Below are positions 1 through 57,147 of a DNA stretch of 57,147 nt, in pieces. The stretch's first letter is position 1. The number at the start of each line of letters is the position of its first letter. The notes below the pieces were generated by a model. The model had not been told where the DNA came from, did not search any database, and was given only the letters and a program-made list of their open reading frames with translations. This stretch comes from a virus. Position numbers and translations under genes: made by a program. The stretch lies in IMG/VR virus record IMGVR_UViG_3300031766_002224, positions 1 through 57,147 of that record. One strand, written 5' to 3'.

Positions 1-50
1 TTCTTTGGGCTGCGGGTTCTACCCCAACTGGTGTGCTTAAATTGTGACAT
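1..50 (-). CDS. Partial CDS, N-terminus only, unknown function
   Basis: An ATG at position 50 opens a frame that runs off the left edge of the window after 16 codons (M-S-Q-F-K-H-T-S-W-G, then R-T-R-S-P-K). An AGGAG sequence lies 11 bases upstream of the ATG in the short gap after the bS21 gene, which supports a real start. It continues the head-gene direction of transcription. In T4-like phages other head genes follow the prohead protease, but these few residues do not match anything I recognise, so no function is assigned. Confidence 0.55.
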   Translation of the reverse strand, partial: MSQFKHTSWGRTRSPK

Positions 51-64
51 CTTTTATATAACTC

Positions 65-301
65 CTATTTAAAATTTTCAAACTTGTCTTTATAGTCTTG
101 TGTAGACTTCTGAGAGAGTTTTTTCTTTCTCTCCCTCTTCTCTTTCATCTTAAGAGACTTCTTCTTGAAGTATCTTCTTTCTTTCAGCTCGTCAAATAGC
201 CCAGATTTCTTGCACTTTCGACCAAACTTCTTAATCATTCTCGGTAACTGCGACTGGTCATGAATTATAACCTCTACGTGTACTGGTGTTCTCTTGCCCA
301 T
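65..301 (-). CDS. rpsU: Phage-encoded ribosomal protein bS21
   Basis: A 78-residue, very basic protein with the bS21 pattern: a short N-terminal beta-like segment (H-V-E-V-I-I), then R-x-x-K-K-F-x-R-K-C-K-K-S-G, a helix with L-K-E-R-R-Y-F-K-K, and a Lys/Arg-rich tail. bS21 sits near the anti-Shine-Dalgarno end of 16S rRNA in the small subunit and helps initiation. Phage copies are known from marine and huge phages and are thought to replace host bS21 in ribosomes. The N-terminus is longer than in the E. coli protein, and the C-terminus extends past the usual basic helix (Y-K-D-K-F-E-N-F-K). It lies directly after a probable prohead gene, so it is likely made late. The family call is by pattern only. 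Confidence 0.85.
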   Translation of the reverse strand: MGKRTPVHVEVIIHDQSQLPRMIKKFGRKCKKSGLFDELKERRYFKKKSLKMKEKRERKKKLSQKSTQDYKDKFENFK

Positions 302-311
302 TGTAAATCCT

Positions 312-719
312 TTACTTTAATTGTTTCCATTTTTGTCCTGCTAATCCAAACAAGCCGGAGATATCTACTCCGGCGTCGCTGGGGTCTTTCCCCGCTAAGG
401 GAGATTGACTATTCGTCGTGCCTGTATTCGGTAATGGTGTGGTGCCTTCAAAAACTCCCGACATTCTATCGCCGCCGACTGCATTTAACATCTTCTTTTT
501 CGTCTCCAAGAGTTGCTTTCGCTTTTGTTCTTGTTGTTCTTGCTTTAGTTCCTGTGTCATTTGCGTGGACACCTGAGGCCTCTGTGTCTCTAAAATCTGA
601 CCTTGGGCCTTGGTTATGCCAAATGCAACCTCTGCCACTAGATTAGAAAGAACACCCTCTTCAAATAAGATTTCTTTTACGCATTCTTTGATAATGTTCT
701 TTAACTCTGACTTTTTCAT
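312..719 (-). CDS. Probable prohead core/scaffold-type protein with MKKSEL N-terminal motif
   Basis: A 135-residue protein whose first codons overlap the end of the prohead protease gene by 4 bases (ATGA), so the two are probably translationally coupled. It begins M-K-K-S-E-L-K-N-I-I-K-E, followed by a Gln/Lys/Glu-rich helical stretch (about residues 50-75) and a Gly/Ser/Pro-rich, probably disordered region, ending in G-L-F-G-L-A-G-Q-K-W. Position next to the protease and the helical composition suggest a prohead core or internal head protein, as with T4 gp67, gp68 or gp22, but there is no recognisable homology to those. The N-terminal motif recurs in two small proteins at 11811-12226. Function is inferred from context. 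Confidence 0.8.
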   Translation of the reverse strand: MKKSELKNIIKECVKEILFEEGVLSNLVAEVAFGITKAQGQILETQRPQVSTQMTQELKQEQQEQKRKQLLETKKKMLNAVGGDRMSGVFEGTTPLPNTGTTNSQSPLAGKDPSDAGVDISGLFGLAGQKWKQLK

Positions 720-1324
720 TTTTCCCCAAACTTATACAGAAAATTGCTCAATGATCTATTAATCTTGTCTACTGGAGTGAATATGTTTGAGTGCTCTTTC
801 GCCTCTGTCATCATGAACGCTCCCGGTGTGGATGGGTCTGACACCATATCAAAGCATATTAGTTGAAAATCATCCTCAACCATAGTTACTCCGTTTTTTT
901 CAGTAATCGAGCCCACGCCTCTAGAGGATATTCCCAGCGTTACGCCAGCATTAACAAGTTCTTGCAAGACTCGACCAGACGGAGTGTTCAGCACTTCAAT
1001 TTTTCCCATGCATTTTTTGTCTTCCATCCATATCTTAGTGACCAGGTGAGAAGCATTAGACAGGTTTACAACACTAGTGTCTGGATGGTCCAATTCGCCT
1101 AATGCTCTTCGGTTCTCTACCATATTCATATAGCTTTGGACCTCTCTCTCTAAGATTGCGTGGGGATATACACGACCGTTGCCGTTTTGAGTCTCTGACA
1201 TTTGCATGACTCCTGACAATATCGTGACCGTACCTTCCGCGACGCGTCGTTTCTCGTCCTCGGTTAGAAGGTCTTGACATACGCCACCCTCACATAATTC
1301 AAAATATTCTCTTAATAACTTCAT
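716..1324 (-). CDS. gp21: Prohead core protease, T4 gp21-like
   Basis: A 202-residue serine protease that in T4-like phages cleaves scaffold and capsid proteins during head maturation. The T4 gp21/herpes-assemblin-like triad region is visible: His80 in G-E-L-D-H-P, Ser133/Ser134 in G-I-S-S-R-G, and acidic Asp159/Asp163 in D-M-V-S-D-P. The N-x-N-G-R-V-Y-P motif near residue 48 is also typical of this family. The length is close to T4 gp21 (212 residues). A GAGAGGA ribosome site precedes the ATG. It lies between a DUF1360-type membrane protein and a probable core protein, with portal and terminase genes upstream, the standard T4-like head order. The N-terminus (M-K-L-L-R-E-Y-F-E-L) could be a self-cleaved targeting peptide; that part is inference. 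Confidence 0.93.
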   Translation of the reverse strand: MKLLREYFELCEGGVCQDLLTEDEKRRVAEGTVTILSGVMQMSETQNGNGRVYPHAILEREVQSYMNMVENRRALGELDHPDTSVVNLSNASHLVTKIWMEDKKCMGKIEVLNTPSGRVLQELVNAGVTLGISSRGVGSITEKNGVTMVEDDFQLICFDMVSDPSTPGAFMMTEAKEHSNIFTPVDKINRSLSNFLYKFGEK

Positions 1325-1342
1325 TCTTTTCCTCTCTATTTC

Positions 1343-1361
1343 ACGCGGGGGCCACCCGCGT
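1343..1361 (-). other. GC-rich hairpin between head genes
   Basis: A perfect 7-bp inverted repeat, ACGCGGG and CCCGCGT, separated by a 5-base loop, lies in the 86-bp gap between the DUF1360-type gene and the protease. It stands out in an AT-rich background. No T-run follows it on the minus strand, so it is not a classic intrinsic terminator. It could be an mRNA 5'-end stabiliser, a processing site or a weak attenuator ahead of the protease. The rest of the gap holds no ORF. Confidence 0.55.
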
Positions 1362-1410
1362 CAGTTACTTTCCGTTACAACAACGTCTAACAGGCTGTAA
1401 TTTCCATTTG

Positions 1411-1746
1411 TTAATCACTATCTGCATCTAATTCACCCCTCTCTATATTTACTAACTTGTAAATCCGTATCCCGTCATCCCCAAATACCATGGTGCCGAT
1501 GTATGCGACTGCAGAAGCGACACACCCAAGAAAGACTCCGGTGATGAAAGAATCGTCAAAAGTAAATAGTTGTGTGTAGTCCTTTACGAACCATAAAAGT
1601 AGGCCGACCCAAAAGCCGGTGCACATTGGGCACTTAAGCAATTGCCCTAACTTTCCGGACTTTGGGCGGATTGGGTCGAAGATTTTTCCGTACACGAGGA
1701 TTTGTGTAAGGCCATACGAAATAAGTGAGAACCAAATAAATGTCAC
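1411..1746 (-). CDS. DUF1360-like small membrane protein with CPMC motif
   Basis: A 111-residue protein with three probable membrane segments (about residues 3-20, 43-55 and 68-88) and the motif C39-P-M-C42-T-G-F-W just before the second segment. A CxxCxGFW motif before a membrane helix is typical of DUF1360-type proteins found in Bacillus and in many phages; their function is unknown. The start is a GTG that overlaps the stop of the upstream gene (TAGTG). The last 25 residues are charged (E-R-G-E-L-D-A-D-S-D). Its place among head genes does not by itself indicate a virion role. Membrane character is clear; the family name is a pattern match. Confidence 0.75.
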   Translation of the reverse strand: MTFIWFSLISYGLTQILVYGKIFDPIRPKSGKLGQLLKCPMCTGFWVGLLLWFVKDYTQLFTFDDSFITGVFLGCVASAVAYIGTMVFGDDGIRIYKLVNIERGELDADSD

Positions 1747-2288
1747 TAGTCTTCACCTTCACCCTCTCTAACTAACGAATAGTTATATTGAAAGCCATAG
1801 GGTCCGATTTGCTTATGCATCGAACCTTTTCTGTCTGACTGCGGCACATCTCCAAGTTCAGTCGAGTCTTCATCTGATGGTCTAAGCATTGCGTCGAGTC
1901 TCTCGTCGTCGTATTGGTCAGACGTCTTAAAATAAGGTTTTTCTCCTAAAATATATTCATGTAAAACATAAAGAAATGCTTGACTCTGGTCTACACCTGG
2001 TATTTTTGACTCCATTATATCTGCTTCTAGTGCACCGAAAACGTTACCTCCCCTGATTGTAGAGTAATCAACGATGCCTTTCTTCGCCATAAACTGAAAC
2101 ATTCTGCTCTGCGATGCATATACTTTGTCCGACATTGTTTCCTTTGGGAAAGCTACACATTTGTTTTTTTCCGGGAGAAAGACTATGTCGATATCTTCAT
2201 GATCCAATATCATAATATTGCCCTCTAGGGTCCTGCGAGCCTTGAGCTTAACCCTAGGATCTAGTTTTATTTTGGCTTTAACTTCCAT
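1746..2288 (-). CDS. Conserved-looking head-region protein, unknown function
   Basis: A 180-residue soluble protein between the portal-proximal 276-residue protein and the DUF1360-type gene. I do not recognise a domain. The first 60 residues look like beta structure (alternating hydrophobics in V-K-L-K-A-R-R-T-L and I-D-I-V-F-L-P), the middle is helical, and the C-terminal 50 residues are acidic and probably flexible (L-R-P-S-D-E-D-S-T-E). Its start overlaps the end of the preceding gene by 11 bases. It lies in the portal-to-protease interval, where T4 carries small prohead core genes, so a head-assembly role is plausible but unproven. Confidence 0.75.
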   Translation of the reverse strand: MEVKAKIKLDPRVKLKARRTLEGNIMILDHEDIDIVFLPEKNKCVAFPKETMSDKVYASQSRMFQFMAKKGIVDYSTIRGGNVFGALEADIMESKIPGVDQSQAFLYVLHEYILGEKPYFKTSDQYDDERLDAMLRPSDEDSTELGDVPQSDRKGSMHKQIGPYGFQYNYSLVREGEGED

Positions 2289-3108
2289 TCGCTTCTATCT
2301 CTTCTAATAGTTGTTGTGTGTTTAGGACCACTTCGAGTGTTTCCACGTCAATCTCTTTATTCTTCGTATTATCTAGAATATTATATACTTTTTCTATCTT
2401 TTCTTTAAGCATTTCGTTGCTTTGGATATTGTTTTTTTCTTTTGAACCCTGCAACTCAGTTTTCAGCCTTCCGATTTCTTCGTTCAAAAAGGTTTTAAAC
2501 TCAACCCCGTTGTCGGAGAAGGATGAAATATAGTGCCCAAGAAGGTTTTTTTGCCCCTCATTAAGAACATCTGAATATTCAGCGTTAAATTTGCTTACGA
2601 ATGTCTTGTAAGTCAAGGAGTCGATAGGTTGCTGCACTTCCTTGACAATCTCCGCAGATGATGACATTTGGTCTACTATGTTTTCTTCTAGAATTACTCT
2701 GTCTTTTACAGGTAAAGCATCTTGAAAAATAGAATATACTGATGCGATTGTTTTGTAGTTTGGAACAAAGTTGTTGTAAACTTTGTTTGTTAGAGTTCTG
2801 TTTATTTTATTAATCAAAGCACTCTGCTCTTGAAACAATCGCTTTTTGTCCAAAGAGTCGTGTTTCTCTTTGACCTGGTACATAATTTTTTCTGCTGTGG
2901 TTTTCTCCAGGTCGCGCGTTTCATAAATCGACTTGTACAATTCAAGTTCTTCTTTTAACGCGGACTCACCATTAAAGTGGTCCCTTATGATTGATACGAT
3001 TTTGTTCTGCTTATTCTTATTATTTTTAACAACAGATTCTGTCAGCTCTCGCACCAATGCCTCATAAACAAATGCAGTGTTTCTTTTCTTATTATGCTTT
3101 AGTCTCAT
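2278..3108 (-). CDS. Helical head-region protein downstream of portal, unknown function
   Basis: A 276-residue, highly charged and mostly helical protein beginning M-R-L-K-H-N-K-K-R-N-T-A-F. Its start lies inside the last codons of the portal gene (17-base overlap), with a GAGGGA ribosome site, so it is translationally coupled to portal. Heptad-like runs of Leu, Ile, Lys and Glu occur near residues 215-275, consistent with coiled coil. A scaffold or prohead core role would fit both the context and the composition, since T4 places its scaffold genes here, but no sequence match to gp22 is apparent. No enzymatic motif is visible. Confidence 0.75.
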   Translation of the reverse strand: MRLKHNKKRNTAFVYEALVRELTESVVKNNKNKQNKIVSIIRDHFNGESALKEELELYKSIYETRDLEKTTAEKIMYQVKEKHDSLDKKRLFQEQSALINKINRTLTNKVYNNFVPNYKTIASVYSIFQDALPVKDRVILEENIVDQMSSSAEIVKEVQQPIDSLTYKTFVSKFNAEYSDVLNEGQKNLLGHYISSFSDNGVEFKTFLNEEIGRLKTELQGSKEKNNIQSNEMLKEKIEKVYNILDNTKNKEIDVETLEVVLNTQQLLEEIEANGS

Positions 3109-5092
3109 CTTTTTTTTCCCTCGCTTTTAGGCTTTTGAAGAGGTCTGCCAATTCCTTCTGTTCTTTGAGAATTTTCGACTCCTCTACTTTATAATTAGTC
3201 TTGCCCGACTCGTAAATACTCGTACCTTTTGCCAGGCCGGTCAACTCGCTATATCCTGGGTATAATTTTCTAGCTGTACCTGTTTCGGGTGTGGCCGCAC
3301 GATTCATGTTTTTCCTTCTGGGGCCTGATGACTTTCTTCTGTCGCCTCCTGGGGCTAAGTGCCTTGGGTTATACCACCCATGGGACTTATCTGTGGTCGT
3401 ACTGCCTTTGTCGTCTTCTCTTTTCCCGGGAGGGGCAGCCAATAGGCCGCCGTCTTCGCCGGCAGCATCGGTTGCAGGGGCAGCGTCACCACCAAGGTCG
3501 GGTGCATCGCCGGCTGGGGCTCCGAGTTCTGGCTCGGCACCTACGGTTCCGACTCCTCCAGGCTCACCTAAGTCGGGGGCTCCAGCATCAAGTGCGTCAG
3601 GGCCAGCGTCTAAACCTGCAGTCATGGCTGCTTGTTCTGCTTCTCCAACTGTCTCTAGAGCAGCCTCAAACTTCTTGTCGTAGAACATCTCTCTACGGTT
3701 TCGGATGAAGTCGTCGTTTGACATGCCGAATAACGTAGAAGCTAGCCATTGTTTGGAAAAGAACCCTTCAGTGGCGGCGCCGACAATATCAAATTTGGTC
3801 TTCCAGTATTCGAGCTCTTGCATCTCTGCTATCTTGGATGGGTTATTCAAGTGGCACCTGAACCCTACAAGATCTTCGTCTCTATATCCTATAGTGTAAA
3901 GGTGAATTATGCCAATCTTCTCTATTTCTGAGATGATTGACCTCTGAAGCCTTTGTATCGTTCTTGCGAACCTGACGTCTTTCTGTGCCAAGGTTGTTTT
4001 GTCTTCTGAGGAGTTCTCTCCATCGGAGGAAATATAAGCTGATGGAACTTTGAGTGCGGAAAATAGTTTATCTCTAAGATACTTTACGTCTTCTATATCA
4101 CCGGTGTATTTCCCTCCAGCTACAGACTCAATCTTTGTTGAGTTATTTCCTCTAACTGGAATAAAATAATCTTCCTCTATAGATAAAGGGTTATAGCGAA
4201 GGTCAACTCTGCCGGAATCAGCATCGACTACCTGGTTCCTCTTCATTTGTGTCATTACTTTTTGCATATATTGTTCAACGTCTTGGGGCGGAATGTTACC
4301 GACGTCGATATAGAAGGCTCTTCTTTCTGGTGAGCGCACGATACGATAAGCCATCATTGCGTCTTCGATTAGAGTGAGCTGTCTCCAGATTCGGCGAGAA
4401 GGTTCTAAAACAGATGTTCCATATGGATTGTATTTGTCTTGCCCTAAAACCCGAAAGTGACCAACTTGCCAATTTTCAAAAGTCAGGCCTGCCGAGTTCC
4501 ACTGATATTGTATGTAGTTTGGGTTTGTCGTGTCTTCTCCCTCTAGTCTCTCTACCTCTCTCGTGGGCAGTCCGATGACGGAAGTTATTCCTAGCTTGTC
4601 GTCGACGTCGAGGTACAAAAAGAAGTCACCATACTTGCACATTGTTCGACACCATGAAAACAGGTTGTGTTCAATGTTCAGGACATTTGCGTATAGCGAC
4701 TCCAAGATAGCTTTGATTTCTTCGTTGTCACATTCGACACTCAACATGGGTGTTAGCGCTGAATATGTAGTCATCTCATCCGCATAAATGTCTAGAGCTG
4801 ATGCAATCTCTGGCGTGTACTCCATCTGGTCGAAGTCTACATACCTCTCTGCCCTTTGCTGAGAAGCCATATATTGCGCTTGCAGATTGTCGTAAGGGTT
4901 ATACGCGGTCTTCTTAAAGTCGCGGCCTGAGGCGGAGCTGAACTTGTTTGCGTATTTGTCTAAATCTATTCTTCTCAGTCGGTGACTGTTCTGGGTCCTA
5001 TATTGCGTTAGTGGTCCAGACAGAAGTTTTGTCAATCTTCTGAATAATATACTTTGCGGGTTTCTTGTATTGTTTTTCGTTTTGTTTGCCAT
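3092..5092 (-). CDS. gp20: Portal vertex protein, T4 gp20-like
   Basis: A 666-residue portal protein; twelve copies form the DNA entry and exit ring at one capsid vertex and dock the terminase. The T4 gp20 signature is clear around residues 248-270: A-Y-R-I-V-R-S-P-E-R-R, then F-Y-I-D-V-G-N-I-P. E-E-D-Y-F-I-P-V-R and K-V-P-x-A-Y-I in the following 100 residues also match. The protein is longer than T4 gp20 (524 residues) because of a C-terminal extension. Residues about 484-557 are a low-complexity Ala/Gly/Asp/Pro tract, and a conserved-looking helical tail follows (K-L-Y-P-G-Y-S-E-L-T-G). The terminase gene ends 5 bases upstream and an AAAGGA ribosome site precedes the ATG. Confidence 0.95.
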   Translation of the reverse strand: MANKTKNNTRNPQSILFRRLTKLLSGPLTQYRTQNSHRLRRIDLDKYANKFSSASGRDFKKTAYNPYDNLQAQYMASQQRAERYVDFDQMEYTPEIASALDIYADEMTTYSALTPMLSVECDNEEIKAILESLYANVLNIEHNLFSWCRTMCKYGDFFLYLDVDDKLGITSVIGLPTREVERLEGEDTTNPNYIQYQWNSAGLTFENWQVGHFRVLGQDKYNPYGTSVLEPSRRIWRQLTLIEDAMMAYRIVRSPERRAFYIDVGNIPPQDVEQYMQKVMTQMKRNQVVDADSGRVDLRYNPLSIEEDYFIPVRGNNSTKIESVAGGKYTGDIEDVKYLRDKLFSALKVPSAYISSDGENSSEDKTTLAQKDVRFARTIQRLQRSIISEIEKIGIIHLYTIGYRDEDLVGFRCHLNNPSKIAEMQELEYWKTKFDIVGAATEGFFSKQWLASTLFGMSNDDFIRNRREMFYDKKFEAALETVGEAEQAAMTAGLDAGPDALDAGAPDLGEPGGVGTVGAEPELGAPAGDAPDLGGDAAPATDAAGEDGGLLAAPPGKREDDKGSTTTDKSHGWYNPRHLAPGGDRRKSSGPRRKNMNRAATPETGTARKLYPGYSELTGLAKGTSIYESGKTNYKVEESKILKEQKELADLFKSLKAREKKDETKA

Positions 5093-5097
5093 GCTAT

Positions 5098-6684
5098 TTA
5101 TCCTTTAAACAACCACGGAAAGTCTTGATGTGCTTGTGTTTGTTTGTTAAATTGTTCTTTCATTTTCATATTTTTTGTACCAATCATACCATTTATCCTC
5201 GTATCGAGTTCGTTGGTGTTTTTCGTTATCGAACCAATAAACGCTTTTGCATATTCAGCGTCTCTTTGGTTTGCAGACAGGGCAGTGTCTCTCACCCAGC
5301 ATCCCACAGCAAAAGACATAATTAAGTCATCATTATATGATCTCATCGCTTCGGCTCTTCCATTGTTCCAGACAAAAGTCTTCATTTCAGCTAAAAGCCT
5401 GGAAGAATATATCTTAATTAGATTGTTTCTAATGAATTCTTCCATCTTTGCTACGATTAAGGGGCGTGTTTTGGATGTGGTTGTAAACCCAGCAACGGCG
5501 TTTGACATTTGGTCTGCTTGATATTCTTCCACAAACTCATGAGTTGACTTAATTGAGTGATATAAGTTAGGATACCTCATCTCTTTTAATTTGTCAAGCA
5601 CTGCGTAACCTACTGAGTTGTTTTCTACTACCAGGAGGCCGTTGCCATACTCTTGACCTATATCGAAAAGTACTCTTGAAAATATATCAGGTGTAACTTT
5701 TCCTTGATACTCTGCCACTAGTTCCATGTTCTCTATATTGAACACATGGCAAACTGAATAGTCCTTACCATCACCTCTTGCAACGTCTGCAGATATTAGG
5801 TAAGAGCTTTCCGGATGGCGTTCTTCCCAAATCCACAAGTTCCTGTCGAATCCCGTTCTATGTTTTGGTTCTTTGACCATATTCAGATATACCTCTATGT
5901 CTTCCGATCCAAACACCGTCTCTCCGGACATGTTAAAGTTACACTCAAGCTCTTGGGCTATTTCTCTTCTCGACATGTTCCTAGTTTCTTTTTCGAACCA
6001 CTCTTGGTTTCTGTCAGGGTGAACTTGCCACGGTAACATTGTCGGAAAGAAATCGTTTGTCTTATTGTCTGCTTCTGAGTATATCTTGTGAAACCAATTG
6101 CCCACTCCATTTGGGGTCGATAATGCGATGCAGCGACCACCAGTAGATAATGTAGGGTATAGACCCATCCACAAGTCATCTAAGCCTTCTACGTGCGCTG
6201 CTTCGTCTATTACGAGCAGAGACAAGGCTTCCGAGCGGCCGGCATCTCCGGATGTTGATGAGGCTTTAATCTGTGAACCATTAGAAAGAACAAAGGAAGT
6301 TCTATTATCTATGTCTACTGTCGAAATTCTCAACCATTCTGGCAATGCTTTGATAATCGCCTTCACCTTCTTCACTAGGTTAGCGGCCGTATTGAATTTG
6401 GTTGCAATAACGAGTACGTTTTTTTCTCGATGGAACATCATCAGCCACGCAACATACGCAGCAGTTATGGTTGAGATTCCTAGCTGGCGCGCTTTGAGTA
6501 TAACGTTGAACCTGTGGTCTTCGAAGTCCTCCAGGAGCTTTGATTGGAAATCATAAAGATGAAAAGGGATTAATCCCTTTTGAGGGTGTGTAATCTTTGC
6601 GTATGTGTGGATAAAATATTCAGGCTTCTTGCCACAGCGGACAATCTCCTTCATTATTTCTTGTTTGGTAAGTTTTATCGCCAC
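5098..6684 (-). CDS. gp17: Terminase large subunit, T4 gp17-like
   Basis: A 528-residue packaging motor and headful nuclease. The N-terminal ATPase has the variant Walker A K-A-R-Q-L-G-I-S (residues 64-71) and Walker B L-L-V-I-D-E (156-161), followed by the coupling motif S-T-P (189-191). The C-terminal RNase H-like nuclease shows three acidic residues in the expected order: Asp300 in S-A-D-V-A-R-G, Glu354 in V-V-E-N-N and Asp452/453 in N-D-D-L-I-M. The start is GTG at 6684 with AGAGG five bases upstream. The upstream 164-residue gene ends 9 bases before it. The T4 protein is 610 residues, so this is a shorter family member. No small terminase subunit was recognised in the window. Confidence 0.95.
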   Translation of the reverse strand: MAIKLTKQEIMKEIVRCGKKPEYFIHTYAKITHPQKGLIPFHLYDFQSKLLEDFEDHRFNVILKARQLGISTITAAYVAWLMMFHREKNVLVIATKFNTAANLVKKVKAIIKALPEWLRISTVDIDNRTSFVLSNGSQIKASSTSGDAGRSEALSLLVIDEAAHVEGLDDLWMGLYPTLSTGGRCIALSTPNGVGNWFHKIYSEADNKTNDFFPTMLPWQVHPDRNQEWFEKETRNMSRREIAQELECNFNMSGETVFGSEDIEVYLNMVKEPKHRTGFDRNLWIWEERHPESSYLISADVARGDGKDYSVCHVFNIENMELVAEYQGKVTPDIFSRVLFDIGQEYGNGLLVVENNSVGYAVLDKLKEMRYPNLYHSIKSTHEFVEEYQADQMSNAVAGFTTTSKTRPLIVAKMEEFIRNNLIKIYSSRLLAEMKTFVWNNGRAEAMRSYNDDLIMSFAVGCWVRDTALSANQRDAEYAKAFIGSITKNTNELDTRINGMIGTKNMKMKEQFNKQTQAHQDFPWLFKG

Positions 6685-6693
6685 TAAAACCTC

Positions 6694-7188
6694 TTACTTA
6701 AGCCCGCCGAGTTTGACCATCTTCTCAAATTCTGGGTCTGTTGGGCGTTCTTGTTCCATAGGCCCCTCAGCATCTGTGCCACCAATCAAATAACATTTGT
6801 GCACCTTTACGCTGCAGCGGATTCGAGAAATGTATTCTACAAGGACATCCACTTCACTTGGTTCAGATAGAGTAAGTGCGCTTTTCTTAACCTTCTTGTA
6901 CTCTTTTTGTATGAAAGACTTTACCTTTTCTACCATTGATTCCATTTCTCCCTCAAATCCGTTTGCGTGAACTTCCTTAAGAGGAACCTCCACGTGATAC
7001 TTGATATGAAGTCTGTCGGCCGCGATGCTGGCGCCGAAACCGTCCATGACTCTTTGGTCGACAAGTGGGTTCCCCTCTTCTCTGCGAAGTCCAATCTTTA
7101 CTGGTTCTCCGTTTTCGTCGAGAGCGCCATCATAAGTGTTAGATAGTACCTGAGAGATACAGTCAATAATTTCTAAAGTTGTTGCCAT
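6694..7188 (-). CDS. Unknown protein upstream of terminase, possible head or neck protein
   Basis: A 164-residue soluble protein directly upstream of the terminase gene. It contains R-E-E-G-N-P-L-V-D-Q-R-V-M-D-G-F near residues 35-51 and an alternating hydrophobic stretch H-I-K-Y-H-V-E-V-P, which suggests a mixed alpha/beta fold; no known domain is recognised. Compact size and position next to terminase and portal would suit a neck, head-completion or small packaging protein, but nothing in the sequence proves this. An AGAGGA site sits 12 bases before the ATG. The spacer upstream carries the ACTATTTA element described separately, so this gene may head the packaging/head transcript. Confidence 0.75.
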   Translation of the reverse strand: MATTLEIIDCISQVLSNTYDGALDENGEPVKIGLRREEGNPLVDQRVMDGFGASIAADRLHIKYHVEVPLKEVHANGFEGEMESMVEKVKSFIQKEYKKVKKSALTLSEPSEVDVLVEYISRIRCSVKVHKCYLIGGTDAEGPMEQERPTDPEFEKMVKLGGLK

Positions 7189-7233
7189 TGTTTAAAATCC
7201 TCTGCAATAAATAGTTTGCTAATAGTAAATAGT
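7188..7233 (-). promoter_or_regulatory. Candidate late-promoter element, two ACTATTTA copies
   Basis: The 44-bp spacer before the 164-residue gene contains ACTATTTA twice on the minus strand (7208-7215 and 7226-7233), 18 bp apart. The downstream copy is part of a composite, ACTATTTATT, six bases, then GATTTTAAACAA (7188-7215), that recurs almost unchanged at 17669-17693. Position 20 bases before a start codon would suit a -10-like element read by the phage gp55-type sigma factor. It does not match the T4 late consensus TATAAATA, so the assignment is an inference from recurrence. Confidence 0.35.
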
Positions 7234-7604
7234 TAGTTGTTTGGTCTCCAGCCCGATTTCCAGCGTTCTTCTCGGCCTTGGATGTACTGAATATAACAAT
7301 TAAAACAACACTCAAACTTTACCATATAAACGTCGTCTTTTGATGAAAAGGAGTACGAGTTGCAAACAGGGCATACCCTGTCTACTTCACAATCTGTCTT
7401 CTTGCTTTTGACAATAAACCCTTGTCGCTCTTCTGTTTCTTTTTTGCGGACAGGCCTTTGGTGAAAAGATTTGAGTTCTTCCAAATACTTAACTTCCTTT
7501 TCTTTGTCCCAAGATCCTTTAGGGTTCTGAATCGCTTCTTCACCGTATTTCTCCTTTATTGCCTTTTCTATTTTTGCTATTTCGTTTAAATCTTTTTTCT
7601 TCAT
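7233..7604 (-). CDS. Zinc-ribbon protein, unknown function
   Basis: A 123-residue basic protein with a helical N-terminal half (K-K-K-D-L-N-E-I-A-K-I-E-K-A) and a C-terminal four-cysteine zinc ribbon: C78-P-V-C81 and C100-F-N-C103 (a third Cys is at 99). It ends in Trp-rich W-K-S-G-W-R-P. The zinc-binding inference is strong because the two knuckles are spaced as in ribbon folds; nucleic-acid binding would be usual but is not shown. It overlaps the preceding gene by 4 bases (ATGA) and stands between the lysis-like cassette and the packaging genes. A packaging or regulatory role is possible; the sequence does not decide. Confidence 0.8.
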   Translation of the reverse strand: MKKKDLNEIAKIEKAIKEKYGEEAIQNPKGSWDKEKEVKYLEELKSFHQRPVRKKETEERQGFIVKSKKTDCEVDRVCPVCNSYSFSSKDDVYMVKFECCFNCYIQYIQGREERWKSGWRPNN

Positions 7605-8044
7605 TTGGTTGCCTGCGCCACTAATACAGTTGTCACTACGCCCAGAAGCATTCCGGTGCCCATGAAGACATACCAGTAGTTGTTGGGCGCAGCTAAAGCA
7701 GTGGTTTCCAATCTAGTATTCTCTTCTCTAAGAGATTCTATTGTTTTTTCATGAATTGTTTTTTCATAATTAAACTCTGCAAAAAGCTTTCCAAATTCTA
7801 AGTCAAATTCTGCTTTTTGAATTGCTAGCGATTTTTCCTTCTGTGCGGTGCACCACTGGTCTCTGGTCTCTTTGTCAGCTATAATATATGCCGAGGCTAC
7901 AATATCAAAACAATATCCAGAAAAAGGAGAAGGTTGACCTTTTTCAATCTGAGTGTAGTTTCCAGGCATGGCCATGGAATTCGACGCAAAACTAATTAAT
8001 GCGAGTGAAACCAAACAAGTCTTCAATTTTCTTATTAATCTCAT
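7601..8044 (-). CDS. Secreted protein with C-terminal membrane anchor, candidate spanin-like lysis partner
   Basis: A 147-residue protein with a textbook signal peptide: basic M-R-L-I-R-K-L-K, a hydrophobic core (residues 9-20), and S-N-S-M-A before a likely cleavage after Ala25. The mature part starts with K-G-Q-P-S-P-F-S-G and has Cys45 and Cys65, which could pair in the periplasm, then a helical charged stretch (70-118), then a membrane helix (about 123-143). There is no lipobox, so it is not a typical Rz1 outer-membrane lipoprotein. The gene starts 53 bases inside the upstream i-spanin-like gene in another frame, an arrangement that recalls Rz/Rz1. A lysis role is inferred from topology and context. 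Confidence 0.7.
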   Translation of the reverse strand: MRLIRKLKTCLVSLALISFASNSMAMPGNYTQIEKGQPSPFSGYCFDIVASAYIIADKETRDQWCTAQKEKSLAIQKAEFDLEFGKLFAEFNYEKTIHEKTIESLREENTRLETTALAAPNNYWYVFMGTGMLLGVVTTVLVAQATK

Positions 8045-8399
8045 GAGGGTTGTCCTTTGAACTTTTGATTATCTGTTTAATCTTTTTCTTTTTAATAGCA
8101 GAAAGCTCCTCTTCTTTGAGTTTGAATTCTTTCTCTATTATATCAATAGTTTCTTTGTATTTTAAGTGAAGTTCTTCTCTTTTTTTTATTTCCACAGTGT
8201 GTGCAGACTTCAAAGCTTCAATTTGTTTTTCGTAAGATTCCTTCTTTGCTTCCAAAACTTCTGTCACGGCCCTTACGTTGCCGCGGGAAACAATCCATAC
8301 AGCAATCGTCCAAGTTACGATGAAGGGGATGTGCCAGTGCGTCTTTAGCCAAATCCAAGATGTCTTGACTGTTTTCTTAAATAATATCCACTGCATCAT
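7992..8399 (-). CDS. i-spanin-like protein (N-terminal TM plus coiled coil)
   Basis: A 135-residue protein with one N-terminal membrane helix (about residues 22-38, I-P-F-I-V-T-W-T-I-A-V-W-I-V) followed by a long charged coiled coil (45-110, rich in Glu, Lys and Leu). This is the topology of Rz-type inner-membrane spanins, which disrupt the outer membrane at the last step of Gram-negative host lysis. It sits 1 base after a holin-like gene, and the next gene, for a secreted protein, overlaps its end by 53 bases. There is no sequence-level match to lambda Rz, and many phage proteins share this topology, so the call rests on architecture and neighbours. Confidence 0.65.
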   Translation of the reverse strand: MMQWILFKKTVKTSWIWLKTHWHIPFIVTWTIAVWIVSRGNVRAVTEVLEAKKESYEKQIEALKSAHTVEIKKREELHLKYKETIDIIEKEFKLKEEELSAIKKKKIKQIIKSSKDNPHEINKKIEDLFGFTRIN

Positions 8400-8400
8400 T

Positions 8401-8604
8401 TTAACCTCTTGGGCCGTGCTTCCATTGGACTGCCATGTCTACTAGGGCTTGTGTTCCGATATAGGCCAAAGTTATAGCCGTCCAGTTGTCACTGGTGACT
8501 GTACCATAAGCACATAAACCTGTAGCTGTAATCCATGCTAGAAACTTTCTTGATATAAATCTCTCTGTATACTTGTCGGCAAATGCCTTAATCTGTGTCA
8601 TCAT
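8401..8604 (-). CDS. Small holin-like membrane protein
   Basis: A 67-residue protein with a charged N-terminus (K-A-F-A-D-K-Y-T-E-R-F-I-S-R-K), two hydrophobic segments (about residues 19-36 and 42-59) and a basic C-terminal tail (W-K-H-G-P-R-G). Size and two-helix layout match class II holins, which permeabilise the inner membrane at lysis time. An AGGAGG site lies a few bases before tandem ATG codons (8604 and 8601); such dual starts are a known control device in some holin genes, though here it may be chance. It is followed at once by the i-spanin-like gene. No endolysin gene is recognisable nearby, which limits certainty. Confidence 0.6.
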   Translation of the reverse strand: MMTQIKAFADKYTERFISRKFLAWITATGLCAYGTVTSDNWTAITLAYIGTQALVDMAVQWKHGPRG

Positions 8605-8613
8605 TTCATCCTC

Positions 8614-11600
8614 CTAAATGTTAACGTACGCGAAGCCATCTCTCTTCTCGATATTAATCTGCATATCTACACAATCTTTTAAACTGTCTAGATGTGAGAT
8701 GAGAAGAACGGTCTTGAAGTATCCCTTGACCATATCTAAGATACGGACGAAGCCTTCCATATTTTCTTCATCGAGAGCAGTTCCTGGCTCATCAAGTATA
8801 AATAGGTCGGACTTAGGTAAACTTGACACAGTTAAGAATGCAAGTCTGATTGCCATTGACGCAATAGTCTTCTCTGCTCCTGAGCCCATTTCTAGTGGCC
8901 TAGGGTCGTGGCTGGCATGTTTGATAAAGATATCAAGCTTATCTTCGTTGTTGGAAATGAATACCTCAAACTCTACAATATTGGTTAATATTTTTGCAAT
9001 CTCTTGATTGATGTATGGTAACCTCTCTTTGATTATTTCGTAAGAGACACCATTCGGGTGACAACATGTCATGAACAAATGGTATGCCGCAAAGTCTTCC
9101 TTGAGAGTTTCATATTCTTGAAAATTTTCTTGAGTGTGTTCCAGTTTTTGCTCTAGCGATCCGTGCTTCTTATGCAATTGCATTACTCTTACTTCGCAGT
9201 TTGACATCTCCTCCTCTTTTATTAGGACGTTCTTTTTAAGTTCCTCTCTCGTTGATAACAGTTGTTTCAGGTTCTCGATTGATTCTTTGTTCTCCTCATA
9301 CTCCAAATTTTTACCTCTAAGCTCTTGAAGTTCCACTTGTTCTTTAAACAAGCAGCTGTCCGCTCTCTCAATCGTCAGTTTACTAGATGATATAGTTGTC
9401 GCTATTTCATTCCTCTTGTCAACCAGTTGATTATATTTGTCTATGTGACTGCTAGTTTTTGCCGGCTCCAGATTGTATATTTCAGCGCCCAGCTCGTTGA
9501 TTTCTTTAGACATTGTCTTCATGGAATCTTCTGCTATCTGCACTAGCGATACGGCTTGATGTGCATCCTTGATGAATTTACAAGTCGGGAACTCTGAGCC
9601 GCATGGAACCTGAGATAGCAAATCTTCCTTTAATCGGTTTGCTGTCTTTGTTTCACCTTCTTTTTTTATTTCCTCAAGTAACAAGTTTAATCTATCTGAG
9701 TGCTCATCTATCAGTTTCTTTTTCTTCTCATAAGACTCGATATGAAATGTTGACAGGAAGTCTTCAATCTTCTCGAACTTTCCTTCGTTCTCCAGTAATC
9801 TTTTTTGAGCCTCAGTCTTTCTTTCAGTTGTCTGCAGAATCACTCTTTCCTTATTTTCGATTTCGCGTGACGTTAGTACTGGGTCTATAATCTCCGCCGG
9901 TACGGACTCAATTCTTGATTGAACCTCGTAGAGTTCCTGCTTTATTTCTTGAGACTCTTCTTTCAATGAGACACAAGTTGCTTTGTTTCCTTCTATCGCC
10001 AACTCACTCTTGGTGATCTCTGACTTTATGGTCTTTATTTGCGTTTCAAAATCCACATTTTCATGACGACGTAATGCCGCTTTAGTTTCAGCTGACGCTT
10101 CCTTGGCCATCTTGAACTTCTTGTCGAAGATTTCTAGGTCCAAGAATTTGGCCAGGAATTCCTTTCTTTTGGTCGAACCTTCGTTTATAAAAGATAATGA
10201 GTCCAACTGAGAAGCCATAGACGTCGCCAGGAAGTCAGGAAGAGTTCCGAAGTACCTTCTAACGTTCTTGTCCGTGTCTTGCCGTGAGGTGCCGTTTAAA
10301 CCGGTGTGGTTGCCAACCATGTCCTTGGCGTAGAATTCAAGGTCAGTAGTGGCCTCTTGGGTCTCTACTCCCTTGAGCCTTTTAGTGTACTTGTCTGATT
10401 TTCTCTCTATGATGTAATCAGTATCATCAACTTTTATTGTCGCTGTTGCGATGCAGTTATCCCTGTTCTGATTGATAATGTTCAAGTTCTTGCGAATGGA
10501 CTTCGAAGTGGAGTTATACATGGAATAGAGAAGGGTATCTACGATAGAAGACTTACCTGAATAATTCTTTCCGAAGATGCCAACAATACCTTCTAATTTT
10601 GTAAAGTCTATCGAATTGCCCTCTCCGTAATTAAAAAGGTTATCCCACTCTAAACTTTGCAGAGACCAGTTGACGTTCCTCATGACATCCTCGTTCTCTT
10701 CTATTTGTTTGTTGTACTCTTTGTTTAGGTTGTAGACCTTTTCCAAAACTTCATCGGTGGCGTCGAACTCCTTTAAGTACTCAGCCATGAGAGCCTCCTG
10801 AGTCTTGAGGTCGCGAAGATCCTGTTTTTGCAACCCCTCCGGTGCGGCCACTTGAATCTGTTTACCAGCTGCCCTGTTAAGATAGGTTACTGACTCGGGT
10901 TTGTATCGATACTTAACTATATCGACAGCCTTGCGAACCTTGTCCAGAGACACGTTGTCGACTGATACGATTCTCAGGCGTGCACCTTCAGGGGGCTTTT
11001 GTCTAGGTAAGTTTCCATTCTTGGTTAAGGCAAGAGTAATGAAAGGCTTTGGATTGTTAAAGGTAATGAGCCTGTTGGAAAAGTTATCTCTATCTTCAAT
11101 ATCCCATAGGAGATAGCCTTTATCCAGTGACTCACCAAAGTTTTGTTGAACGGTAGAACCAGCATACCAAATGCGACCTTCCTTATCTAGTTGTTGTGTT
11201 TTGTGAATATCCCCAAGAAAAGCAAAGTCAAACTCTTCAAAAATTTCGATACTGTGGTCGCCGCCTAGTGTCCAATTCTGGTCTGTCTTAGATTTATCAA
11301 TAGCGCCGTGATATAACGCTATGTTAACTAGGTCATAGTTTGTTGGTTGTACCCAGTTTTCTTCATCAAATACAGATAAAACATTTAGACAAAACTTATC
11401 ATTGATTTTTGTCTCTCCAGCGTTCTTTAGCAGGATAAGATTTGGGTCATTGATGGCTTTTGCGATTGGCGAAAGAGCGTCTTGCCTAGAGCCGTTACGA
11501 AGGTTGCCGTCGTGATTGCCCAAGATAACATAGGTCGGTGCAATTGCCGCGAGGTTCTGAAAGAAATCCCTACACATGTCTACAAACTCTGGTGAGATTT

Positions 11601-11751
11601 GTGTCTTGGTGTGGGCGATGTCTCCGCAGTGGATAATGTAATCCACCTTCTCTTCTTTTAGTGATTTATAAAGCTGTTGAAATACGTCTTTGTATTCAAA
11701 ATGATATTTTAAGTTTCGGATGTGTGTATCCGCGATATGAGCAAATCTCAT
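8614..11751 (-). CDS. Fused Mre11-Rad50 (SbcD-SbcC; gp47-gp46) recombination nuclease
   Basis: A 1045-residue fusion. Residues 1-250 are a calcineurin-like phosphoesterase with Asp8/His10 (A-D-T-H), Asp44 (C-G-D-I-A-H) and N79-H80-D81 (G-N-H-D), as in SbcD, Mre11 and T4 gp47. From about residue 365 it is an SMC-type ATPase as in SbcC, Rad50 and T4 gp46: Walker A G-K-N-Y-S-G-K-S (about 394-401), two coiled-coil arms, an apex with C-G-S-E-F-P-T-C (about 716-723), ABC signature region G-S-G-A-E-K-T, Walker B F-I-L-D-E-P (about 984) and an H-loop S-H-L-D. In T4 the two are separate genes that process double-strand ends for recombination-dependent replication. A GGAGAA site and a consensus sigma-70 promoter lie just upstream. 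Confidence 0.95.
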   Translation of the reverse strand: MRFAHIADTHIRNLKYHFEYKDVFQQLYKSLKEEKVDYIIHCGDIAHTKTQISPEFVDMCRDFFQNLAAIAPTYVILGNHDGNLRNGSRQDALSPIAKAINDPNLILLKNAGETKINDKFCLNVLSVFDEENWVQPTNYDLVNIALYHGAIDKSKTDQNWTLGGDHSIEIFEEFDFAFLGDIHKTQQLDKEGRIWYAGSTVQQNFGESLDKGYLLWDIEDRDNFSNRLITFNNPKPFITLALTKNGNLPRQKPPEGARLRIVSVDNVSLDKVRKAVDIVKYRYKPESVTYLNRAAGKQIQVAAPEGLQKQDLRDLKTQEALMAEYLKEFDATDEVLEKVYNLNKEYNKQIEENEDVMRNVNWSLQSLEWDNLFNYGEGNSIDFTKLEGIVGIFGKNYSGKSSIVDTLLYSMYNSTSKSIRKNLNIINQNRDNCIATATIKVDDTDYIIERKSDKYTKRLKGVETQEATTDLEFYAKDMVGNHTGLNGTSRQDTDKNVRRYFGTLPDFLATSMASQLDSLSFINEGSTKRKEFLAKFLDLEIFDKKFKMAKEASAETKAALRRHENVDFETQIKTIKSEITKSELAIEGNKATCVSLKEESQEIKQELYEVQSRIESVPAEIIDPVLTSREIENKERVILQTTERKTEAQKRLLENEGKFEKIEDFLSTFHIESYEKKKKLIDEHSDRLNLLLEEIKKEGETKTANRLKEDLLSQVPCGSEFPTCKFIKDAHQAVSLVQIAEDSMKTMSKEINELGAEIYNLEPAKTSSHIDKYNQLVDKRNEIATTISSSKLTIERADSCLFKEQVELQELRGKNLEYEENKESIENLKQLLSTREELKKNVLIKEEEMSNCEVRVMQLHKKHGSLEQKLEHTQENFQEYETLKEDFAAYHLFMTCCHPNGVSYEIIKERLPYINQEIAKILTNIVEFEVFISNNEDKLDIFIKHASHDPRPLEMGSGAEKTIASMAIRLAFLTVSSLPKSDLFILDEPGTALDEENMEGFVRILDMVKGYFKTVLLISHLDSLKDCVDMQINIEKRDGFAYVNI

Positions 11752-11781
11752 TTATTCTCCATGAATAATTGTTATGCTCTA

Positions 11782-11810
11782 AGTATAGCAGGGTTTGGTA
11801 GGCGTGTCAA
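11782..11810 (-). promoter_or_regulatory. Consensus sigma-70 promoter for the Mre11-Rad50 gene
   Basis: On the minus strand TTGACA (11810-11805) is a perfect -35 hexamer, followed after exactly 17 bases by TATACT (11787-11782), one mismatch from the -10 consensus. The expected start is about 7 bases on, giving a leader of some 25 bases before the ATG at 11751, with a GGAG ribosome site. The -35 begins immediately after the stop codon of the 56-residue gene. This would allow early transcription by host RNA polymerase of a gene that lies within otherwise late-looking genes. Confidence 0.85.
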
Positions 11811-11981
11811 CTAAATTCTTTTGAGGCCAAGCTCTTCTAGTTGAATTGGTGTAAGTTTCTCAAGAATAATAGCGAATGCTTTCTTTTCTGATTCGGTAAT
11901 CATGTTGAGGTCACCTGTTTCTGCTAAGTGGTTCATCTCTTCTGCGATGATTTCTTTTAGTCTTCTTTTTGTAAGTTCCAT
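11811..11981 (-). CDS. Small 56-residue protein with LTKxxLKEIIxEEM motif
   Basis: An ATG at 11981 opens a 56-codon frame ending in TAG at 11811. An AAGGAG site lies 7 bases upstream and the frame starts 2 bases after the neighbouring 80-residue gene ends, so it is a credible gene despite its size. The protein starts M-E-L-T-K-R-R-L-K-E-I-I-A-E-E-M and continues as helix, including E-K-K-A-F-A-I-I-L-E-K-L and an end like L-E-E-L-G-L-K-R-I. The N-terminus resembles those of the proteins at 11984-12226 and 312-719. No function is known; a small adaptor or virion-packaged protein is possible. Confidence 0.7.
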   Translation of the reverse strand: MELTKRRLKEIIAEEMNHLAETGDLNMITESEKKAFAIILEKLTPIQLEELGLKRI

Positions 11982-11983
11982 TG

Positions 11984-12226
11984 TTATTCTCCTTTGCCTT
12001 TTGGTCGAGATTCTTCTAGTGCAAGCAAAATTAAGTCCATTGTATCGTAAATAATTCCAAATCTATCAAGGTTTTTTTTCTGCTCGGTGTTTCCGGTGGC
12101 TGATTTCATCTTCAAGCCATCTAAGCGGGCTCTTGCCTTTTGAAGATATACGTCTGATTCACTCTGTTCCAACATGACTGACTGCATTTCTTCTTTTATA
12201 ATATTAGTGAGTTCTGATTTTTTCAT
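11984..12226 (-). CDS. Small 80-residue protein with MKKSEL motif, unknown function
   Basis: An 80-residue helical protein starting M-K-K-S-E-L-T-N-I-I-K-E-E-M, nearly the same as the start of the prohead-region protein at 312-719, while the rest differs. Residues 25-75 are charged helix (L-Q-K-A-R-A-R-L-D-G-L and Y-D-T-M-D-L-I-L-L-A-L-E-E). A CTAGGAG site precedes the ATG. It lies between the primase gene and a 56-residue gene with a similar N-terminus. No catalytic motif is seen. The shared N-terminal segment may be a localisation or processing signal. Confidence 0.75.
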   Translation of the reverse strand: MKKSELTNIIKEEMQSVMLEQSESDVYLQKARARLDGLKMKSATGNTEQKKNLDRFGIIYDTMDLILLALEESRPKGKGE

Positions 12227-12236
12227 TATTGTGCTC

Positions 12237-13154
12237 CTAGAAATCTAATTTATAATGTAAATAGTCTAAATCGGATACAATATCCGCATTTTGTTTTCGC
12301 TCTTCTACAATTTCTACTGGCATTTCTCCGATGTCTGCGTATGGCGTAATCTTGATCGACATGGCATTTATTCCGTATTCTCTTAACCTCTTCGCTATTC
12401 CGAACTCTTTGTCTTTCACGTCATCGTCGAGAGCCAGGTAGACATTTGGCTTTCTTTCGCAGATTTTCTGGAATAGAATTGAATTTTCCCGAAGTGTTGA
12501 ACCAAGTAAAGGAATTGCGTTTCGACACTTCATTGCGTCAAACACGCCCTCTACCAAGATTATGTCACTATCCCAGTCAATGTTCAATCCATTAAAGATA
12601 ATGTCCTTACTTACTTTTGGGTTCTTGTACTTCATCCAGTCATCCGTATAAGATCTAGCAATAAAGAAGTTTAAGTTTCCATGAACGTCGAAAGAGGGAA
12701 CGATTACCCTATCTTGGTATTCTCCAAAATCACAAAAGCCTATTTTCCAAGCCAGGATGTCGGTGTCTGTAAACCCTCTAGAGTAAAGGTAGTTAAGTGC
12801 TTTTCGTTTTACTCTTGTCTTTTTACCTGTAAGTGTTTGGAAGTTCTCTGGTAAATCGATTACCTGAGGTGGTAGTTCTTCTTGCTCTGCAAAAATAGTG
12901 TCGTACTTATCTAGGTCGACTTCACCCTCAAGCAAACGCCAATCTGCATAGTAGGATGGGGCAAACCTGCGAATGAGTGGGGAAATTTTAGTCCCTGAGT
13001 AATCACAAATCCAACACTTAAAAACTCCTTTATCGATATTTACTGAGAGTTTTAGCTTGTGGTGGTTGCACTTAGGGCAATGGAATTGATGCTCTTCTTC
13101 GTTAGTCCAACAATTGCCAAGGGCCCTTTTAAGTAGTTTTAGTTTCTCCGACAA
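12237..13154 (-). CDS. DNA primase with zinc finger and Toprim domain (T4 gp61/DnaG type)
   Basis: A 305-residue primase. The N-terminal zinc finger has C26-P-K-C29 and C47-W-I-C50, the arrangement of CHC2-type primase fingers that read the template. The Toprim catalytic core follows: Glu202 and Asp206 in L-V-E-G-V-F-D-A, then Asp243-Asp245 in L-A-L-D-D-D, residues that bind the metal ions used for RNA primer synthesis. D-R-V-I-V-P-S-F-D near residue 148 is the usual lead-in strand. Length is close to T4 gp61 (342). It overlaps the end of the RuvC-like gene by 26 bases. No replicative helicase is seen in the window; it probably lies elsewhere in the genome. Confidence 0.92.
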   Translation of the reverse strand: MSEKLKLLKRALGNCWTNEEEHQFHCPKCNHHKLKLSVNIDKGVFKCWICDYSGTKISPLIRRFAPSYYADWRLLEGEVDLDKYDTIFAEQEELPPQVIDLPENFQTLTGKKTRVKRKALNYLYSRGFTDTDILAWKIGFCDFGEYQDRVIVPSFDVHGNLNFFIARSYTDDWMKYKNPKVSKDIIFNGLNIDWDSDIILVEGVFDAMKCRNAIPLLGSTLRENSILFQKICERKPNVYLALDDDVKDKEFGIAKRLREYGINAMSIKITPYADIGEMPVEIVEERKQNADIVSDLDYLHYKLDF

Positions 13155-13668
13155 CCTTATCTCCCGCCAGTGCTATTATAATACTGTCACACAGATCGTA
13201 CATCCCTGGCTTGGGATTTCCATGCTTTGTATATTGTATCTTAATTTGTGGGTAGTTGTCAAGAACAAATTGAAGAACCTTTTCTTTGGAGTTCTCACCC
13301 CTTTTGATTTCTACACCTGCTTTTTTCCTGGCCGAGGTGGCGCCTATCATCTGTGGTTGGATTTTAAAATTCTCGAAACACAACCAAGACACTATACCAT
13401 TAAACCTGGATAATGTCGATAAAGTTTTTGCTGAGGAGAATCCTGAACGGAAAGATTGTAGCGATTGTTCTATAAAGATCTCTTCTATCTCGTGCCGCGA
13501 TTGGATGTCTAAAAGATTTTGCTTGATGAGTTTTGCTTTTTCGTAAAGAGTCGGGAAGTACCTTTTGTTTCTTGTGTCCCAGTAGAAACTATCAATTATT
13601 TTACCATCACACAAGACAGTGGCGCCTGTTATGGACGTCGATATATCAAGACCTAGAATTGTTTTCAT
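13129..13668 (-). CDS. RuvC-like Holliday junction resolvase
   Basis: A 179-residue RNase H-fold nuclease with the RuvC catalytic set: Asp8 in L-G-L-D-I-S-T, Glu67 in F-I-E-Q-S, and Asp158/Asp161 in Y-D-L-C-D-S-I-I-I-A. RuvC-type enzymes cut four-way junctions; in T4-like phages the unrelated gp49 usually does this before packaging, so a RuvC-type enzyme here would be a functional replacement. It overlaps the J-domain gene upstream by 23 bases and the primase gene downstream by 26 bases, a tightly coupled group. Substrate is inferred from the family; related folds also serve other DNA-processing roles. Confidence 0.88.
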   Translation of the reverse strand: MKTILGLDISTSITGATVLCDGKIIDSFYWDTRNKRYFPTLYEKAKLIKQNLLDIQSRHEIEEIFIEQSLQSFRSGFSSAKTLSTLSRFNGIVSWLCFENFKIQPQMIGATSARKKAGVEIKRGENSKEKVLQFVLDNYPQIKIQYTKHGNPKPGMYDLCDSIIIALAGDKVVGETKTT

Positions 13669-14305
13669 GTATTTTCTCCAGAAGTTCGCTTAGTATCTGT
13701 TCTTTTCTTGCAGGGTCATCGCAAAAAAACCAGTGCCAGACCATAGTTGATTCTATACGACTTAGTTCTGCTTTTATACTACTAATTTCTTGTTGCGCCT
13801 TTTTTAGGCGCGCGCTTGAAATTTCTGGAACCTCCATCTCCATTTCCATTGCAATATCTGCCAAGGCCATTAAATCATTTTCTTCTAGCGCGGCTCTTGC
13901 TCGAGAATATAATTCCAGTTTGTTATCTTTATCGGGGCCTGGTGGGAGTTCTTCTAGTTTGTCGGGGTGTATGCTTGTCGCGATTTGCCGGAATAGTTTC
14001 TTAACTTCGGGGTCCACATTACTTTGGTAGGACTTTGTATCTTCTCCAGGAGGATGTGGGGATGTGTTGTTAACTTCTTGTTTTTTGTTATTGTTCTCTT
14101 CGGTATCTGGAGTGATTGCAGTCTCGATGTCCGTGCCCCGTTCTTTCTCTTTTTTTGTTTCTGTCGAGTACTCTTTTCTGTATTTCTCATCTACAATGGC
14201 GCCGGCGGAATGTAAAATTTCTTTTGAAACTTTAAGCTCTGATTTGAGTGATGATAATTTTACCACCAAAAGTTTCATTTTTCTTTTTTTAAAGTGAGCC
14301 TTCAT
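13646..14305 (-). CDS. J-domain (DnaJ-like) protein
   Basis: A 219-residue protein. Residues 96-150 form a J-domain-like unit: V-K-K-L-F-R-Q-I-A-T-S-I, the diagnostic H113-P-D115-K, and a following helix with L-E-L-Y-S-R-A-R-A-A-L. J-domains stimulate the ATPase of Hsp70 (DnaK). The first 90 residues are charged and probably flexible, with an Asn/Lys-rich linker; the last 60 form helix with V-W-H-W-F-F near residue 188. There is no Gly/Phe region or zinc finger, so it is not a full DnaJ. The ATG directly follows the upstream stop; a second ATG ten codons in is an alternative start. It may recruit host DnaK for replication-complex remodelling or virion assembly. Confidence 0.8.
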   Translation of the reverse strand: MKAHFKKRKMKLLVVKLSSLKSELKVSKEILHSAGAIVDEKYRKEYSTETKKEKERGTDIETAITPDTEENNNKKQEVNNTSPHPPGEDTKSYQSNVDPEVKKLFRQIATSIHPDKLEELPPGPDKDNKLELYSRARAALEENDLMALADIAMEMEMEVPEISSARLKKAQQEISSIKAELSRIESTMVWHWFFCDDPARKEQILSELLEKIHENNSRS

Positions 14306-15490
14306 TCAAAAGTCAATACCCATCTTAATCATGTACTCCCTCTTTTCTGTTTTTTTGATTGGAGTCGCTAGCGTTGCGATAGCAATGAGATTTTTGTCTT
14401 TATCGTATATACCTACCTTAGATATGTACGTAACGTTTTCAAAATCTTCTTCATGATCCGAATAGGGTGACTTGTTTGTTTTCTTTGTGTTTCTTATTCT
14501 TTCTGTATATGAGGACGAAGTGAAGTCGTACGATTTTTCTTCTGTCTTTTCTAAAAAGGTTGGATTAGAAGAGAGGTTCATCTCCCCCTCTCTAGAAAAT
14601 GCATACATCGTCAATGTTGGGATTTTGTTTATTCCTTTGAAGTCTACAGTGTATGCTGACCCTGTCACGCTTCCGTGACTCAACGTTGTGCCGCCTTGGG
14701 TTATTCCTGTTCCGAAATTAGTCCATGACGGCGATGATAGAGCGGAAGTGGACTTATAGTAATCAGTGTAACTAGGGTCTAGAGCCGTCGATGAGGTGAG
14801 CAAGATTAACCCCTGATTATAGACTACGTTACCTATAGTGTGTCCAGTTGTTGTCCCTGACACTTGTATCAGTCTCCCATCTTTATTTATGTCTTGCGCC
14901 TCGGCTAAGAGCGTCCCTGTAACTGAATATCTTAATTTTATACTTCCCTTTTCTATCCCGGAGCCGCAGAATATTCCCGGTACACACACCATGTTTATTT
15001 CTGAGGTTCCCAATGTTCCATAGGTCAAGCCGTTACTAAAACTTCCTTGCGTTCTTATAACATTTGCTAGCGCTCTGACATACTTCTTATTATTGTGAGC
15101 TGGCGCCGCAGAGGAGCTAAATTCGGGCCCCGCGGGAACATAGATTCTGCTAAGAGAGGATGTCACTGGATACTGTTGAGTTAATGTGTCCCCATATGCA
15201 AATTGAGCTTCGTCATCAAAGTTGCTGGTGCTTACGCTTTTGTATGAATACCGGGTGCTGTCTTTTTTTATGAAGGAATGTATCAACGACCCGGATGGCC
15301 TGTTGATGTTTAATTCGTGAAGACTTACTTCTCCGGACTTGATGTGTTTAATGTTATTTGAGAAGTTACCGGTATGCATGCGCTGCTTTTGCAAATATAC
15401 GGTGCCGCTGTGGATTATGAAGTTGAAGTCCGGCTTGGCAACAATAGTGTTGTATATTAAGTCTTTTGGCTCAAACCTTTTGAACTTCAT
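14306..15490 (-). CDS. Tail/baseplate-associated structural protein, paralogue of next gene
   Basis: A 394-residue Ser/Thr/Tyr-rich protein with beta-rich composition typical of virion appendages. Its last 90 residues resemble those of the neighbouring 363-residue protein: N-L-S-S-N-P-T-F-L against N-Y-S-S-N-P-T-Y-L, Y-I-S-K-V-G-I-Y against Y-V-T-T-V-G-L-Y, and similar endings. A duplicated gene pair is therefore likely. The gene begins 2 bases after its paralogue ends. No enzymatic motif is seen. Position at the end of the tail block suggests a baseplate or fibre attachment component. I do not know a T4 counterpart. Confidence 0.8.
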   Translation of the reverse strand: MKFKRFEPKDLIYNTIVAKPDFNFIIHSGTVYLQKQRMHTGNFSNNIKHIKSGEVSLHELNINRPSGSLIHSFIKKDSTRYSYKSVSTSNFDDEAQFAYGDTLTQQYPVTSSLSRIYVPAGPEFSSSAAPAHNNKKYVRALANVIRTQGSFSNGLTYGTLGTSEINMVCVPGIFCGSGIEKGSIKLRYSVTGTLLAEAQDINKDGRLIQVSGTTTGHTIGNVVYNQGLILLTSSTALDPSYTDYYKSTSALSSPSWTNFGTGITQGGTTLSHGSVTGSAYTVDFKGINKIPTLTMYAFSREGEMNLSSNPTFLEKTEEKSYDFTSSSYTERIRNTKKTNKSPYSDHEEDFENVTYISKVGIYDKDKNLIAIATLATPIKKTEKREYMIKMGIDF

Positions 15491-15492
15491 TT

Positions 15493-16584
15493 TTAATAAT
15501 CCAAACGGACCCTCAGCGTCAACTCGTTTGTTGGATCTTTCCTTAGGGGCTCAGAGAGTTTTGCGACAGCCAACAATTCGTTGTCGTGAGAATACAAACC
15601 TACAGTGGTAACGTAAGAGCGCGGCAAGTTAAAATGCTCGTTTGTACCAGGATTTGTTTTAACTCTTATTTTACTTCCGCTCAAATATGTCGGGTTTGAA
15701 CTATAATTAAATTCTGTATTGTTTGCTCTGCAAAAATATATCGTAGAGTTAAGCTCCGTCGTGTTGCTGAACTGTATGTTTTTTACTCTTCTTCTGAATG
15801 AGTCAGCCATGATGTCGATGGTGGAACCTGTCAGAACGTCTTCGACGTTTCCGACGCCCGGGCGCATTTCGACAGTCGATGGAAATACAGAGGATGACAA
15901 GATTGCGACGCCGGCTTGATAATAAATTAGGCCTACGTTAGTTGCTCCGGAGACCAACAATCCATATTCGCCTGCTGGTGAGTTTATTTTATAGGAACTG
16001 ACAGACCCAGAGTCTGTTATCATAACTTGTTCGCCACCTGAGGCGGTTGCGAATGGAGTCATCCATGAACCGGTTCCAAGTTCCAAGGAAAAACTTCCTT
16101 TCTTTATTTCGTCTTTAACAAGCAGCCTAGAGAAATTCAAGAATATGGCGTTGTCATGCTTAACTGATGATGCTTCTGAAAGGTCTCCGTCTTGGTCAAA
16201 CCTGCGCACTATACTAGAAGTGTTAAACCCGGACAAAACCTGGGCCATCTGCGTGTATATGTTTACCTTCTTCGATAACTGAGATGTTGCTGCTGTTGCG
16301 ACAGTAGAGGCAGAAAGTGATGAGTTACCTATGGCTGCGCCTGACGCTGTGCTGAATCCAGCAGTAATATCAAAAATATGATTTGCTGACGAACTTATAT
16401 AAGGATAATCATATACTGACTGAAACATTCCGTGAGAGAAAGTTTTTATATTCACTTCTCTCCCTGAGCTGTCCACGTTATATGTTCCTGAAATGAGACT
16501 TCCCGTGATTGGTATACTCTCATGTAATAAGGTTCTAGATGTTGTCTTGTCTGTCTGCGTTAATGTTTTAAACGAAATTGCCAT
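15493..16584 (-). CDS. Tail/baseplate-associated structural protein, paralogue of the 394-residue protein
   Basis: A 363-residue protein rich in Ser, Thr, Ala and Gly and starting M-A-I-S-F-K-T-L-T-Q-T-D-K. It contains S-H-G-M-F-Q-S-V-Y-D-Y-P near residue 50 and a C-terminal module shared with the gene that follows (S-S-N-P-T-Y-L, V-G-L-Y-S-H-D-N-E-L-L-A-V-A). A GTAGGAG ribosome site lies before the ATG. The 44-bp gap upstream separates it from the 341-residue gene and shows no strong signal. Virion structural function is inferred from composition and from the surrounding baseplate genes. Confidence 0.8.
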   Translation of the reverse strand: MAISFKTLTQTDKTTSRTLLHESIPITGSLISGTYNVDSSGREVNIKTFSHGMFQSVYDYPYISSSANHIFDITAGFSTASGAAIGNSSLSASTVATAATSQLSKKVNIYTQMAQVLSGFNTSSIVRRFDQDGDLSEASSVKHDNAIFLNFSRLLVKDEIKKGSFSLELGTGSWMTPFATASGGEQVMITDSGSVSSYKINSPAGEYGLLVSGATNVGLIYYQAGVAILSSSVFPSTVEMRPGVGNVEDVLTGSTIDIMADSFRRRVKNIQFSNTTELNSTIYFCRANNTEFNYSSNPTYLSGSKIRVKTNPGTNEHFNLPRSYVTTVGLYSHDNELLAVAKLSEPLRKDPTNELTLRVRLDY

Positions 16585-16628
16585 TTTTTTCTCCTACGTA
16601 AACTTTTAATTCATTTAAGGCTTCTCAA

Positions 16629-17654
16629 TTAAGAAAAGGTGCCCTTTATTATTCTTATCGGGATGTCTATCGAGAAACCGGTTGTTGCGCCGGCAATCGA
16701 GATTGTTGTATCTATATACTTATAATTTAATGTCTGACCTCTATATGCTAGCCCGGTGGCTGATGCGCCAATCTCGTTGAACAAGCTATCACCTCTAGAA
16801 ACCAAGTTGGAAGCTCTAGGCACCAGTCTAAGTACTGACCCTAGAGGCCCGTCGAAAACTTCATAGTCGTCATAAGTTGCCAACTCCGTTTGATCTCGAG
16901 CTTGGCTGATATCGTGTCTCCTGCGGACGCCGATTCTGTCTCTTGGTCCAAATATTGTAGAGTTGTCCTGTGAATCAACAATATAATAAGTGGCTATTCC
17001 GTCGTCATCAATGAATTGGTGATTCAGCTGCATTGAGCGCCCTACGTTCCCCTGAAAAGCGAAAGGGAGGCCATCTAGTGTTAACAGTCGATGGTCGACT
17101 TTAACAATAAACGCTCTTTCTAACAATTCCCCAGGGAGGGTGTCCGCGATTGTCATACTCGAATCTCCAGAGTCGATGCCCTGGTCTATACATATGTGAG
17201 TCGTTACAGGGGAGAGTCCTCCGCGAGCGCCATTAAGGACGCCGGCGTCAGGGTCCTGCAAATTGCCGGCTGCTGGCTGTCCCGCTTCAAATGTCTTTGT
17301 ATCTGTCATGAGGTAAAAACCCGGAAATGTCGAATATGGTTTATGTGCAGGGTCTGTGCCATTGACCTTAAGAGATGGCATATACAGCAAACTGTCGTCT
17401 ACGAGTGTCATCAATCTAGATTTCATAAGGGACTGGTCACTTGTAAATGCTTCCAGGAGCGGTGTTTGCATTATTTCCAAATCATAAAATGCCGACCCTC
17501 TCGAATCACTTGGGGCCCAGAGTCCATAATTTATCTCTTCGTCTCCCAGAGCGAACTTTGCTATGTTAAAATTACCTGCTGCTAGGCGCTTCCTACCCAG
17601 GTCTGTTAATACGGCATCAAGTATGATATCGCCGGAATTGTCTAAAAATGACAT
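16629..17654 (-). CDS. Tail structural protein with LTDLGRKRLA N-terminal motif
   Basis: A 341-residue protein. Its N-terminus, A-V-L-T-D-L-G-R-K-R-L-A-A-G then F-A-L-G-D-E-E-I-N-Y, is a recurrent motif in phage tail proteins and is echoed in the 281-residue protein at 23605-24450 (V-K-L-T-Q-F-G-K-N-L-L-A-R-G then F-D-D-D-I-L-Y). The remainder is beta-rich without recognised domains. An AAGGAG site precedes the ATG, and a 119-bp spacer upstream holds the composite regulatory motif and a hairpin. The spacer suggests a new transcript starts here, covering this gene and the paralogous pair downstream. Likely baseplate- or tail-tip-associated. Confidence 0.8.
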   Translation of the reverse strand: MSFLDNSGDIILDAVLTDLGRKRLAAGNFNIAKFALGDEEINYGLWAPSDSRGSAFYDLEIMQTPLLEAFTSDQSLMKSRLMTLVDDSLLYMPSLKVNGTDPAHKPYSTFPGFYLMTDTKTFEAGQPAAGNLQDPDAGVLNGARGGLSPVTTHICIDQGIDSGDSSMTIADTLPGELLERAFIVKVDHRLLTLDGLPFAFQGNVGRSMQLNHQFIDDDGIATYYIVDSQDNSTIFGPRDRIGVRRRHDISQARDQTELATYDDYEVFDGPLGSVLRLVPRASNLVSRGDSLFNEIGASATGLAYRGQTLNYKYIDTTISIAGATTGFSIDIPIRIIKGTFS

Positions 17655-17668
17655 TATAGTGCTCCTTT

Positions 17669-17693
17669 TTGTTTAAAATCATTAATAAATAGT
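17669..17693 (-). promoter_or_regulatory. Composite spacer motif, candidate late promoter
   Basis: On the minus strand this reads ACTATTTATT, three bases, GATTTTAAACAA. The same two blocks occur, six bases apart, at 7188-7215 before the packaging genes. The two copies match at 22 of 22 block positions, although their surroundings differ. It lies 15-39 bases before the ATG of the 341-residue gene. A sigma-70 -35 box is not evident, which would fit a gp55-type factor that reads only a -10-like element. Function is inferred from recurrence and position. Confidence 0.4.
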
Positions 17694-17739
17694 ATTTTAT
17701 TAAAGAATAATTCTTTTTATTTGCGTTAGTTTCGCCGCC

Positions 17740-17759
17740 TGTCGGTGTCCCCACTGACA
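17740..17759 (-). other. Imperfect hairpin in the 119-bp spacer
   Basis: TGTCAGTG and CACCGACA form an 8-position stem with one A-C mismatch on the minus strand and a 4-base loop. It lies just after the stop codon of the 919-residue gene and ahead of the composite motif at 17669-17693. There is no following T-run within 10 bases, so it may be a weak or factor-assisted terminator or only an mRNA 3'-end stabiliser. The remaining spacer is AT-rich with no ORF. Confidence 0.4.
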
Positions 17760-17773
17760 ACCAAAGTATCTTT

Positions 17774-20533
17774 CTAATAACTTCCACCACTATTGTTACC
17801 TCGCGATTGTTGCGCTCTGGTGGGGTCAACTCTTAGATTTGCTTCGACCTCACTGTTGGCCCGGGTGGCATTAGCAGCCTGCCTATCTCTAGTGTCTGCA
17901 GTGTAACACCCTTGAGATAATTGTGCATTTTGTTGACTTTCGATTATTTCGTATTCTGGAATTACTTCTTCATATCTCATAACCAACTGTCTCCAGGTCG
18001 TCATAACTTGTATCTTTTTGCCAGTAACGGTCGAAACCACTTCTATCAAGAATTTCTTATCCCAAATCCTATTATCATCATCGACGCCTAAAGTCAAGCC
18101 GGCGACTCCCTTCGTGGTCTCCAGGAGTTCTCGCGTGTCTCCTAGGTTTTCTGAATACGCATCAGAACTCTGAAAGTTAATTGCTCTTTGATTTGCTGAT
18201 GGTGCAACAGATACCACTTGGTTGAAAGATAAAAAGTTTTCTTGAGTTTCCTCTGCAAAATTGTACTCTTCTATTTCATGACGGACTCCATCTCCGAAAC
18301 TGTTAAGTCGATACCTGTATACCTTTGATGGGTTTGAGATTCCTGCAAAGTCGCGCGCGCGGAAGGTTATGTAATAATCTTTATTGGGCATCACCGATTT
18401 TTTGAACGATGGACTTGCGATGGTCGTCTCGTCTTTTCTACCTAAAGAAAAATCCTGATAGCTCAGAGGCGGTGTATCCAAGACGAGAAGTTGATAGTGC
18501 GTCGGATCAGAATCTGACTTATATCTTATTTCTGTATTTTGGTGTATTCCAACGTTTTGAGATAATTTCATCTTTTCAATTATTTCCAAATCTTCCTCAA
18601 GAATTGCAATAGGCCTTTGCAGTTCTTGGCCTAGACGAGGAACAAACCAGAACCACACCATATCAGTGGTCAGTGTCTCGACTGGCAAAAACCATACGTC
18701 CGGGGGCATCGGTGGAGCGTCAACAATTAACAACTCTTGCTGGAAATAAGGCGCTTCAATAAATGAAACGTTGTCTGTTTGGTGCACATCAAATTGAAAA
18801 GTAAACCCCCCACCTTGATCATGCGAGAACTTCGGATACCCGTTGGCATCAAGGTCTCTCTTGTATTGATAGTCGGAGCCTAATACCATATTAACAGTAT
18901 ATAAACTGTACTCATATCTCTTCCCAAAAAGAACTTGAGTATCAACATAATCAATTCTATTTGTGTCCGGGTCGTTCGAGAAGTAGAAGTTCTGTACTAC
19001 TTCTCCAGTTTGGGCATTTCTCTTCTCCAATCGATAAGCAACAACCTCAGAATAAGATAACTCACTATTCATTATTTTTTTGAAAGTCCTCTTCTTGTCG
19101 GCTATGTACCCTGTGAACCACCTATTAAACATCATGTTAAGTACTTGTTGTGGTGAGGAATAATAAGGGACGAAAAAGCCGTCGACGTCGGCGGAGGCCT
19201 GTTCGCTTAGAAAATTATCTTGTGCTTGGTAGGACATCGGAAAGGTAGCTGGGTCCAGAACCAATTTTAAATCGTCATATAGTTCACTACCGTTTGGGTC
19301 CGTATATCTTTCTAGTTTTTGCAAAAAATCTTCATAAGTATTTGGGCGATAATTCAAAGAAACCCCATCGTTGTTGGAGACTCCGACAAATCCTTGTATT
19401 GTCTCATCCATTATCTGTGTATATATCGATTCATCTGATGGTGACTCGACATCTAGCATCCCCAAGAATAAAGGGTCTATGTTCAGCTCTTTCATCTTAC
19501 TCGCGATTGGGCTTGTGTGATTTGTATCAAAAGATATTCTAGTGTAAAAATCGTAGTTTCTCTTGAACACTCTACGAAAGGATGAAAACTCTGAGTCGTT
19601 CCTTTCCGCAACAGTTGTTGCGGTCTCTGTAATGCTGTTAATCATTCCAATCTTGTTTGCTGGATACTTGTGTGTTGTGACCCCGGTACCTGGAACAATG
19701 CAGTATTCTGGTCTTTCTTCGTATTCCATTGAAAACTTCTCGTACAGACTCTTTTTAGAAACTTCCGACACTGAGTTGTTACTTTCTGTATCGTATAAAC
19801 CCTCCTGAGCTTCTTGGGATATGTAATCTGATATAAAAACCTGCATTTTCGTCAAGTCTGGTAATCTCATGTTTAAACCATCGGCCTCGCGATAGAAAAA
19901 AGACGCCGGGGCCGAAAAAGCAGTATCCGTGAATATTATCGGCGAAGATGCTTCTGGTATTGCTAGCTTGATAAATCCTTGAATTTGTTCATCGTTACGT
20001 TGACCGAATCTTTCAGCTATAGCGTCAATAGTAAACATGCATCGAACTCGATTTTTCGAGAGGGTCACATCCCCGTGGCGCTCGACAATTGGTTGCGTAG
20101 GGTCTACGATTATTTTAAAGTCCAGGCCCGATTGCGGGTCGGGCACCAGAGAATCACTGAAAACATAATTGTTTCTTTTTTTCTCCCCGAATACCTTTCC
20201 TGCGACATATCGAAAGGAATCGTATGCGCGTCCACCTCGGCCAGCTGGGTTGTTTAATGTCAGGTTGGGATACCCCTCCTGCCCCGGGGACCGGAATTTG
20301 CCCTGCTCCCAACTAAACACCATTTCGAGATCTGCATAGAATAAATTTCTTGGAACCATGGTAACGCTTCGAGAGAGGGGCACACCAGTTTCCGGGAAAT
20401 CTCTTTCCACAATCGGGAAAAGTGGTGGATCGAACTTAAGCTCTGGAAGTTCCGGGGGGACTGGTGCACCTGAGGGCCCGTCGGTGTTTGGCAATTCCAA
20501 ATCATGGCATGGATTTTCTGTGTTATCTGACAC
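17774..20533 (-). CDS. Large virion structural protein, unknown, FN3-like segment
   Basis: A 919-residue protein starting with GTG at 20533; a GGAGG site sits 9 bases upstream inside the last codons of the 1022-residue gene. The first 45 residues are Pro-rich (P-V-P-P-E-L-P-E-L). Residues about 678-741 look like a fibronectin type III-like strand pattern, with Y-Y-I-T-F-R-A-R-D-F-A-G-I-S-N-P-S. The C-terminus is Asn/Gln/Arg-rich and probably flexible. No enzyme motif is seen. It stands in a run of tail genes and is presumably part of the baseplate or fibre system. I do not recognise a specific family. Confidence 0.8.
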   Translation of the reverse strand: MSDNTENPCHDLELPNTDGPSGAPVPPELPELKFDPPLFPIVERDFPETGVPLSRSVTMVPRNLFYADLEMVFSWEQGKFRSPGQEGYPNLTLNNPAGRGGRAYDSFRYVAGKVFGEKKRNNYVFSDSLVPDPQSGLDFKIIVDPTQPIVERHGDVTLSKNRVRCMFTIDAIAERFGQRNDEQIQGFIKLAIPEASSPIIFTDTAFSAPASFFYREADGLNMRLPDLTKMQVFISDYISQEAQEGLYDTESNNSVSEVSKKSLYEKFSMEYEERPEYCIVPGTGVTTHKYPANKIGMINSITETATTVAERNDSEFSSFRRVFKRNYDFYTRISFDTNHTSPIASKMKELNIDPLFLGMLDVESPSDESIYTQIMDETIQGFVGVSNNDGVSLNYRPNTYEDFLQKLERYTDPNGSELYDDLKLVLDPATFPMSYQAQDNFLSEQASADVDGFFVPYYSSPQQVLNMMFNRWFTGYIADKKRTFKKIMNSELSYSEVVAYRLEKRNAQTGEVVQNFYFSNDPDTNRIDYVDTQVLFGKRYEYSLYTVNMVLGSDYQYKRDLDANGYPKFSHDQGGGFTFQFDVHQTDNVSFIEAPYFQQELLIVDAPPMPPDVWFLPVETLTTDMVWFWFVPRLGQELQRPIAILEEDLEIIEKMKLSQNVGIHQNTEIRYKSDSDPTHYQLLVLDTPPLSYQDFSLGRKDETTIASPSFKKSVMPNKDYYITFRARDFAGISNPSKVYRYRLNSFGDGVRHEIEEYNFAEETQENFLSFNQVVSVAPSANQRAINFQSSDAYSENLGDTRELLETTKGVAGLTLGVDDDNRIWDKKFLIEVVSTVTGKKIQVMTTWRQLVMRYEEVIPEYEIIESQQNAQLSQGCYTADTRDRQAANATRANSEVEANLRVDPTRAQQSRGNNSGGSY

Positions 20534-20536
20534 TTT

Positions 20537-23500
20537 TTAGACCTCCAAAAACATCACGTTGTTTACTGGTGTGGCTCCAGGTTCTCTATCGTTTGGTGCA
20601 CAAGCGACACATATAAGTCTTTTCTGGCCCCGGAGCGTATTCGGCGCGGGAGGAGCCTCAATCTTAAAGTCATTCAATTTGACCGTTTCTTGTCCCGGTA
20701 AAACTACTTGCAACATGGCCGATTGAGTTTCATACGGGTTCAATTCCACTGTAGAGCCGCGGCTTTGGGGCGCGCCAAACCCCTCAAACGCATCAGAGTA
20801 ACTAGTGTTGTGTGAGTTTATTGAGTAAAGTGTGTCTTTCATCATCATTGATACGTGCACTGTTTCGTAAAACGAATCGAGGAGGCTTCTCATCTTGACC
20901 AAATCTTCATATCTTCTTTCTACTTCTTCTAGAAAGTGGTCCTTGTCTTTCGCCATATAAACAGAATCACAGATTTGCTTTTTTATATTCTCGCTCAAGT
21001 CAGCATCAGTTAACTCTAATATCCTCTCAAGAAACTCGTAGTCTCCAGTGTTGGCAACAATGCCGCCCTTGGTGAGGCCCACTGATATGCCTCCATGGTA
21101 TCTTTGGATAGCAGGAGGGTAATACGAAGGAGGCTTGTCGACCTCGCCCACAGAGCCCTCTGCTTGGCTTTTAAACAAATACTTTAGCTTTAGGTTTACG
21201 TTCGACTTCGCTATAGTTGGTAGAAAGTCATAACTGGTGCGGGTCGACACCTCTTTTACTGTTGCTTTCGATGAACTAGACGAGCTTTTCGACTTTTTGT
21301 CTTTTTCCTTACGCGTGGTGGATGATTTGTTTTTACCTATTGTTGGCGTCTCTGAATCGTCCGATGAGGTGTTGCTCGGCTGTATGGTTATAAATCTGTC
21401 CGGCTTCAGAAAGAGACCTTGTGAAACTCTCGTCTTCACCATTTTTGAGAAAGCAGTTATGTTAACCGAATCCACTATTTTTGTCTTGGGGCCATAATCT
21501 GCCATCAAAGTCTCTCCAGAGAAAGCCTCGACGAAGACACCAAGGGGACTGCTTACTTCTATTGATTTCTTAAGTCCACCAGTGAAGGATTGTACTTCTG
21601 ATTTTTCTGTGTTCTTAGCTTTAATATTTCCGATGTCAACACCGGTTGCTAGAACATGTTTTATAGAGTTTGTCAACTCTGTCATGACATTCGAAAACTC
21701 TGCCAAATCCTCTAATCGACCCGAGTTTAAATTTAGCCTTTGCTTCAGTGTTCCCATATCAGTGTTCACAACCAAGACTGGATAACCCGTGAGGAATCTT
21801 TTTATTTTTCCATAGTGCGCGATGGCTTGGTCGATCGCAGCTTGGTTGCGAGGGTCTACCTTAAATGCGCCGAGGAACTCCTTGCTACTGTAGTCGTAGT
21901 TTCCTGTCACTTCTCTCGTTTCTGGATACACCTTCACCGGAATCTGGGCTTCAAAAAGAAATCTATTATACTCTTCTAACACTTTTTTTGATTTTGCGTG
22001 CAGAGAGCTTACCATATCGTAGATTCCATCATTCAACATAAGGTCTATAACGTACGTGTATTTGCCGTAACTAAAATTATGAAAAAGGTCTCGGTCGCGA
22101 ACGATAAACTGTCTTGAATATTTTGGCCCGGGAGAAGCAGTTGATGCACCTGATTGGTCCGGCCGCGTTGCGGCCGTCATTAGTTCTACTTCCTCAATGG
22201 TACCTTTCTTGGATTTCCCGTAAAAAAGTCTGTGTTTTATCTTTTTATAGTAATTTGTTGACTCCTCTATGTTCTCTTCATCTGAAGACGATACAATGTA
22301 TACATCTTGGCTGTTCTTTTCAAATTTGGTATACTTTTTACTTTGTCTTTCATTTATCTCGTAGGGCCGATTGACTACTCTTCTTCTAGATATTTTCATG
22401 TTTTTTATGTTGCTCTTGTATATGCACTCTGATACGATATCTTCGTTTCCTAGTCTATAATGAAAGTCAACTATATACCCGAGGCGAGCGCGATGGCGAA
22501 CTAAATCTAGAAAATTGATGCCAGCAACACAGCCGTGATGACTTTGTTCAAGTTTACTGCCGTCGCCAGTATCTGGGTCAACTACTAAGTTTATGAACGT
22601 GGCGTCATTCGCTCCGTAATCTACTATGTTAGGTCTTTTCAAACAGTGTTGCTTTGTGTGCGCCATCATGGTTTGCATTAGGTTTTCGGTGGTCTTTATC
22701 AAGTTATTATGACGGATTTTCTGTCTTAAGTCAGACGAAGGCAAAAGGGAAATATCGCTAACTTGAGTCATCGATTGGTCGTTCTCGTAGGTGTCACTAG
22801 TCGAGGTCAAGGCTAGTGCGAGGTCTGACGATGTTTTATAATTTCTAGTTCTTCTTACTTCTAGTTTTGGGCCCATTACTCCATTGGGGTGGCCAGACAT
22901 CCATCCTATGTATCCACCAGGGCCCGGGTTCTCTTCCCCGTGGTAGTGCGCTGGGCCAAAATAAGGCTGCAAAAAAGACCCGCCTGGCACAGATGAATTG
23001 GATGCTCGGGAGGCTGGGTCTCGAATATAGAATGTTTCCACGAATTCCGGAACGGCTAGCATGGAGGTTTCGGGTACCCTTTCAAGCAATAGATCATATG
23101 TAATGTCCGCGGAACCTATTGAACTATCTGTTTCGGCACTTGGGGTAATCTCTGTGTGTGCAAAGCAAACTAGATGTAATTTGTCGGTTTGAAGGTTCTC
23201 ATATTCTCTACCCACCTCGTAACTTACCTCTACTGATGCCCTTATTTCGTTTTGGTAATCATTTGATAAATCTGTCTGTGTGTATTCTAGTGTTCTGCTA
23301 TTATCGAACACATCTCCTAAGCTCATGCGGGCGCGGCCGTGTTGAGTTGTCTCCCCTCTCATGATTGATTTGACTGCAGCCTCTCTAGAGCTGGGATTCT
23401 TCAGGTTTGGCAAAAGATTAGCGCTTGAGTCATCTAAAATCGCAAAATAATAATACAAAGATTCTTGTATCGGCCCGAAGGAATCACGAGATTGTTGACT

Positions 23501-23605
23501 GTCCGGCAGATTCAGACAGAAGTCAACTTTAATCTTCTTATCCTGCGTCGATACATGTATCTTTTTTGTTGTTATTATAGGAAATATATCCTGTCCGTAT
23601 GACAT
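20537..23605 (-). CDS. Large virion structural protein, unknown function
   Basis: A 1022-residue protein in the tail block. Visible landmarks are G-P-A-H-Y-H-G-E-E-N-P-G-P-G near residue 218, a Lys/Ser-rich low-complexity linker around residues 755-785 (K-D-K-K-S-K-S-S-S-S-S-S), and an ending A-C-A-P-N-D-R-E-P-G-A. The ATG overlaps the upstream stop (TAATG) after an AGGAG site. Homology to T4 baseplate proteins is not evident. The long, beta-rich N-terminal half and the linker suggest a multi-domain tail or fibre-network protein, but its role is unknown. Confidence 0.8.
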   Translation of the reverse strand: MSYGQDIFPIITTKKIHVSTQDKKIKVDFCLNLPDSQQSRDSFGPIQESLYYYFAILDDSSANLLPNLKNPSSREAAVKSIMRGETTQHGRARMSLGDVFDNSRTLEYTQTDLSNDYQNEIRASVEVSYEVGREYENLQTDKLHLVCFAHTEITPSAETDSSIGSADITYDLLLERVPETSMLAVPEFVETFYIRDPASRASNSSVPGGSFLQPYFGPAHYHGEENPGPGGYIGWMSGHPNGVMGPKLEVRRTRNYKTSSDLALALTSTSDTYENDQSMTQVSDISLLPSSDLRQKIRHNNLIKTTENLMQTMMAHTKQHCLKRPNIVDYGANDATFINLVVDPDTGDGSKLEQSHHGCVAGINFLDLVRHRARLGYIVDFHYRLGNEDIVSECIYKSNIKNMKISRRRVVNRPYEINERQSKKYTKFEKNSQDVYIVSSSDEENIEESTNYYKKIKHRLFYGKSKKGTIEEVELMTAATRPDQSGASTASPGPKYSRQFIVRDRDLFHNFSYGKYTYVIDLMLNDGIYDMVSSLHAKSKKVLEEYNRFLFEAQIPVKVYPETREVTGNYDYSSKEFLGAFKVDPRNQAAIDQAIAHYGKIKRFLTGYPVLVVNTDMGTLKQRLNLNSGRLEDLAEFSNVMTELTNSIKHVLATGVDIGNIKAKNTEKSEVQSFTGGLKKSIEVSSPLGVFVEAFSGETLMADYGPKTKIVDSVNITAFSKMVKTRVSQGLFLKPDRFITIQPSNTSSDDSETPTIGKNKSSTTRKEKDKKSKSSSSSSKATVKEVSTRTSYDFLPTIAKSNVNLKLKYLFKSQAEGSVGEVDKPPSYYPPAIQRYHGGISVGLTKGGIVANTGDYEFLERILELTDADLSENIKKQICDSVYMAKDKDHFLEEVERRYEDLVKMRSLLDSFYETVHVSMMMKDTLYSINSHNTSYSDAFEGFGAPQSRGSTVELNPYETQSAMLQVVLPGQETVKLNDFKIEAPPAPNTLRGQKRLICVACAPNDREPGATPVNNVMFLEV

Positions 23606-24450
23606 TAAGTTTCTCCTCTCTTATAATAATTACGTGACTGTGGATCTTTATGCTCAACTTCTTCAACATCTTCGTCTGTCTTTATCGCAAAATACTTACC
23701 AACTTTCTCTGGTGTGTCTAGTTTTATTAACAAATCTTCACCTGCTGACTCTATTACTTCATAAATATTTAGATGGAAGTTGTCTAGGCCAGTGAAGCAG
23801 TTAAGTTCTTGAATATCTAGTATCAAGTCGTCGTGTTCTACAATTAACTTTGAGTTGTCAGAGAATGTAACCTCTCTCGATGTTATGTCGGCGAAAGTCT
23901 CTCCATTGAGATTTCTTCTTGCCGCGGCGGGAAGGATACTAGATCTATCCTCCTTAACCACATACTCAGGTTCCATCTCTAAAATAGGATACTTTTTTTG
24001 TATGCCAGAGCCAGTTAACGATGAAAAAGAGACATTTTTTATACCTGCGCCTATGTTCAGTATGTTAAACCTAGGTGTTTGTTGTTTCGCGACGTCCTGA
24101 TTTGACATAGGATACAGCAATATTCTCTCTTGTATGTGCGGAAACACTGAATCTTTGATATTCTCAAATCTTTCTCTTTCTCGCGCGGCTATCGCGGCTT
24201 CTTCATAAGAGTACCTTTCACGAACTGGCATTGTCAAGTGCAAAGTTTTTAATCTAGGTGTTTCTTTCAAAATCCTTTTCTCTGTATCGTTCTGGTGCTC
24301 TGAAAAACCTGCGCATGATGCGTCATACAATATATCATCGTCAAAAAACTGATAATATACAGGCTTGAAACTGCCGCGCGCTAGCAGATTTTTGCCAAAT
24401 TGTGTTAGCTTCACTTCAATTACTTCTTGTTTTTGGTCAAAAAATGCCAT
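23605..24450 (-). CDS. Tail structural protein with KLTQFGKNLLARG motif
   Basis: A 281-residue protein starting M-A-F-F-D-Q-K-Q-E-V-I-E-V-K-L-T. The early L-T-x-F-G-x-x-L-L-A-x-G followed by an acidic F-D-D-D-I-L-Y resembles the N-terminus of the 341-residue protein at 16629-17654, so both may bind the same partner or share a fold at that end. The middle is charged helix (A-A-I-A-A-R-E-R-E-R-F). An AAGGAA site within the last codons of the giant upstream gene precedes the ATG. Probably baseplate- or fibre-associated; no enzymatic motif. Confidence 0.8.
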   Translation of the reverse strand: MAFFDQKQEVIEVKLTQFGKNLLARGSFKPVYYQFFDDDILYDASCAGFSEHQNDTEKRILKETPRLKTLHLTMPVRERYSYEEAAIAARERERFENIKDSVFPHIQERILLYPMSNQDVAKQQTPRFNILNIGAGIKNVSFSSLTGSGIQKKYPILEMEPEYVVKEDRSSILPAAARRNLNGETFADITSREVTFSDNSKLIVEHDDLILDIQELNCFTGLDNFHLNIYEVIESAGEDLLIKLDTPEKVGKYFAIKTDEDVEEVEHKDPQSRNYYKRGET

Positions 24451-24454
24451 AATA

Positions 24455-27400
24455 TTATTCCTTTATATAAGATGCGTGTACTTTATCATTCGAGTCTAGA
24501 TTGTAACTGAATACAATCGTGTTCCCTGACATGACATAATCGTCCGAAGAACCTGGAGCTTGGAGTACTCCGTTCACGTAGATTGTTTCCGAATTCGTCC
24601 TGATAGTAGCGCCTTCAGGTACACTTACAGGAAATCTATTAGGACTAGATGGTAGCGAATCTGTATCTGACTTTATTTCTTGTCTGGATACTATACTATC
24701 TAGTGCTGTTGAGAGTGCCGTGGCAGCGGTGGCGCCTGTATCTGCAATCGTAATCTCCTGTGTCGTGTCAACGGAAGTGCCCGGGCTTGACGCGGCAACC
24801 CCCCCTGGCTGGCCAGTGGCATGCGACAAAAAGTCAACCTTACTTTCTAGCTTTACCATCTCTATCATCGAAAAATAATCATATGGCCAGTTGTAAGAAT
24901 AATCCGAGAATATCTTCTTATCCGTATCGCTTGTCTGTATGTGGGTCACCATCTTGTCCTCATATTTCCTGACCCCTGAGTATTCCACAACGTTCTCCTC
25001 TATCTCTGATATCGAATCGTTTACAACATTAGAGTAATGAGACTCCGCTCTGTACTTAATCTTAAACACTAACCACCTAACATCTTTTTCCAGGAAATCT
25101 TCAGGTGAATCAAATACTGAATGTTTGCCTTTCAAGAACGGTGCAGAGCCTGGTGCTAGAAGGTGTGTAACATATTCCACATCGGTAGTTACGTCGTCTC
25201 TTGTCGGCTTGGAGTGTTGAGTTACTGATATCCCTTTTCCGCTACGTGGGTATACATTTTGCCAAATATCAGAAAGGTCGTCTGCTGACAGTTCCGCCTT
25301 GAACTGGAATATGTACGCCACGTGAGGATCTACACTCTTGTTTCTAACAAAGTCAAACTGTGGTGGCAAGATATACTTGTCCATCATTCTCAACTGGTAG
25401 GACGCGCAGTCAGCAGTCTCCATGCCAACTGATTCGTGAAACTTTTCATATTGTTCTTTTATGTTTTCAATTTCGCGGGCGCCGGTGGCTCCGCGAAGTG
25501 CTTGGACATACTCTTCTCTTTCTCTTTTGTTTATTTGTTGGGCGAAATCATAAAGACCTTCTTTCATCGGGAAGAACTTCATATCGCAATCGTCTGTTAA
25601 ATAATAAGGTATCGCGATGACGGCCTCACTTATAATCTTCGTCTCAGCTACTCGGCCTAATTTAACGGCTTTGAACGGCTGAGATTCCGCGGTACCATAC
25701 GTCATACTCGGACTCTGGACAGTATCCAAAAATCCCACTTCGGCAGCGAGGTTGCCAAAGGAATTCTTCGGGTCCTCTCGTGCTCCAACGACGGTTAAGA
25801 AATAACCCTTGTGAGGCGCCTCGGTTCTCAAATTTCCGTCCTGGTGCCACATACCGGTCGAAGCTGTTAAGTACGGAGTGGAAGATTGATTCGTCATTTC
25901 ATAATATGATGTCTGGAATCTATTTTTCCATGGTGAATTTGACACTTTCGACTCTTGGTTGTTAGACAGATTCAAGGCCGATGATTTTGTGTCGCCGAAA
26001 TCCAACACCGGCGTCTCCCACTTTGGGCGAATCACCCACCGATGAAGACTTGAGCCGTCGTGCACGGGCACTCGCTGGGAGTCTCCGCCAGGTGGAAGTA
26101 CAAAATTGTCAGTATATAAAAGCACGGTTTTGTCAAACTCAACGCTAGCGGACAACACCATCGCCTCTTTGTAATTACTGTTTGCGGTTGGGTTACTTGG
26201 AGATGGCATATTATAATAAGTTACGCTCATGTCATCAATTATCTCAGGTATCGTGTACTCCTTGGTTGTGGTCGGAGTAAATGTTATTTCCGCATATGGA
26301 GCAGTATTGGGGTCCAAATATGGAGCAACGTAAGGCAGATATCCGTGCGAATCAGCAGTTGTTGTCGTCGTTGTCGTTAAAAATTCTTCGTCGACAGCTT
26401 CAATGCCGCCGTCAAAAGGCACTGCTATAAGCCTAGTTCCACATTCTCCACCCGTACAGGTCGCGAGAATATATGGATAATCTGGGGTTCCGGCTGAGGA
26501 ATTGACCAAGTCCAAAGATTCAGTACCGCTATTATATGATCCGCTTATTGCTCCGTTGTGGCCAGTCGCCCCCGTAATGGCTTGCAACAGTTCAGCTGCG
26601 ACCGCGGTGCGCGTGAACATGTCTTTGACCTGCACATACACCCCCTTGGCGTCGACAGCCCAAGATGGAGAAGAGAGAGTAAAAGCGGCGCCGGTTTGTT
26701 TTGACGCGTTATCCGTAGTATCGAAATGATAGATGTGGCCGGCTTTTGACATTGATGAGTCCTCAAAGAAAATAAGCATATCGTCGAGGAGTTCATTGTT
26801 ACCCAAGTAACTAAAATCATCAAATCGATCATCAGATAGGTTTATACTTCCCGATGCGGGTGTGCCGTTGGTCAAAACGTGGGACGTCATGGTTACGTCA
26901 CCTTCATCTACTGGAGGGCCGAAGGCAGAGTGACGATCGTACATCATAGTATCGCGGTTGTGAACATAGACTCTCATTTTATACACAGTGCTCGCTTCAA
27001 GTCTCGGCTTGGCTGGTGCAGATATAATGCTTTGAAGCCTTTCCCCCTCTAAGAAGAACTTTACTGTCTCTGACGTGAAGTTGTTCGCGGCGGACCGGTA
27101 TGCTCGGAGAGAGTCTCGCTGAGTTGAAAAATTTTGTGTAAAACTAGTTGCATTGTTTTCTGATGTGTTTGTGGACTCCAAACTTCCAAACTTGGGTGCA
27201 TGGTCAACTACCCTTAGGAATTGTCGGTCTCCATACAATAAGGATGCACTTGGGTGAGGCTCGTTCTCGTATATCGTTTGACCGAAAAGCCTTTCGGGCT
27301 GGAGTAAATCGTCGAAGTCTATCCTTCTTTCTGCAGACCCGGTCAATCGTGGGATTCCTGTGTCTACAGTGTCATTAATTAGAGAGCCCGTATAGCATGT

Positions 27401-30400
27401 AGTTTCTCCAAAGGAAAAGTCGGTAAAGCTTGTAACAGGGGTTGAAACTGAATTTCCTGTACCTCCGAAGCCGGCGTAGGTAACCCTATTTATAAAACCA
27501 GTTCCGGTACCGCTTAAGAACTCCGTCGTTGGACCAAACCTTGTTTGTTGTAGTGTTAATATTTTAGTTTTTTCACTATAAGAACTTGTTATCTCTCCAT
27601 TGTGACCGTTTTCACTACCGATCGCATGTTGCAATTGTGAGACGATATCAATTAAAGCTAAACGGTCGTCGACGTCAACCAAGATAGTGGGGCTAGCGCC
27701 GCCGGCAATGAGGGCGCCGGATGAACCTGTATTATCGTTTTGAAACGAGTATATTTTTCCAGCTGTCTTTCCAGAATTCGTATAAACGACTAAATTGCTA
27801 TTATCAAAGGTCTCGTCATCAGTGATTGATGTTCCATAATAACTAAAATTCACGCTTCCCGTGTACTTTCCCGAATCTTTCATGTGCTTTTTGTATTGGT
27901 CCACACTTGACGAGAATATTGGATAATCTACTGCAAGTCCCGTTTTTATCGAATTAAATAAAACACCCGGTGCAAAGAGTGGTTTTGAAACTTGAGATTT
28001 GGCGTTCTCTATTTTTAGACGTATCGAGTCTTCGGACTGCTGCTGAGTGAGAGCTGAGTTTTGTATATAGTCCAACTCGTAAGAGCCAGTGGGCATATAA
28101 CCTCTGTCAAAAACCTCTGTCAATTGCACGGCGCGCTCGGCAGGGTAAAATCCTCTGTATGGCAGTAGTCTTTTTACCGCGGAGCATCTCATAGTGATTC
28201 TTCCAGATGAGATATCAAAATCGTTATTGTCCAGGTTATCCCGGAAGGGTTGAAAATATTTCATGAAATCAGAATTGGAATACGTCTTGAAAAACTGCTT
28301 TCCGATTGAAATCTCTCCAGATGAGCTATGATACACAGCGCCTGTTAACTGTAAAAAGTCATCCCCTATGATTGGAGGGTCGTGTCGTGAGAAATTTCCA
28401 GATGCATATATGTCTTCAATATATTGACTGATTCTAAACTCTGGCAAGAGGGAATATTCCTGGCCCACTAGCCTTGCTTCCTCTGCAAAATCATCATATT
28501 TGTTATAGAAAGGGCCCAAGGGCGCGCTGGATGTTATGTCCCATTTCGACTCCCCGGATAAATAAACATCATTTCCGGACTCTTGTGGTATTCTTCTGTT
28601 ATAAACAGGTGCGAACGGGGGTGCTCCGCGTAAAGTATTAATACCTAAGGGGAAAATACTGTAGTCGTTTTGTAAAATACCTTCACCCTTCGTGCCCTGC
28701 TCTCTAGTTGACATAAAAGAGAAGCCGTCTACGAAATAAGAAGAGGTTATGTTTGTTGGTTTGCTCGTGAACGAGCTTCTTGAGTCAAGTACCCACTTAC
28801 TAGATGTGACAAAACGTGAAGATTCTACGGATGCAGCTGTCCCTGTTGTGTTGAGGTCTATATGCTCATACGAATCGTAATAACTGTTCATGAATTCACG
28901 TTCAGAAGATACAGTAGTGGGCTTTAAAAAATACTTTCTCTGAGCATCTGTGAATACAAAATTTCCATAATTCATGTTTCCTGTGAGAATCAGATTTCTT
29001 TCTGATGATTTTGACTTCCAACCAAAAAAGTCGAATAACTCTCTGGTTCTTGCGTGCTTTGTGAATGTATTTATTTCTCTCGGATACACTGTTTCAATAT
29101 AATTGATTTCTAAGTATGTCGCGTTTGGGTTTCGATCGTTTTCCCTAATAAAATCGTTTATGATTTGAAGGTTTCCACACTCAAGAAACGGTTTCTCTTT
29201 AAATCTAATATCATCTGCCATTTCTTGATTTGCAAAACCAGTTACAATGTTTTGGGCCGGAGCCCTCATAGAAAGACTCGGCAACAATATCGTGTTCATT
29301 TTACCTTGCAGTTTTATTATGAATTCATGCGCAAATTCATCGTTAAACCACATAGCTGCGAGGCTTCTTTGTGACAAATGTCTAGGCAAAGGGCCGTCGG
29401 ATAGGAACTCTATGCCGCCTTCCGTATTGTAAGTGTGCATACTTACCGTTATAGGGTTGAACTTGCAGGTTGCCATGATTTCTTTGTAGTTCTTTACTAT
29501 TCGAGGTTTCGTTTTTGTGTTATTGTCTACTACCGTTCTCGAATAATCAAACTCCACACCTGGATACACTGACGGGAATGGAGAGTCTCCTCTAAACACA
29601 GCAGACATGGTGTTTTCTTTTCTATGGTGCATGATGATTGGGTGGTTCCCACCCCTTATTTGCTTCCAAGTTGGCCAACCATAAGGCCCTTGACGGTTAT
29701 TTATTAGCGCGTTCAAGATATATGTGCCCTTGGCCCTCTTTCCATGGGCAGAGCCAATTGGAGTGTAAGACGGGTTGTAATAAAAAGGGTAGAAATCTCC
29801 TTGAAGCTTAGGATATCCTAGATGATTTGAAGAAGAAGTGACTGGTTCAAAAATTAAATAATTTGTTCCTACAAAGTCTACACCATGCCAACCGGGTAGG
29901 GTGCTGGCTGGCGCGCCGCTAATGGTATCCTTTGGGGGCATGATACCAGCTACGTTAAAAGTATTGCTAGTGCCCAGGTCGCTGGCACTTAAAAAGCTTA
30001 TTGTTTGGCTAGATTTTACACTTCCAGATATATCAAAGTTATGCTGAAATTCTATATTTCCGTTTTTATTTAGGAACTCATATACGCTTTCATTTGCGGA
30101 TGCCGTAATCCACGAATATCCAAAATCATGATGAGGTATTTGGTGTTGTACAAAGTAGTTATCCGAAGATACAGTGGTGTGAATTGAACCTGTAAACCTT
30201 CTCAAATTTCTATTTGTTTTGTGTATTGACAACTGGGCTGACGACCCTGATCTAAACCCAAATTTCTCAGCTCGTTCGGTGGACAGAATATTATATACAT
30301 TACGAACAAGGGAATTTCGATAATTTATAGTGTCATATATAGAATATTCTTCGGCCTCCCTATCCATACCAAATGGTGCACTTGATTCAGGAGAACCTGG

Positions 30401-33400
30401 AGCGGAAAATCTGTTGACTATTACGTGCTCCCTTTTTGTTCTGGTTGGTACTTTGAAGTTTGTTGAACCAGAAATGTACTCCGATTTGTTCAGAGCGCCG
30501 GTCAATCCGGCGCCTTCATTTTCAACTAAATGATTATTATTGAGAGTCCTTCCGTTGGTCATGACTATTTCATAATCTTTTTTATAATTGCCAATAACTA
30601 GCGGGCTAATTGTAGTTTTTACATTACCCATGTGATACAGCTTGCTACCCGGGAGACCTTTGTGAAACATAGATTTGGGACCGGGTGACTGTTTAATCGT
30701 CAATAACGTGGGGGTTGCCGATATAAAATACGCCTCTGGTCGCTCACTTGAAGAGGTTATCCCAACAGCCACGTTTCGATGTGGCATGCCGCCTGCAAGG
30801 TTTCTCGGCAGAATACTTTGAATCGATGTTGGGATTTCTAAATTGTTTGTTATTTTCAGGTTATGTTTGAAGTTGCTAACGTCGTATCCTGCGGATGAAC
30901 TATAAAAGGTAAACGGCAACATCAAATCAGCGTCTCCGTCTAAATAATTATCCACATCTGAAGTATTTATTTTTGCTACATAAATCTTTTCCTTTTGAGG
31001 GTTTATAACATCGTCGCACTTTCGAAACTCGTAAATATCATCCGACTTTACAGTTATCTCTTTTCCTGTGTTTATTATCTTATACAGATCTTCTATCTTG
31101 TTTGCCTTTCTGTTGTGACCTAAGACTATAAAATCCTGTCTATCGACAGCGTGTTTGTACGGCTTGGTCAAATTCCTCAGAACATATGTCGAGCCGGTGA
31201 CTTTGGTTGTTAATACCTTTTGAAGAGGGTCCCTCTCAGCGCTTTGTTCTTTTCGGTCGCTTTGCCACAAACAGTTTTTATCCTCGTCTGATGAATAATG
31301 TCCATGCTCCCAGTCATATAGTAATTCGTTAATCGATAGAAGGCGTGCCTCAAGATTAGGTTCTTTTCTTTCTAGTCTGTTGTATTTGTGGTCGTATTTG
31401 TTTCTTTCCAGGGCATGTGATTCTACAACGTTTTCTATCCCAACATTCGAAAAAGAAGATGCAGGAATCATCTGTTCTAACAAAACACCTATTGCAGAAT
31501 CCATCCATCTATAATAGCTGACGTACCTCTCGAAATCAACATCGTTCAAAACACTAGAAAAATAGTCCTCTCTCAGGTGATTCAGGAGTTTGTATTCTCT
31601 TCTGTATTTATTTACCGGTTCGCCTATTATGTTGTTGTACGCTTTCGCGCCCGCTAAGAAATCATACATATCTCGTGAGATTGCTTGATAGACACTCTTT
31701 TCGAAGGAGAAAATCCGCGCCTCAGAACGAGAAGCTAGGTTTAACTTTTCGTGGGCGGCGTTTTTTATCTCTATTTCGTCAACGCCCTTGAAACTAGCCA
31801 CTGGAGTGGTTCGAACTATTGGAATATGCTCTTCTTGAACTATCTTAGGAAACTTAGCAGTGAACCCCATTGACTTAAAATTGTACTTTTGGCCAGAGGT
31901 GGCACCATCGGATGAAATACGGTCTGCCGACCCAGATGTTTCATCCAGAACTAGAAAAGGAGTCGCGTCTATAGGCGGGTCGACTGCAGCGAACTGGGTT
32001 CTAAAAATGATAGAAGAGTGACAGTGGTTTCCTGACTTATCGCTATCGTAATGAGGCCGATTCGTACCATAAGTTAGGGGATTTTTGGAGCGCTGCTGCA
32101 GTTCTTCACTTGTGAGCGAGCTGTTCCAAGCGCTAAAGTTGAGTATTCCCGCGTCAGATTTGTTGAGAACTGCGCCGGTTACATTTGTTCTATTTGCTCC
32201 GAGAAAGACGGTTTTGTTCGACTCGTTAAATTGTTCATATTTCGTCTTACTTATGGGCGAGGTAATCGAAAAAGAGTTCACCAAAGTGTCAAGTAAATAG
32301 TTGTACCCAGAGAAAACTAATTGGTATGATTCTTCGCCTAAATCTATGAATGGCTCACTAGTAGATTTCACAACCCTAACCCCTATGTTCCATCTGGAGT
32401 TGTCGTATACTTTATTGATATAGGGGCTACTAATCGAGGACGTAACAAGCGAAGAATTTGACTCCAAAACAAATCTAGATTTTTCCGAATCCAGTGACTT
32501 TTTTTCTGAAAATACAGTTATATTCGCTCTGTCTGGCGTTGTTACGGTAGTGTCATTTTTCGTTTCAGATACTTCTCTTATTCCAAACAGTGAACATTTA
32601 GTACTCTGGAATTCTGAAACTTCTAAGGCAGGAAATAAGAAGGAGCCTTCAAACGTGTACTCGGTATTTGTCGAGCCTGAGTCATTAGGAATAAAAGTTG
32701 ACTCGTCCGAAAGAGATGAAGACATGAAAAGTGTAGCTTCTGTGTTGTGCACAAAATTCAAAGAATTTATTCTTGAAATATATTCTTCTTCTTTTTCTTT
32801 GTTTAAATATATTTCGGAGTTCGGGCGCAAAAACATGTCTGTCAAATCAGTACTATCTATTCCCGATATGGAATATACACTTTTTATTGACGAATATGTA
32901 CCTTTCCTCTTCATTAGGTTATCCGCTTCTACTGCACACCTTTGGGCAAAAGCCTGTCGGACCTCAGTCATGGTTTCTGTGTGTCTAAGGTTTTCTGTTA
33001 TAGCCTCTACTGAATCTGTTATGTTATCCGCTTTTTGAAAAAACGAAGCATATATGAGGCCAATGTTTGTTGCGGCTTGCTCAGAGCGACCTGCTTTAAA
33101 TCCGTTTGTGACTGCGTTATCGATGTCAGTGTCGGTGCACCCTATGAAAATATTGTTACTGTAATTTATTGAGCCCGTACTGTTTATGTCTTCGGTGGTT
33201 ATAATCTGATTTGTTTCTTGATAGTTCGGTATTAGGTCTGTCCTTGTTGAGTCTAGGAATATTTTTATTTCATCAAACTCGCTCGACATCAAATGCAGCA
33301 AAACTTCAAACTCAGTCGCAGTTGAAGACTCCTGCATTCCCTCGCGGGCCCATTCGGGTACAAACCTACGCAGCATGCTTTGGTTTTCACTGTCGTGAGT

Positions 33401-34678
33401 TTCACCTAGACTCTTCAGCTCCTTGGTCAGGGTCTGCACGTCGGTGTGCGCATAATCCAATATAGGGTCTCCAGGTTCGGTGTTTTGGGAGTATTCTGAC
33501 AAAGTTATTGCCGATGTTGGGACGCGAGAGGTAGTGGTATAATTCTTTATTCTACCCACTACATCATTGCCAGAGTGGTCTATGACTAAGCTATCCGCGG
33601 TGGGGACACCGACCGGAGCTTTGTTAAATCTGTAACTTAGTCCTAATCTGTTATCATATTCTATGTTTGAGTGGTCACTTGCATAAATTTTCTTATCGAA
33701 GAATCTTGTTATTTGCTTTGATGATCTGGAACCCTTCCAGAATCTAAAATTGTCAATAGAGCCCGAGAAGTCTCCACTCGCAGAGCCGTGGGCTGCGGCG
33801 ATGGTACCGCCCATATAACTATCTACAACTGGCATTGGACCTGCAGAAACAGTCTGAGAGGAGTCAACTTGGCCGTCCACGTACGTTTTGATGTAGAGGG
33901 TTGAATCACTGTGCCATATTTTGAAAGCGTAGTGGTGCCACTTTGAATCTCCGACCGATGACGTTGTTAGTGTTGACGAACCGATGCGCAGATTTGCAGA
34001 ACCAGAGGAGCCCACGTCATAAGTTAGTCGAAACGGACTACCAGAAGAAGCCGAAAGATACATTTTTATTTGTGCAGAAGTGGTAGTTGAAAGTTTCCCA
34101 GGGTAGGAACCAATGTCGAATATCGTCTCGACTGGATTTAAGTCCTTATTGAAGCCATCTTTCTTCATCCAAAACTCTATAGTGTTCCCCTTGACCGGGT
34201 CAATGCGCAAACCAGTTTGTTTGTGGGTAGCCTTTCCTACAAACTCTGCTTCTGGAATCTTGTTAGGGCCCGAATAGAATTGCACATATTGGCTGTAGTT
34301 GCCCTCGAAGTTGCCCACACTGTTTGGCCAAAATTGCTTATATAAAGACAAATCTACGACGGAGCCCGAGCGGTGCCATTCGATTACTTCTTCTCTTGTT
34401 CCATCGAACGGGTAATAATTGATAATGTTATGAGATGCATCATGATAGTATTGCTGCGCACTGCCAAAAAAAGCAAACTGATCTGGTCTTTTTATTTTTA
34501 CAGAGGGTCGATACGTTTTTGAAAATTTATCGTAAACTTTAGCTAAAGAGTCCGAGTCTAGATCTTTAGATACAACTCCGCCGGCTTCATTAACTGAATG
34601 TACTCTAGTCTGCTCCAAGAACTCTTGTTTTCTTTTGCTTACTTTTAATTTCTGAGGTTTGTTACTGTTATCTGTCAT
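24455..34678 (-). CDS. Giant 3407-residue tail/fibre protein with LamG-like domain
   Basis: A single uninterrupted 10.2-kb frame. Residues about 155-330 form a LamG/concanavalin-like lectin domain: N-T-I-E-F-W-M-K-K, then D-S-K-W-H-H-Y-A-F-K, Y-V-D-G-Q-V-D and F-S-G-S-I-D-N-F-R-F-W. Such domains bind glycans or proteins and occur in phage fibres. Two copies of an 90-110-residue module (about 2293-2386 and 2624-2736) each contain G-H-N-G-x-I-x-x-S-Y. A seven-threonine linker follows the second copy. The C-terminus (I-Y-V-N-G-V-L-Q-A-P-G) resembles a fibre-tip fold. The ATG overlaps the upstream stop (TAATG). It probably forms long host-contact fibres or a large baseplate appendage; receptor binding is inferred from the lectin domain. 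Confidence 0.88.
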   Translation of the reverse strand: MTDNSNKPQKLKVSKRKQEFLEQTRVHSVNEAGGVVSKDLDSDSLAKVYDKFSKTYRPSVKIKRPDQFAFFGSAQQYYHDASHNIINYYPFDGTREEVIEWHRSGSVVDLSLYKQFWPNSVGNFEGNYSQYVQFYSGPNKIPEAEFVGKATHKQTGLRIDPVKGNTIEFWMKKDGFNKDLNPVETIFDIGSYPGKLSTTTSAQIKMYLSASSGSPFRLTYDVGSSGSANLRIGSSTLTTSSVGDSKWHHYAFKIWHSDSTLYIKTYVDGQVDSSQTVSAGPMPVVDSYMGGTIAAAHGSASGDFSGSIDNFRFWKGSRSSKQITRFFDKKIYASDHSNIEYDNRLGLSYRFNKAPVGVPTADSLVIDHSGNDVVGRIKNYTTTSRVPTSAITLSEYSQNTEPGDPILDYAHTDVQTLTKELKSLGETHDSENQSMLRRFVPEWAREGMQESSTATEFEVLLHLMSSEFDEIKIFLDSTRTDLIPNYQETNQIITTEDINSTGSINYSNNIFIGCTDTDIDNAVTNGFKAGRSEQAATNIGLIYASFFQKADNITDSVEAITENLRHTETMTEVRQAFAQRCAVEADNLMKRKGTYSSIKSVYSISGIDSTDLTDMFLRPNSEIYLNKEKEEEYISRINSLNFVHNTEATLFMSSSLSDESTFIPNDSGSTNTEYTFEGSFLFPALEVSEFQSTKCSLFGIREVSETKNDTTVTTPDRANITVFSEKKSLDSEKSRFVLESNSSLVTSSISSPYINKVYDNSRWNIGVRVVKSTSEPFIDLGEESYQLVFSGYNYLLDTLVNSFSITSPISKTKYEQFNESNKTVFLGANRTNVTGAVLNKSDAGILNFSAWNSSLTSEELQQRSKNPLTYGTNRPHYDSDKSGNHCHSSIIFRTQFAAVDPPIDATPFLVLDETSGSADRISSDGATSGQKYNFKSMGFTAKFPKIVQEEHIPIVRTTPVASFKGVDEIEIKNAAHEKLNLASRSEARIFSFEKSVYQAISRDMYDFLAGAKAYNNIIGEPVNKYRREYKLLNHLREDYFSSVLNDVDFERYVSYYRWMDSAIGVLLEQMIPASSFSNVGIENVVESHALERNKYDHKYNRLERKEPNLEARLLSINELLYDWEHGHYSSDEDKNCLWQSDRKEQSAERDPLQKVLTTKVTGSTYVLRNLTKPYKHAVDRQDFIVLGHNRKANKIEDLYKIINTGKEITVKSDDIYEFRKCDDVINPQKEKIYVAKINTSDVDNYLDGDADLMLPFTFYSSSAGYDVSNFKHNLKITNNLEIPTSIQSILPRNLAGGMPHRNVAVGITSSSERPEAYFISATPTLLTIKQSPGPKSMFHKGLPGSKLYHMGNVKTTISPLVIGNYKKDYEIVMTNGRTLNNNHLVENEGAGLTGALNKSEYISGSTNFKVPTRTKREHVIVNRFSAPGSPESSAPFGMDREAEEYSIYDTINYRNSLVRNVYNILSTERAEKFGFRSGSSAQLSIHKTNRNLRRFTGSIHTTVSSDNYFVQHQIPHHDFGYSWITASANESVYEFLNKNGNIEFQHNFDISGSVKSSQTISFLSASDLGTSNTFNVAGIMPPKDTISGAPASTLPGWHGVDFVGTNYLIFEPVTSSSNHLGYPKLQGDFYPFYYNPSYTPIGSAHGKRAKGTYILNALINNRQGPYGWPTWKQIRGGNHPIIMHHRKENTMSAVFRGDSPFPSVYPGVEFDYSRTVVDNNTKTKPRIVKNYKEIMATCKFNPITVSMHTYNTEGGIEFLSDGPLPRHLSQRSLAAMWFNDEFAHEFIIKLQGKMNTILLPSLSMRAPAQNIVTGFANQEMADDIRFKEKPFLECGNLQIINDFIRENDRNPNATYLEINYIETVYPREINTFTKHARTRELFDFFGWKSKSSERNLILTGNMNYGNFVFTDAQRKYFLKPTTVSSEREFMNSYYDSYEHIDLNTTGTAASVESSRFVTSSKWVLDSRSSFTSKPTNITSSYFVDGFSFMSTREQGTKGEGILQNDYSIFPLGINTLRGAPPFAPVYNRRIPQESGNDVYLSGESKWDITSSAPLGPFYNKYDDFAEEARLVGQEYSLLPEFRISQYIEDIYASGNFSRHDPPIIGDDFLQLTGAVYHSSSGEISIGKQFFKTYSNSDFMKYFQPFRDNLDNNDFDISSGRITMRCSAVKRLLPYRGFYPAERAVQLTEVFDRGYMPTGSYELDYIQNSALTQQQSEDSIRLKIENAKSQVSKPLFAPGVLFNSIKTGLAVDYPIFSSSVDQYKKHMKDSGKYTGSVNFSYYGTSITDDETFDNSNLVVYTNSGKTAGKIYSFQNDNTGSSGALIAGGASPTILVDVDDRLALIDIVSQLQHAIGSENGHNGEITSSYSEKTKILTLQQTRFGPTTEFLSGTGTGFINRVTYAGFGGTGNSVSTPVTSFTDFSFGETTCYTGSLINDTVDTGIPRLTGSAERRIDFDDLLQPERLFGQTIYENEPHPSASLLYGDRQFLRVVDHAPKFGSLESTNTSENNATSFTQNFSTQRDSLRAYRSAANNFTSETVKFFLEGERLQSIISAPAKPRLEASTVYKMRVYVHNRDTMMYDRHSAFGPPVDEGDVTMTSHVLTNGTPASGSINLSDDRFDDFSYLGNNELLDDMLIFFEDSSMSKAGHIYHFDTTDNASKQTGAAFTLSSPSWAVDAKGVYVQVKDMFTRTAVAAELLQAITGATGHNGAISGSYNSGTESLDLVNSSAGTPDYPYILATCTGGECGTRLIAVPFDGGIEAVDEEFLTTTTTTTADSHGYLPYVAPYLDPNTAPYAEITFTPTTTKEYTIPEIIDDMSVTYYNMPSPSNPTANSNYKEAMVLSASVEFDKTVLLYTDNFVLPPGGDSQRVPVHDGSSLHRWVIRPKWETPVLDFGDTKSSALNLSNNQESKVSNSPWKNRFQTSYYEMTNQSSTPYLTASTGMWHQDGNLRTEAPHKGYFLTVVGAREDPKNSFGNLAAEVGFLDTVQSPSMTYGTAESQPFKAVKLGRVAETKIISEAVIAIPYYLTDDCDMKFFPMKEGLYDFAQQINKREREEYVQALRGATGAREIENIKEQYEKFHESVGMETADCASYQLRMMDKYILPPQFDFVRNKSVDPHVAYIFQFKAELSADDLSDIWQNVYPRSGKGISVTQHSKPTRDDVTTDVEYVTHLLAPGSAPFLKGKHSVFDSPEDFLEKDVRWLVFKIKYRAESHYSNVVNDSISEIEENVVEYSGVRKYEDKMVTHIQTSDTDKKIFSDYSYNWPYDYFSMIEMVKLESKVDFLSHATGQPGGVAASSPGTSVDTTQEITIADTGATAATALSTALDSIVSRQEIKSDTDSLPSSPNRFPVSVPEGATIRTNSETIYVNGVLQAPGSSDDYVMSGNTIVFSYNLDSNDKVHASYIKE
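26471..26805 (-). repeat. Duplicated module, copy 2, inside the 3407-residue protein
   Basis: Codes for about residues 2624-2736. It contains K-A-G-H-I-Y-H-F, T-G-A-A-F, V-Y-V-Q-V-K-D, L-L-Q-A-I-T-G-A-T-G-H-N-G-A-I and S-G-S-Y-N-S-G-T. The same order of elements is seen in copy 1 about 330 residues earlier. The DNA differs, so the duplication is old. Limits are approximate. Confidence 0.65.
27521..27800 (-). repeat. Duplicated module, copy 1, inside the 3407-residue protein
   Basis: Codes for about residues 2293-2386. It contains T-A-G-K-I-Y-S-F, S-G-A-L-I, I-L-V-D-V-D-D-R, L-Q-H-A-I-G-S-E-N-G-H-N-G-E-I and T-S-S-Y-S-E-K-T followed by L-T-L-Q-Q-T. The alternating strand-helix pattern fits a small alpha/beta surface module common in phage appendage proteins. 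Limits are approximate. Confidence 0.65.
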
Positions 34679-36147
34679 TAATCCACTCTAAATCTAAACT
34701 TTTCTTCTAATTCTTTGAACTTATCATTATCTTTGTGCAAAAAGCTCATCTCATATAAATAGTTTGATTCTAAAATTGACATATCTAATTCAAAAAAAGA
34801 GCCGCTAATGTCGTATGACATCCTAGAAAACGACTTGCCTAAGGCGCTGCCCGTGGAATATGGTATTACCACATAGTCGTCCACCACTCTGCTTATCTTA
34901 TAATAAGCTTCGCGGATATTGTTCACAGGAGCGTTGGTTGAGGCCACAGTATATACATTCGGTTTCCAATTTCTATCCCTGGTATATAATCTGAACGTCT
35001 CTCTTTCTGAAGTTTTGTATGAATCTTTCATATTTACCACGCTTGCTACGTACTCTGACTTTTCGTATGAGGTAGATAAAACATCTTGGTACACCGTGAA
35101 GCCTGAACCTGTAAACATTGGCGTCTTTAGGCCAGATGATGAGGTCGACCAGATGTCAAATAGCGAGGTCTTAGCTCCGGTGTATGCAAATTGTGCTTTA
35201 TACGTACCTGTGTTTACTCTGCTCGCTGTTACGAAAGTAGGGTCTGCTGCCACAACTCCGCCGGCGATAGATAGTGTCTCAGGTGATGCGCCTGCGGCGT
35301 CTCCTAACGAAGACGAGTACATTTGTACAACCAGTACAGAGCCGGTGTCCGGAATGTCTGACAATGAGCCTCTGTGCCTGTTATATAAATATATATTATT
35401 TAAATTGTCGGATGCGGGTGCCATGCTGCTAGATTTAAAAATGTTGCCTCTGTCGTCAAGAATAGAATCTTCAAATTGGGCTTCAATTGTTGGCCTCTTG
35501 AAGAAAAATTCCGTTCCGCGCGCAAAGAACCTTTTCGTATAGTAAGACCTCTCAAGACTTCCGTCTTCAAATGCTCCGGACATTCTCAGCATTAATCCAT
35601 AATCTGATATGGTTCCTGCCACCCATGCTTCTACGATGTTTGTAATATCCACACTTAAGTCTTCATATCCTCCGCTGAAGTGGGCTGTTTTTTCGTATAT
35701 TAAATTTGGGCTGTAATCTCCTCCAGGTGACGTCCAAGATATTCCATGACTGGCAGACACCCAGTTGCTTGCATCTGCGTCTGAGTAGAGCTCCATGTCC
35801 AAACCCACGCCCTCGTTCCAAGCGCGCGTCAGGGGGTTCACGCATATCTTAAAGTTCTTCGGTAATGTTTCTCCATGGGTCGCATTATGTAACTTAAGCT
35901 TAAAATCCACAGAGGCTGCAGCAGGTATTAATCCATCGGCGCGCGCTGACGTTATCTCTCCAATTGGAAACTGCATTATCATTCTAGACTTTTCTAAGGA
36001 GGAAGTGGTTGCTTGTCCGTATATGGAAAAAAGCTCCATGATATCTGAAGCTCCCATGTTTGAAAGAGATCCGGATGAGACCAGATTTTCTTTATACGCG
36101 TTGGTAATTGTGTTGTCTTTGGTTGCTATAAATTTTTTTATTGGCAT
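34678..36147 (-). CDS. Tail-region protein with DNRLRE-like N-terminal domain
   Basis: A 489-residue protein. Residues about 1-210 resemble the DNRLRE beta-sandwich found in secreted and cell-surface proteins: an early D-N-T-I-T, then S-R-M-I-M-Q-F, V-D-F-K-L-K-L-H, L-T-R-A-W-N-E-G, a G-I-S-W-T-S-P-G-G-D-Y loop, D-I-T-N-I-V-E-A-W and Y-G-L-M-L-R. This is an unusual domain for a phage and would suit a fibre or carbohydrate-contact role. The C-terminal half is beta-rich with no recognised domain. Its ATG overlaps the gp6 stop (TAATG) and its own stop overlaps the start of the giant fibre gene, so gp6, this protein and the giant protein are coupled. The domain call is by eye. Confidence 0.8.
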   Translation of the reverse strand: MPIKKFIATKDNTITNAYKENLVSSGSLSNMGASDIMELFSIYGQATTSSLEKSRMIMQFPIGEITSARADGLIPAAASVDFKLKLHNATHGETLPKNFKICVNPLTRAWNEGVGLDMELYSDADASNWVSASHGISWTSPGGDYSPNLIYEKTAHFSGGYEDLSVDITNIVEAWVAGTISDYGLMLRMSGAFEDGSLERSYYTKRFFARGTEFFFKRPTIEAQFEDSILDDRGNIFKSSSMAPASDNLNNIYLYNRHRGSLSDIPDTGSVLVVQMYSSSLGDAAGASPETLSIAGGVVAADPTFVTASRVNTGTYKAQFAYTGAKTSLFDIWSTSSSGLKTPMFTGSGFTVYQDVLSTSYEKSEYVASVVNMKDSYKTSERETFRLYTRDRNWKPNVYTVASTNAPVNNIREAYYKISRVVDDYVVIPYSTGSALGKSFSRMSYDISGSFFELDMSILESNYLYEMSFLHKDNDKFKELEEKFRFRVD

Positions 36148-37949
36148 TATTTAATGACCCCTGTAATATCTGATTGTTTTTTTATTTCCCATATGAAATC
36201 TTCTGGCATATAGACCATAGAACCATCAGGTGCAACGTTAGGAGAGATGTCATAGCGCGTGTCAGAAAAGCCTGTCCCACTTTTTACCTTCACTTGTACT
36301 TTGTTCACTCTACTTATCATTGGCATGAGATTTAATATCCTCTCAATTTCGCCAATCGAAAATGCTTGGCCGATTTCCGGAGTGGTTAAACTTATTTCTT
36401 CAAATAAGAATTCTCTTATTCTAGGCATTGCAGTGTTCAGGTCCTCTTTATCCGCGAGGGTTATATCCAAGTGCAAGCCTAGATTTAAAATTGACGCGTC
36501 GTAAATATCTATAGTGTCGGACACCATCTTGACAGAACCTATCCATTTTTTTAAGTTTTTCTTCAACAAAGAGCTGGCCGTTTGAAGGTTTCCTTCCTCG
36601 TCTTCCGATATGCAATATAAATTCAAGTTTCTTCTTAGTCCGTTCGAGTCTCGATGCACGGCCGCTTTTCTTATTTTTCCAAACTTTGGCGGCATAGCAT
36701 AACTCATACCAGTTATGTCTCTAGCTGTGACGGCGCGCCCTTGGGCACCGATTGCAGCCTGACATGTCACCGCGATTTCTTTTGTTGATTGAAAGCGGAC
36801 TAGTCCGTTGAAAGGTTCATCATTCGTGCACGACAAATTGTTTCTAACGAAGTCCATGTTAGGCTGTCCGAAATCTATTTCGTTGTCAAAAACCATCTCT
36901 GGTGTTATGATCTTTGTGACGGCGCCGATTGCGATATTAGAGTTATCACTGCTATTTGAGCGATATGTTATTGTCAACGTGGTGTTCTGGGGGCCCACTC
37001 CGTACTTATCTGATTTTAAATATTTTCCAGGGACCATAACTCTATCAGAGACGTGTTTCCTACTGTGTCTTTGAAGGAAGAAATCTGGGGAATGTGCTGG
37101 TTGGTTCTTTATCTTTAATGTATCTTCCGAGCCATACCCAAATTCAAGAAGTTTTCTGGAGCCTTCCTCAAAGAAACGAAACCGGCGAGGGACTGGCAAG
37201 TCTATCATCCTTTCCACTAACTCTCCCGAATCAGCGTCCTTGTCTCTTATTTCTTTAGTTATTGTGTTGAGGCTAAGATTTCCCACCTCATAATATCTAT
37301 TGCCCTCTGTATCAATTACATCCAGTATCTCTGTACAGGACATGTCTGGGACTTCCACTTGCAAAAAGTGGTTATACTGGCCAACTTCTACTACAAACTT
37401 CTTTATTTCACCTGCAATGCAGTTAGCTCGTTTCTCTACATAATATACTAATGAGCGCGTCCCGTCTGTACTGTAGCTGGTTGTCACGTGTTTATCTGTT
37501 AATGGATTAATTATAATATCTTCTGCTAACTCTACCTGCTGGCCGGACTCGCTAGCCATTATTGAACCTTTCATTAACGTATATCCACCATTTAAATCTG
37601 GAGATACTTGGTCTTCTGACACCACCATCGGGAGGCGCAGCACAACCGTGCCTTGCGGTGGTGTTTCTCCCAAAAATACGCCTGCTCTTCTGGCTCCAGC
37701 CGTGAGACCCATGCCAGTCCGTGCGAACTCAACGAAACCTTCGTTAGCTACAAATTGAGCATAAAAGTTCAACTGCTCACCAACCATAGCTACCAAGTCG
37801 AACATCAGAGAACCAAAACTAGTTTTGCTAAAATCCCTATAGGTATCCGGATAGTATGTTTCTGCTCTGTTTAATATTTTTTGCTTTATCTCATCAAACG
37901 TAACACTTGTGTATTCTGTGTTTGGTAATCCTCTGTCATTATTTGGCAT
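36147..37949 (-). CDS. gp6: Baseplate wedge protein, T4 gp6/gpJ-like
   Basis: A 600-residue baseplate wedge component. The N-terminal segment is characteristic: Y-P-D-T-Y-R-D-F-S-K-T-S, G-S-L-M-F-D-L-V-A-M-V-G, then L-N-F-Y-A-Q-F-V-A-N-E. T4 gp6 (660 residues) forms the dimeric ring that ties wedges together around the hub and transmits sheath contraction; P2 gpJ is the equivalent in simpler tails. The C-terminal domain (T-P-E-I-G-Q-A-F-S-I-G-E-I) also fits J-like proteins. A GGAG site precedes the ATG. The gp25-like gene ends 24 bases upstream, the usual gp25-gp6 order in contractile tails. Confidence 0.9.
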   Translation of the reverse strand: MPNNDRGLPNTEYTSVTFDEIKQKILNRAETYYPDTYRDFSKTSFGSLMFDLVAMVGEQLNFYAQFVANEGFVEFARTGMGLTAGARRAGVFLGETPPQGTVVLRLPMVVSEDQVSPDLNGGYTLMKGSIMASESGQQVELAEDIIINPLTDKHVTTSYSTDGTRSLVYYVEKRANCIAGEIKKFVVEVGQYNHFLQVEVPDMSCTEILDVIDTEGNRYYEVGNLSLNTITKEIRDKDADSGELVERMIDLPVPRRFRFFEEGSRKLLEFGYGSEDTLKIKNQPAHSPDFFLQRHSRKHVSDRVMVPGKYLKSDKYGVGPQNTTLTITYRSNSSDNSNIAIGAVTKIITPEMVFDNEIDFGQPNMDFVRNNLSCTNDEPFNGLVRFQSTKEIAVTCQAAIGAQGRAVTARDITGMSYAMPPKFGKIRKAAVHRDSNGLRRNLNLYCISEDEEGNLQTASSLLKKNLKKWIGSVKMVSDTIDIYDASILNLGLHLDITLADKEDLNTAMPRIREFLFEEISLTTPEIGQAFSIGEIERILNLMPMISRVNKVQVKVKSGTGFSDTRYDISPNVAPDGSMVYMPEDFIWEIKKQSDITGVIK

Positions 37950-37973
37950 CTGTATATCTCCGTGTCTTTTTAT

Positions 37974-38498
37974 TTAAAGCATTGTTGTGTCACTAACCAA
38001 AGACTCTCTTCGGTTTAGTATATCTATTCCTTGAAATCTAGTCGCGTCAAGATCTTTGGCTCTGAATCCGTCCATAGCTTTCTCGAATACCGTTGTGAAG
38101 CCAATTGAGCCAAGAACTGTATAGGCCATTGTAATTTTTACTCGATTGCTATCGATATCTTCGTCTGTATAGTTGAAAGAAATATCAACCAATTTAACCT
38201 GAGGTAGATGGCGGCGCAACTGCTCTTGAATGTTTGGACCCAAAGACTGTAATTTTTCAGAGTTTGGGTACTCAAAAATATAATGCTTTAGGCCCACGCC
38301 AATCTCTGGGCTCATTGGCCATTCCCCAGGGCTAGTCATCAATAAATTTATAAAATTTTTCTTGTAAGATTCCTCTATAGAAGTTATGGGTCGGTATGGT
38401 CCATAGGCTACATCATACTCAAGCGGAAAGTGTGGTTGTTGTTGGTTTTTTATATTTCGCTTTGCGTTCCTTGAAACAATATCATTTAATATTGACAT
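37974..38498 (-). CDS. gp25: Baseplate wedge protein, T4 gp25-like
   Basis: A 174-residue protein of the gp25/GpW family, the most conserved wedge protein of contractile tails and type VI secretion systems; it clamps gp6 and starts sheath assembly. The conserved N-L-L-M-T-S-P-G-E-W-P-M then I-G-V-G-L-K-H-Y-I-F-E corresponds to the family core, including the Glu-Pro-Arg-like turn (here E-W-P). I chose ATG 38498 over an upstream GTG at 38507 because AAGGAG lies 8 bases before it, whereas the GTG overlaps that site. T4 gp25 is 132 residues; the extra length is mostly at the N- and C-termini. Confidence 0.92.
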   Translation of the reverse strand: MSILNDIVSRNAKRNIKNQQQPHFPLEYDVAYGPYRPITSIEESYKKNFINLLMTSPGEWPMSPEIGVGLKHYIFEYPNSEKLQSLGPNIQEQLRRHLPQVKLVDISFNYTDEDIDSNRVKITMAYTVLGSIGFTTVFEKAMDGFRAKDLDATRFQGIDILNRRESLVSDTTML

Positions 38499-38520
38499 AT
38501 CCAACACTCCTTTTACTCTC

Positions 38521-38528
38521 TAAATAGT
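38521..38528 (-). promoter_or_regulatory. ACTATTTA element before gp25
   Basis: ACTATTTA on the minus strand, 23 bases before the gp25-like ATG and 13 bases before the AAGGAG ribosome site. It is the same octamer found in the spacers at 7208-7233 and 17686-17693, though the GATTTTAAACAA partner block is absent here. It lies in a 39-bp gap after the giant 3064-residue gene and could begin a transcript for gp25, gp6 and the fibre genes. Confidence 0.3.
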
Positions 38529-38537
38529 ACATATTAA

Positions 38538-41500
38538 TTATTCTTCGTCGCATTCTGTGTACTCAGCTGGTTTAATCTTAGAACAATTAGGTCTCTTCAA
38601 GTTCTTATCTGATTCTAATTGAGGGGTGCTCAAAGCCAACACAGTAAACGGTGATAATGGGTGGCCATATCTACCAAATTGACCTATATCATATTTTCCT
38701 TCTGGCTTAGGTGCCCAAGCCTCCGAAACATCAAGGCACGGGATTGCAAAGGCCATACTTAAATCCAGCATGGGTAGGTTTCCAGAAAACGCGTAAGAAA
38801 TCGTCTTCGCTAAAGTTATACCTAGAGGTTTCGGATTCCATGCAAGGAGATGTGCTAATGAACCAAGCATATCAATGGCGCCGGTGTGAACTATCGGGGC
38901 ATACTTACCATTGTTTTTGCCCCGTGGCGCGTCGGGGCCACCGGGAAGATATAAACCATTCACGAGGCTATCTTCTAAAGTTTCTACACTTAAACCTTCC
39001 CAACTTAAATTTTTAATATCACAATTTAGATAATGTTGTCGCATCTCTTTATATGCGGGGTCAATTACGTTTGCCACGCCGCGGAACAATATTGAAGGAA
39101 GTTCCGTTATTAGTTTCCAAAGATCCTTTATGAATTTTATAAAGAACTCTGCGCTAGGCAAAGGAAAATCAAAACAGTCTGCAGATTCTGGGTGCGTTGG
39201 CCAGTTGTTCTTCATAATATTACGGAAGTCAGCAGCAGATAAGGGTATCAACTGGTCCCTCTGAGACATTGGAGTTGACGCCACCATGCCTAAAAAGGCG
39301 ATGGCGGCCTTTGTTGGGGAGAAGAGAGTTGGTAACCCGTTATATCCCGACAAGACCGCGGTTGCAAAAATAGAATTAATTGTCATGTACCTCCTTATCG
39401 GAAATATGTGGTCGAACACATGCCTGTATTCCTCTCTCGCTTTAAGTCGGGACACCATATATTTCCTGTGGTGAATCACACCTGTACCTGTCCTGCCCGA
39501 AAAAATGGATTCACATGTTTCCAAATCAAGCACTCGTTCCTCAGACACTAAAGGCAAATGAACAATTTCTCTAAAACTTGCGGCGGCGCTGTAGTCTGCC
39601 GACCTAGTGAGTCCTAGGGGGCCTGCTTCATTCTGCTCCGCAACCAAGAAGGACTTCTGTATTCTGGAATTTTCGTGAATATCTTCTTGGTAGTTATTTT
39701 TTAAATACTCAACAAGGTCCTCATCATAAAACTTTGAAATTAGGCGGATGCCGTGATGAAATTCGGACTGTTCTATTATATTTCTATACCTTACTGTCTC
39801 TACATGGCCAGACAGAACTTTTATCAAAGAGTCGAAGGCCCAAGTGGGAAAAACTATTTCCTTTTCTTCTGGATTTTCTATTGCGAAGTAAGCTCTACTG
39901 AAGTCGGGGTGCTCGGTTTCGAGTCCTCTACGAGCGTCTTCTAGTTCGCTTAAGAGGTCCGGGTCTAATATTTCTCCTGATATCCTTACATAATCTTCCA
40001 AGAAGAAGTGTGAATCTTGAGGAGAGACAAATGGTAATGCCGTAGAGTTGTTATCTTCTAGTTCCCTCCTATACTGAAAAAACTCAATATCTGAGGTTAA
40101 TTCTTGGACTCCTCCAATCTTTTCTTCAGTATACCAATCATAAAAGTCCACGTCGCGTCGGTCAAAATTGAAAGCTTGTTTTGAGAAGTCTGGAAATTTT
40201 ATTATCTCCTGCTCTATTAAGCGTCTTAGAGCACTGTTTGGGTTGGTTATACCTACCGTTTTCTCTACTATTCTTCTCCACTTGGAGCGAAGGAAGCTAG
40301 AACTTTCTAGTTCACCCTTCACATGTTCTATTACATATTCAATAAACAGTGGGTCAGAAATAATTGGCTCAATATCCCAAACAGAATAAGCCAATCCACC
40401 TTTCAGCATGGTGTCAAGTATACAGACTCTGACGAAGGCTTTGAGGCTGATTGATTGCATGGCGATATCAATTGGTCCAGGATCATCAAAATCTCGGTTT
40501 ACAGTTGAGTTCTCTGGCTTAGCGGTTTCTTTCATTATTTCCGCATGAGTCTCCTCTAGAATGACCTTGTCGAAAGATAGAGAAGATGCTTCGACTAGTC
40601 CGTATCTGTTAGTTACACATCCCGTTGATTCATTGTATGATGGTTTTGCGGAGATTCTTCTGTCCAACTCTTCTGCATAATCTTTATCAAAAAGCCTTGA
40701 ATCTCTTATTTCATCCAACAAGCTGCTCATGATGTTTTGTTGCTTTTCTAAGAACAAATCTTCGTATAGTTTCTTTTTCAGATTGTCAGTGCCCCGGGGT
40801 GCTCGGTAACCTAAACCTCCCTGAATACTCTGAATAGCTAGCCTCATGAATGATTCTCTCTTTGAGTAATATTTCTCTTCATTTTGACCTACCGGCAAGT
40901 GGCCGGGGTCGGGGCGGTTATGGCGTGTCATTGATAAAGGCAGGGGTTCACAAAACTTAAAAGTTTTAGGTTTTGTATCATTTGGCTGTCCCAAGTGAAA
41001 ATCACTAGAAATTGTTATATCATACCTTTCCAGCCCTGTCTTCGAAGGGTATTCGATATACTCTATCTTGGGATGATATAAACCAAGTTGCAGAGATAAT
41101 TCTGTTATAGCGGTACCGCTTGATTTAAGTATCTCAGTGTTGTTCATTACTTTATCCAACATTAAAAGATGTTTTGGGGTAACTATTGATGGACGATTTC
41201 TAAACGTTTCGATTATTGTATCTGTCAGTCCCGTTAATCTCTCGTTAATCAATTTAAGTAGGCCCGGGTGGTTGGGCCCTCTTTGGTCTAAAATTGTTGC
41301 GACACTTTCAAAGTGATGAATTCCCTCGGCATCTGTTACTGCACTGAGAATCCTTTCCTTTCTTCCTTCGCGAACATAAGAACCGCGGTTATCAATAGAG
41401 TTTGTTATTGCATGTTGGATTGTTTCGAAAACTTCCAACGTACTTTTTAATCTAAGACTTTCCGGTACCAGTGGATTATCCAAGCTAGCCGCGAGCCATG

Positions 41501-44500
41501 GGTTCAATTTGAATCCTCCAGATCTGGGGCCTCCATCTCCAACGCTGGGCATGTAAGGCCGGAAATATTCTATCTCCGCCAATGCTTGACTGTACAAAAG
41601 TCTAAAGCGCGCGGATTGCGGAAAATGGGTTAGCGCGGTGTCTCGAATTTCGTAATCGCGGGATAGATTAATATCAAGTGAAAAGTGGCGCTCCATAGCT
41701 TTGGCAGCGGCTGCAAGGCTGCTGGTTATATGGTATGGCGTACCCTCAGTGCTGTCATTTGTCTCAAGAGACTTTCTTTGGTAGATATTCCATTCATAAT
41801 CCTCAGAATTACTACCATCACGTGAGCTCAAAAACTCTTCATAAATATGTTTAAATTCTTCTCTAATCTCAGCGCAGGCCACAGGTGAGTCATCATCACT
41901 AAACCTAGATGATATCTCAGAAACGATTTGCTGGAATACCTGATAGTCAGAATCAGAAAAGCCGCGGAGTGCTACCATTCCCGTATATCTCTCTAGTGGA
42001 ATCGCTGAGAGTACAAATTCTCCTCTGCTGTCCGGATCCGTTATTGACTCGTAATATTCTTCATATGAAATACTTTCAACGCCGGTTGTGAAAAATTCGT
42101 ATCCAGCGGCGCCGCGTTCGAGCTGGTTCAATACACCTCTATAAGAGCCCCCTTGTGCTTCCATCCTGGGTGCGCCTTCGGCATTAAATCTCCAGACAGT
42201 GGTTAACTCTCTGTCCACTAGTGCGTCTAGGGGTCCTCCGGATGGACGGTGGCATGCCATAACAAAATCCTTAGGTGACCGGGTCACTCTGTTTTTTGCA
42301 AAGACGTGATGGGTCTTGCCTTCTACTTCTTTAAACGGCACTTCTTCTGTTTCGAACAGAGTATATAAGAGCATTGCGTTGTACCAGTTAACATCTACCG
42401 GTGTGTTTAGCTTCATTAATGCTCCGGAAAAAATATCCTTGGTGGGGTCTGATATTTTTATTATATAATCTAAGAATTTTGCTGAACGGACTTCGCTATC
42501 GTAAGGTACTCCAGATTCCTTCTCCGGAGCTATAAAATAATCAATAAACTCTTGTTCCGTGACTGAATTTGGAGAATATGGATTATTAACGCCGAGCCGA
42601 GGAATAGGATCCCAGTCACCGGTTTCATTGTTCTTTATTTCAAATTCACGAATAAGAGAATCAATATCCTCTAGAAGTTCGTCAAGATTTGTGATTCTGT
42701 ATTCCCTGAACAGTTCAGCGTATTGGTATTGTTTTTCTAGTGTTAACGTAGAATAATCTAGGTCCTCCTCGTTGCTAAACTGAAATGGGTCTTTTTGCCA
42801 GATATTGTCTTTGTGTTCATCATAGTATCCTTGAAATGATAGATAAGGGAGTCCGTCAGTTTGATATCGTTCTTGGTCTTCTGATGATAAATCAGGTTGA
42901 AATCGGCCAGAATCCAAAATCAATTCAAAAAGCTTTGTCAACCAAGCTGGCTCCTCCTCCTGTCCTAATGAATCAGGGTCGCCAGAGTTGCGTCGACGCT
43001 GGTACTCGTCATCCGCTTCTTGTGCCGCGGTAATCATTTCGTCTCGATAATTATCAATTATAAATTTCAAAGATTGGACCACTGCAGTGCTTGGAGATTC
43101 TTCATCTGTGCCCATAAATGCGTTGCCGCGGAGGCCGGCTGCTACTTCTAGTTGTTGGATAAAAACAGGCACATGTCGTACAGTGGGCAAGTTTGTATAA
43201 TCAAAGCTGGAATTATCACGATGTAGTTGCCAATATCCGCGGAGGGCGCCCGTGATGACGTGGAAAAGAACATATGAAAGGCCGTGGAATTCCCATGCGA
43301 ATCCGCGCTCGCTGAGAAAGTCTTCGTATTCAGACCCAGGAACAAGGGTTTCCAGCGGCCGGTAAGTTCGCGTGAACTCCTCTCCATCGGTTCCCCAACC
43401 GATGGTGTGAACTTGTTCTGCCACCAACCTGATTTGGCCGTTCTCATCGGGCACCTGCGCCGGCGGCGGTGGTCCATCAATATACAACTTTCCGGCGCCA
43501 GGGCGCGCTTTTCGTCTGCCATCCTGAGGTCGGCCGGACGAAACGAAGCATTGTTTGTGAAATTCTATAAGTTCCTTGAGCTTTTTAGCTCTTTTATAAA
43601 GTTCTCCACCCTTGTTTATTAATTCCTGGGCTCGGTCTTGCGTGATTTCTTCAGGTCCTTGTCCTAATACTTGTTGAGTATATTGATTGAAAGCAGGTGT
43701 TTGATTCTCCAAACTTGCAACGTAAGCTGCAAGTTGGGTCAGTGATGCTTCGAATTTTAATGACTGAGAGTCAGAATACTGATCAGTGCCTGCTTCGGGC
43801 TCCGTAGGTAGATTCAAAGACATTGCTGGCACATAAGCATCGAGTGCACTCACGTAAGAATCCTTTGCTCCAGAAAAACAATTCTTAATTGTATTATCTA
43901 GCTCCTTCTTAAGGAAGTCTGGATAATCCGATACTATTGCGCTAGGGTCTCCCGGCCTATATGCATCTGGTATTAGGTTCCCTACGTTGTTACCTGAGAG
44001 TGCTCTTAGGTCGTCCTGCTTCTTGTTCATCTCATCCTTGGCCATCTGTACCACTTTGTCTATTTCTTCGTCTGACAGTGTACTGTCGCCTGTCTGAAGC
44101 CTGTTTCTAATATCCGACAAGTAATCTGATATTTCTACACAGCTTTTTGGAGTTGCAAGGGTTGTCGACTTTTGTAATTCTTCACATATGCCATAAGGCA
44201 ACAATGTGCCTATTAAGTCAAAATAATTTAATATGTCGCTCTCATTAACCAGGTCACCTTCTAATCCGTTCTTCTCTAAAAGTCTTTGTACCATCAACAT
44301 ACTAGCGTTATCTAATGGCTTACCTGACAATAGCCGACACAGTTCTTGGCCCGTGGTTATATTTGCCACATCCTCAAAGAACACCTTGGCTGATTCTTTT
44401 CTTTCTGGTGCTATCCCTATGTCAACCAGAGATGCTGCCAATGCTGGTGCAAATGCTGTATCGCCCGTTAAAGAGCCGGCAGCAACGAAGTCTCTCAATT

Positions 44501-47500
44501 GTTCCTCACAAAAAGGAATTGCTAACTTGTCAATCAGGGCTCTTGCGAATGAGCATGCGATCCGAATAAGTATTTGTTTTATATTGTCTTGTAAGAACCG
44601 CCACACCGCAGCATACCAGCCCAGGACAGGTATCCTTGGAAATGGAGGTAAATAAAAACTTGGAAGTTTTATATCAAAGCCAGGCAATCGAATACATTTC
44701 AGCCAGTCGCAAAGCAAAGAAGCTAAATCGAGCTTATCAAAAAACTCTTTATATAAATCTTCCATCGTACACATGTCACCCATAGCTCTAAGTGCTGCTT
44801 CTTCGTCAAATGTATCATTAAAAGAACTTTCCCAATTCTTGGCAGAAGTATCCCAGTATTCGTTTGCTGGGTCGACAAATTCATCCTTTCCTATCTTGCT
44901 CCAAGCTGGCCCTATAGAGCTAGCGGGTGGTGTCTTTACTTGTAGACCAGTTGTGAATGTAGCAACATAAGAAGCTGCTTGTCTTTTTTCAAAATTAAAT
45001 CCCAAATCTTTACATGAGCCGCGGCCATCGTCGAAAACAGATATTATTTCGCCCGGGCGGTCTGTAAGCAAACCTGTCATTTCTAATATGTTACTTATAT
45101 AATTAACAGTACGCGGCCTTGAGAGTGCCTTTGATTTAAAAGCCTCTTGCACCGGTGCTGGGTCCCAGTTTGGTGTTGTAGATGGAGTCTCTACTAGGTT
45201 AAAAGCTCCAGATGTTACATCTCCTATATTCTTTCCGCCGGCTGTTGGCCACCATTTTCCATCGATTGACGTATCATTTTCTAAAAATATAGCGCATTCC
45301 ACAATCTTTTTGCCGTACTTTGGGCCCATGTATGTTTTAGTGCCGGTTTTAGGCTCTACATACTCAAATCCAATTATAATATTAGTTTTACTCGGGTTTT
45401 GCTCCATGTAGGTTGACACTGCTGGACCCCAATAGTCCTTGGCGGATAAAAGAAGGACATCTACAAATTCCGCTAGGAAAGTTTTCATTAGCCCAGATTC
45501 TTCTTTTGCGTTGAACTTGCTTCCCTTTTTAAAGACTATACCTTCTGAACTTATTATTTCTGCTGACTCCTGCAAGTCCTTTACTATAATGTTGATTCTT
45601 TCCGTCATTTCTTCGAGAGTTATTTGCAAAGCAGAAAATTGGGGCCGGCCGTTGGCGTCTTTCTTTTTTAGCTCTTTGTTTGAATCGTTCGCGATATTAT
45701 TAAAATATTCGGCATCCGTGTCGAACAAATCCAACTTCTGAAAGACATTGGTTCCCACGTCTCCAAGTTTACTTAGAACCATCCTAGTGTATTCGTGGTC
45801 TGACGCTCCGTTTAAATCCATGCCTAGTATAGACTTTAGCGCGCTGTTTAAATCAAATGGGCCTTGCTTGCCTAGGTCGATTGTTGGAGACTGGCCAACG
45901 GAGGCCCGGGCAGTTTCAGACCTTTGGGCTTCCTCTCTCAGTTTTCTAACAATTTCTCTTCGCTTTTTTCTAGCGTGAACCCTGTATTCTTCTTTCGTCC
46001 TGATAGCTTCTGATATATCTCCAGGTGCGCAGTCATCTTGTGTTGATTCAGATTGAGCTTCTTCAGGCTCTGCATTTGGAGTTGCTATTGGAATGTCGAG
46101 GCCATCTTTTATAAGATCTAATTTGCGCGTGCTCAGTTCGAATAATGCCCTATAGTGTTGTCCTGGACGCATTGATGGGGTCTTGAACTCAATGAACTTC
46201 ACCATCGGAGGTTCATTGCCCCAGCCGTCTACGTCTCTCCATGTTTGAACTGTTGGACCTTCTTCACTTTGGGCAGCCCTAGCGGCGCCTGGTTCAGTGG
46301 ACAACACCCAAAAACTATTTATCTTGTCTTCAGCTGTTATATCCTCTTCGTATTCCTCGGCAAGAGCGTCAATCTTTTGCTGAAGTACTTGGAGTCTTAG
46401 TGTCTCGTTAGTAGAACTATTAAAATTGCCTATCAAGGACATTTGTTCTTCGGTTTCTGTTATCTTTCTTTTTATTTGAACAAATCTTTCTATGTTTTTC
46501 TTAAGTTCTTTTGAGCTTCCAATAGGGTAAAACCCTATGTGTTCCGGAGGCTTCGGACCATCAGAGCCAAACAAAGTGGTGCTTACGAATTCATCCATAG
46601 TTGGCAAGTACCACACGTTTGTTTTTGAATTCTTCTTTACAACTTCGTCGAGCGCTTTATCTTCCATGTCCTTAATTACTTCTTCATCGTATGAAGGCAA
46701 AGGACCCTCGGCAGAAAGAAGGAACTCGGTTTCCAAATAATACCCTGTTTTGTCTTGACTTATATAGAAAGGTTCTGTTGCAACAAACGGGTCGGGATAA
46801 AAAACTCTCCGCAAGTTATCGGTAGCTTGTTGCGGTGTTTGCATATTTTGAGCTAGCTGGTTAGAATTATAATTCTCAATTGTGGATTTTGAAAAACTAT
46901 AAAGTACACTAATGTTTTCTCTCAAAATGTTGTATCGTATTGAGCCATATGGAAATATTGAAGAATTACCATCGAGCCACTGTGTATTACTAGACACTAT
47001 TTCCAAGTATGCACCTAGTTCATCTAGGTTGTTATATTTTATGGAGTCTTGCACAAAACCGGAATTAAGAAGGTCTTCCTTCGTCTGGCCTAAGCGCCCG
47101 GAATCAAAGTCTTCTATTAATACTTCCGGTAAAACGTCCACAACAGTCTCTCGCGCGGTGGCGAAGAAGTGTGCACTCGAATGTACATAACCTGTATTTG
47201 ATATAGTTGTATGTGGAAGCCAACCGTGCATTATAGCTAGAGTGGCCTCTCCTAGATTTCCAAGCTCCTGATTGAACAACACTTCCATAGCATCCAGCTG
47301 TTGTAAAATAGACCTACTATACTCTTCTTGTTTCTCTACTAATATAGAGGAATATCCCTGACTCGTTGCATCTAATAGGTTTTTAACTCCATACTTCTCA
47401 AACAAGTAACATAAGATTAGAAACTGATTCTGTGACTGATACATAGTCAGAGCGCGCTGCATTTTGGAATCAAAAGTAGCAGCCTGTTCTACGGAAATAG

Positions 47501-47732
47501 GGCGACCAGATAGACAATCAAACCACCCGTTGTGATCTAAAGGTATTGTCACGTCTCGTACTTGGCCGTCCGGTGTGTTGTGTATTAGTCCTGTAGTGTC
47601 TTGTATTACGCCCAGGGCGAACTTAATCGCAAGGATATCTTTACCCACTTCTCCGAACATGCGGCGAGTATATGAGATGCTTCCATCCGGGGTATTTATC
47701 TCTATTTTAAATGGTGGGGCCTGACCGGTCAT
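38538..47732 (-). CDS. Giant 3064-residue tail/baseplate protein, peptidoglycan-binding-like N-terminus
   Basis: An uninterrupted 9.2-kb frame upstream of gp25. Residues about 30-105 resemble a peptidoglycan-binding-like three-helix unit: G-K-D-I-L-A-I-K-F-A-L-G-V, N-G-W-F-D, then F-D-S-K-M-Q-R-A-L-T-M-Y-Q. Residues about 1000-1072 form a striking Pro- and aromatic-rich, amphipathic stretch (L-P-S-F-Y-L-P-P-F-P-R-I-P-V-L-G-W) followed by helices with I-L-I-R-I-A-C-S-F-A-R. Most of the rest is helical and acidic. It is far longer than any T4 baseplate or tape-measure protein. Candidate roles are a huge hub or wedge scaffold, or a tape measure with baseplate domains. An AGAGGA site precedes the ATG. 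Confidence 0.85.
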   Translation of the reverse strand: MTGQAPPFKIEINTPDGSISYTRRMFGEVGKDILAIKFALGVIQDTTGLIHNTPDGQVRDVTIPLDHNGWFDCLSGRPISVEQAATFDSKMQRALTMYQSQNQFLILCYLFEKYGVKNLLDATSQGYSSILVEKQEEYSRSILQQLDAMEVLFNQELGNLGEATLAIMHGWLPHTTISNTGYVHSSAHFFATARETVVDVLPEVLIEDFDSGRLGQTKEDLLNSGFVQDSIKYNNLDELGAYLEIVSSNTQWLDGNSSIFPYGSIRYNILRENISVLYSFSKSTIENYNSNQLAQNMQTPQQATDNLRRVFYPDPFVATEPFYISQDKTGYYLETEFLLSAEGPLPSYDEEVIKDMEDKALDEVVKKNSKTNVWYLPTMDEFVSTTLFGSDGPKPPEHIGFYPIGSSKELKKNIERFVQIKRKITETEEQMSLIGNFNSSTNETLRLQVLQQKIDALAEEYEEDITAEDKINSFWVLSTEPGAARAAQSEEGPTVQTWRDVDGWGNEPPMVKFIEFKTPSMRPGQHYRALFELSTRKLDLIKDGLDIPIATPNAEPEEAQSESTQDDCAPGDISEAIRTKEEYRVHARKKRREIVRKLREEAQRSETARASVGQSPTIDLGKQGPFDLNSALKSILGMDLNGASDHEYTRMVLSKLGDVGTNVFQKLDLFDTDAEYFNNIANDSNKELKKKDANGRPQFSALQITLEEMTERINIIVKDLQESAEIISSEGIVFKKGSKFNAKEESGLMKTFLAEFVDVLLLSAKDYWGPAVSTYMEQNPSKTNIIIGFEYVEPKTGTKTYMGPKYGKKIVECAIFLENDTSIDGKWWPTAGGKNIGDVTSGAFNLVETPSTTPNWDPAPVQEAFKSKALSRPRTVNYISNILEMTGLLTDRPGEIISVFDDGRGSCKDLGFNFEKRQAASYVATFTTGLQVKTPPASSIGPAWSKIGKDEFVDPANEYWDTSAKNWESSFNDTFDEEAALRAMGDMCTMEDLYKEFFDKLDLASLLCDWLKCIRLPGFDIKLPSFYLPPFPRIPVLGWYAAVWRFLQDNIKQILIRIACSFARALIDKLAIPFCEEQLRDFVAAGSLTGDTAFAPALAASLVDIGIAPERKESAKVFFEDVANITTGQELCRLLSGKPLDNASMLMVQRLLEKNGLEGDLVNESDILNYFDLIGTLLPYGICEELQKSTTLATPKSCVEISDYLSDIRNRLQTGDSTLSDEEIDKVVQMAKDEMNKKQDDLRALSGNNVGNLIPDAYRPGDPSAIVSDYPDFLKKELDNTIKNCFSGAKDSYVSALDAYVPAMSLNLPTEPEAGTDQYSDSQSLKFEASLTQLAAYVASLENQTPAFNQYTQQVLGQGPEEITQDRAQELINKGGELYKRAKKLKELIEFHKQCFVSSGRPQDGRRKARPGAGKLYIDGPPPPAQVPDENGQIRLVAEQVHTIGWGTDGEEFTRTYRPLETLVPGSEYEDFLSERGFAWEFHGLSYVLFHVITGALRGYWQLHRDNSSFDYTNLPTVRHVPVFIQQLEVAAGLRGNAFMGTDEESPSTAVVQSLKFIIDNYRDEMITAAQEADDEYQRRRNSGDPDSLGQEEEPAWLTKLFELILDSGRFQPDLSSEDQERYQTDGLPYLSFQGYYDEHKDNIWQKDPFQFSNEEDLDYSTLTLEKQYQYAELFREYRITNLDELLEDIDSLIREFEIKNNETGDWDPIPRLGVNNPYSPNSVTEQEFIDYFIAPEKESGVPYDSEVRSAKFLDYIIKISDPTKDIFSGALMKLNTPVDVNWYNAMLLYTLFETEEVPFKEVEGKTHHVFAKNRVTRSPKDFVMACHRPSGGPLDALVDRELTTVWRFNAEGAPRMEAQGGSYRGVLNQLERGAAGYEFFTTGVESISYEEYYESITDPDSRGEFVLSAIPLERYTGMVALRGFSDSDYQVFQQIVSEISSRFSDDDSPVACAEIREEFKHIYEEFLSSRDGSNSEDYEWNIYQRKSLETNDSTEGTPYHITSSLAAAAKAMERHFSLDINLSRDYEIRDTALTHFPQSARFRLLYSQALAEIEYFRPYMPSVGDGGPRSGGFKLNPWLAASLDNPLVPESLRLKSTLEVFETIQHAITNSIDNRGSYVREGRKERILSAVTDAEGIHHFESVATILDQRGPNHPGLLKLINERLTGLTDTIIETFRNRPSIVTPKHLLMLDKVMNNTEILKSSGTAITELSLQLGLYHPKIEYIEYPSKTGLERYDITISSDFHLGQPNDTKPKTFKFCEPLPLSMTRHNRPDPGHLPVGQNEEKYYSKRESFMRLAIQSIQGGLGYRAPRGTDNLKKKLYEDLFLEKQQNIMSSLLDEIRDSRLFDKDYAEELDRRISAKPSYNESTGCVTNRYGLVEASSLSFDKVILEETHAEIMKETAKPENSTVNRDFDDPGPIDIAMQSISLKAFVRVCILDTMLKGGLAYSVWDIEPIISDPLFIEYVIEHVKGELESSSFLRSKWRRIVEKTVGITNPNSALRRLIEQEIIKFPDFSKQAFNFDRRDVDFYDWYTEEKIGGVQELTSDIEFFQYRRELEDNNSTALPFVSPQDSHFFLEDYVRISGEILDPDLLSELEDARRGLETEHPDFSRAYFAIENPEEKEIVFPTWAFDSLIKVLSGHVETVRYRNIIEQSEFHHGIRLISKFYDEDLVEYLKNNYQEDIHENSRIQKSFLVAEQNEAGPLGLTRSADYSAAASFREIVHLPLVSEERVLDLETCESIFSGRTGTGVIHHRKYMVSRLKAREEYRHVFDHIFPIRRYMTINSIFATAVLSGYNGLPTLFSPTKAAIAFLGMVASTPMSQRDQLIPLSAADFRNIMKNNWPTHPESADCFDFPLPSAEFFIKFIKDLWKLITELPSILFRGVANVIDPAYKEMRQHYLNCDIKNLSWEGLSVETLEDSLVNGLYLPGGPDAPRGKNNGKYAPIVHTGAIDMLGSLAHLLAWNPKPLGITLAKTISYAFSGNLPMLDLSMAFAIPCLDVSEAWAPKPEGKYDIGQFGRYGHPLSPFTVLALSTPQLESDKNLKRPNCSKIKPAEYTECDEE

Positions 47733-47754
47733 TTCTGTTTTCCTCTTTTTTTTC

Positions 47755-48834
47755 CTAGTTCAATGTAACGTGTCTACTTGCTAAACAGGCTCCACCTTCA
47801 TCTGATACATAGTTCTGACTAATAAAAGGAATATTTGCCATCTTCATTAAATTTATTTGTGTCAACTGAGTCATGAACGAAAGTTGAAGCATCATATTTC
47901 TAGCTTGGGCGATTGGATCTTGGGTTGACATGCCTGTTGCGGTTCCATATATCGACGATGCAAAGCGTTCGTTCATTTGTTTTTGTTCCAGAACAACGTT
48001 GTTAATTATTTCTAAGGTGTCTTGGAATGCTTCAGCTATTGAATCTATGCACATTTTCAGCTCGTTATACCTTACTGCGGGAGTTGTTGGGCGTACATCG
48101 GCTGATTGTCCGTTCTTAACCACCAGGTGAATCCTTCCGGATTCATTAATCTTATAGTTATTCGAATCATGTGTGGTATCTACGTCGCCACCTGCGACGA
48201 TGTAAATGTCTCTTCGAGAATGCAATCTAAGTTTATCTGCCTTGAGCATTATCGCGCTACACGGGCCCTTGTCCTCTTTCATTGGTGATGACACCTTGTT
48301 GTGAGCTAGGTTAACTTTCACTTTCTTTAACCCAAAATAGTCGTCAACTTGACACATCTGAGATATGTAAATTCTTGCAGCGTCCATGATGAAGCCCGGG
48401 TGAGAGCCCACTGTAAGCCTATCATTCAACGTTGGGGGCCTTCTGGTCTTGTATAAGGGTGGCAAACCCTGCGGATAGATACCGTGCATGGATTTCTTCA
48501 GCGCGAAAGGTGCACCTCGACCAACGACAATATCAATTGCGCCGGCGCCCATATGGTCAGAGAAGCCGGACACGTGACTAGTTTGTAGGACGCCCGCGGC
48601 CGGATTTTCCTCTGAGCCGTGGGGCACAACATTTCTATCTGGTCCGAATGTGTTCCTATCTCTTCCCATTATAATCATCGTGTTATTATCAACTTTGGGT
48701 TGAATAATGTGGTCCCCTTTTCTGCGGGGATATGCCGGTACCGGCTCTTCCAAGTGCTTAGTGCCGCGGCCATCGTTAGATGTAGGCGCCACATGATGTT
48801 TGTTTCTTTGTTTATCCACGATAAAAATCTCCAT
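47755..48834 (-). CDS. Baseplate/tail-spike structural protein
   Basis: A 359-residue protein by my choice of ATG 48834, which overlaps the previous gene by 23 bases; the longer frame begins with an unlikely TTG, and a GTG at 48819 behind a GGAG site is an alternative. It contains G-F-S-D-H-M-G-A-G-A-I-D-I near residue 90, A-R-I-Y-I-S-Q-M near 155, and a beta-rich block including A-I-M-L-K-A-D-K-L-R-L, R-R-D-I-Y-I-V-A-G-G, typical of needle or spike proteins at the tail tip. The C-terminal 110 residues are helical. It probably belongs to the hub or central spike, as gp5 in T4, but no lysozyme domain is visible. Confidence 0.75.
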   Translation of the reverse strand: MEIFIVDKQRNKHHVAPTSNDGRGTKHLEEPVPAYPRRKGDHIIQPKVDNNTMIIMGRDRNTFGPDRNVVPHGSEENPAAGVLQTSHVSGFSDHMGAGAIDIVVGRGAPFALKKSMHGIYPQGLPPLYKTRRPPTLNDRLTVGSHPGFIMDAARIYISQMCQVDDYFGLKKVKVNLAHNKVSSPMKEDKGPCSAIMLKADKLRLHSRRDIYIVAGGDVDTTHDSNNYKINESGRIHLVVKNGQSADVRPTTPAVRYNELKMCIDSIAEAFQDTLEIINNVVLEQKQMNERFASSIYGTATGMSTQDPIAQARNMMLQLSFMTQLTQINLMKMANIPFISQNYVSDEGGACLASRHVTLN

Positions 48835-49483
48835 GAGATTCTTCAAGGACACCGGTATGCATTGAATCAAAATCTTTAGTGTAAGAAACTGTTACATACT
48901 CCCAAATACCAGGAGGGGCGCCTGACTCAGAATACTTGTAGAACACGGGATGCATGATTATTTTCGTAAATTCTTTATAAAGGTCCGGATAGATTTCTTT
49001 CATATCCTTCTTCCTTTTGGCGCTGTATTCTTTTTCAACCTTTTCAAATTCATCATTCTTTTGACCTTCTTGCTTGATTGGTTCTCCGGTGCCGGCGTAC
49101 AAGTCAAGGTATTTTTGGTACGTTTTATAATCTGGAAATGGTAATATTCCTGAAACTTCAGGTATATAGCAGTGCACTTTCACTATCGATGCATCTTTTT
49201 TTGGCTCAAGTACTTTACCTGATTTTTGCATCACACTCTTATAGAAAGAACTATCAGCTGGGTATTTCTTCAAGAACTTGTCTAGGCTCATGTCACTAGC
49301 TGACAACACTATTCCTCCAAATTGAGCGGAGGTTTTTGATGTGGAGGCATGCTTTTTTCTTATCCACTTAACTGAATTAGCCAAGTGTTGTATTGGGCTA
49401 ACTGATGGATCGTTTTGTAATACTCCAGATGGCTTTGAGGTGGCCGGGGATTGGTTTTGTATATCAGTCGGTTTCTGACTCAT
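48812..49483 (-). CDS. Baseplate hub-region protein, unknown fold
   Basis: A 223-residue protein preceding the spike-like gene. The N-terminal 45 residues are Ser/Pro/Gln-rich and flexible. A beta-like core follows, with I-V-K-V-H-C-Y-I-P-E-V and L-P-F-P-D-Y, then a charged helix (E-K-V-E-K-E-Y-S-A-K-R-K-K), then I-I-M-H-P-V-F-Y-K-Y and G-I-W-E-Y-V-T-V-S-Y. The strand pattern interrupted by a helical insertion could be an OB-like fold as in the gp5/gpV N-terminal domain, which is inference. It overlaps the 106-residue gene by 20 bases. Likely part of the hub-spike assembly. Confidence 0.75.
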   Translation of the reverse strand: MSQKPTDIQNQSPATSKPSGVLQNDPSVSPIQHLANSVKWIRKKHASTSKTSAQFGGIVLSASDMSLDKFLKKYPADSSFYKSVMQKSGKVLEPKKDASIVKVHCYIPEVSGILPFPDYKTYQKYLDLYAGTGEPIKQEGQKNDEFEKVEKEYSAKRKKDMKEIYPDLYKEFTKIIMHPVFYKYSESGAPPGIWEYVTVSYTKDFDSMHTGVLEESHGDFYRG

Positions 49484-49784
49484 CGTTTGGCTCCTTTAGG
49501 TTTATCAGGTCGAACAGCTCTTGCTTATCTTCTTCAGTTATTCTTTCATTTCCGGTTTGTTTCTTTTGAACCAGTGCAGCTATTTTGACTAATTGTTCAT
49601 TTGAGCGCTGCAGTGTTTCTAAATATTTGGCGGCTATTAAACCGAACTCCCTATGACGATCGTCGCCTGACTGCATAAATTTCATCAAACTCATTAGCAG
49701 GGTTTGTGTCGCTGCTCGGTCGTCTGTTATGTTTTTAGTTGCTTTTTCTATAAAGTTTTCTAGTTCATTGTGTTTTTTTGCCAT
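49464..49784 (-). CDS. Small helical protein, unknown function
   Basis: A 106-residue, all-helical, charged protein (M-A-K-K-H-N-E-L-E-N-F-I; L-L-M-S-L-M-K-F-M; L-I-A-A-K-Y-L-E-T-L-Q). It lies between the late sigma factor and the hub genes and overlaps the hub gene by 20 bases. The coiled-coil character and size recall small terminase subunits and chaperones, but neither a DNA-binding helix-turn-helix nor any other diagnostic motif can be shown. The 27-bp gap upstream is AT-only in appearance and contains no convincing ribosome site. Confidence 0.7.
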   Translation of the reverse strand: MAKKHNELENFIEKATKNITDDRAATQTLLMSLMKFMQSGDDRHREFGLIAAKYLETLQRSNEQLVKIAALVQKKQTGNERITEEDKQELFDLINLKEPNDESETD

Positions 49785-49811
49785 AAAATAATTAGAAAAT
49801 AATAAAATTTA

Positions 49812-50519
49812 TTACTTAATCCACTTTGTTTTAAAAAGTCTATACTTTTCTCTTAGTTTATTCAAATTGTTTACTACCTGTTTGGTATTCAAACCTGTCA
49901 ATTCTCTCAAATAAAGATACACGGCTTTTTTGTTAAAAATTTCTATGTCGTCGATATTGTGTAACAACACTTTCACAGCCTCTAATACTGCCTTTTCGTT
50001 GGGTTTAAGATTCCCGGTGTCCCATTTGTCTACCTGCTGTAAAAGACAGAGCCAAAATTCGGCCTCTTCTCTTTGGTCTAGATATCCGGGGGCTCCGGAG
50101 GAAGTCCCTAGCGAGTCCGAACCCCCTGATTGTACTAGGTTTTCATAAGAGACTTCTCTTCTTAGTTGCTTAGAGTTCTTCTTTACCTTGTGTATGAACC
50201 AGTTTTTTGTAACTACGGAGAAATAAGAAAAAGCCTTTGAACCCTTCTTCGGATCATATTTGTCCAATATTGTTGTTAGCCAAATTTTACAGTCATCCCT
50301 AAGATAATCTATATTTGGCAAGTTGTTGAATTTATAAGTAAAAATAATCTTATTAACCATCTCATCAAAAGCCGGTTGTATCAACTTGATATACAGTGTT
50401 GATTTCTCTTGCCGGCTTGGCGAAAGAGCGTATTTCACAATAGCCTCTTCGTGGACTTTCGTGAAATAATTATTTTTAGTCTTCTTTCTTCTCTTCTTCT
50501 GCAAGCTCTGTTTCCTCAT
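49812..50519 (-). CDS. gp55: Late-transcription sigma factor, T4 gp55-like
   Basis: A 235-residue sigma factor. The region-2-like core is clear around residues 45-115: K-I-W-L-T-T-I-L-D-K-Y-D-P-K-K-G, then A-F-S-Y-F-S-V-V-T-K-N-W-F-I-H-K, as in T4 gp55, which directs host RNA polymerase to late promoters using only a -10-like element. The N-terminus is basic (K-K-R-R-K-K-T-K); the C-terminal half is helical with N-T-K-Q-V-V-N-N-L-N-K-L-R-E, possibly a helix-turn-helix. T4 gp55 is 185 residues, so this one is longer. It overlaps the preceding membrane-protein gene by 44 bases, and no strong ribosome site is visible, so coupling to that gene is likely. Confidence 0.9.
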   Translation of the reverse strand: MRKQSLQKKRRKKTKNNYFTKVHEEAIVKYALSPSRQEKSTLYIKLIQPAFDEMVNKIIFTYKFNNLPNIDYLRDDCKIWLTTILDKYDPKKGSKAFSYFSVVTKNWFIHKVKKNSKQLRREVSYENLVQSGGSDSLGTSSGAPGYLDQREEAEFWLCLLQQVDKWDTGNLKPNEKAVLEAVKVLLHNIDDIEIFNKKAVYLYLRELTGLNTKQVVNNLNKLREKYRLFKTKWIK

Positions 50520-50772
50520 TTAGTATTAAGTCTATCTCGTTTAAGTTCTTAGACAATTCTTTAGCATGTTCCATAAGGGATTTTAAAGTCTCATCGCCAT
50601 AAAACATCTCTAGTTCATGTATAGTACTGATATGTCCCGTGAATCCCTTAATCATCTCTGATATATTATTTATATTGTCGTTCGCTTCTGACATAGCTTC
50701 AAGCAGCCATCTTATATATATAAACGAAAACAGGTTCACTAGAAAGCTTCCCCAAAATAACCAAAACCACAT
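50476..50772 (-). CDS. Membrane-anchored helical protein, unknown function
   Basis: A 98-residue protein with an N-terminal membrane helix (residues 2-22, W-F-W-L-F-W-G-S-F-L-V-N-L-F) and a charged, coiled-coil-like remainder containing H-E-L-E-M-F-Y-G-D-E-T-L. The C-terminal 15 residues are almost all acidic or basic (E-E-T-E-L-A-E-E-E-K-K-E-D). A GGGAG site precedes the ATG. Its end overlaps the sigma-factor start by 44 bases in another frame. The topology resembles an i-spanin, but the helix is short and the gene is far from the lysis-like cassette, so no function is given. Confidence 0.75.
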   Translation of the reverse strand: MWFWLFWGSFLVNLFSFIYIRWLLEAMSEANDNINNISEMIKGFTGHISTIHELEMFYGDETLKSLMEHAKELSKNLNEIDLILNEETELAEEEKKED

Positions 50773-50773
50773 A

Positions 50774-51025
50774 TTATAACTCCCTTGTTCTTAAATCTTT
50801 TTTTTCTTTTTTTATTTCTGATTTTACATCTCTTATATACTCGTCTACAACCTTTCCGGTGCGCGAGGCAGAAAATGCAGTACTAGTATTTGTATCGTCC
50901 AAGGAAGGGACCCTGAATACCTCTTCGGATTTACACTTCGTGCAGGCCTGTTCGTCGTACGACATAGAGTGCCATACTTCAAAAGAAAATGCACAGGATT
51001 TGCACTTGTAGTGATACAGGGGCAC
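50774..51025 (-). CDS. FmdB-type zinc-ribbon protein
   Basis: An 83-residue protein with the FmdB-family ribbon M-P-L-Y-H-Y-K-C, with zinc ligands Cys8, Cys11, Cys28 and Cys31, followed by E-E-V-F-R-V-P. The family is small and often annotated as putative transcriptional regulators; the evidence for that is slight. The C-terminus is highly charged (I-R-D-V-K-S-E-I-K-K-E-K-K-D-L). It starts with GTG overlapping the upstream stop (TAGTG), and ends 1 base before the membrane-protein gene. Its closeness to the gp55-like sigma factor makes a late-transcription accessory role worth testing. Confidence 0.85.
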   Translation of the reverse strand: MPLYHYKCKSCAFSFEVWHSMSYDEQACTKCKSEEVFRVPSLDDTNTSTAFSASRTGKVVDEYIRDVKSEIKKEKKDLRTREL

Positions 51026-51231
51026 TAGTCTGAACCTGAAGTGTTCTGGACTTCCGGCGCGAAAACATCCTTTTCTATTTTAAAACTAGGGGGATTCAGT
51101 ACGTCTAAGCGCTCCTTTTCTCCAACCTGAAAATTAAAACCCTTTAGTATAGGAACAATATCTGTTTGCTCCAAGAGGGATTTCTGTAGAGCCATCATTA
51201 GGGCCCCGAGTGCTTGATTTGATAACTTCAT
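51025..51231 (-). CDS. Small protein in the sigma-factor cluster, unknown function
   Basis: A 68-residue protein starting M-K-L-S-N-Q-A-L-G-A-L-M-M-A-L-Q-K-S-L, an amphipathic helix, followed by I-V-P-I-L-K-G-F-N-F-Q-V and a Pro-rich end (L-N-P-P-S-F-K). A GGAGC site precedes the ATG. Its location two genes upstream of the sigma-factor cluster's membrane protein and next to the FmdB-like gene suggests a T4 gp33-like coactivator as one possibility, but size and sequence do not show this. It is the first gene after the sugar operon. Confidence 0.75.
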   Translation of the reverse strand: MKLSNQALGALMMALQKSLLEQTDIVPILKGFNFQVGEKERLDVLNPPSFKIEKDVFAPEVQNTSGSD

Positions 51232-51249
51232 TTTATTGCTCCTTTTGTT

Positions 51250-52197
51250 TTACCATTTAAAATTTTGTTTATAAAAATTAACTATTTTACAAATCTGTTC
51301 ATCAAAGTTTTTGATTGGTGACCAACCAATCGATCTTATCTTTTGGTCGTCTAGAGAATATCTAACATCTTGACCTGGTCTTTTAAAATCTAAGTTTACG
51401 TGATTTTTCCAATCCATTGTACTGTCGAACGCATTGATAATCTTCTTTACTGTTAATATGTTTTCCTGTTCGAATCCACCAGAAATATTGTATATTTCGT
51501 TTTTCACGCCGCTTTTCATAATTTCCAAAACTGCGTTTGAAGTATCCTCTACATGTAGCCAATTTCTAACGGGAGTGCCTTCATCGTGAAGTCTTATTTT
51601 TTTATTTCTTTTCAATAATTTGACAACCAGTGGTACTAATTTTTCTGGATATTGATAATTCCCGTAATTATTTGTGGGCCTTAGTATCACATACTCTATT
51701 CCATATGTTCGCGCCCAAGATGTAATCATTAGGTCGGCAGCTGCTTTCGAAGCCGAATATGGATTACTAGGGTTCATAAGGTCGTTTTCTTTGTGGCTAC
51801 CCGATGCGATATCACCATACACCTCATCTGTACTAAAATGAAGCAACACTGGCCTTGAACAGACATTACTTGGTTTTTTCCTTATCAAATCAAGAATGTT
51901 TTGAATTCCAAGTATATTTGTCTTTGTAAATTCTTTACTGTCCTGGATACTGTTCCCTACGTGTGTTTCTGCGGCGGTATTGATTATGTAATCACAGTCA
52001 GGTATCGAATCTATTTCACAAATATCTTCTCTTTTAAAAGTAAAATTTTTGTCCTCTAGGAATTCGGGTAACAGTTCGTTGTTTGCCGCGTAGGTACATT
52101 TATCTATTCCCAGAACCTTATATCCCAGATTCAAGCAGTCCCTTGTTATCTGAGAGCCTATAAACCCTAAGCACCCTGTTATCACTACAATTTTCAA
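51250..52197 (-). CDS. dTDP-glucose 4,6-dehydratase-like SDR (RmlB family)
   Basis: A 315-residue extended short-chain dehydrogenase. I start it at TTG 52197 (L-K-I-V-V-I-T-G), one base after the cupin stop and six bases after GGAG, because the longer frame adds 20 residues with no fold. It has the NAD-binding G-C-L-G-F-I-G-S (residues 8-15), F-S-T-D-E-V-Y-G (121-128), catalytic Tyr147-x3-Lys151 (Y-S-A-S-K), and L-R-P-T-N-N-Y-G-N-Y-Q-Y-P. The Thr-Asp-Glu triple marks 4,6-dehydratases, which make 4-keto-6-deoxy nucleotide sugars. R-P-G-Q-D-V-R-Y also fits RmlB. It closes the sugar operon and may use a nucleotide sugar made elsewhere; substrate is unproven. Confidence 0.88.
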   Translation of the reverse strand: MKIVVITGCLGFIGSQITRDCLNLGYKVLGIDKCTYAANNELLPEFLEDKNFTFKREDICEIDSIPDCDYIINTAAETHVGNSIQDSKEFTKTNILGIQNILDLIRKKPSNVCSRPVLLHFSTDEVYGDIASGSHKENDLMNPSNPYSASKAAADLMITSWARTYGIEYVILRPTNNYGNYQYPEKLVPLVVKLLKRNKKIRLHDEGTPVRNWLHVEDTSNAVLEIMKSGVKNEIYNISGGFEQENILTVKKIINAFDSTMDWKNHVNLDFKRPGQDVRYSLDDQKIRSIGWSPIKNFDEQICKIVNFYKQNFKW

Positions 52198-52198
52198 C

Positions 52199-52555
52199 TC
52201 AATCTCCCCGTTGGATTCTATGTGAGTCGGAGTCAAAATGTTGAGTTGAAAATTCAAACAATTCTGTATCTTCTATAGCTTCCATTTGATGCTTCAATCC
52301 CCTGTATACATGGAAGTTTTCTCCCCTCGATAGGACAACTTCCTTTGCGGTGGCGATATCTTCGCTATCTGAGTACCTCACTTTAATCTTTCCGGATTGT
52401 ACGTAGAAGACTTCATCTTTTAGCTCATGGTAGTGCCAGGAACATTTCCTGCCCTTTACAAAGTATAGAAGTTTTCCGCAATATTCTTCGTTGTTTACGA
52501 TCCATTTTTCAAACCCCCAACCTTTTGGGACAAATTTAATTGGTAAAGAATTCAC
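52199..52555 (-). CDS. Cupin-domain protein, probable sugar-operon enzyme
   Basis: A 118-residue single-domain cupin. The metal-binding motif is C-S-W-H-Y-H-E-L-K-D-E-V-F-Y-V-Q-S-G with two His and a Glu, followed by a second motif including H-V-Y-R-G-L-K-H. W-G-F-E-K-W-I-V at residues 13-20 resembles the N-terminus of mannose-6-phosphate isomerase/GMP type-II cupins and small sugar isomerases. It is not an RmlC epimerase by sequence. It overlaps the HAD gene by 20 bases and is followed at once by the dehydratase, so it belongs to the sugar pathway; the reaction is not determined. Confidence 0.8.
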   Translation of the reverse strand: MNSLPIKFVPKGWGFEKWIVNNEEYCGKLLYFVKGRKCSWHYHELKDEVFYVQSGKIKVRYSDSEDIATAKEVVLSRGENFHVYRGLKHQMEAIEDTELFEFSTQHFDSDSHRIQRGD

Positions 52556-52856
52556 TATCTTTAACTCCTTTGTCGTCTACATATACATCACCAGAGGGTT
52601 TTCCCAAAACTAATCTGTGGAATTTTAAGCCCCACTTTGTTAGTTGGGTCAAAGTTAAGTCATAGAACATGTTAACCGCTTCCGCCTGGTTGTCATTTGT
52701 TCTGCCCATTCCCCTTGCGGTGAAGAAAACTATATGGTTTCCGTCATCATAAAGTTTGTTAATCTTTTCTATTCGAGACAGAAAAGGGCTAGCTTTTTCA
52801 TAATCTCCGTTTGTTAGGGAGCATATAGTGCCGTCGATGTCAAATATGTATTTCAT
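52536..52856 (-). CDS. Small HAD-family phosphatase
   Basis: A 106-residue minimal HAD hydrolase. Motif I is F-D-I-D-G-T with nucleophile Asp6 and general acid Asp8; motif II is F-F-T-A-R-G (Thr/Ser role); the Lys and acidic motifs are visible in L-G-K-P-S-G-D-V-Y-V-D-D-K. No cap domain is present. Relatives are found in capsule and polysaccharide gene sets, where they remove phosphate from sugar phosphates. It sits between nucleotidyltransferase and cupin genes, overlapping both (17 and 20 bases). A role like GmhB, removing phosphate from a sugar bisphosphate made by the PfkB-type kinase, would fit, though GmhB is larger. Confidence 0.85.
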   Translation of the reverse strand: MKYIFDIDGTICSLTNGDYEKASPFLSRIEKINKLYDDGNHIVFFTARGMGRTNDNQAEAVNMFYDLTLTQLTKWGLKFHRLVLGKPSGDVYVDDKGVKDSEFFTN

Positions 52857-53256
52857 TGTTTAAAATTCTAGTAGTTGAATGTTCTCCTATTCTATCAAAA
52901 AAAACAACTTTTTTTACTAGTTTTTTTCCAACTACTGTTTTTTTTTCCCAATCCGACCCTATGACCATCATGGATATATCGTTTTCCACTAGAAGTTTTT
53001 CCAACTCTCGGTTCGTGGAGTACGTCACCACACTGTCTACTGAAGATAGTTCTTCCAAAAAAGACTTTCTATCCTGAACGTTGTTGAATGGCCTTGTATC
53101 GCCCTTTGAGGCTCTTACCCTCTCATCGGTGTCAATACCCACTACGAGCTTGTCACCAAGAGACCTAGCGTATTGTAAAAGCCTTATATGACCTATGTGA
53201 AGGATATCGAAGCATCCATTCACCCAGACGTTAGTAGTTTGCATTCCACGGCTCAT
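52840..53256 (-). CDS. Nucleotidyltransferase, HldE C-terminal/cytidylyltransferase-like
   Basis: A 138-residue nucleotidyltransferase: V-N-G-C-F-D-I-L-H-I-G-H (residues 12-23) is the HxGH motif that binds the nucleotide, followed by D-T-D-E-R-V-R, K-G-x-x-R-P-F-N, I-G-S-D-W near 100, and the late S-T-T-R-I-L. These features match the C-terminal domain of HldE/RfaE, which makes ADP-heptose, and glycerol-3-phosphate cytidylyltransferase. Together with the separate PfkB-type kinase at 54437-55183 it gives the two halves of HldE as unlinked proteins. It overlaps the epimerase gene by 26 bases; an internal ATG at residue 5 could shorten it. Confidence 0.88.
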   Translation of the reverse strand: MSRGMQTTNVWVNGCFDILHIGHIRLLQYARSLGDKLVVGIDTDERVRASKGDTRPFNNVQDRKSFLEELSSVDSVVTYSTNRELEKLLVENDISMMVIGSDWEKKTVVGKKLVKKVVFFDRIGEHSTTRILNNEIHI

Positions 53257-54157
53257 CTATCAAGTTGTATACTTTTATCATCTGTTTTATACCATCATCT
53301 AGGTTATACTTGCATGCAAATCCCGTATTGTATAATTTTTGGCTGCTGACTGTATAATCTCTCTTGTCTGGATCAGTTGTAAATTCTGCTTTTATTATCT
53401 CTAGTGGTGTATGTTTTTTTATGGTCTTTGCCAACTGTAGCTTATTCATATTAACTTCGTCATTTCCTAAGTTGAACGTTTCATTTCTATAAGTAGACCA
53501 ATCATCTATCGACCGAGTGAAGACCCTACAGACATCCCAAATATGCACGTAATTTCTCATAAACTCACACTCGTATAACACTATAACCCGGTCTCTAATA
53601 GCTCTCAGTACAAAGTTGTTTACCAACAGGTCCGTACGAACACGAGTTGATGGACCAAACACTGTCGCTAGTCTGAATGTAGTACAATTCTCTGTCTCCC
53701 TAAACCTAGTTTCTGCGTCTACTTTAGTTTTCCCATACAAGGATATTGGATTTAGCGGGTCTAATTCTGTTATTATTTTCCCTTTTTCTCCGTTGCCGTA
53801 TCCAGAGTTTGTACAAGGGTATATGACCATTTGATCTTTCGATTTGTTCTTACAGATCCAGTCATTTGACATATAATTTACATCTATAGCCTCCTGCGGT
53901 CTTTGGTCACACAACGGGAAACCTACAAGGGCTGCCAGGGGCACAACAACATCACAAAACTTTAAGTATTTCTCTAGGACTTTTTCATCCCTGACATCTG
54001 CCTTTTCAAAATTAAAGTTCGGGTGACTGATGTATCTAAGGAGCGATTTGTTGTCGTATAAAAGACTGTCCACTACATATATTTCATGGTCCCTAATTAG
54101 GAAGTCAATTAATTCACTTCCGATATAGCCCGCGCCGCCGGTAATTAATATTTTCAT
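53231..54157 (-). CDS. NAD-dependent epimerase/dehydratase (extended SDR)
   Basis: A 308-residue SDR. I start it at ATG 54157, which overlaps the upstream stop (TAATG) and begins M-K-I-L-I-T-G-G-A-G-Y-I-G-S; the 21 residues upstream in the longer frame are outside the fold. Catalytic Tyr141 and Lys145 are in L-Y-G-K-T-K. P-L-A-A-L-V-G-F-P-L-C-D (residues 73-84) and C-T-N-S-G-Y-G-N resemble epimerases of the GalE/WcaG group and HldD only loosely. It probably changes the stereochemistry of an activated sugar; substrate is not readable from the sequence. It is in the middle of the operon between the Mpo1-like and nucleotidyltransferase genes. Confidence 0.88.
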   Translation of the reverse strand: MKILITGGAGYIGSELIDFLIRDHEIYVVDSLLYDNKSLLRYISHPNFNFEKADVRDEKVLEKYLKFCDVVVPLAALVGFPLCDQRPQEAIDVNYMSNDWICKNKSKDQMVIYPCTNSGYGNGEKGKIITELDPLNPISLYGKTKVDAETRFRETENCTTFRLATVFGPSTRVRTDLLVNNFVLRAIRDRVIVLYECEFMRNYVHIWDVCRVFTRSIDDWSTYRNETFNLGNDEVNMNKLQLAKTIKKHTPLEIIKAEFTTDPDKRDYTVSSQKLYNTGFACKYNLDDGIKQMIKVYNLIDEPWNANY

Positions 54158-54447
54158 TATATTTTCACTCTCCCAATTATTATATCTTTTAACATTATCC
54201 AGTCGCAAGCCTTTGCCCATAAAGGTTTCGTAAATGCCGCGGGCTTGTTCTTCTCGAAGAAGAAATGTCCGGACCAGGCAAACGGATAAATGACAAAAGG
54301 AATTAAGGGTATCAAGACCCAGCTAGATGTCTGCAGAATATAAACCATTGTTGCGATGGTAGCTAACTGTCCCAGTACATGCAACCTACGGTTCCATTCA
54401 TTCTGGTGCAGCAATAAATAATGTTTGTAGTATTCTTCAAATTTCAT
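54157..54447 (-). CDS. Mpo1-like (DUF962) membrane protein
   Basis: A 96-residue membrane protein of the Mpo1/DUF962 family. Conserved features are the N-terminal Y-Y-K-H-Y with H14-Q-N-E-W-N-R-R-L-H23, two hydrophobic segments (about residues 25-38 and 43-57), and A-W-S-G-H61-F-F-F-E-K-N-K-P-A with the trailing K-P-L-W-A and C-D-W-I-M-L. In yeast Mpo1 is an iron-dependent dioxygenase acting in alpha-oxidation of 2-hydroxy fatty acids, and the conserved His residues bind the metal. Finding it inside a phage sugar operon, overlapping its neighbours, is unexpected; it may alter a host lipid, such as one that carries the sugar. Confidence 0.88.
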   Translation of the reverse strand: MKFEEYYKHYLLLHQNEWNRRLHVLGQLATIATMVYILQTSSWVLIPLIPFVIYPFAWSGHFFFEKNKPAAFTKPLWAKACDWIMLKDIIIGRVKI

Positions 54448-55183
54448 TTATAGTGTTTACTCCTTTTAATTGAACTACTTGAGTAGCACAGGTGTTTGCA
54501 TAGATAATAGACTTATCAATATCTTTTGTTTTTAAATAGTTGACGCACAGGCCGGCCATGAAAGTATCTCCGGCGCCACAAAGATCTTTAATTTCCACTT
54601 TATCCACTGAGTACATCTTTTCTCCAAGGCGACTCCCAGAGGAACCCAAGGTGACAATTACCTTATTTTTGGCCCATGAAGATTTTTGTATAAATTTTTG
54701 AGATGCGGCGTATTCGTTCTTGTTTATCTTGATATAAGTGCACTCTTTGCAATATTCTCCAATGGTTTTTTTCGTGTCGATAAAGACAAGGTCGTGGTTT
54801 TCGCAAATGAACCTTATATCGTCCTCCGTCAGAAAACCCTTGTTGTAATCTGAGATTATTATCAAGTCAAACTCGCAGATAAACTCTTTTGTTAAATCTG
54901 AAACCCTCTCGACGCTTCCTTCACCCGAGTCGACCCTAAGAAACATATGATTCGTTTCTTCGTGTACATACCTTTTTTTCTCAATGTTTATGCTGTTTGT
55001 TTTGAGTATAGCAGGTATACCCATAGATACTATATTTTGGTAAACGTTTCCTGCCATGCCCAAATTTCTTTTTTCATAGTTCGGTATGAAAACTGGCACT
55101 GGGGCATCTGGAGCGAGACGTTCACACCGGCCGTAAACGTGAACGTCGCGACAGCCGTCGCCTATGACGAGTATTTTACTCAC
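54437..55183 (-). CDS. PfkB-family sugar kinase, HldE N-terminal-like
   Basis: A 248-residue ribokinase-fold kinase. It has the N-terminal G-D-G-x-x-D and A-P-D-A-P-V-P-V-F (residues 24-32) typical of HldE/RfaE heptose-7-phosphate kinase, N-L-G-M-A-G-N-V near 40, D-Y-N-K-G near 112, and the C-terminal anion hole and catalytic base G203-A-G-D206-T-F. It is shorter than the usual 310-320 residues, mainly through reduced lid and central regions. HldE kinases phosphorylate heptose 7-phosphate at C1. With the nucleotidyltransferase downstream this points to an ADP- or other NDP-sugar. It overlaps both neighbours by 8 to 11 bases. Confidence 0.9.
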   Translation of the reverse strand: MSKILVIGDGCRDVHVYGRCERLAPDAPVPVFIPNYEKRNLGMAGNVYQNIVSMGIPAILKTNSINIEKKRYVHEETNHMFLRVDSGEGSVERVSDLTKEFICEFDLIIISDYNKGFLTEDDIRFICENHDLVFIDTKKTIGEYCKECTYIKINKNEYAASQKFIQKSSWAKNKVIVTLGSSGSRLGEKMYSVDKVEIKDLCGAGDTFMAGLCVNYLKTKDIDKSIIYANTCATQVVQLKGVNTINEI

Positions 55184-55586
55184 CCCAGCTAATGTCCCAA
55201 TCTTTAAATTCCGCGGCTAAACAGTCGATCTTATAATCCTTGCGGCCGCCGGCTTGTTCTTGAATCTTATTCTTGGCGGTGTTTCTAATTCCGTTCAAGC
55301 CATGAGTTAGTTCAAGATTGTTTCCGTCTCTTATGCCTTTTCGATAGTTTGATTCATTGTGCCATATGTGCAGATTCATCTGAGACAAAACAACTATTGC
55401 CCTGACCGTGTCTGCATCCAAAGACACCTCCTTGCCTTTCAAGATTACATCGATATCGTGCAATATTGCAGAGATTTCCTTTGCGTACTCTTGCTTGTGT
55501 TCTACTATGAATACTTCCTTTAATTGAACTATTGATAGTCTATCTATCAGCTCTGACAATGTTGGTAGGTATTTTCTTTTACTCAT
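55176..55586 (-). CDS. Unknown helical protein in sugar operon
   Basis: A 136-residue mostly helical protein. Visible conserved-looking elements are P-T-L-S-E-L-I-D-R-L-S-I, H-I-W-H-N-E-S-N-Y-R near residue 75, T-H-G-L-N-G-I-R-N-T-A-K-N-K-I near 95, and D-Y-K-I-D-C-L-A-A-E-F-K-D-W. The H-x-W-H-N-E-S and N-x-I-R-N motifs recall DUF4254-type proteins that accompany glycan genes, but I am not sure of that link. It overlaps the DegT-fold gene and the kinase gene by 8 bases each, so it is part of the operon. No reaction can be assigned. Confidence 0.75.
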   Translation of the reverse strand: MSKRKYLPTLSELIDRLSIVQLKEVFIVEHKQEYAKEISAILHDIDVILKGKEVSLDADTVRAIVVLSQMNLHIWHNESNYRKGIRDGNNLELTHGLNGIRNTAKNKIQEQAGGRKDYKIDCLAAEFKDWDISWGE

Positions 55587-56727
55587 TGTTGTTTTCCTTG
55601 CATTTTTCTAAAGCTTCTTTTATTGCTTTACATATTCTTTCCATGTTCTCTCCTGTTAAATATTGATGGCATCCAATATGGATTCCGTTATCTCCAACCC
55701 ATTCTGCTTCAGGGAATTGTCCTAACTTGTGGCCCATGTCTCCAAAGGCTATCTGTTGCGTCGGAATGCATCCAAAATTTCTCTTGTGGTGTATCCTGTA
55801 TTTGTCAAAAGTGTCCTTGACAATTTCAATGTCGCCCTCTTTCTTACAAGTGACGCTAAAGCCGTGTGGGCAATTTATATTACCCTCATCTTCCTCTGAA
55901 AACCAGGCAATATCTTCGAAGCCGTTAGCTGCTTTCCTCATCTCTTTCATGAACGCATGTCTTGTCCAAAATGTATCCCAGAAGACACCTATGGCTTCAA
56001 GACCGATGGATGCCTCAAGGTCGTTCATTTTAGAATTCAAGCCAGACCTCTTGTGTTCGAAATAGACAGAATTATATGGACGGCCGTGGGATCTCGTTGA
56101 GAATAGAAGCTTTCCAATATCTGGGTCGTTGGACGATATCATTCCCCCTTCACCGGAACAAACTAGGTGCGCGACGTAAAAACTGTATATGGACATATCT
56201 CCCCAGTGACCGACAAGTTTATCCTTGAATTTTGCACCATGTGCCTCGCATGCGTCTTCTATAACAATCAGATTGTGCCTCTCGGCAATCTCGCAGATAA
56301 CATCCATCTCCGCCATTCTTCCCATTGTGTGAACCACTTGGATCGCCACGGTGTTTTCATTAATCGCCTCTTCAATCTTAGACTCATCAATGTTGAGAGT
56401 TTCGCGTTTTACATCGACAAATTTAGGCACCAGGCCTGAGGCTCTGACGGCATTTGCGGTTGCGATGAATGACAACGCGGGAACTATAACTTCGCTTACC
56501 CCTCTCTTCGCACCCTTTAGATCATACAAGGCAAAGCAAGAGTTTATGCATCCGTCGGTACCGGAACTGACTGCGGTGCTGTTATCGTAATCAAACAGTT
56601 GATTCCACTTGTCCTCAAGCTCCCTTACCTTTGGTCCGCCCGAAGCCCAGTTCGTGTCGCATACATGCATCAGGTTTTTTCTAGCTACCTCTCCAATTCT
56701 TAGTTCTCCAAATTCTATCTTTTCCAT
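55579..56727 (-). CDS. DegT/DnrJ-fold PLP enzyme with Lys-to-His change, ColD/E1-like
   Basis: A 382-residue fold-type I PLP protein. The PLP-pyridine aspartate is Asp158 (V-I-E-D-A-C) and the family motif is Y-S-F-Y-V-A-H187 followed by S-G-E-G-G-M-I. Normal aminotransferases have Lys where His187 stands. The same substitution defines the sugar 3-dehydratases ColD (GDP-colitose pathway) and E1/RfbH (CDP-3,6-dideoxyhexose pathway), which keep PLP or PMP but remove the C3 hydroxyl rather than aminating. The ATG overlaps the upstream stop (TAATG). With an RmlB-like dehydratase in the same operon, a 3-deoxy sugar is a reasonable product. RfbH-type iron-sulfur cysteines were not seen, so ColD is the closer analogue. 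Confidence 0.88.
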   Translation of the reverse strand: MEKIEFGELRIGEVARKNLMHVCDTNWASGGPKVRELEDKWNQLFDYDNSTAVSSGTDGCINSCFALYDLKGAKRGVSEVIVPALSFIATANAVRASGLVPKFVDVKRETLNIDESKIEEAINENTVAIQVVHTMGRMAEMDVICEIAERHNLIVIEDACEAHGAKFKDKLVGHWGDMSIYSFYVAHLVCSGEGGMISSNDPDIGKLLFSTRSHGRPYNSVYFEHKRSGLNSKMNDLEASIGLEAIGVFWDTFWTRHAFMKEMRKAANGFEDIAWFSEEDEGNINCPHGFSVTCKKEGDIEIVKDTFDKYRIHHKRNFGCIPTQQIAFGDMGHKLGQFPEAEWVGDNGIHIGCHQYLTGENMERICKAIKEALEKCKENNNE

Positions 56728-57147
56728 TAATATAAATCTCCATGTTCGATTATCAGTGTTGATCTTTCACTGCTCAGTGCTTTTTCGTATGCTGGCAGAA
56801 TTTGTTCAGGATATAAAAGCTCAACAATATCTATGTTTGTGCAGGAACTCCTGAAGGCCTCTGTAAAATTAGCTTTATGTTGGTGTCCCGGGTCTAGGGG
56901 ATACTGAGACCCTACCACTGCCTTCATTATGATTTTTGGCTTGCTCTGGCCCATAGACATTGCTTCCCACTTGTCTAAATGATTCACAATCTGATTCATT
57001 GCTAAGATGATAAAATTCATTCTAGGGTATAAGGAAACTGGTATGTAACCATCTATAGCTAAACCTAGAGCTATTCCGGCTTGGAACTCTTCTGCTACTG
57101 GTAATTCTAGCAACTTTGTTTTGTCAAAGTTTTTGACCTGATGAGTC
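56727..57147 (-). CDS. Partial TPP-enzyme subunit, pyrimidine-binding domain (E1-beta/transketolase-like)
   Basis: The frame runs off the right edge of the window, so the N-terminus is missing; about 139 codons are visible. The protein resembles the pyrimidine-binding domain of pyruvate dehydrogenase E1-beta and transketolase: L-P-V-A-E-E-F-Q-A-G-I-A-L-G-L-A with the catalytic Glu, Y-I-P-V-S-L-Y-P-R-M-N-F, and P-G-H-Q-H-K-A-N-F-T-E-A-F, then an ending like I-I-E-H-G-D-L-Y. It stops there, where a full E1-beta has another 120 or so residues of transketolase C-domain, so this subunit appears to have only the Pyr domain. A partner with the PP domain may lie just upstream outside the window. Products of this type can transfer two-carbon units. 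Confidence 0.85.
   Translation of the reverse strand, partial: THQVKNFDKTKLLELPVAEEFQAGIALGLAIDGYIPVSLYPRMNFIILAMNQIVNHLDKWEAMSMGQSKPKIIMKAVVGSQYPLDPGHQHKANFTEAFRSSCTNIDIVELLYPEQILPAYEKALSSERSTLIIEHGDLY

Follow-up and report, generated by a model that had tools for sequence, protein, structure and literature searches.

A His-type DegT enzyme encoded in a T4-like phage operon, a predicted ColD-like sugar 3-dehydratase associated with ThDP enzymes

To our knowledge, E1, ColD, and SpnQ are all the His-type relatives of the DegT aminotransferases that have been characterised, and each of them is a 3-dehydratase. The exchange of Lys for His is the key difference of these three enzymes, the His serving as catalytic base/acid, and for the wild-type proteins no outcome other than 3-dehydration is listed save a side transamination by SpnQ (PMC8987622). 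In the ColD branch of the mechanism, the reaction proceeds through hydrolysis and the recharging of the cofactor by glutamate (PMC8987622). The product of a 3-dehydrase can in turn be branched: CDP-3,6-dideoxy-4-keto-glucose is the substrate of YerE in yersiniose synthesis, and the superfamilies reported to branch keto-sugars are alpha-KADH2, transketolase, and the YerE-like decarboxylases (PMC12247030, PMC4425429).

Here, we propose that a DegT-fold gene in a virus record encodes a ColD-type PMP-dependent NDP-sugar 3-dehydratase, the product of which would then be C-branched by a neighbouring ThDP enzyme. Judged from the comparison of sequences, we regard this as the probable explanation of the locus. 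The record is 57,147 bases long (hereafter the window, meaning the whole stretch of DNA that was analysed) and carries T4-type portal, terminase large subunit, and baseplate wedge genes (Table 1). Its portal has only about 40% identity to those of cultured phages (Microcystis phage Mel-JY01, for example), and the structural region of this marine phage, T4-like but divergent, includes two giant ORFs (24455-34678, 3407 aa; 38538-47732, 3064 aa). The enzyme gene is one of ten overlapping ORFs on the same strand (51250-57147), and the stop codon of the ThDP beta gene overlaps the enzyme start in the sequence TAATG. The window beta gene is 86% identical to the intact beta gene of locus L002. Gene content and gene order are almost unchanged in both L002 and L003, where an intact ThDP alpha gene stands ahead of beta. 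Host contamination of the contig is ruled out by the terminase, portal, and baseplate genes and by the conservation of the operon in L002 and L003. The Mpo1-like gene is also present in L002, and the 136-aa DUF7164-like protein is found again in locus L153, near a ColD-like module. PADLOC returned nothing relevant.

Table 1. Positions of the features of the window, with the matches on which the assignments are based
Feature	Position	Strand	Remarks
T4-type portal and terminase large subunit	3092..6684	minus	phrog_213 and phrog_2; show the contig to be viral
RmlB-like NDP-sugar 4,6-dehydratase, catalytic STDEVYG and YSASK	51250..52257	minus	TIGR01181 305 bits, cut-off 365
Small cupin protein	52199..52555	minus	PF07883
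HAD phosphatase (capsule EcbF/BcbF-like)	52536..52856	minus	
Sugar-1-phosphate nucleotidyltransferase, HldE C-domain-like	52840..53256	minus	rfaE_dom_II 111 bits, under the cut-off of 181
SDR (epimerase/reductase type), TNSGYG replacing dehydratase TDE/TSE	53231..54220	minus	recurrent partner of the enzyme
Mpo1-like small protein in the operon	54157..54447	minus	PF06127 101 bits
PfkB kinase, HldE N-domain-like	54437..55183	minus	PF00294 62 bits; rfaE_dom_I 116 bits, under the cut-off of 345
136-aa protein, weak DUF7164	55176..55586	minus	immediately downstream of the enzyme gene in a number of phage loci
DegT-fold His-type enzyme CDS, 382 aa	55579..56727	minus	predicted PMP-dependent sugar 3-dehydratase
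Active-site motif YSFYVAHLVCSGEGG, residues 181-195	56143..56187	minus	A186, H187, and G192-G195 invariant
His187 codon CAC	56167..56169	minus	PLP lysine position; ColD H188, E1 H220
ThDP-enzyme small beta subunit (pyrimidine domain), 3' part, cut by contig end	56727..57147	minus	PF02779 just below cut-off; NF006667 1.1e-11; phrog_34187 7e-25

The product of the gene is a full-length DegT domain (PF01041, 249 bits). A sequence-only reading had picked out a motif at 56150-56190 with His at residue 187 in place of the PLP lysine; the motif (YSFYVAHLVCSGEGG) is indeed present, and the interval given for it was essentially right (56187-56143). The replacement itself is borne out by HMMER alignments, in which His187 falls without gaps on the Schiff-base Lys of the DegT aminotransferases, and by an exact column match to ColD H188 and E1 H220. 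This column was read from wild-type and mutant PDB entries (ColD H188N, 3b8x; ColD H188K, 2r0t; E1 H220K, 3bb8), and the N, K, and K of the three mutants stand opposite His187 in the printed alignments.

The relatives of the enzyme share this residue. A viral scan found 18 of them at 46-82% identity and a scan of bacterial and archaeal genomes a further 40 at 43-53%, beyond which identity falls to about 33%; the cellular relatives come from Nanoarchaeota, Pacearchaeota, Methanoperedens, Thermoplasmatota, Omnitrophota, Chloroflexota, Acidobacteriota, and others. Position 187 is His in 18/18 of the viral and 40/40 of the cellular proteins. Another 62 loci came from a second viral scan (9 family members and 53 others, the latter mostly ColD-like with an HH motif), and all 62 have His at the equivalent position. 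The lysine of the SxxxxK motif is thus replaced in every member of the family, and Lys at position 187 was seen only outside it. The nearest relative has 82% protein identity as against 72% nucleotide identity (dN 0.13, dS saturated). The invariance of His187 and this conservation rule out a sequencing error or a pseudogene as its origin.

The relationships among these enzymes were assessed in an unrooted tree of 72 rows, consisting of 24 Lys-types and 48 His-types (30 from the family and 18 others, with ColD and E1). One branch, with a support of 100/99, parts the 24 Lys-types from the 48 His-types, and with the 21 columns around H187 removed the Lys/His split is still a single change (SH-aLRT 97). 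The sampled viral family members form one clade. The simplest reading of the three well-separated groups in this unrooted tree is that the family is sister to ColD/E1. The family is a separate deep subfamily of His-type enzymes, which the sequence-only reading had missed, and we know of no characterised member of it.

That the enzyme is an ordinary DegT aminotransferase using a lysine elsewhere (e.g. K315), or else a catalytically dead relative, seems to us scarcely credible. Its nearest PDB entries by sequence are Lys aminotransferases and K315 is invariant in the family, yet ColD, E1, and most Lys-types have Arg at the latter position. The placement among ordinary aminotransferases that had been named as speaking against a dehydratase was not seen, the family lying outside the 24 sampled Lys-types of the unrooted tree and not nested in them, and the strong conservation speaks against a dead relative. 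An ordinary aminotransferase is accordingly disfavoured.

Around the substituted lysine, Asp158 and Ser182 of the PLP site are kept throughout the alignment, and Asn231 occurs in all His-types and in 21/24 Lys-types. Residue 352 is Gly in 48/48 His-types and Pro in 22/24 Lys-types; Gly352 is a marker of the His-types that lies away from the active-site motif. The family has its own variants within the motif, with L/I/V/M/Q after His187 as against H/N in the other His-types, and with C/S/V/A in place of the TT that precedes GEGG in the Lys-types and the other His-types. None of the 30 family rows has a Cys at the counterparts of C251, C253, C257, and C261, the [2Fe-2S] ligands of E1, and the enzyme scores 171.6 bits with the NCBIfam RfbH equivalog, short of the cut-off of 423. 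Membership in RfbH/E1 is ruled out by the absent iron-sulfur cysteines and by a score so far under the cut-off; with these cysteines absent, the ColD branch of the mechanism is therefore the one to be expected. The sequence-only reading had named ColD and RfbH together: its grouping of the enzyme with the ColD/E1 3-dehydratases finds support in the unrooted tree, its RfbH part does not stand, and a ColD-like 3-dehydratase appears to be the best reading of the sequence. An AlphaFold2 model (mean pLDDT 96.2, pTM 0.93) has its best structural matches in the E1 dehydrase and in GDP-perosamine synthase, tied at Z 48; a shared fold is not decisive for function.

What might the enzyme act together with? 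Neighbouring genes were counted by profile in loci of similar size, the family being represented by 55 loci (15 non-redundant viral and 40 cellular). ThDP-enzyme genes were found in 43 of these (13/15 viral, 30/40 cellular), in 1/13 of the other His-type cellular loci, and in none of the 26 Lys-type loci (43/55 vs 0/26, Fisher p about 2e-12, the kinship of loci being ignored). Among the further viral loci, they are present in 7/9 family members and in 35/53 other His-type loci, although many of the 53 contigs are close kin and do not amount to 35 independent cases. The ThDP genes near the family, which the sequence-only reading had also passed over, fall into three kinds: split PDH-E1-like, split transketolase, or acetolactate-synthase-like. 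ThDP enzymes of the same sort accompany the ColD-like enzymes of phages. Our main reason to infer branching is that these correspond to the three superfamilies reported to branch keto-sugars, a ThDP carboligase gene thus lying beside an enzyme that would itself produce a keto-sugar.

The association could also be read differently: the enzyme would be a His-type 3-dehydratase for a colitose-like sugar without a branch (3-deoxy or 3,6-dideoxy), and the role of the ThDP enzyme would lie in another pathway of the same glycan island. Consistent with this, the annotated stretches of phages S-CAM7 and ACG-2014f show gmd, Fcl-like, and ColD-like genes but lack a ThDP gene, and none was found in 12/55 family loci, most of which, however, are represented by short stretches. 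We nevertheless hold this reading to be unlikely, as the ThDP gene in the window is directly upstream of the enzyme gene and overlaps it, and as three unrelated kinds of ThDP enzyme recur across archaea, bacteria, and phages while being found in 0/26 Lys-type loci.

Two observations on the ThDP genes may be added. In L002 (4844-6001), and also in L029 and L059, the ThDP enzyme is a miniature (about 205 plus 175 aa) that consists of the pyrophosphate and pyrimidine domains and lacks the C-terminal domain; this form occurs in phages and in some archaea or bacteria. In L071 (1926-4643), a PanB homologue scoring above its NCBIfam cut-off adjoins an acetolactate-synthase-like ThDP enzyme. PanB-type chemistry yields 4-hydroxy-2-oxo acids, the type of donor reported for the branching enzyme ErwE, and by analogy the L071 homologue might supply the donor of the branch. 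L071, a phage contig from the single-cell genome Prochlorococcus AG-409-P03, is identical to locus L011, and part of the family may therefore infect cyanobacteria.

Other genes also accompany the family. An SDR with TNSGYG is found in 32/55 family loci vs 0/39 controls; this motif was counted in place of a broad SDR profile, which also matches 16/26 Lys-type loci and is uninformative. The SDR subfamily so defined (as against the TDE/TSE of the 4,6-dehydratases) recurs with the His-type enzyme in the window and in cellular loci L021-L059. B12 radical-SAM proteins are encoded in 32/55 family loci vs 3/39. The 4,6-dehydratase motif, on the other hand, is present in only 8/55 family loci, plus the window, and the idea of a 4,6-dehydratase as a constant companion of the enzyme fails; in the window, the RmlB-like 4,6-dehydratase is a possible source of the 4-keto substrate. 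Heptose genes (GmhA, GmhB, HddA-like, and HddC-like) are frequent in the cellular clusters, and the window has HldE-like halves.

The heptose-type genes, the few 4,6-dehydratases nearby, and the divergent surroundings of the active site would all be compatible with a His-type PMP enzyme of another outcome, be it C3 epimerisation, dehydration at another carbon, or dehydration of a heptose-derived substrate. We think this decidedly improbable, given that the characterised His-type relatives known to us are all 3-dehydratases. For the wild-type enzymes, the side transamination by SpnQ is the one other outcome listed (PMC8987622).

Returning to the explanation that we favour, a ColD-type 3-dehydration followed by branching, we infer the use of PMP and the following order of steps. 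PMP would form a Schiff base with the keto group of an NDP-sugar, most likely at C4, and His187, standing in for the Schiff-base lysine, would remove a proton from PMP C4' and expel the C3 hydroxyl. Hydrolysis would then release a 3-deoxy-4-keto sugar and glutamate would recharge the cofactor, with neither an iron-sulfur cluster nor a separate reductase being used. The ketone would probably be the acceptor for the adjoining ThDP enzyme, which, by attaching a short acyl group at the ketone carbon, would give a C-branched 3-deoxysugar for a surface glycan. Several points weigh against this explanation: the lost TT pair, the lack of H/N after the His, the low count of 4,6-dehydratases, the invariant K315, the Lys aminotransferases as nearest PDB sequences, the unrooted state of the tree, and the shortness of the phage ThDP subunits.

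A 3-deoxy-sugar step had been thought unusual for a phage, a view that is contradicted by the ColD-like enzymes of S-CAM7 and ACG-2014f and by about 50 more viral contigs (L119-L171) with other His-type DegT enzymes, mostly ColD-like. In these two cultured Synechococcus phages, gmd, an Fcl-like gene, and the gene for a ColD-like HH enzyme stand side by side, and the S-CAM7 records are annotated as putative CDP-4-keto-6-deoxy-D-glucose-3-dehydrase. Within 8 kb, L144 (2096-10004) encodes an RmlC-like protein, ThDP alpha and beta subunits, a ColD-like enzyme (E-value 9e-62 to ColD), two SDRs of the Fcl-like type, and a gmd-like 4,6-dehydratase. In the open-access papers that were searched, phage-encoded sugars of the branched or 3-deoxy kind are not reported. 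As a prediction from genes, then, a 3-deoxysugar step in a phage has precedents; the novelty lies in the separate His-type subfamily, in its distribution across archaea and uncultured bacteria, and in its tie to ThDP carboligases.

In a wider sense, we see an even chance that at least two phage lineages carry complete modules for C-branched 3-deoxysugars, each with a His-type DegT 3-dehydratase (of this subfamily or ColD-like) and a dedicated ThDP carboligase, which for this subfamily is often the miniature of two domains, and that the same subfamily, with the TNSGYG SDR and B12 radical-SAM proteins, forms a branched-sugar system across archaea and many uncultured bacteria. If this is true, a fourth and widespread group would be added to the three characterised His-type DegT enzymes, and there would be a testable prediction of a sugar made by phages themselves. 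Branched 3-deoxysugars are found in bacterial LPS; by making such a sugar, a phage may change the surface of its host so as to hinder superinfection, or may use it to decorate the phage particle. Carboligases for the synthesis of tertiary alcohols might also be sought in the family.

How, finally, does the phage enzyme compare with the known systems? The ColD-like proteins of S-CAM7 and ACG-2014f are likewise phage-encoded His-type DegT enzymes in sugar clusters, but they are of another subfamily, with 24.6% and about 29% identity to the enzyme and with the HH motif, and next to them the annotated stretch has gmd and Fcl-like genes but lacks a ThDP gene. YerE and alpha-KADH2 (AviB1/AviB2, KbDH) belong to the same superfamilies as the ThDP genes that adjoin the enzyme, whereas the phage ThDP pair is small (about 205 plus 175 aa), is without the C-terminal domain, and is not known to branch sugars. 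GDP-perosamine synthase and other DegT aminotransferases (3bn1, 7b0m) share the fold, Asp158, Ser182, and the best PDB sequence scores, but they retain the Schiff-base Lys, residue 352 is mostly Pro in them, and the family is not nested among those sampled.

The two dehydratases are closer in kind. E1/RfbH (CDP-4-keto-6-deoxyglucose 3-dehydrase; 3bcx, 3bb8) resembles the phage enzyme in having H220 at the lysine position, in its fold (Z 48), and in the SFYxAH motif, and differs in its four [2Fe-2S] cysteines and their loop, which the phage enzyme is missing. ColD (GDP-4-keto-6-deoxy-D-mannose 3-dehydratase; 2gms, 3b8x, 2r0t) agrees with the phage enzyme in the DegT fold, the His that replaces the lysine, the lack of iron-sulfur cysteines, the Gly at residue 352, and a similar length (390 vs 382 aa). 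The identity of the two in structural alignment is about 25%, however; the phage enzyme is without the HH pair, has C/S instead of T before EGG, and has KRNFGCIPTQ in the C-terminal substrate loop where ColD has RPIVTGNF, and, in a further difference from ColD, its neighbours include a ThDP enzyme and the TNSGYG SDR.
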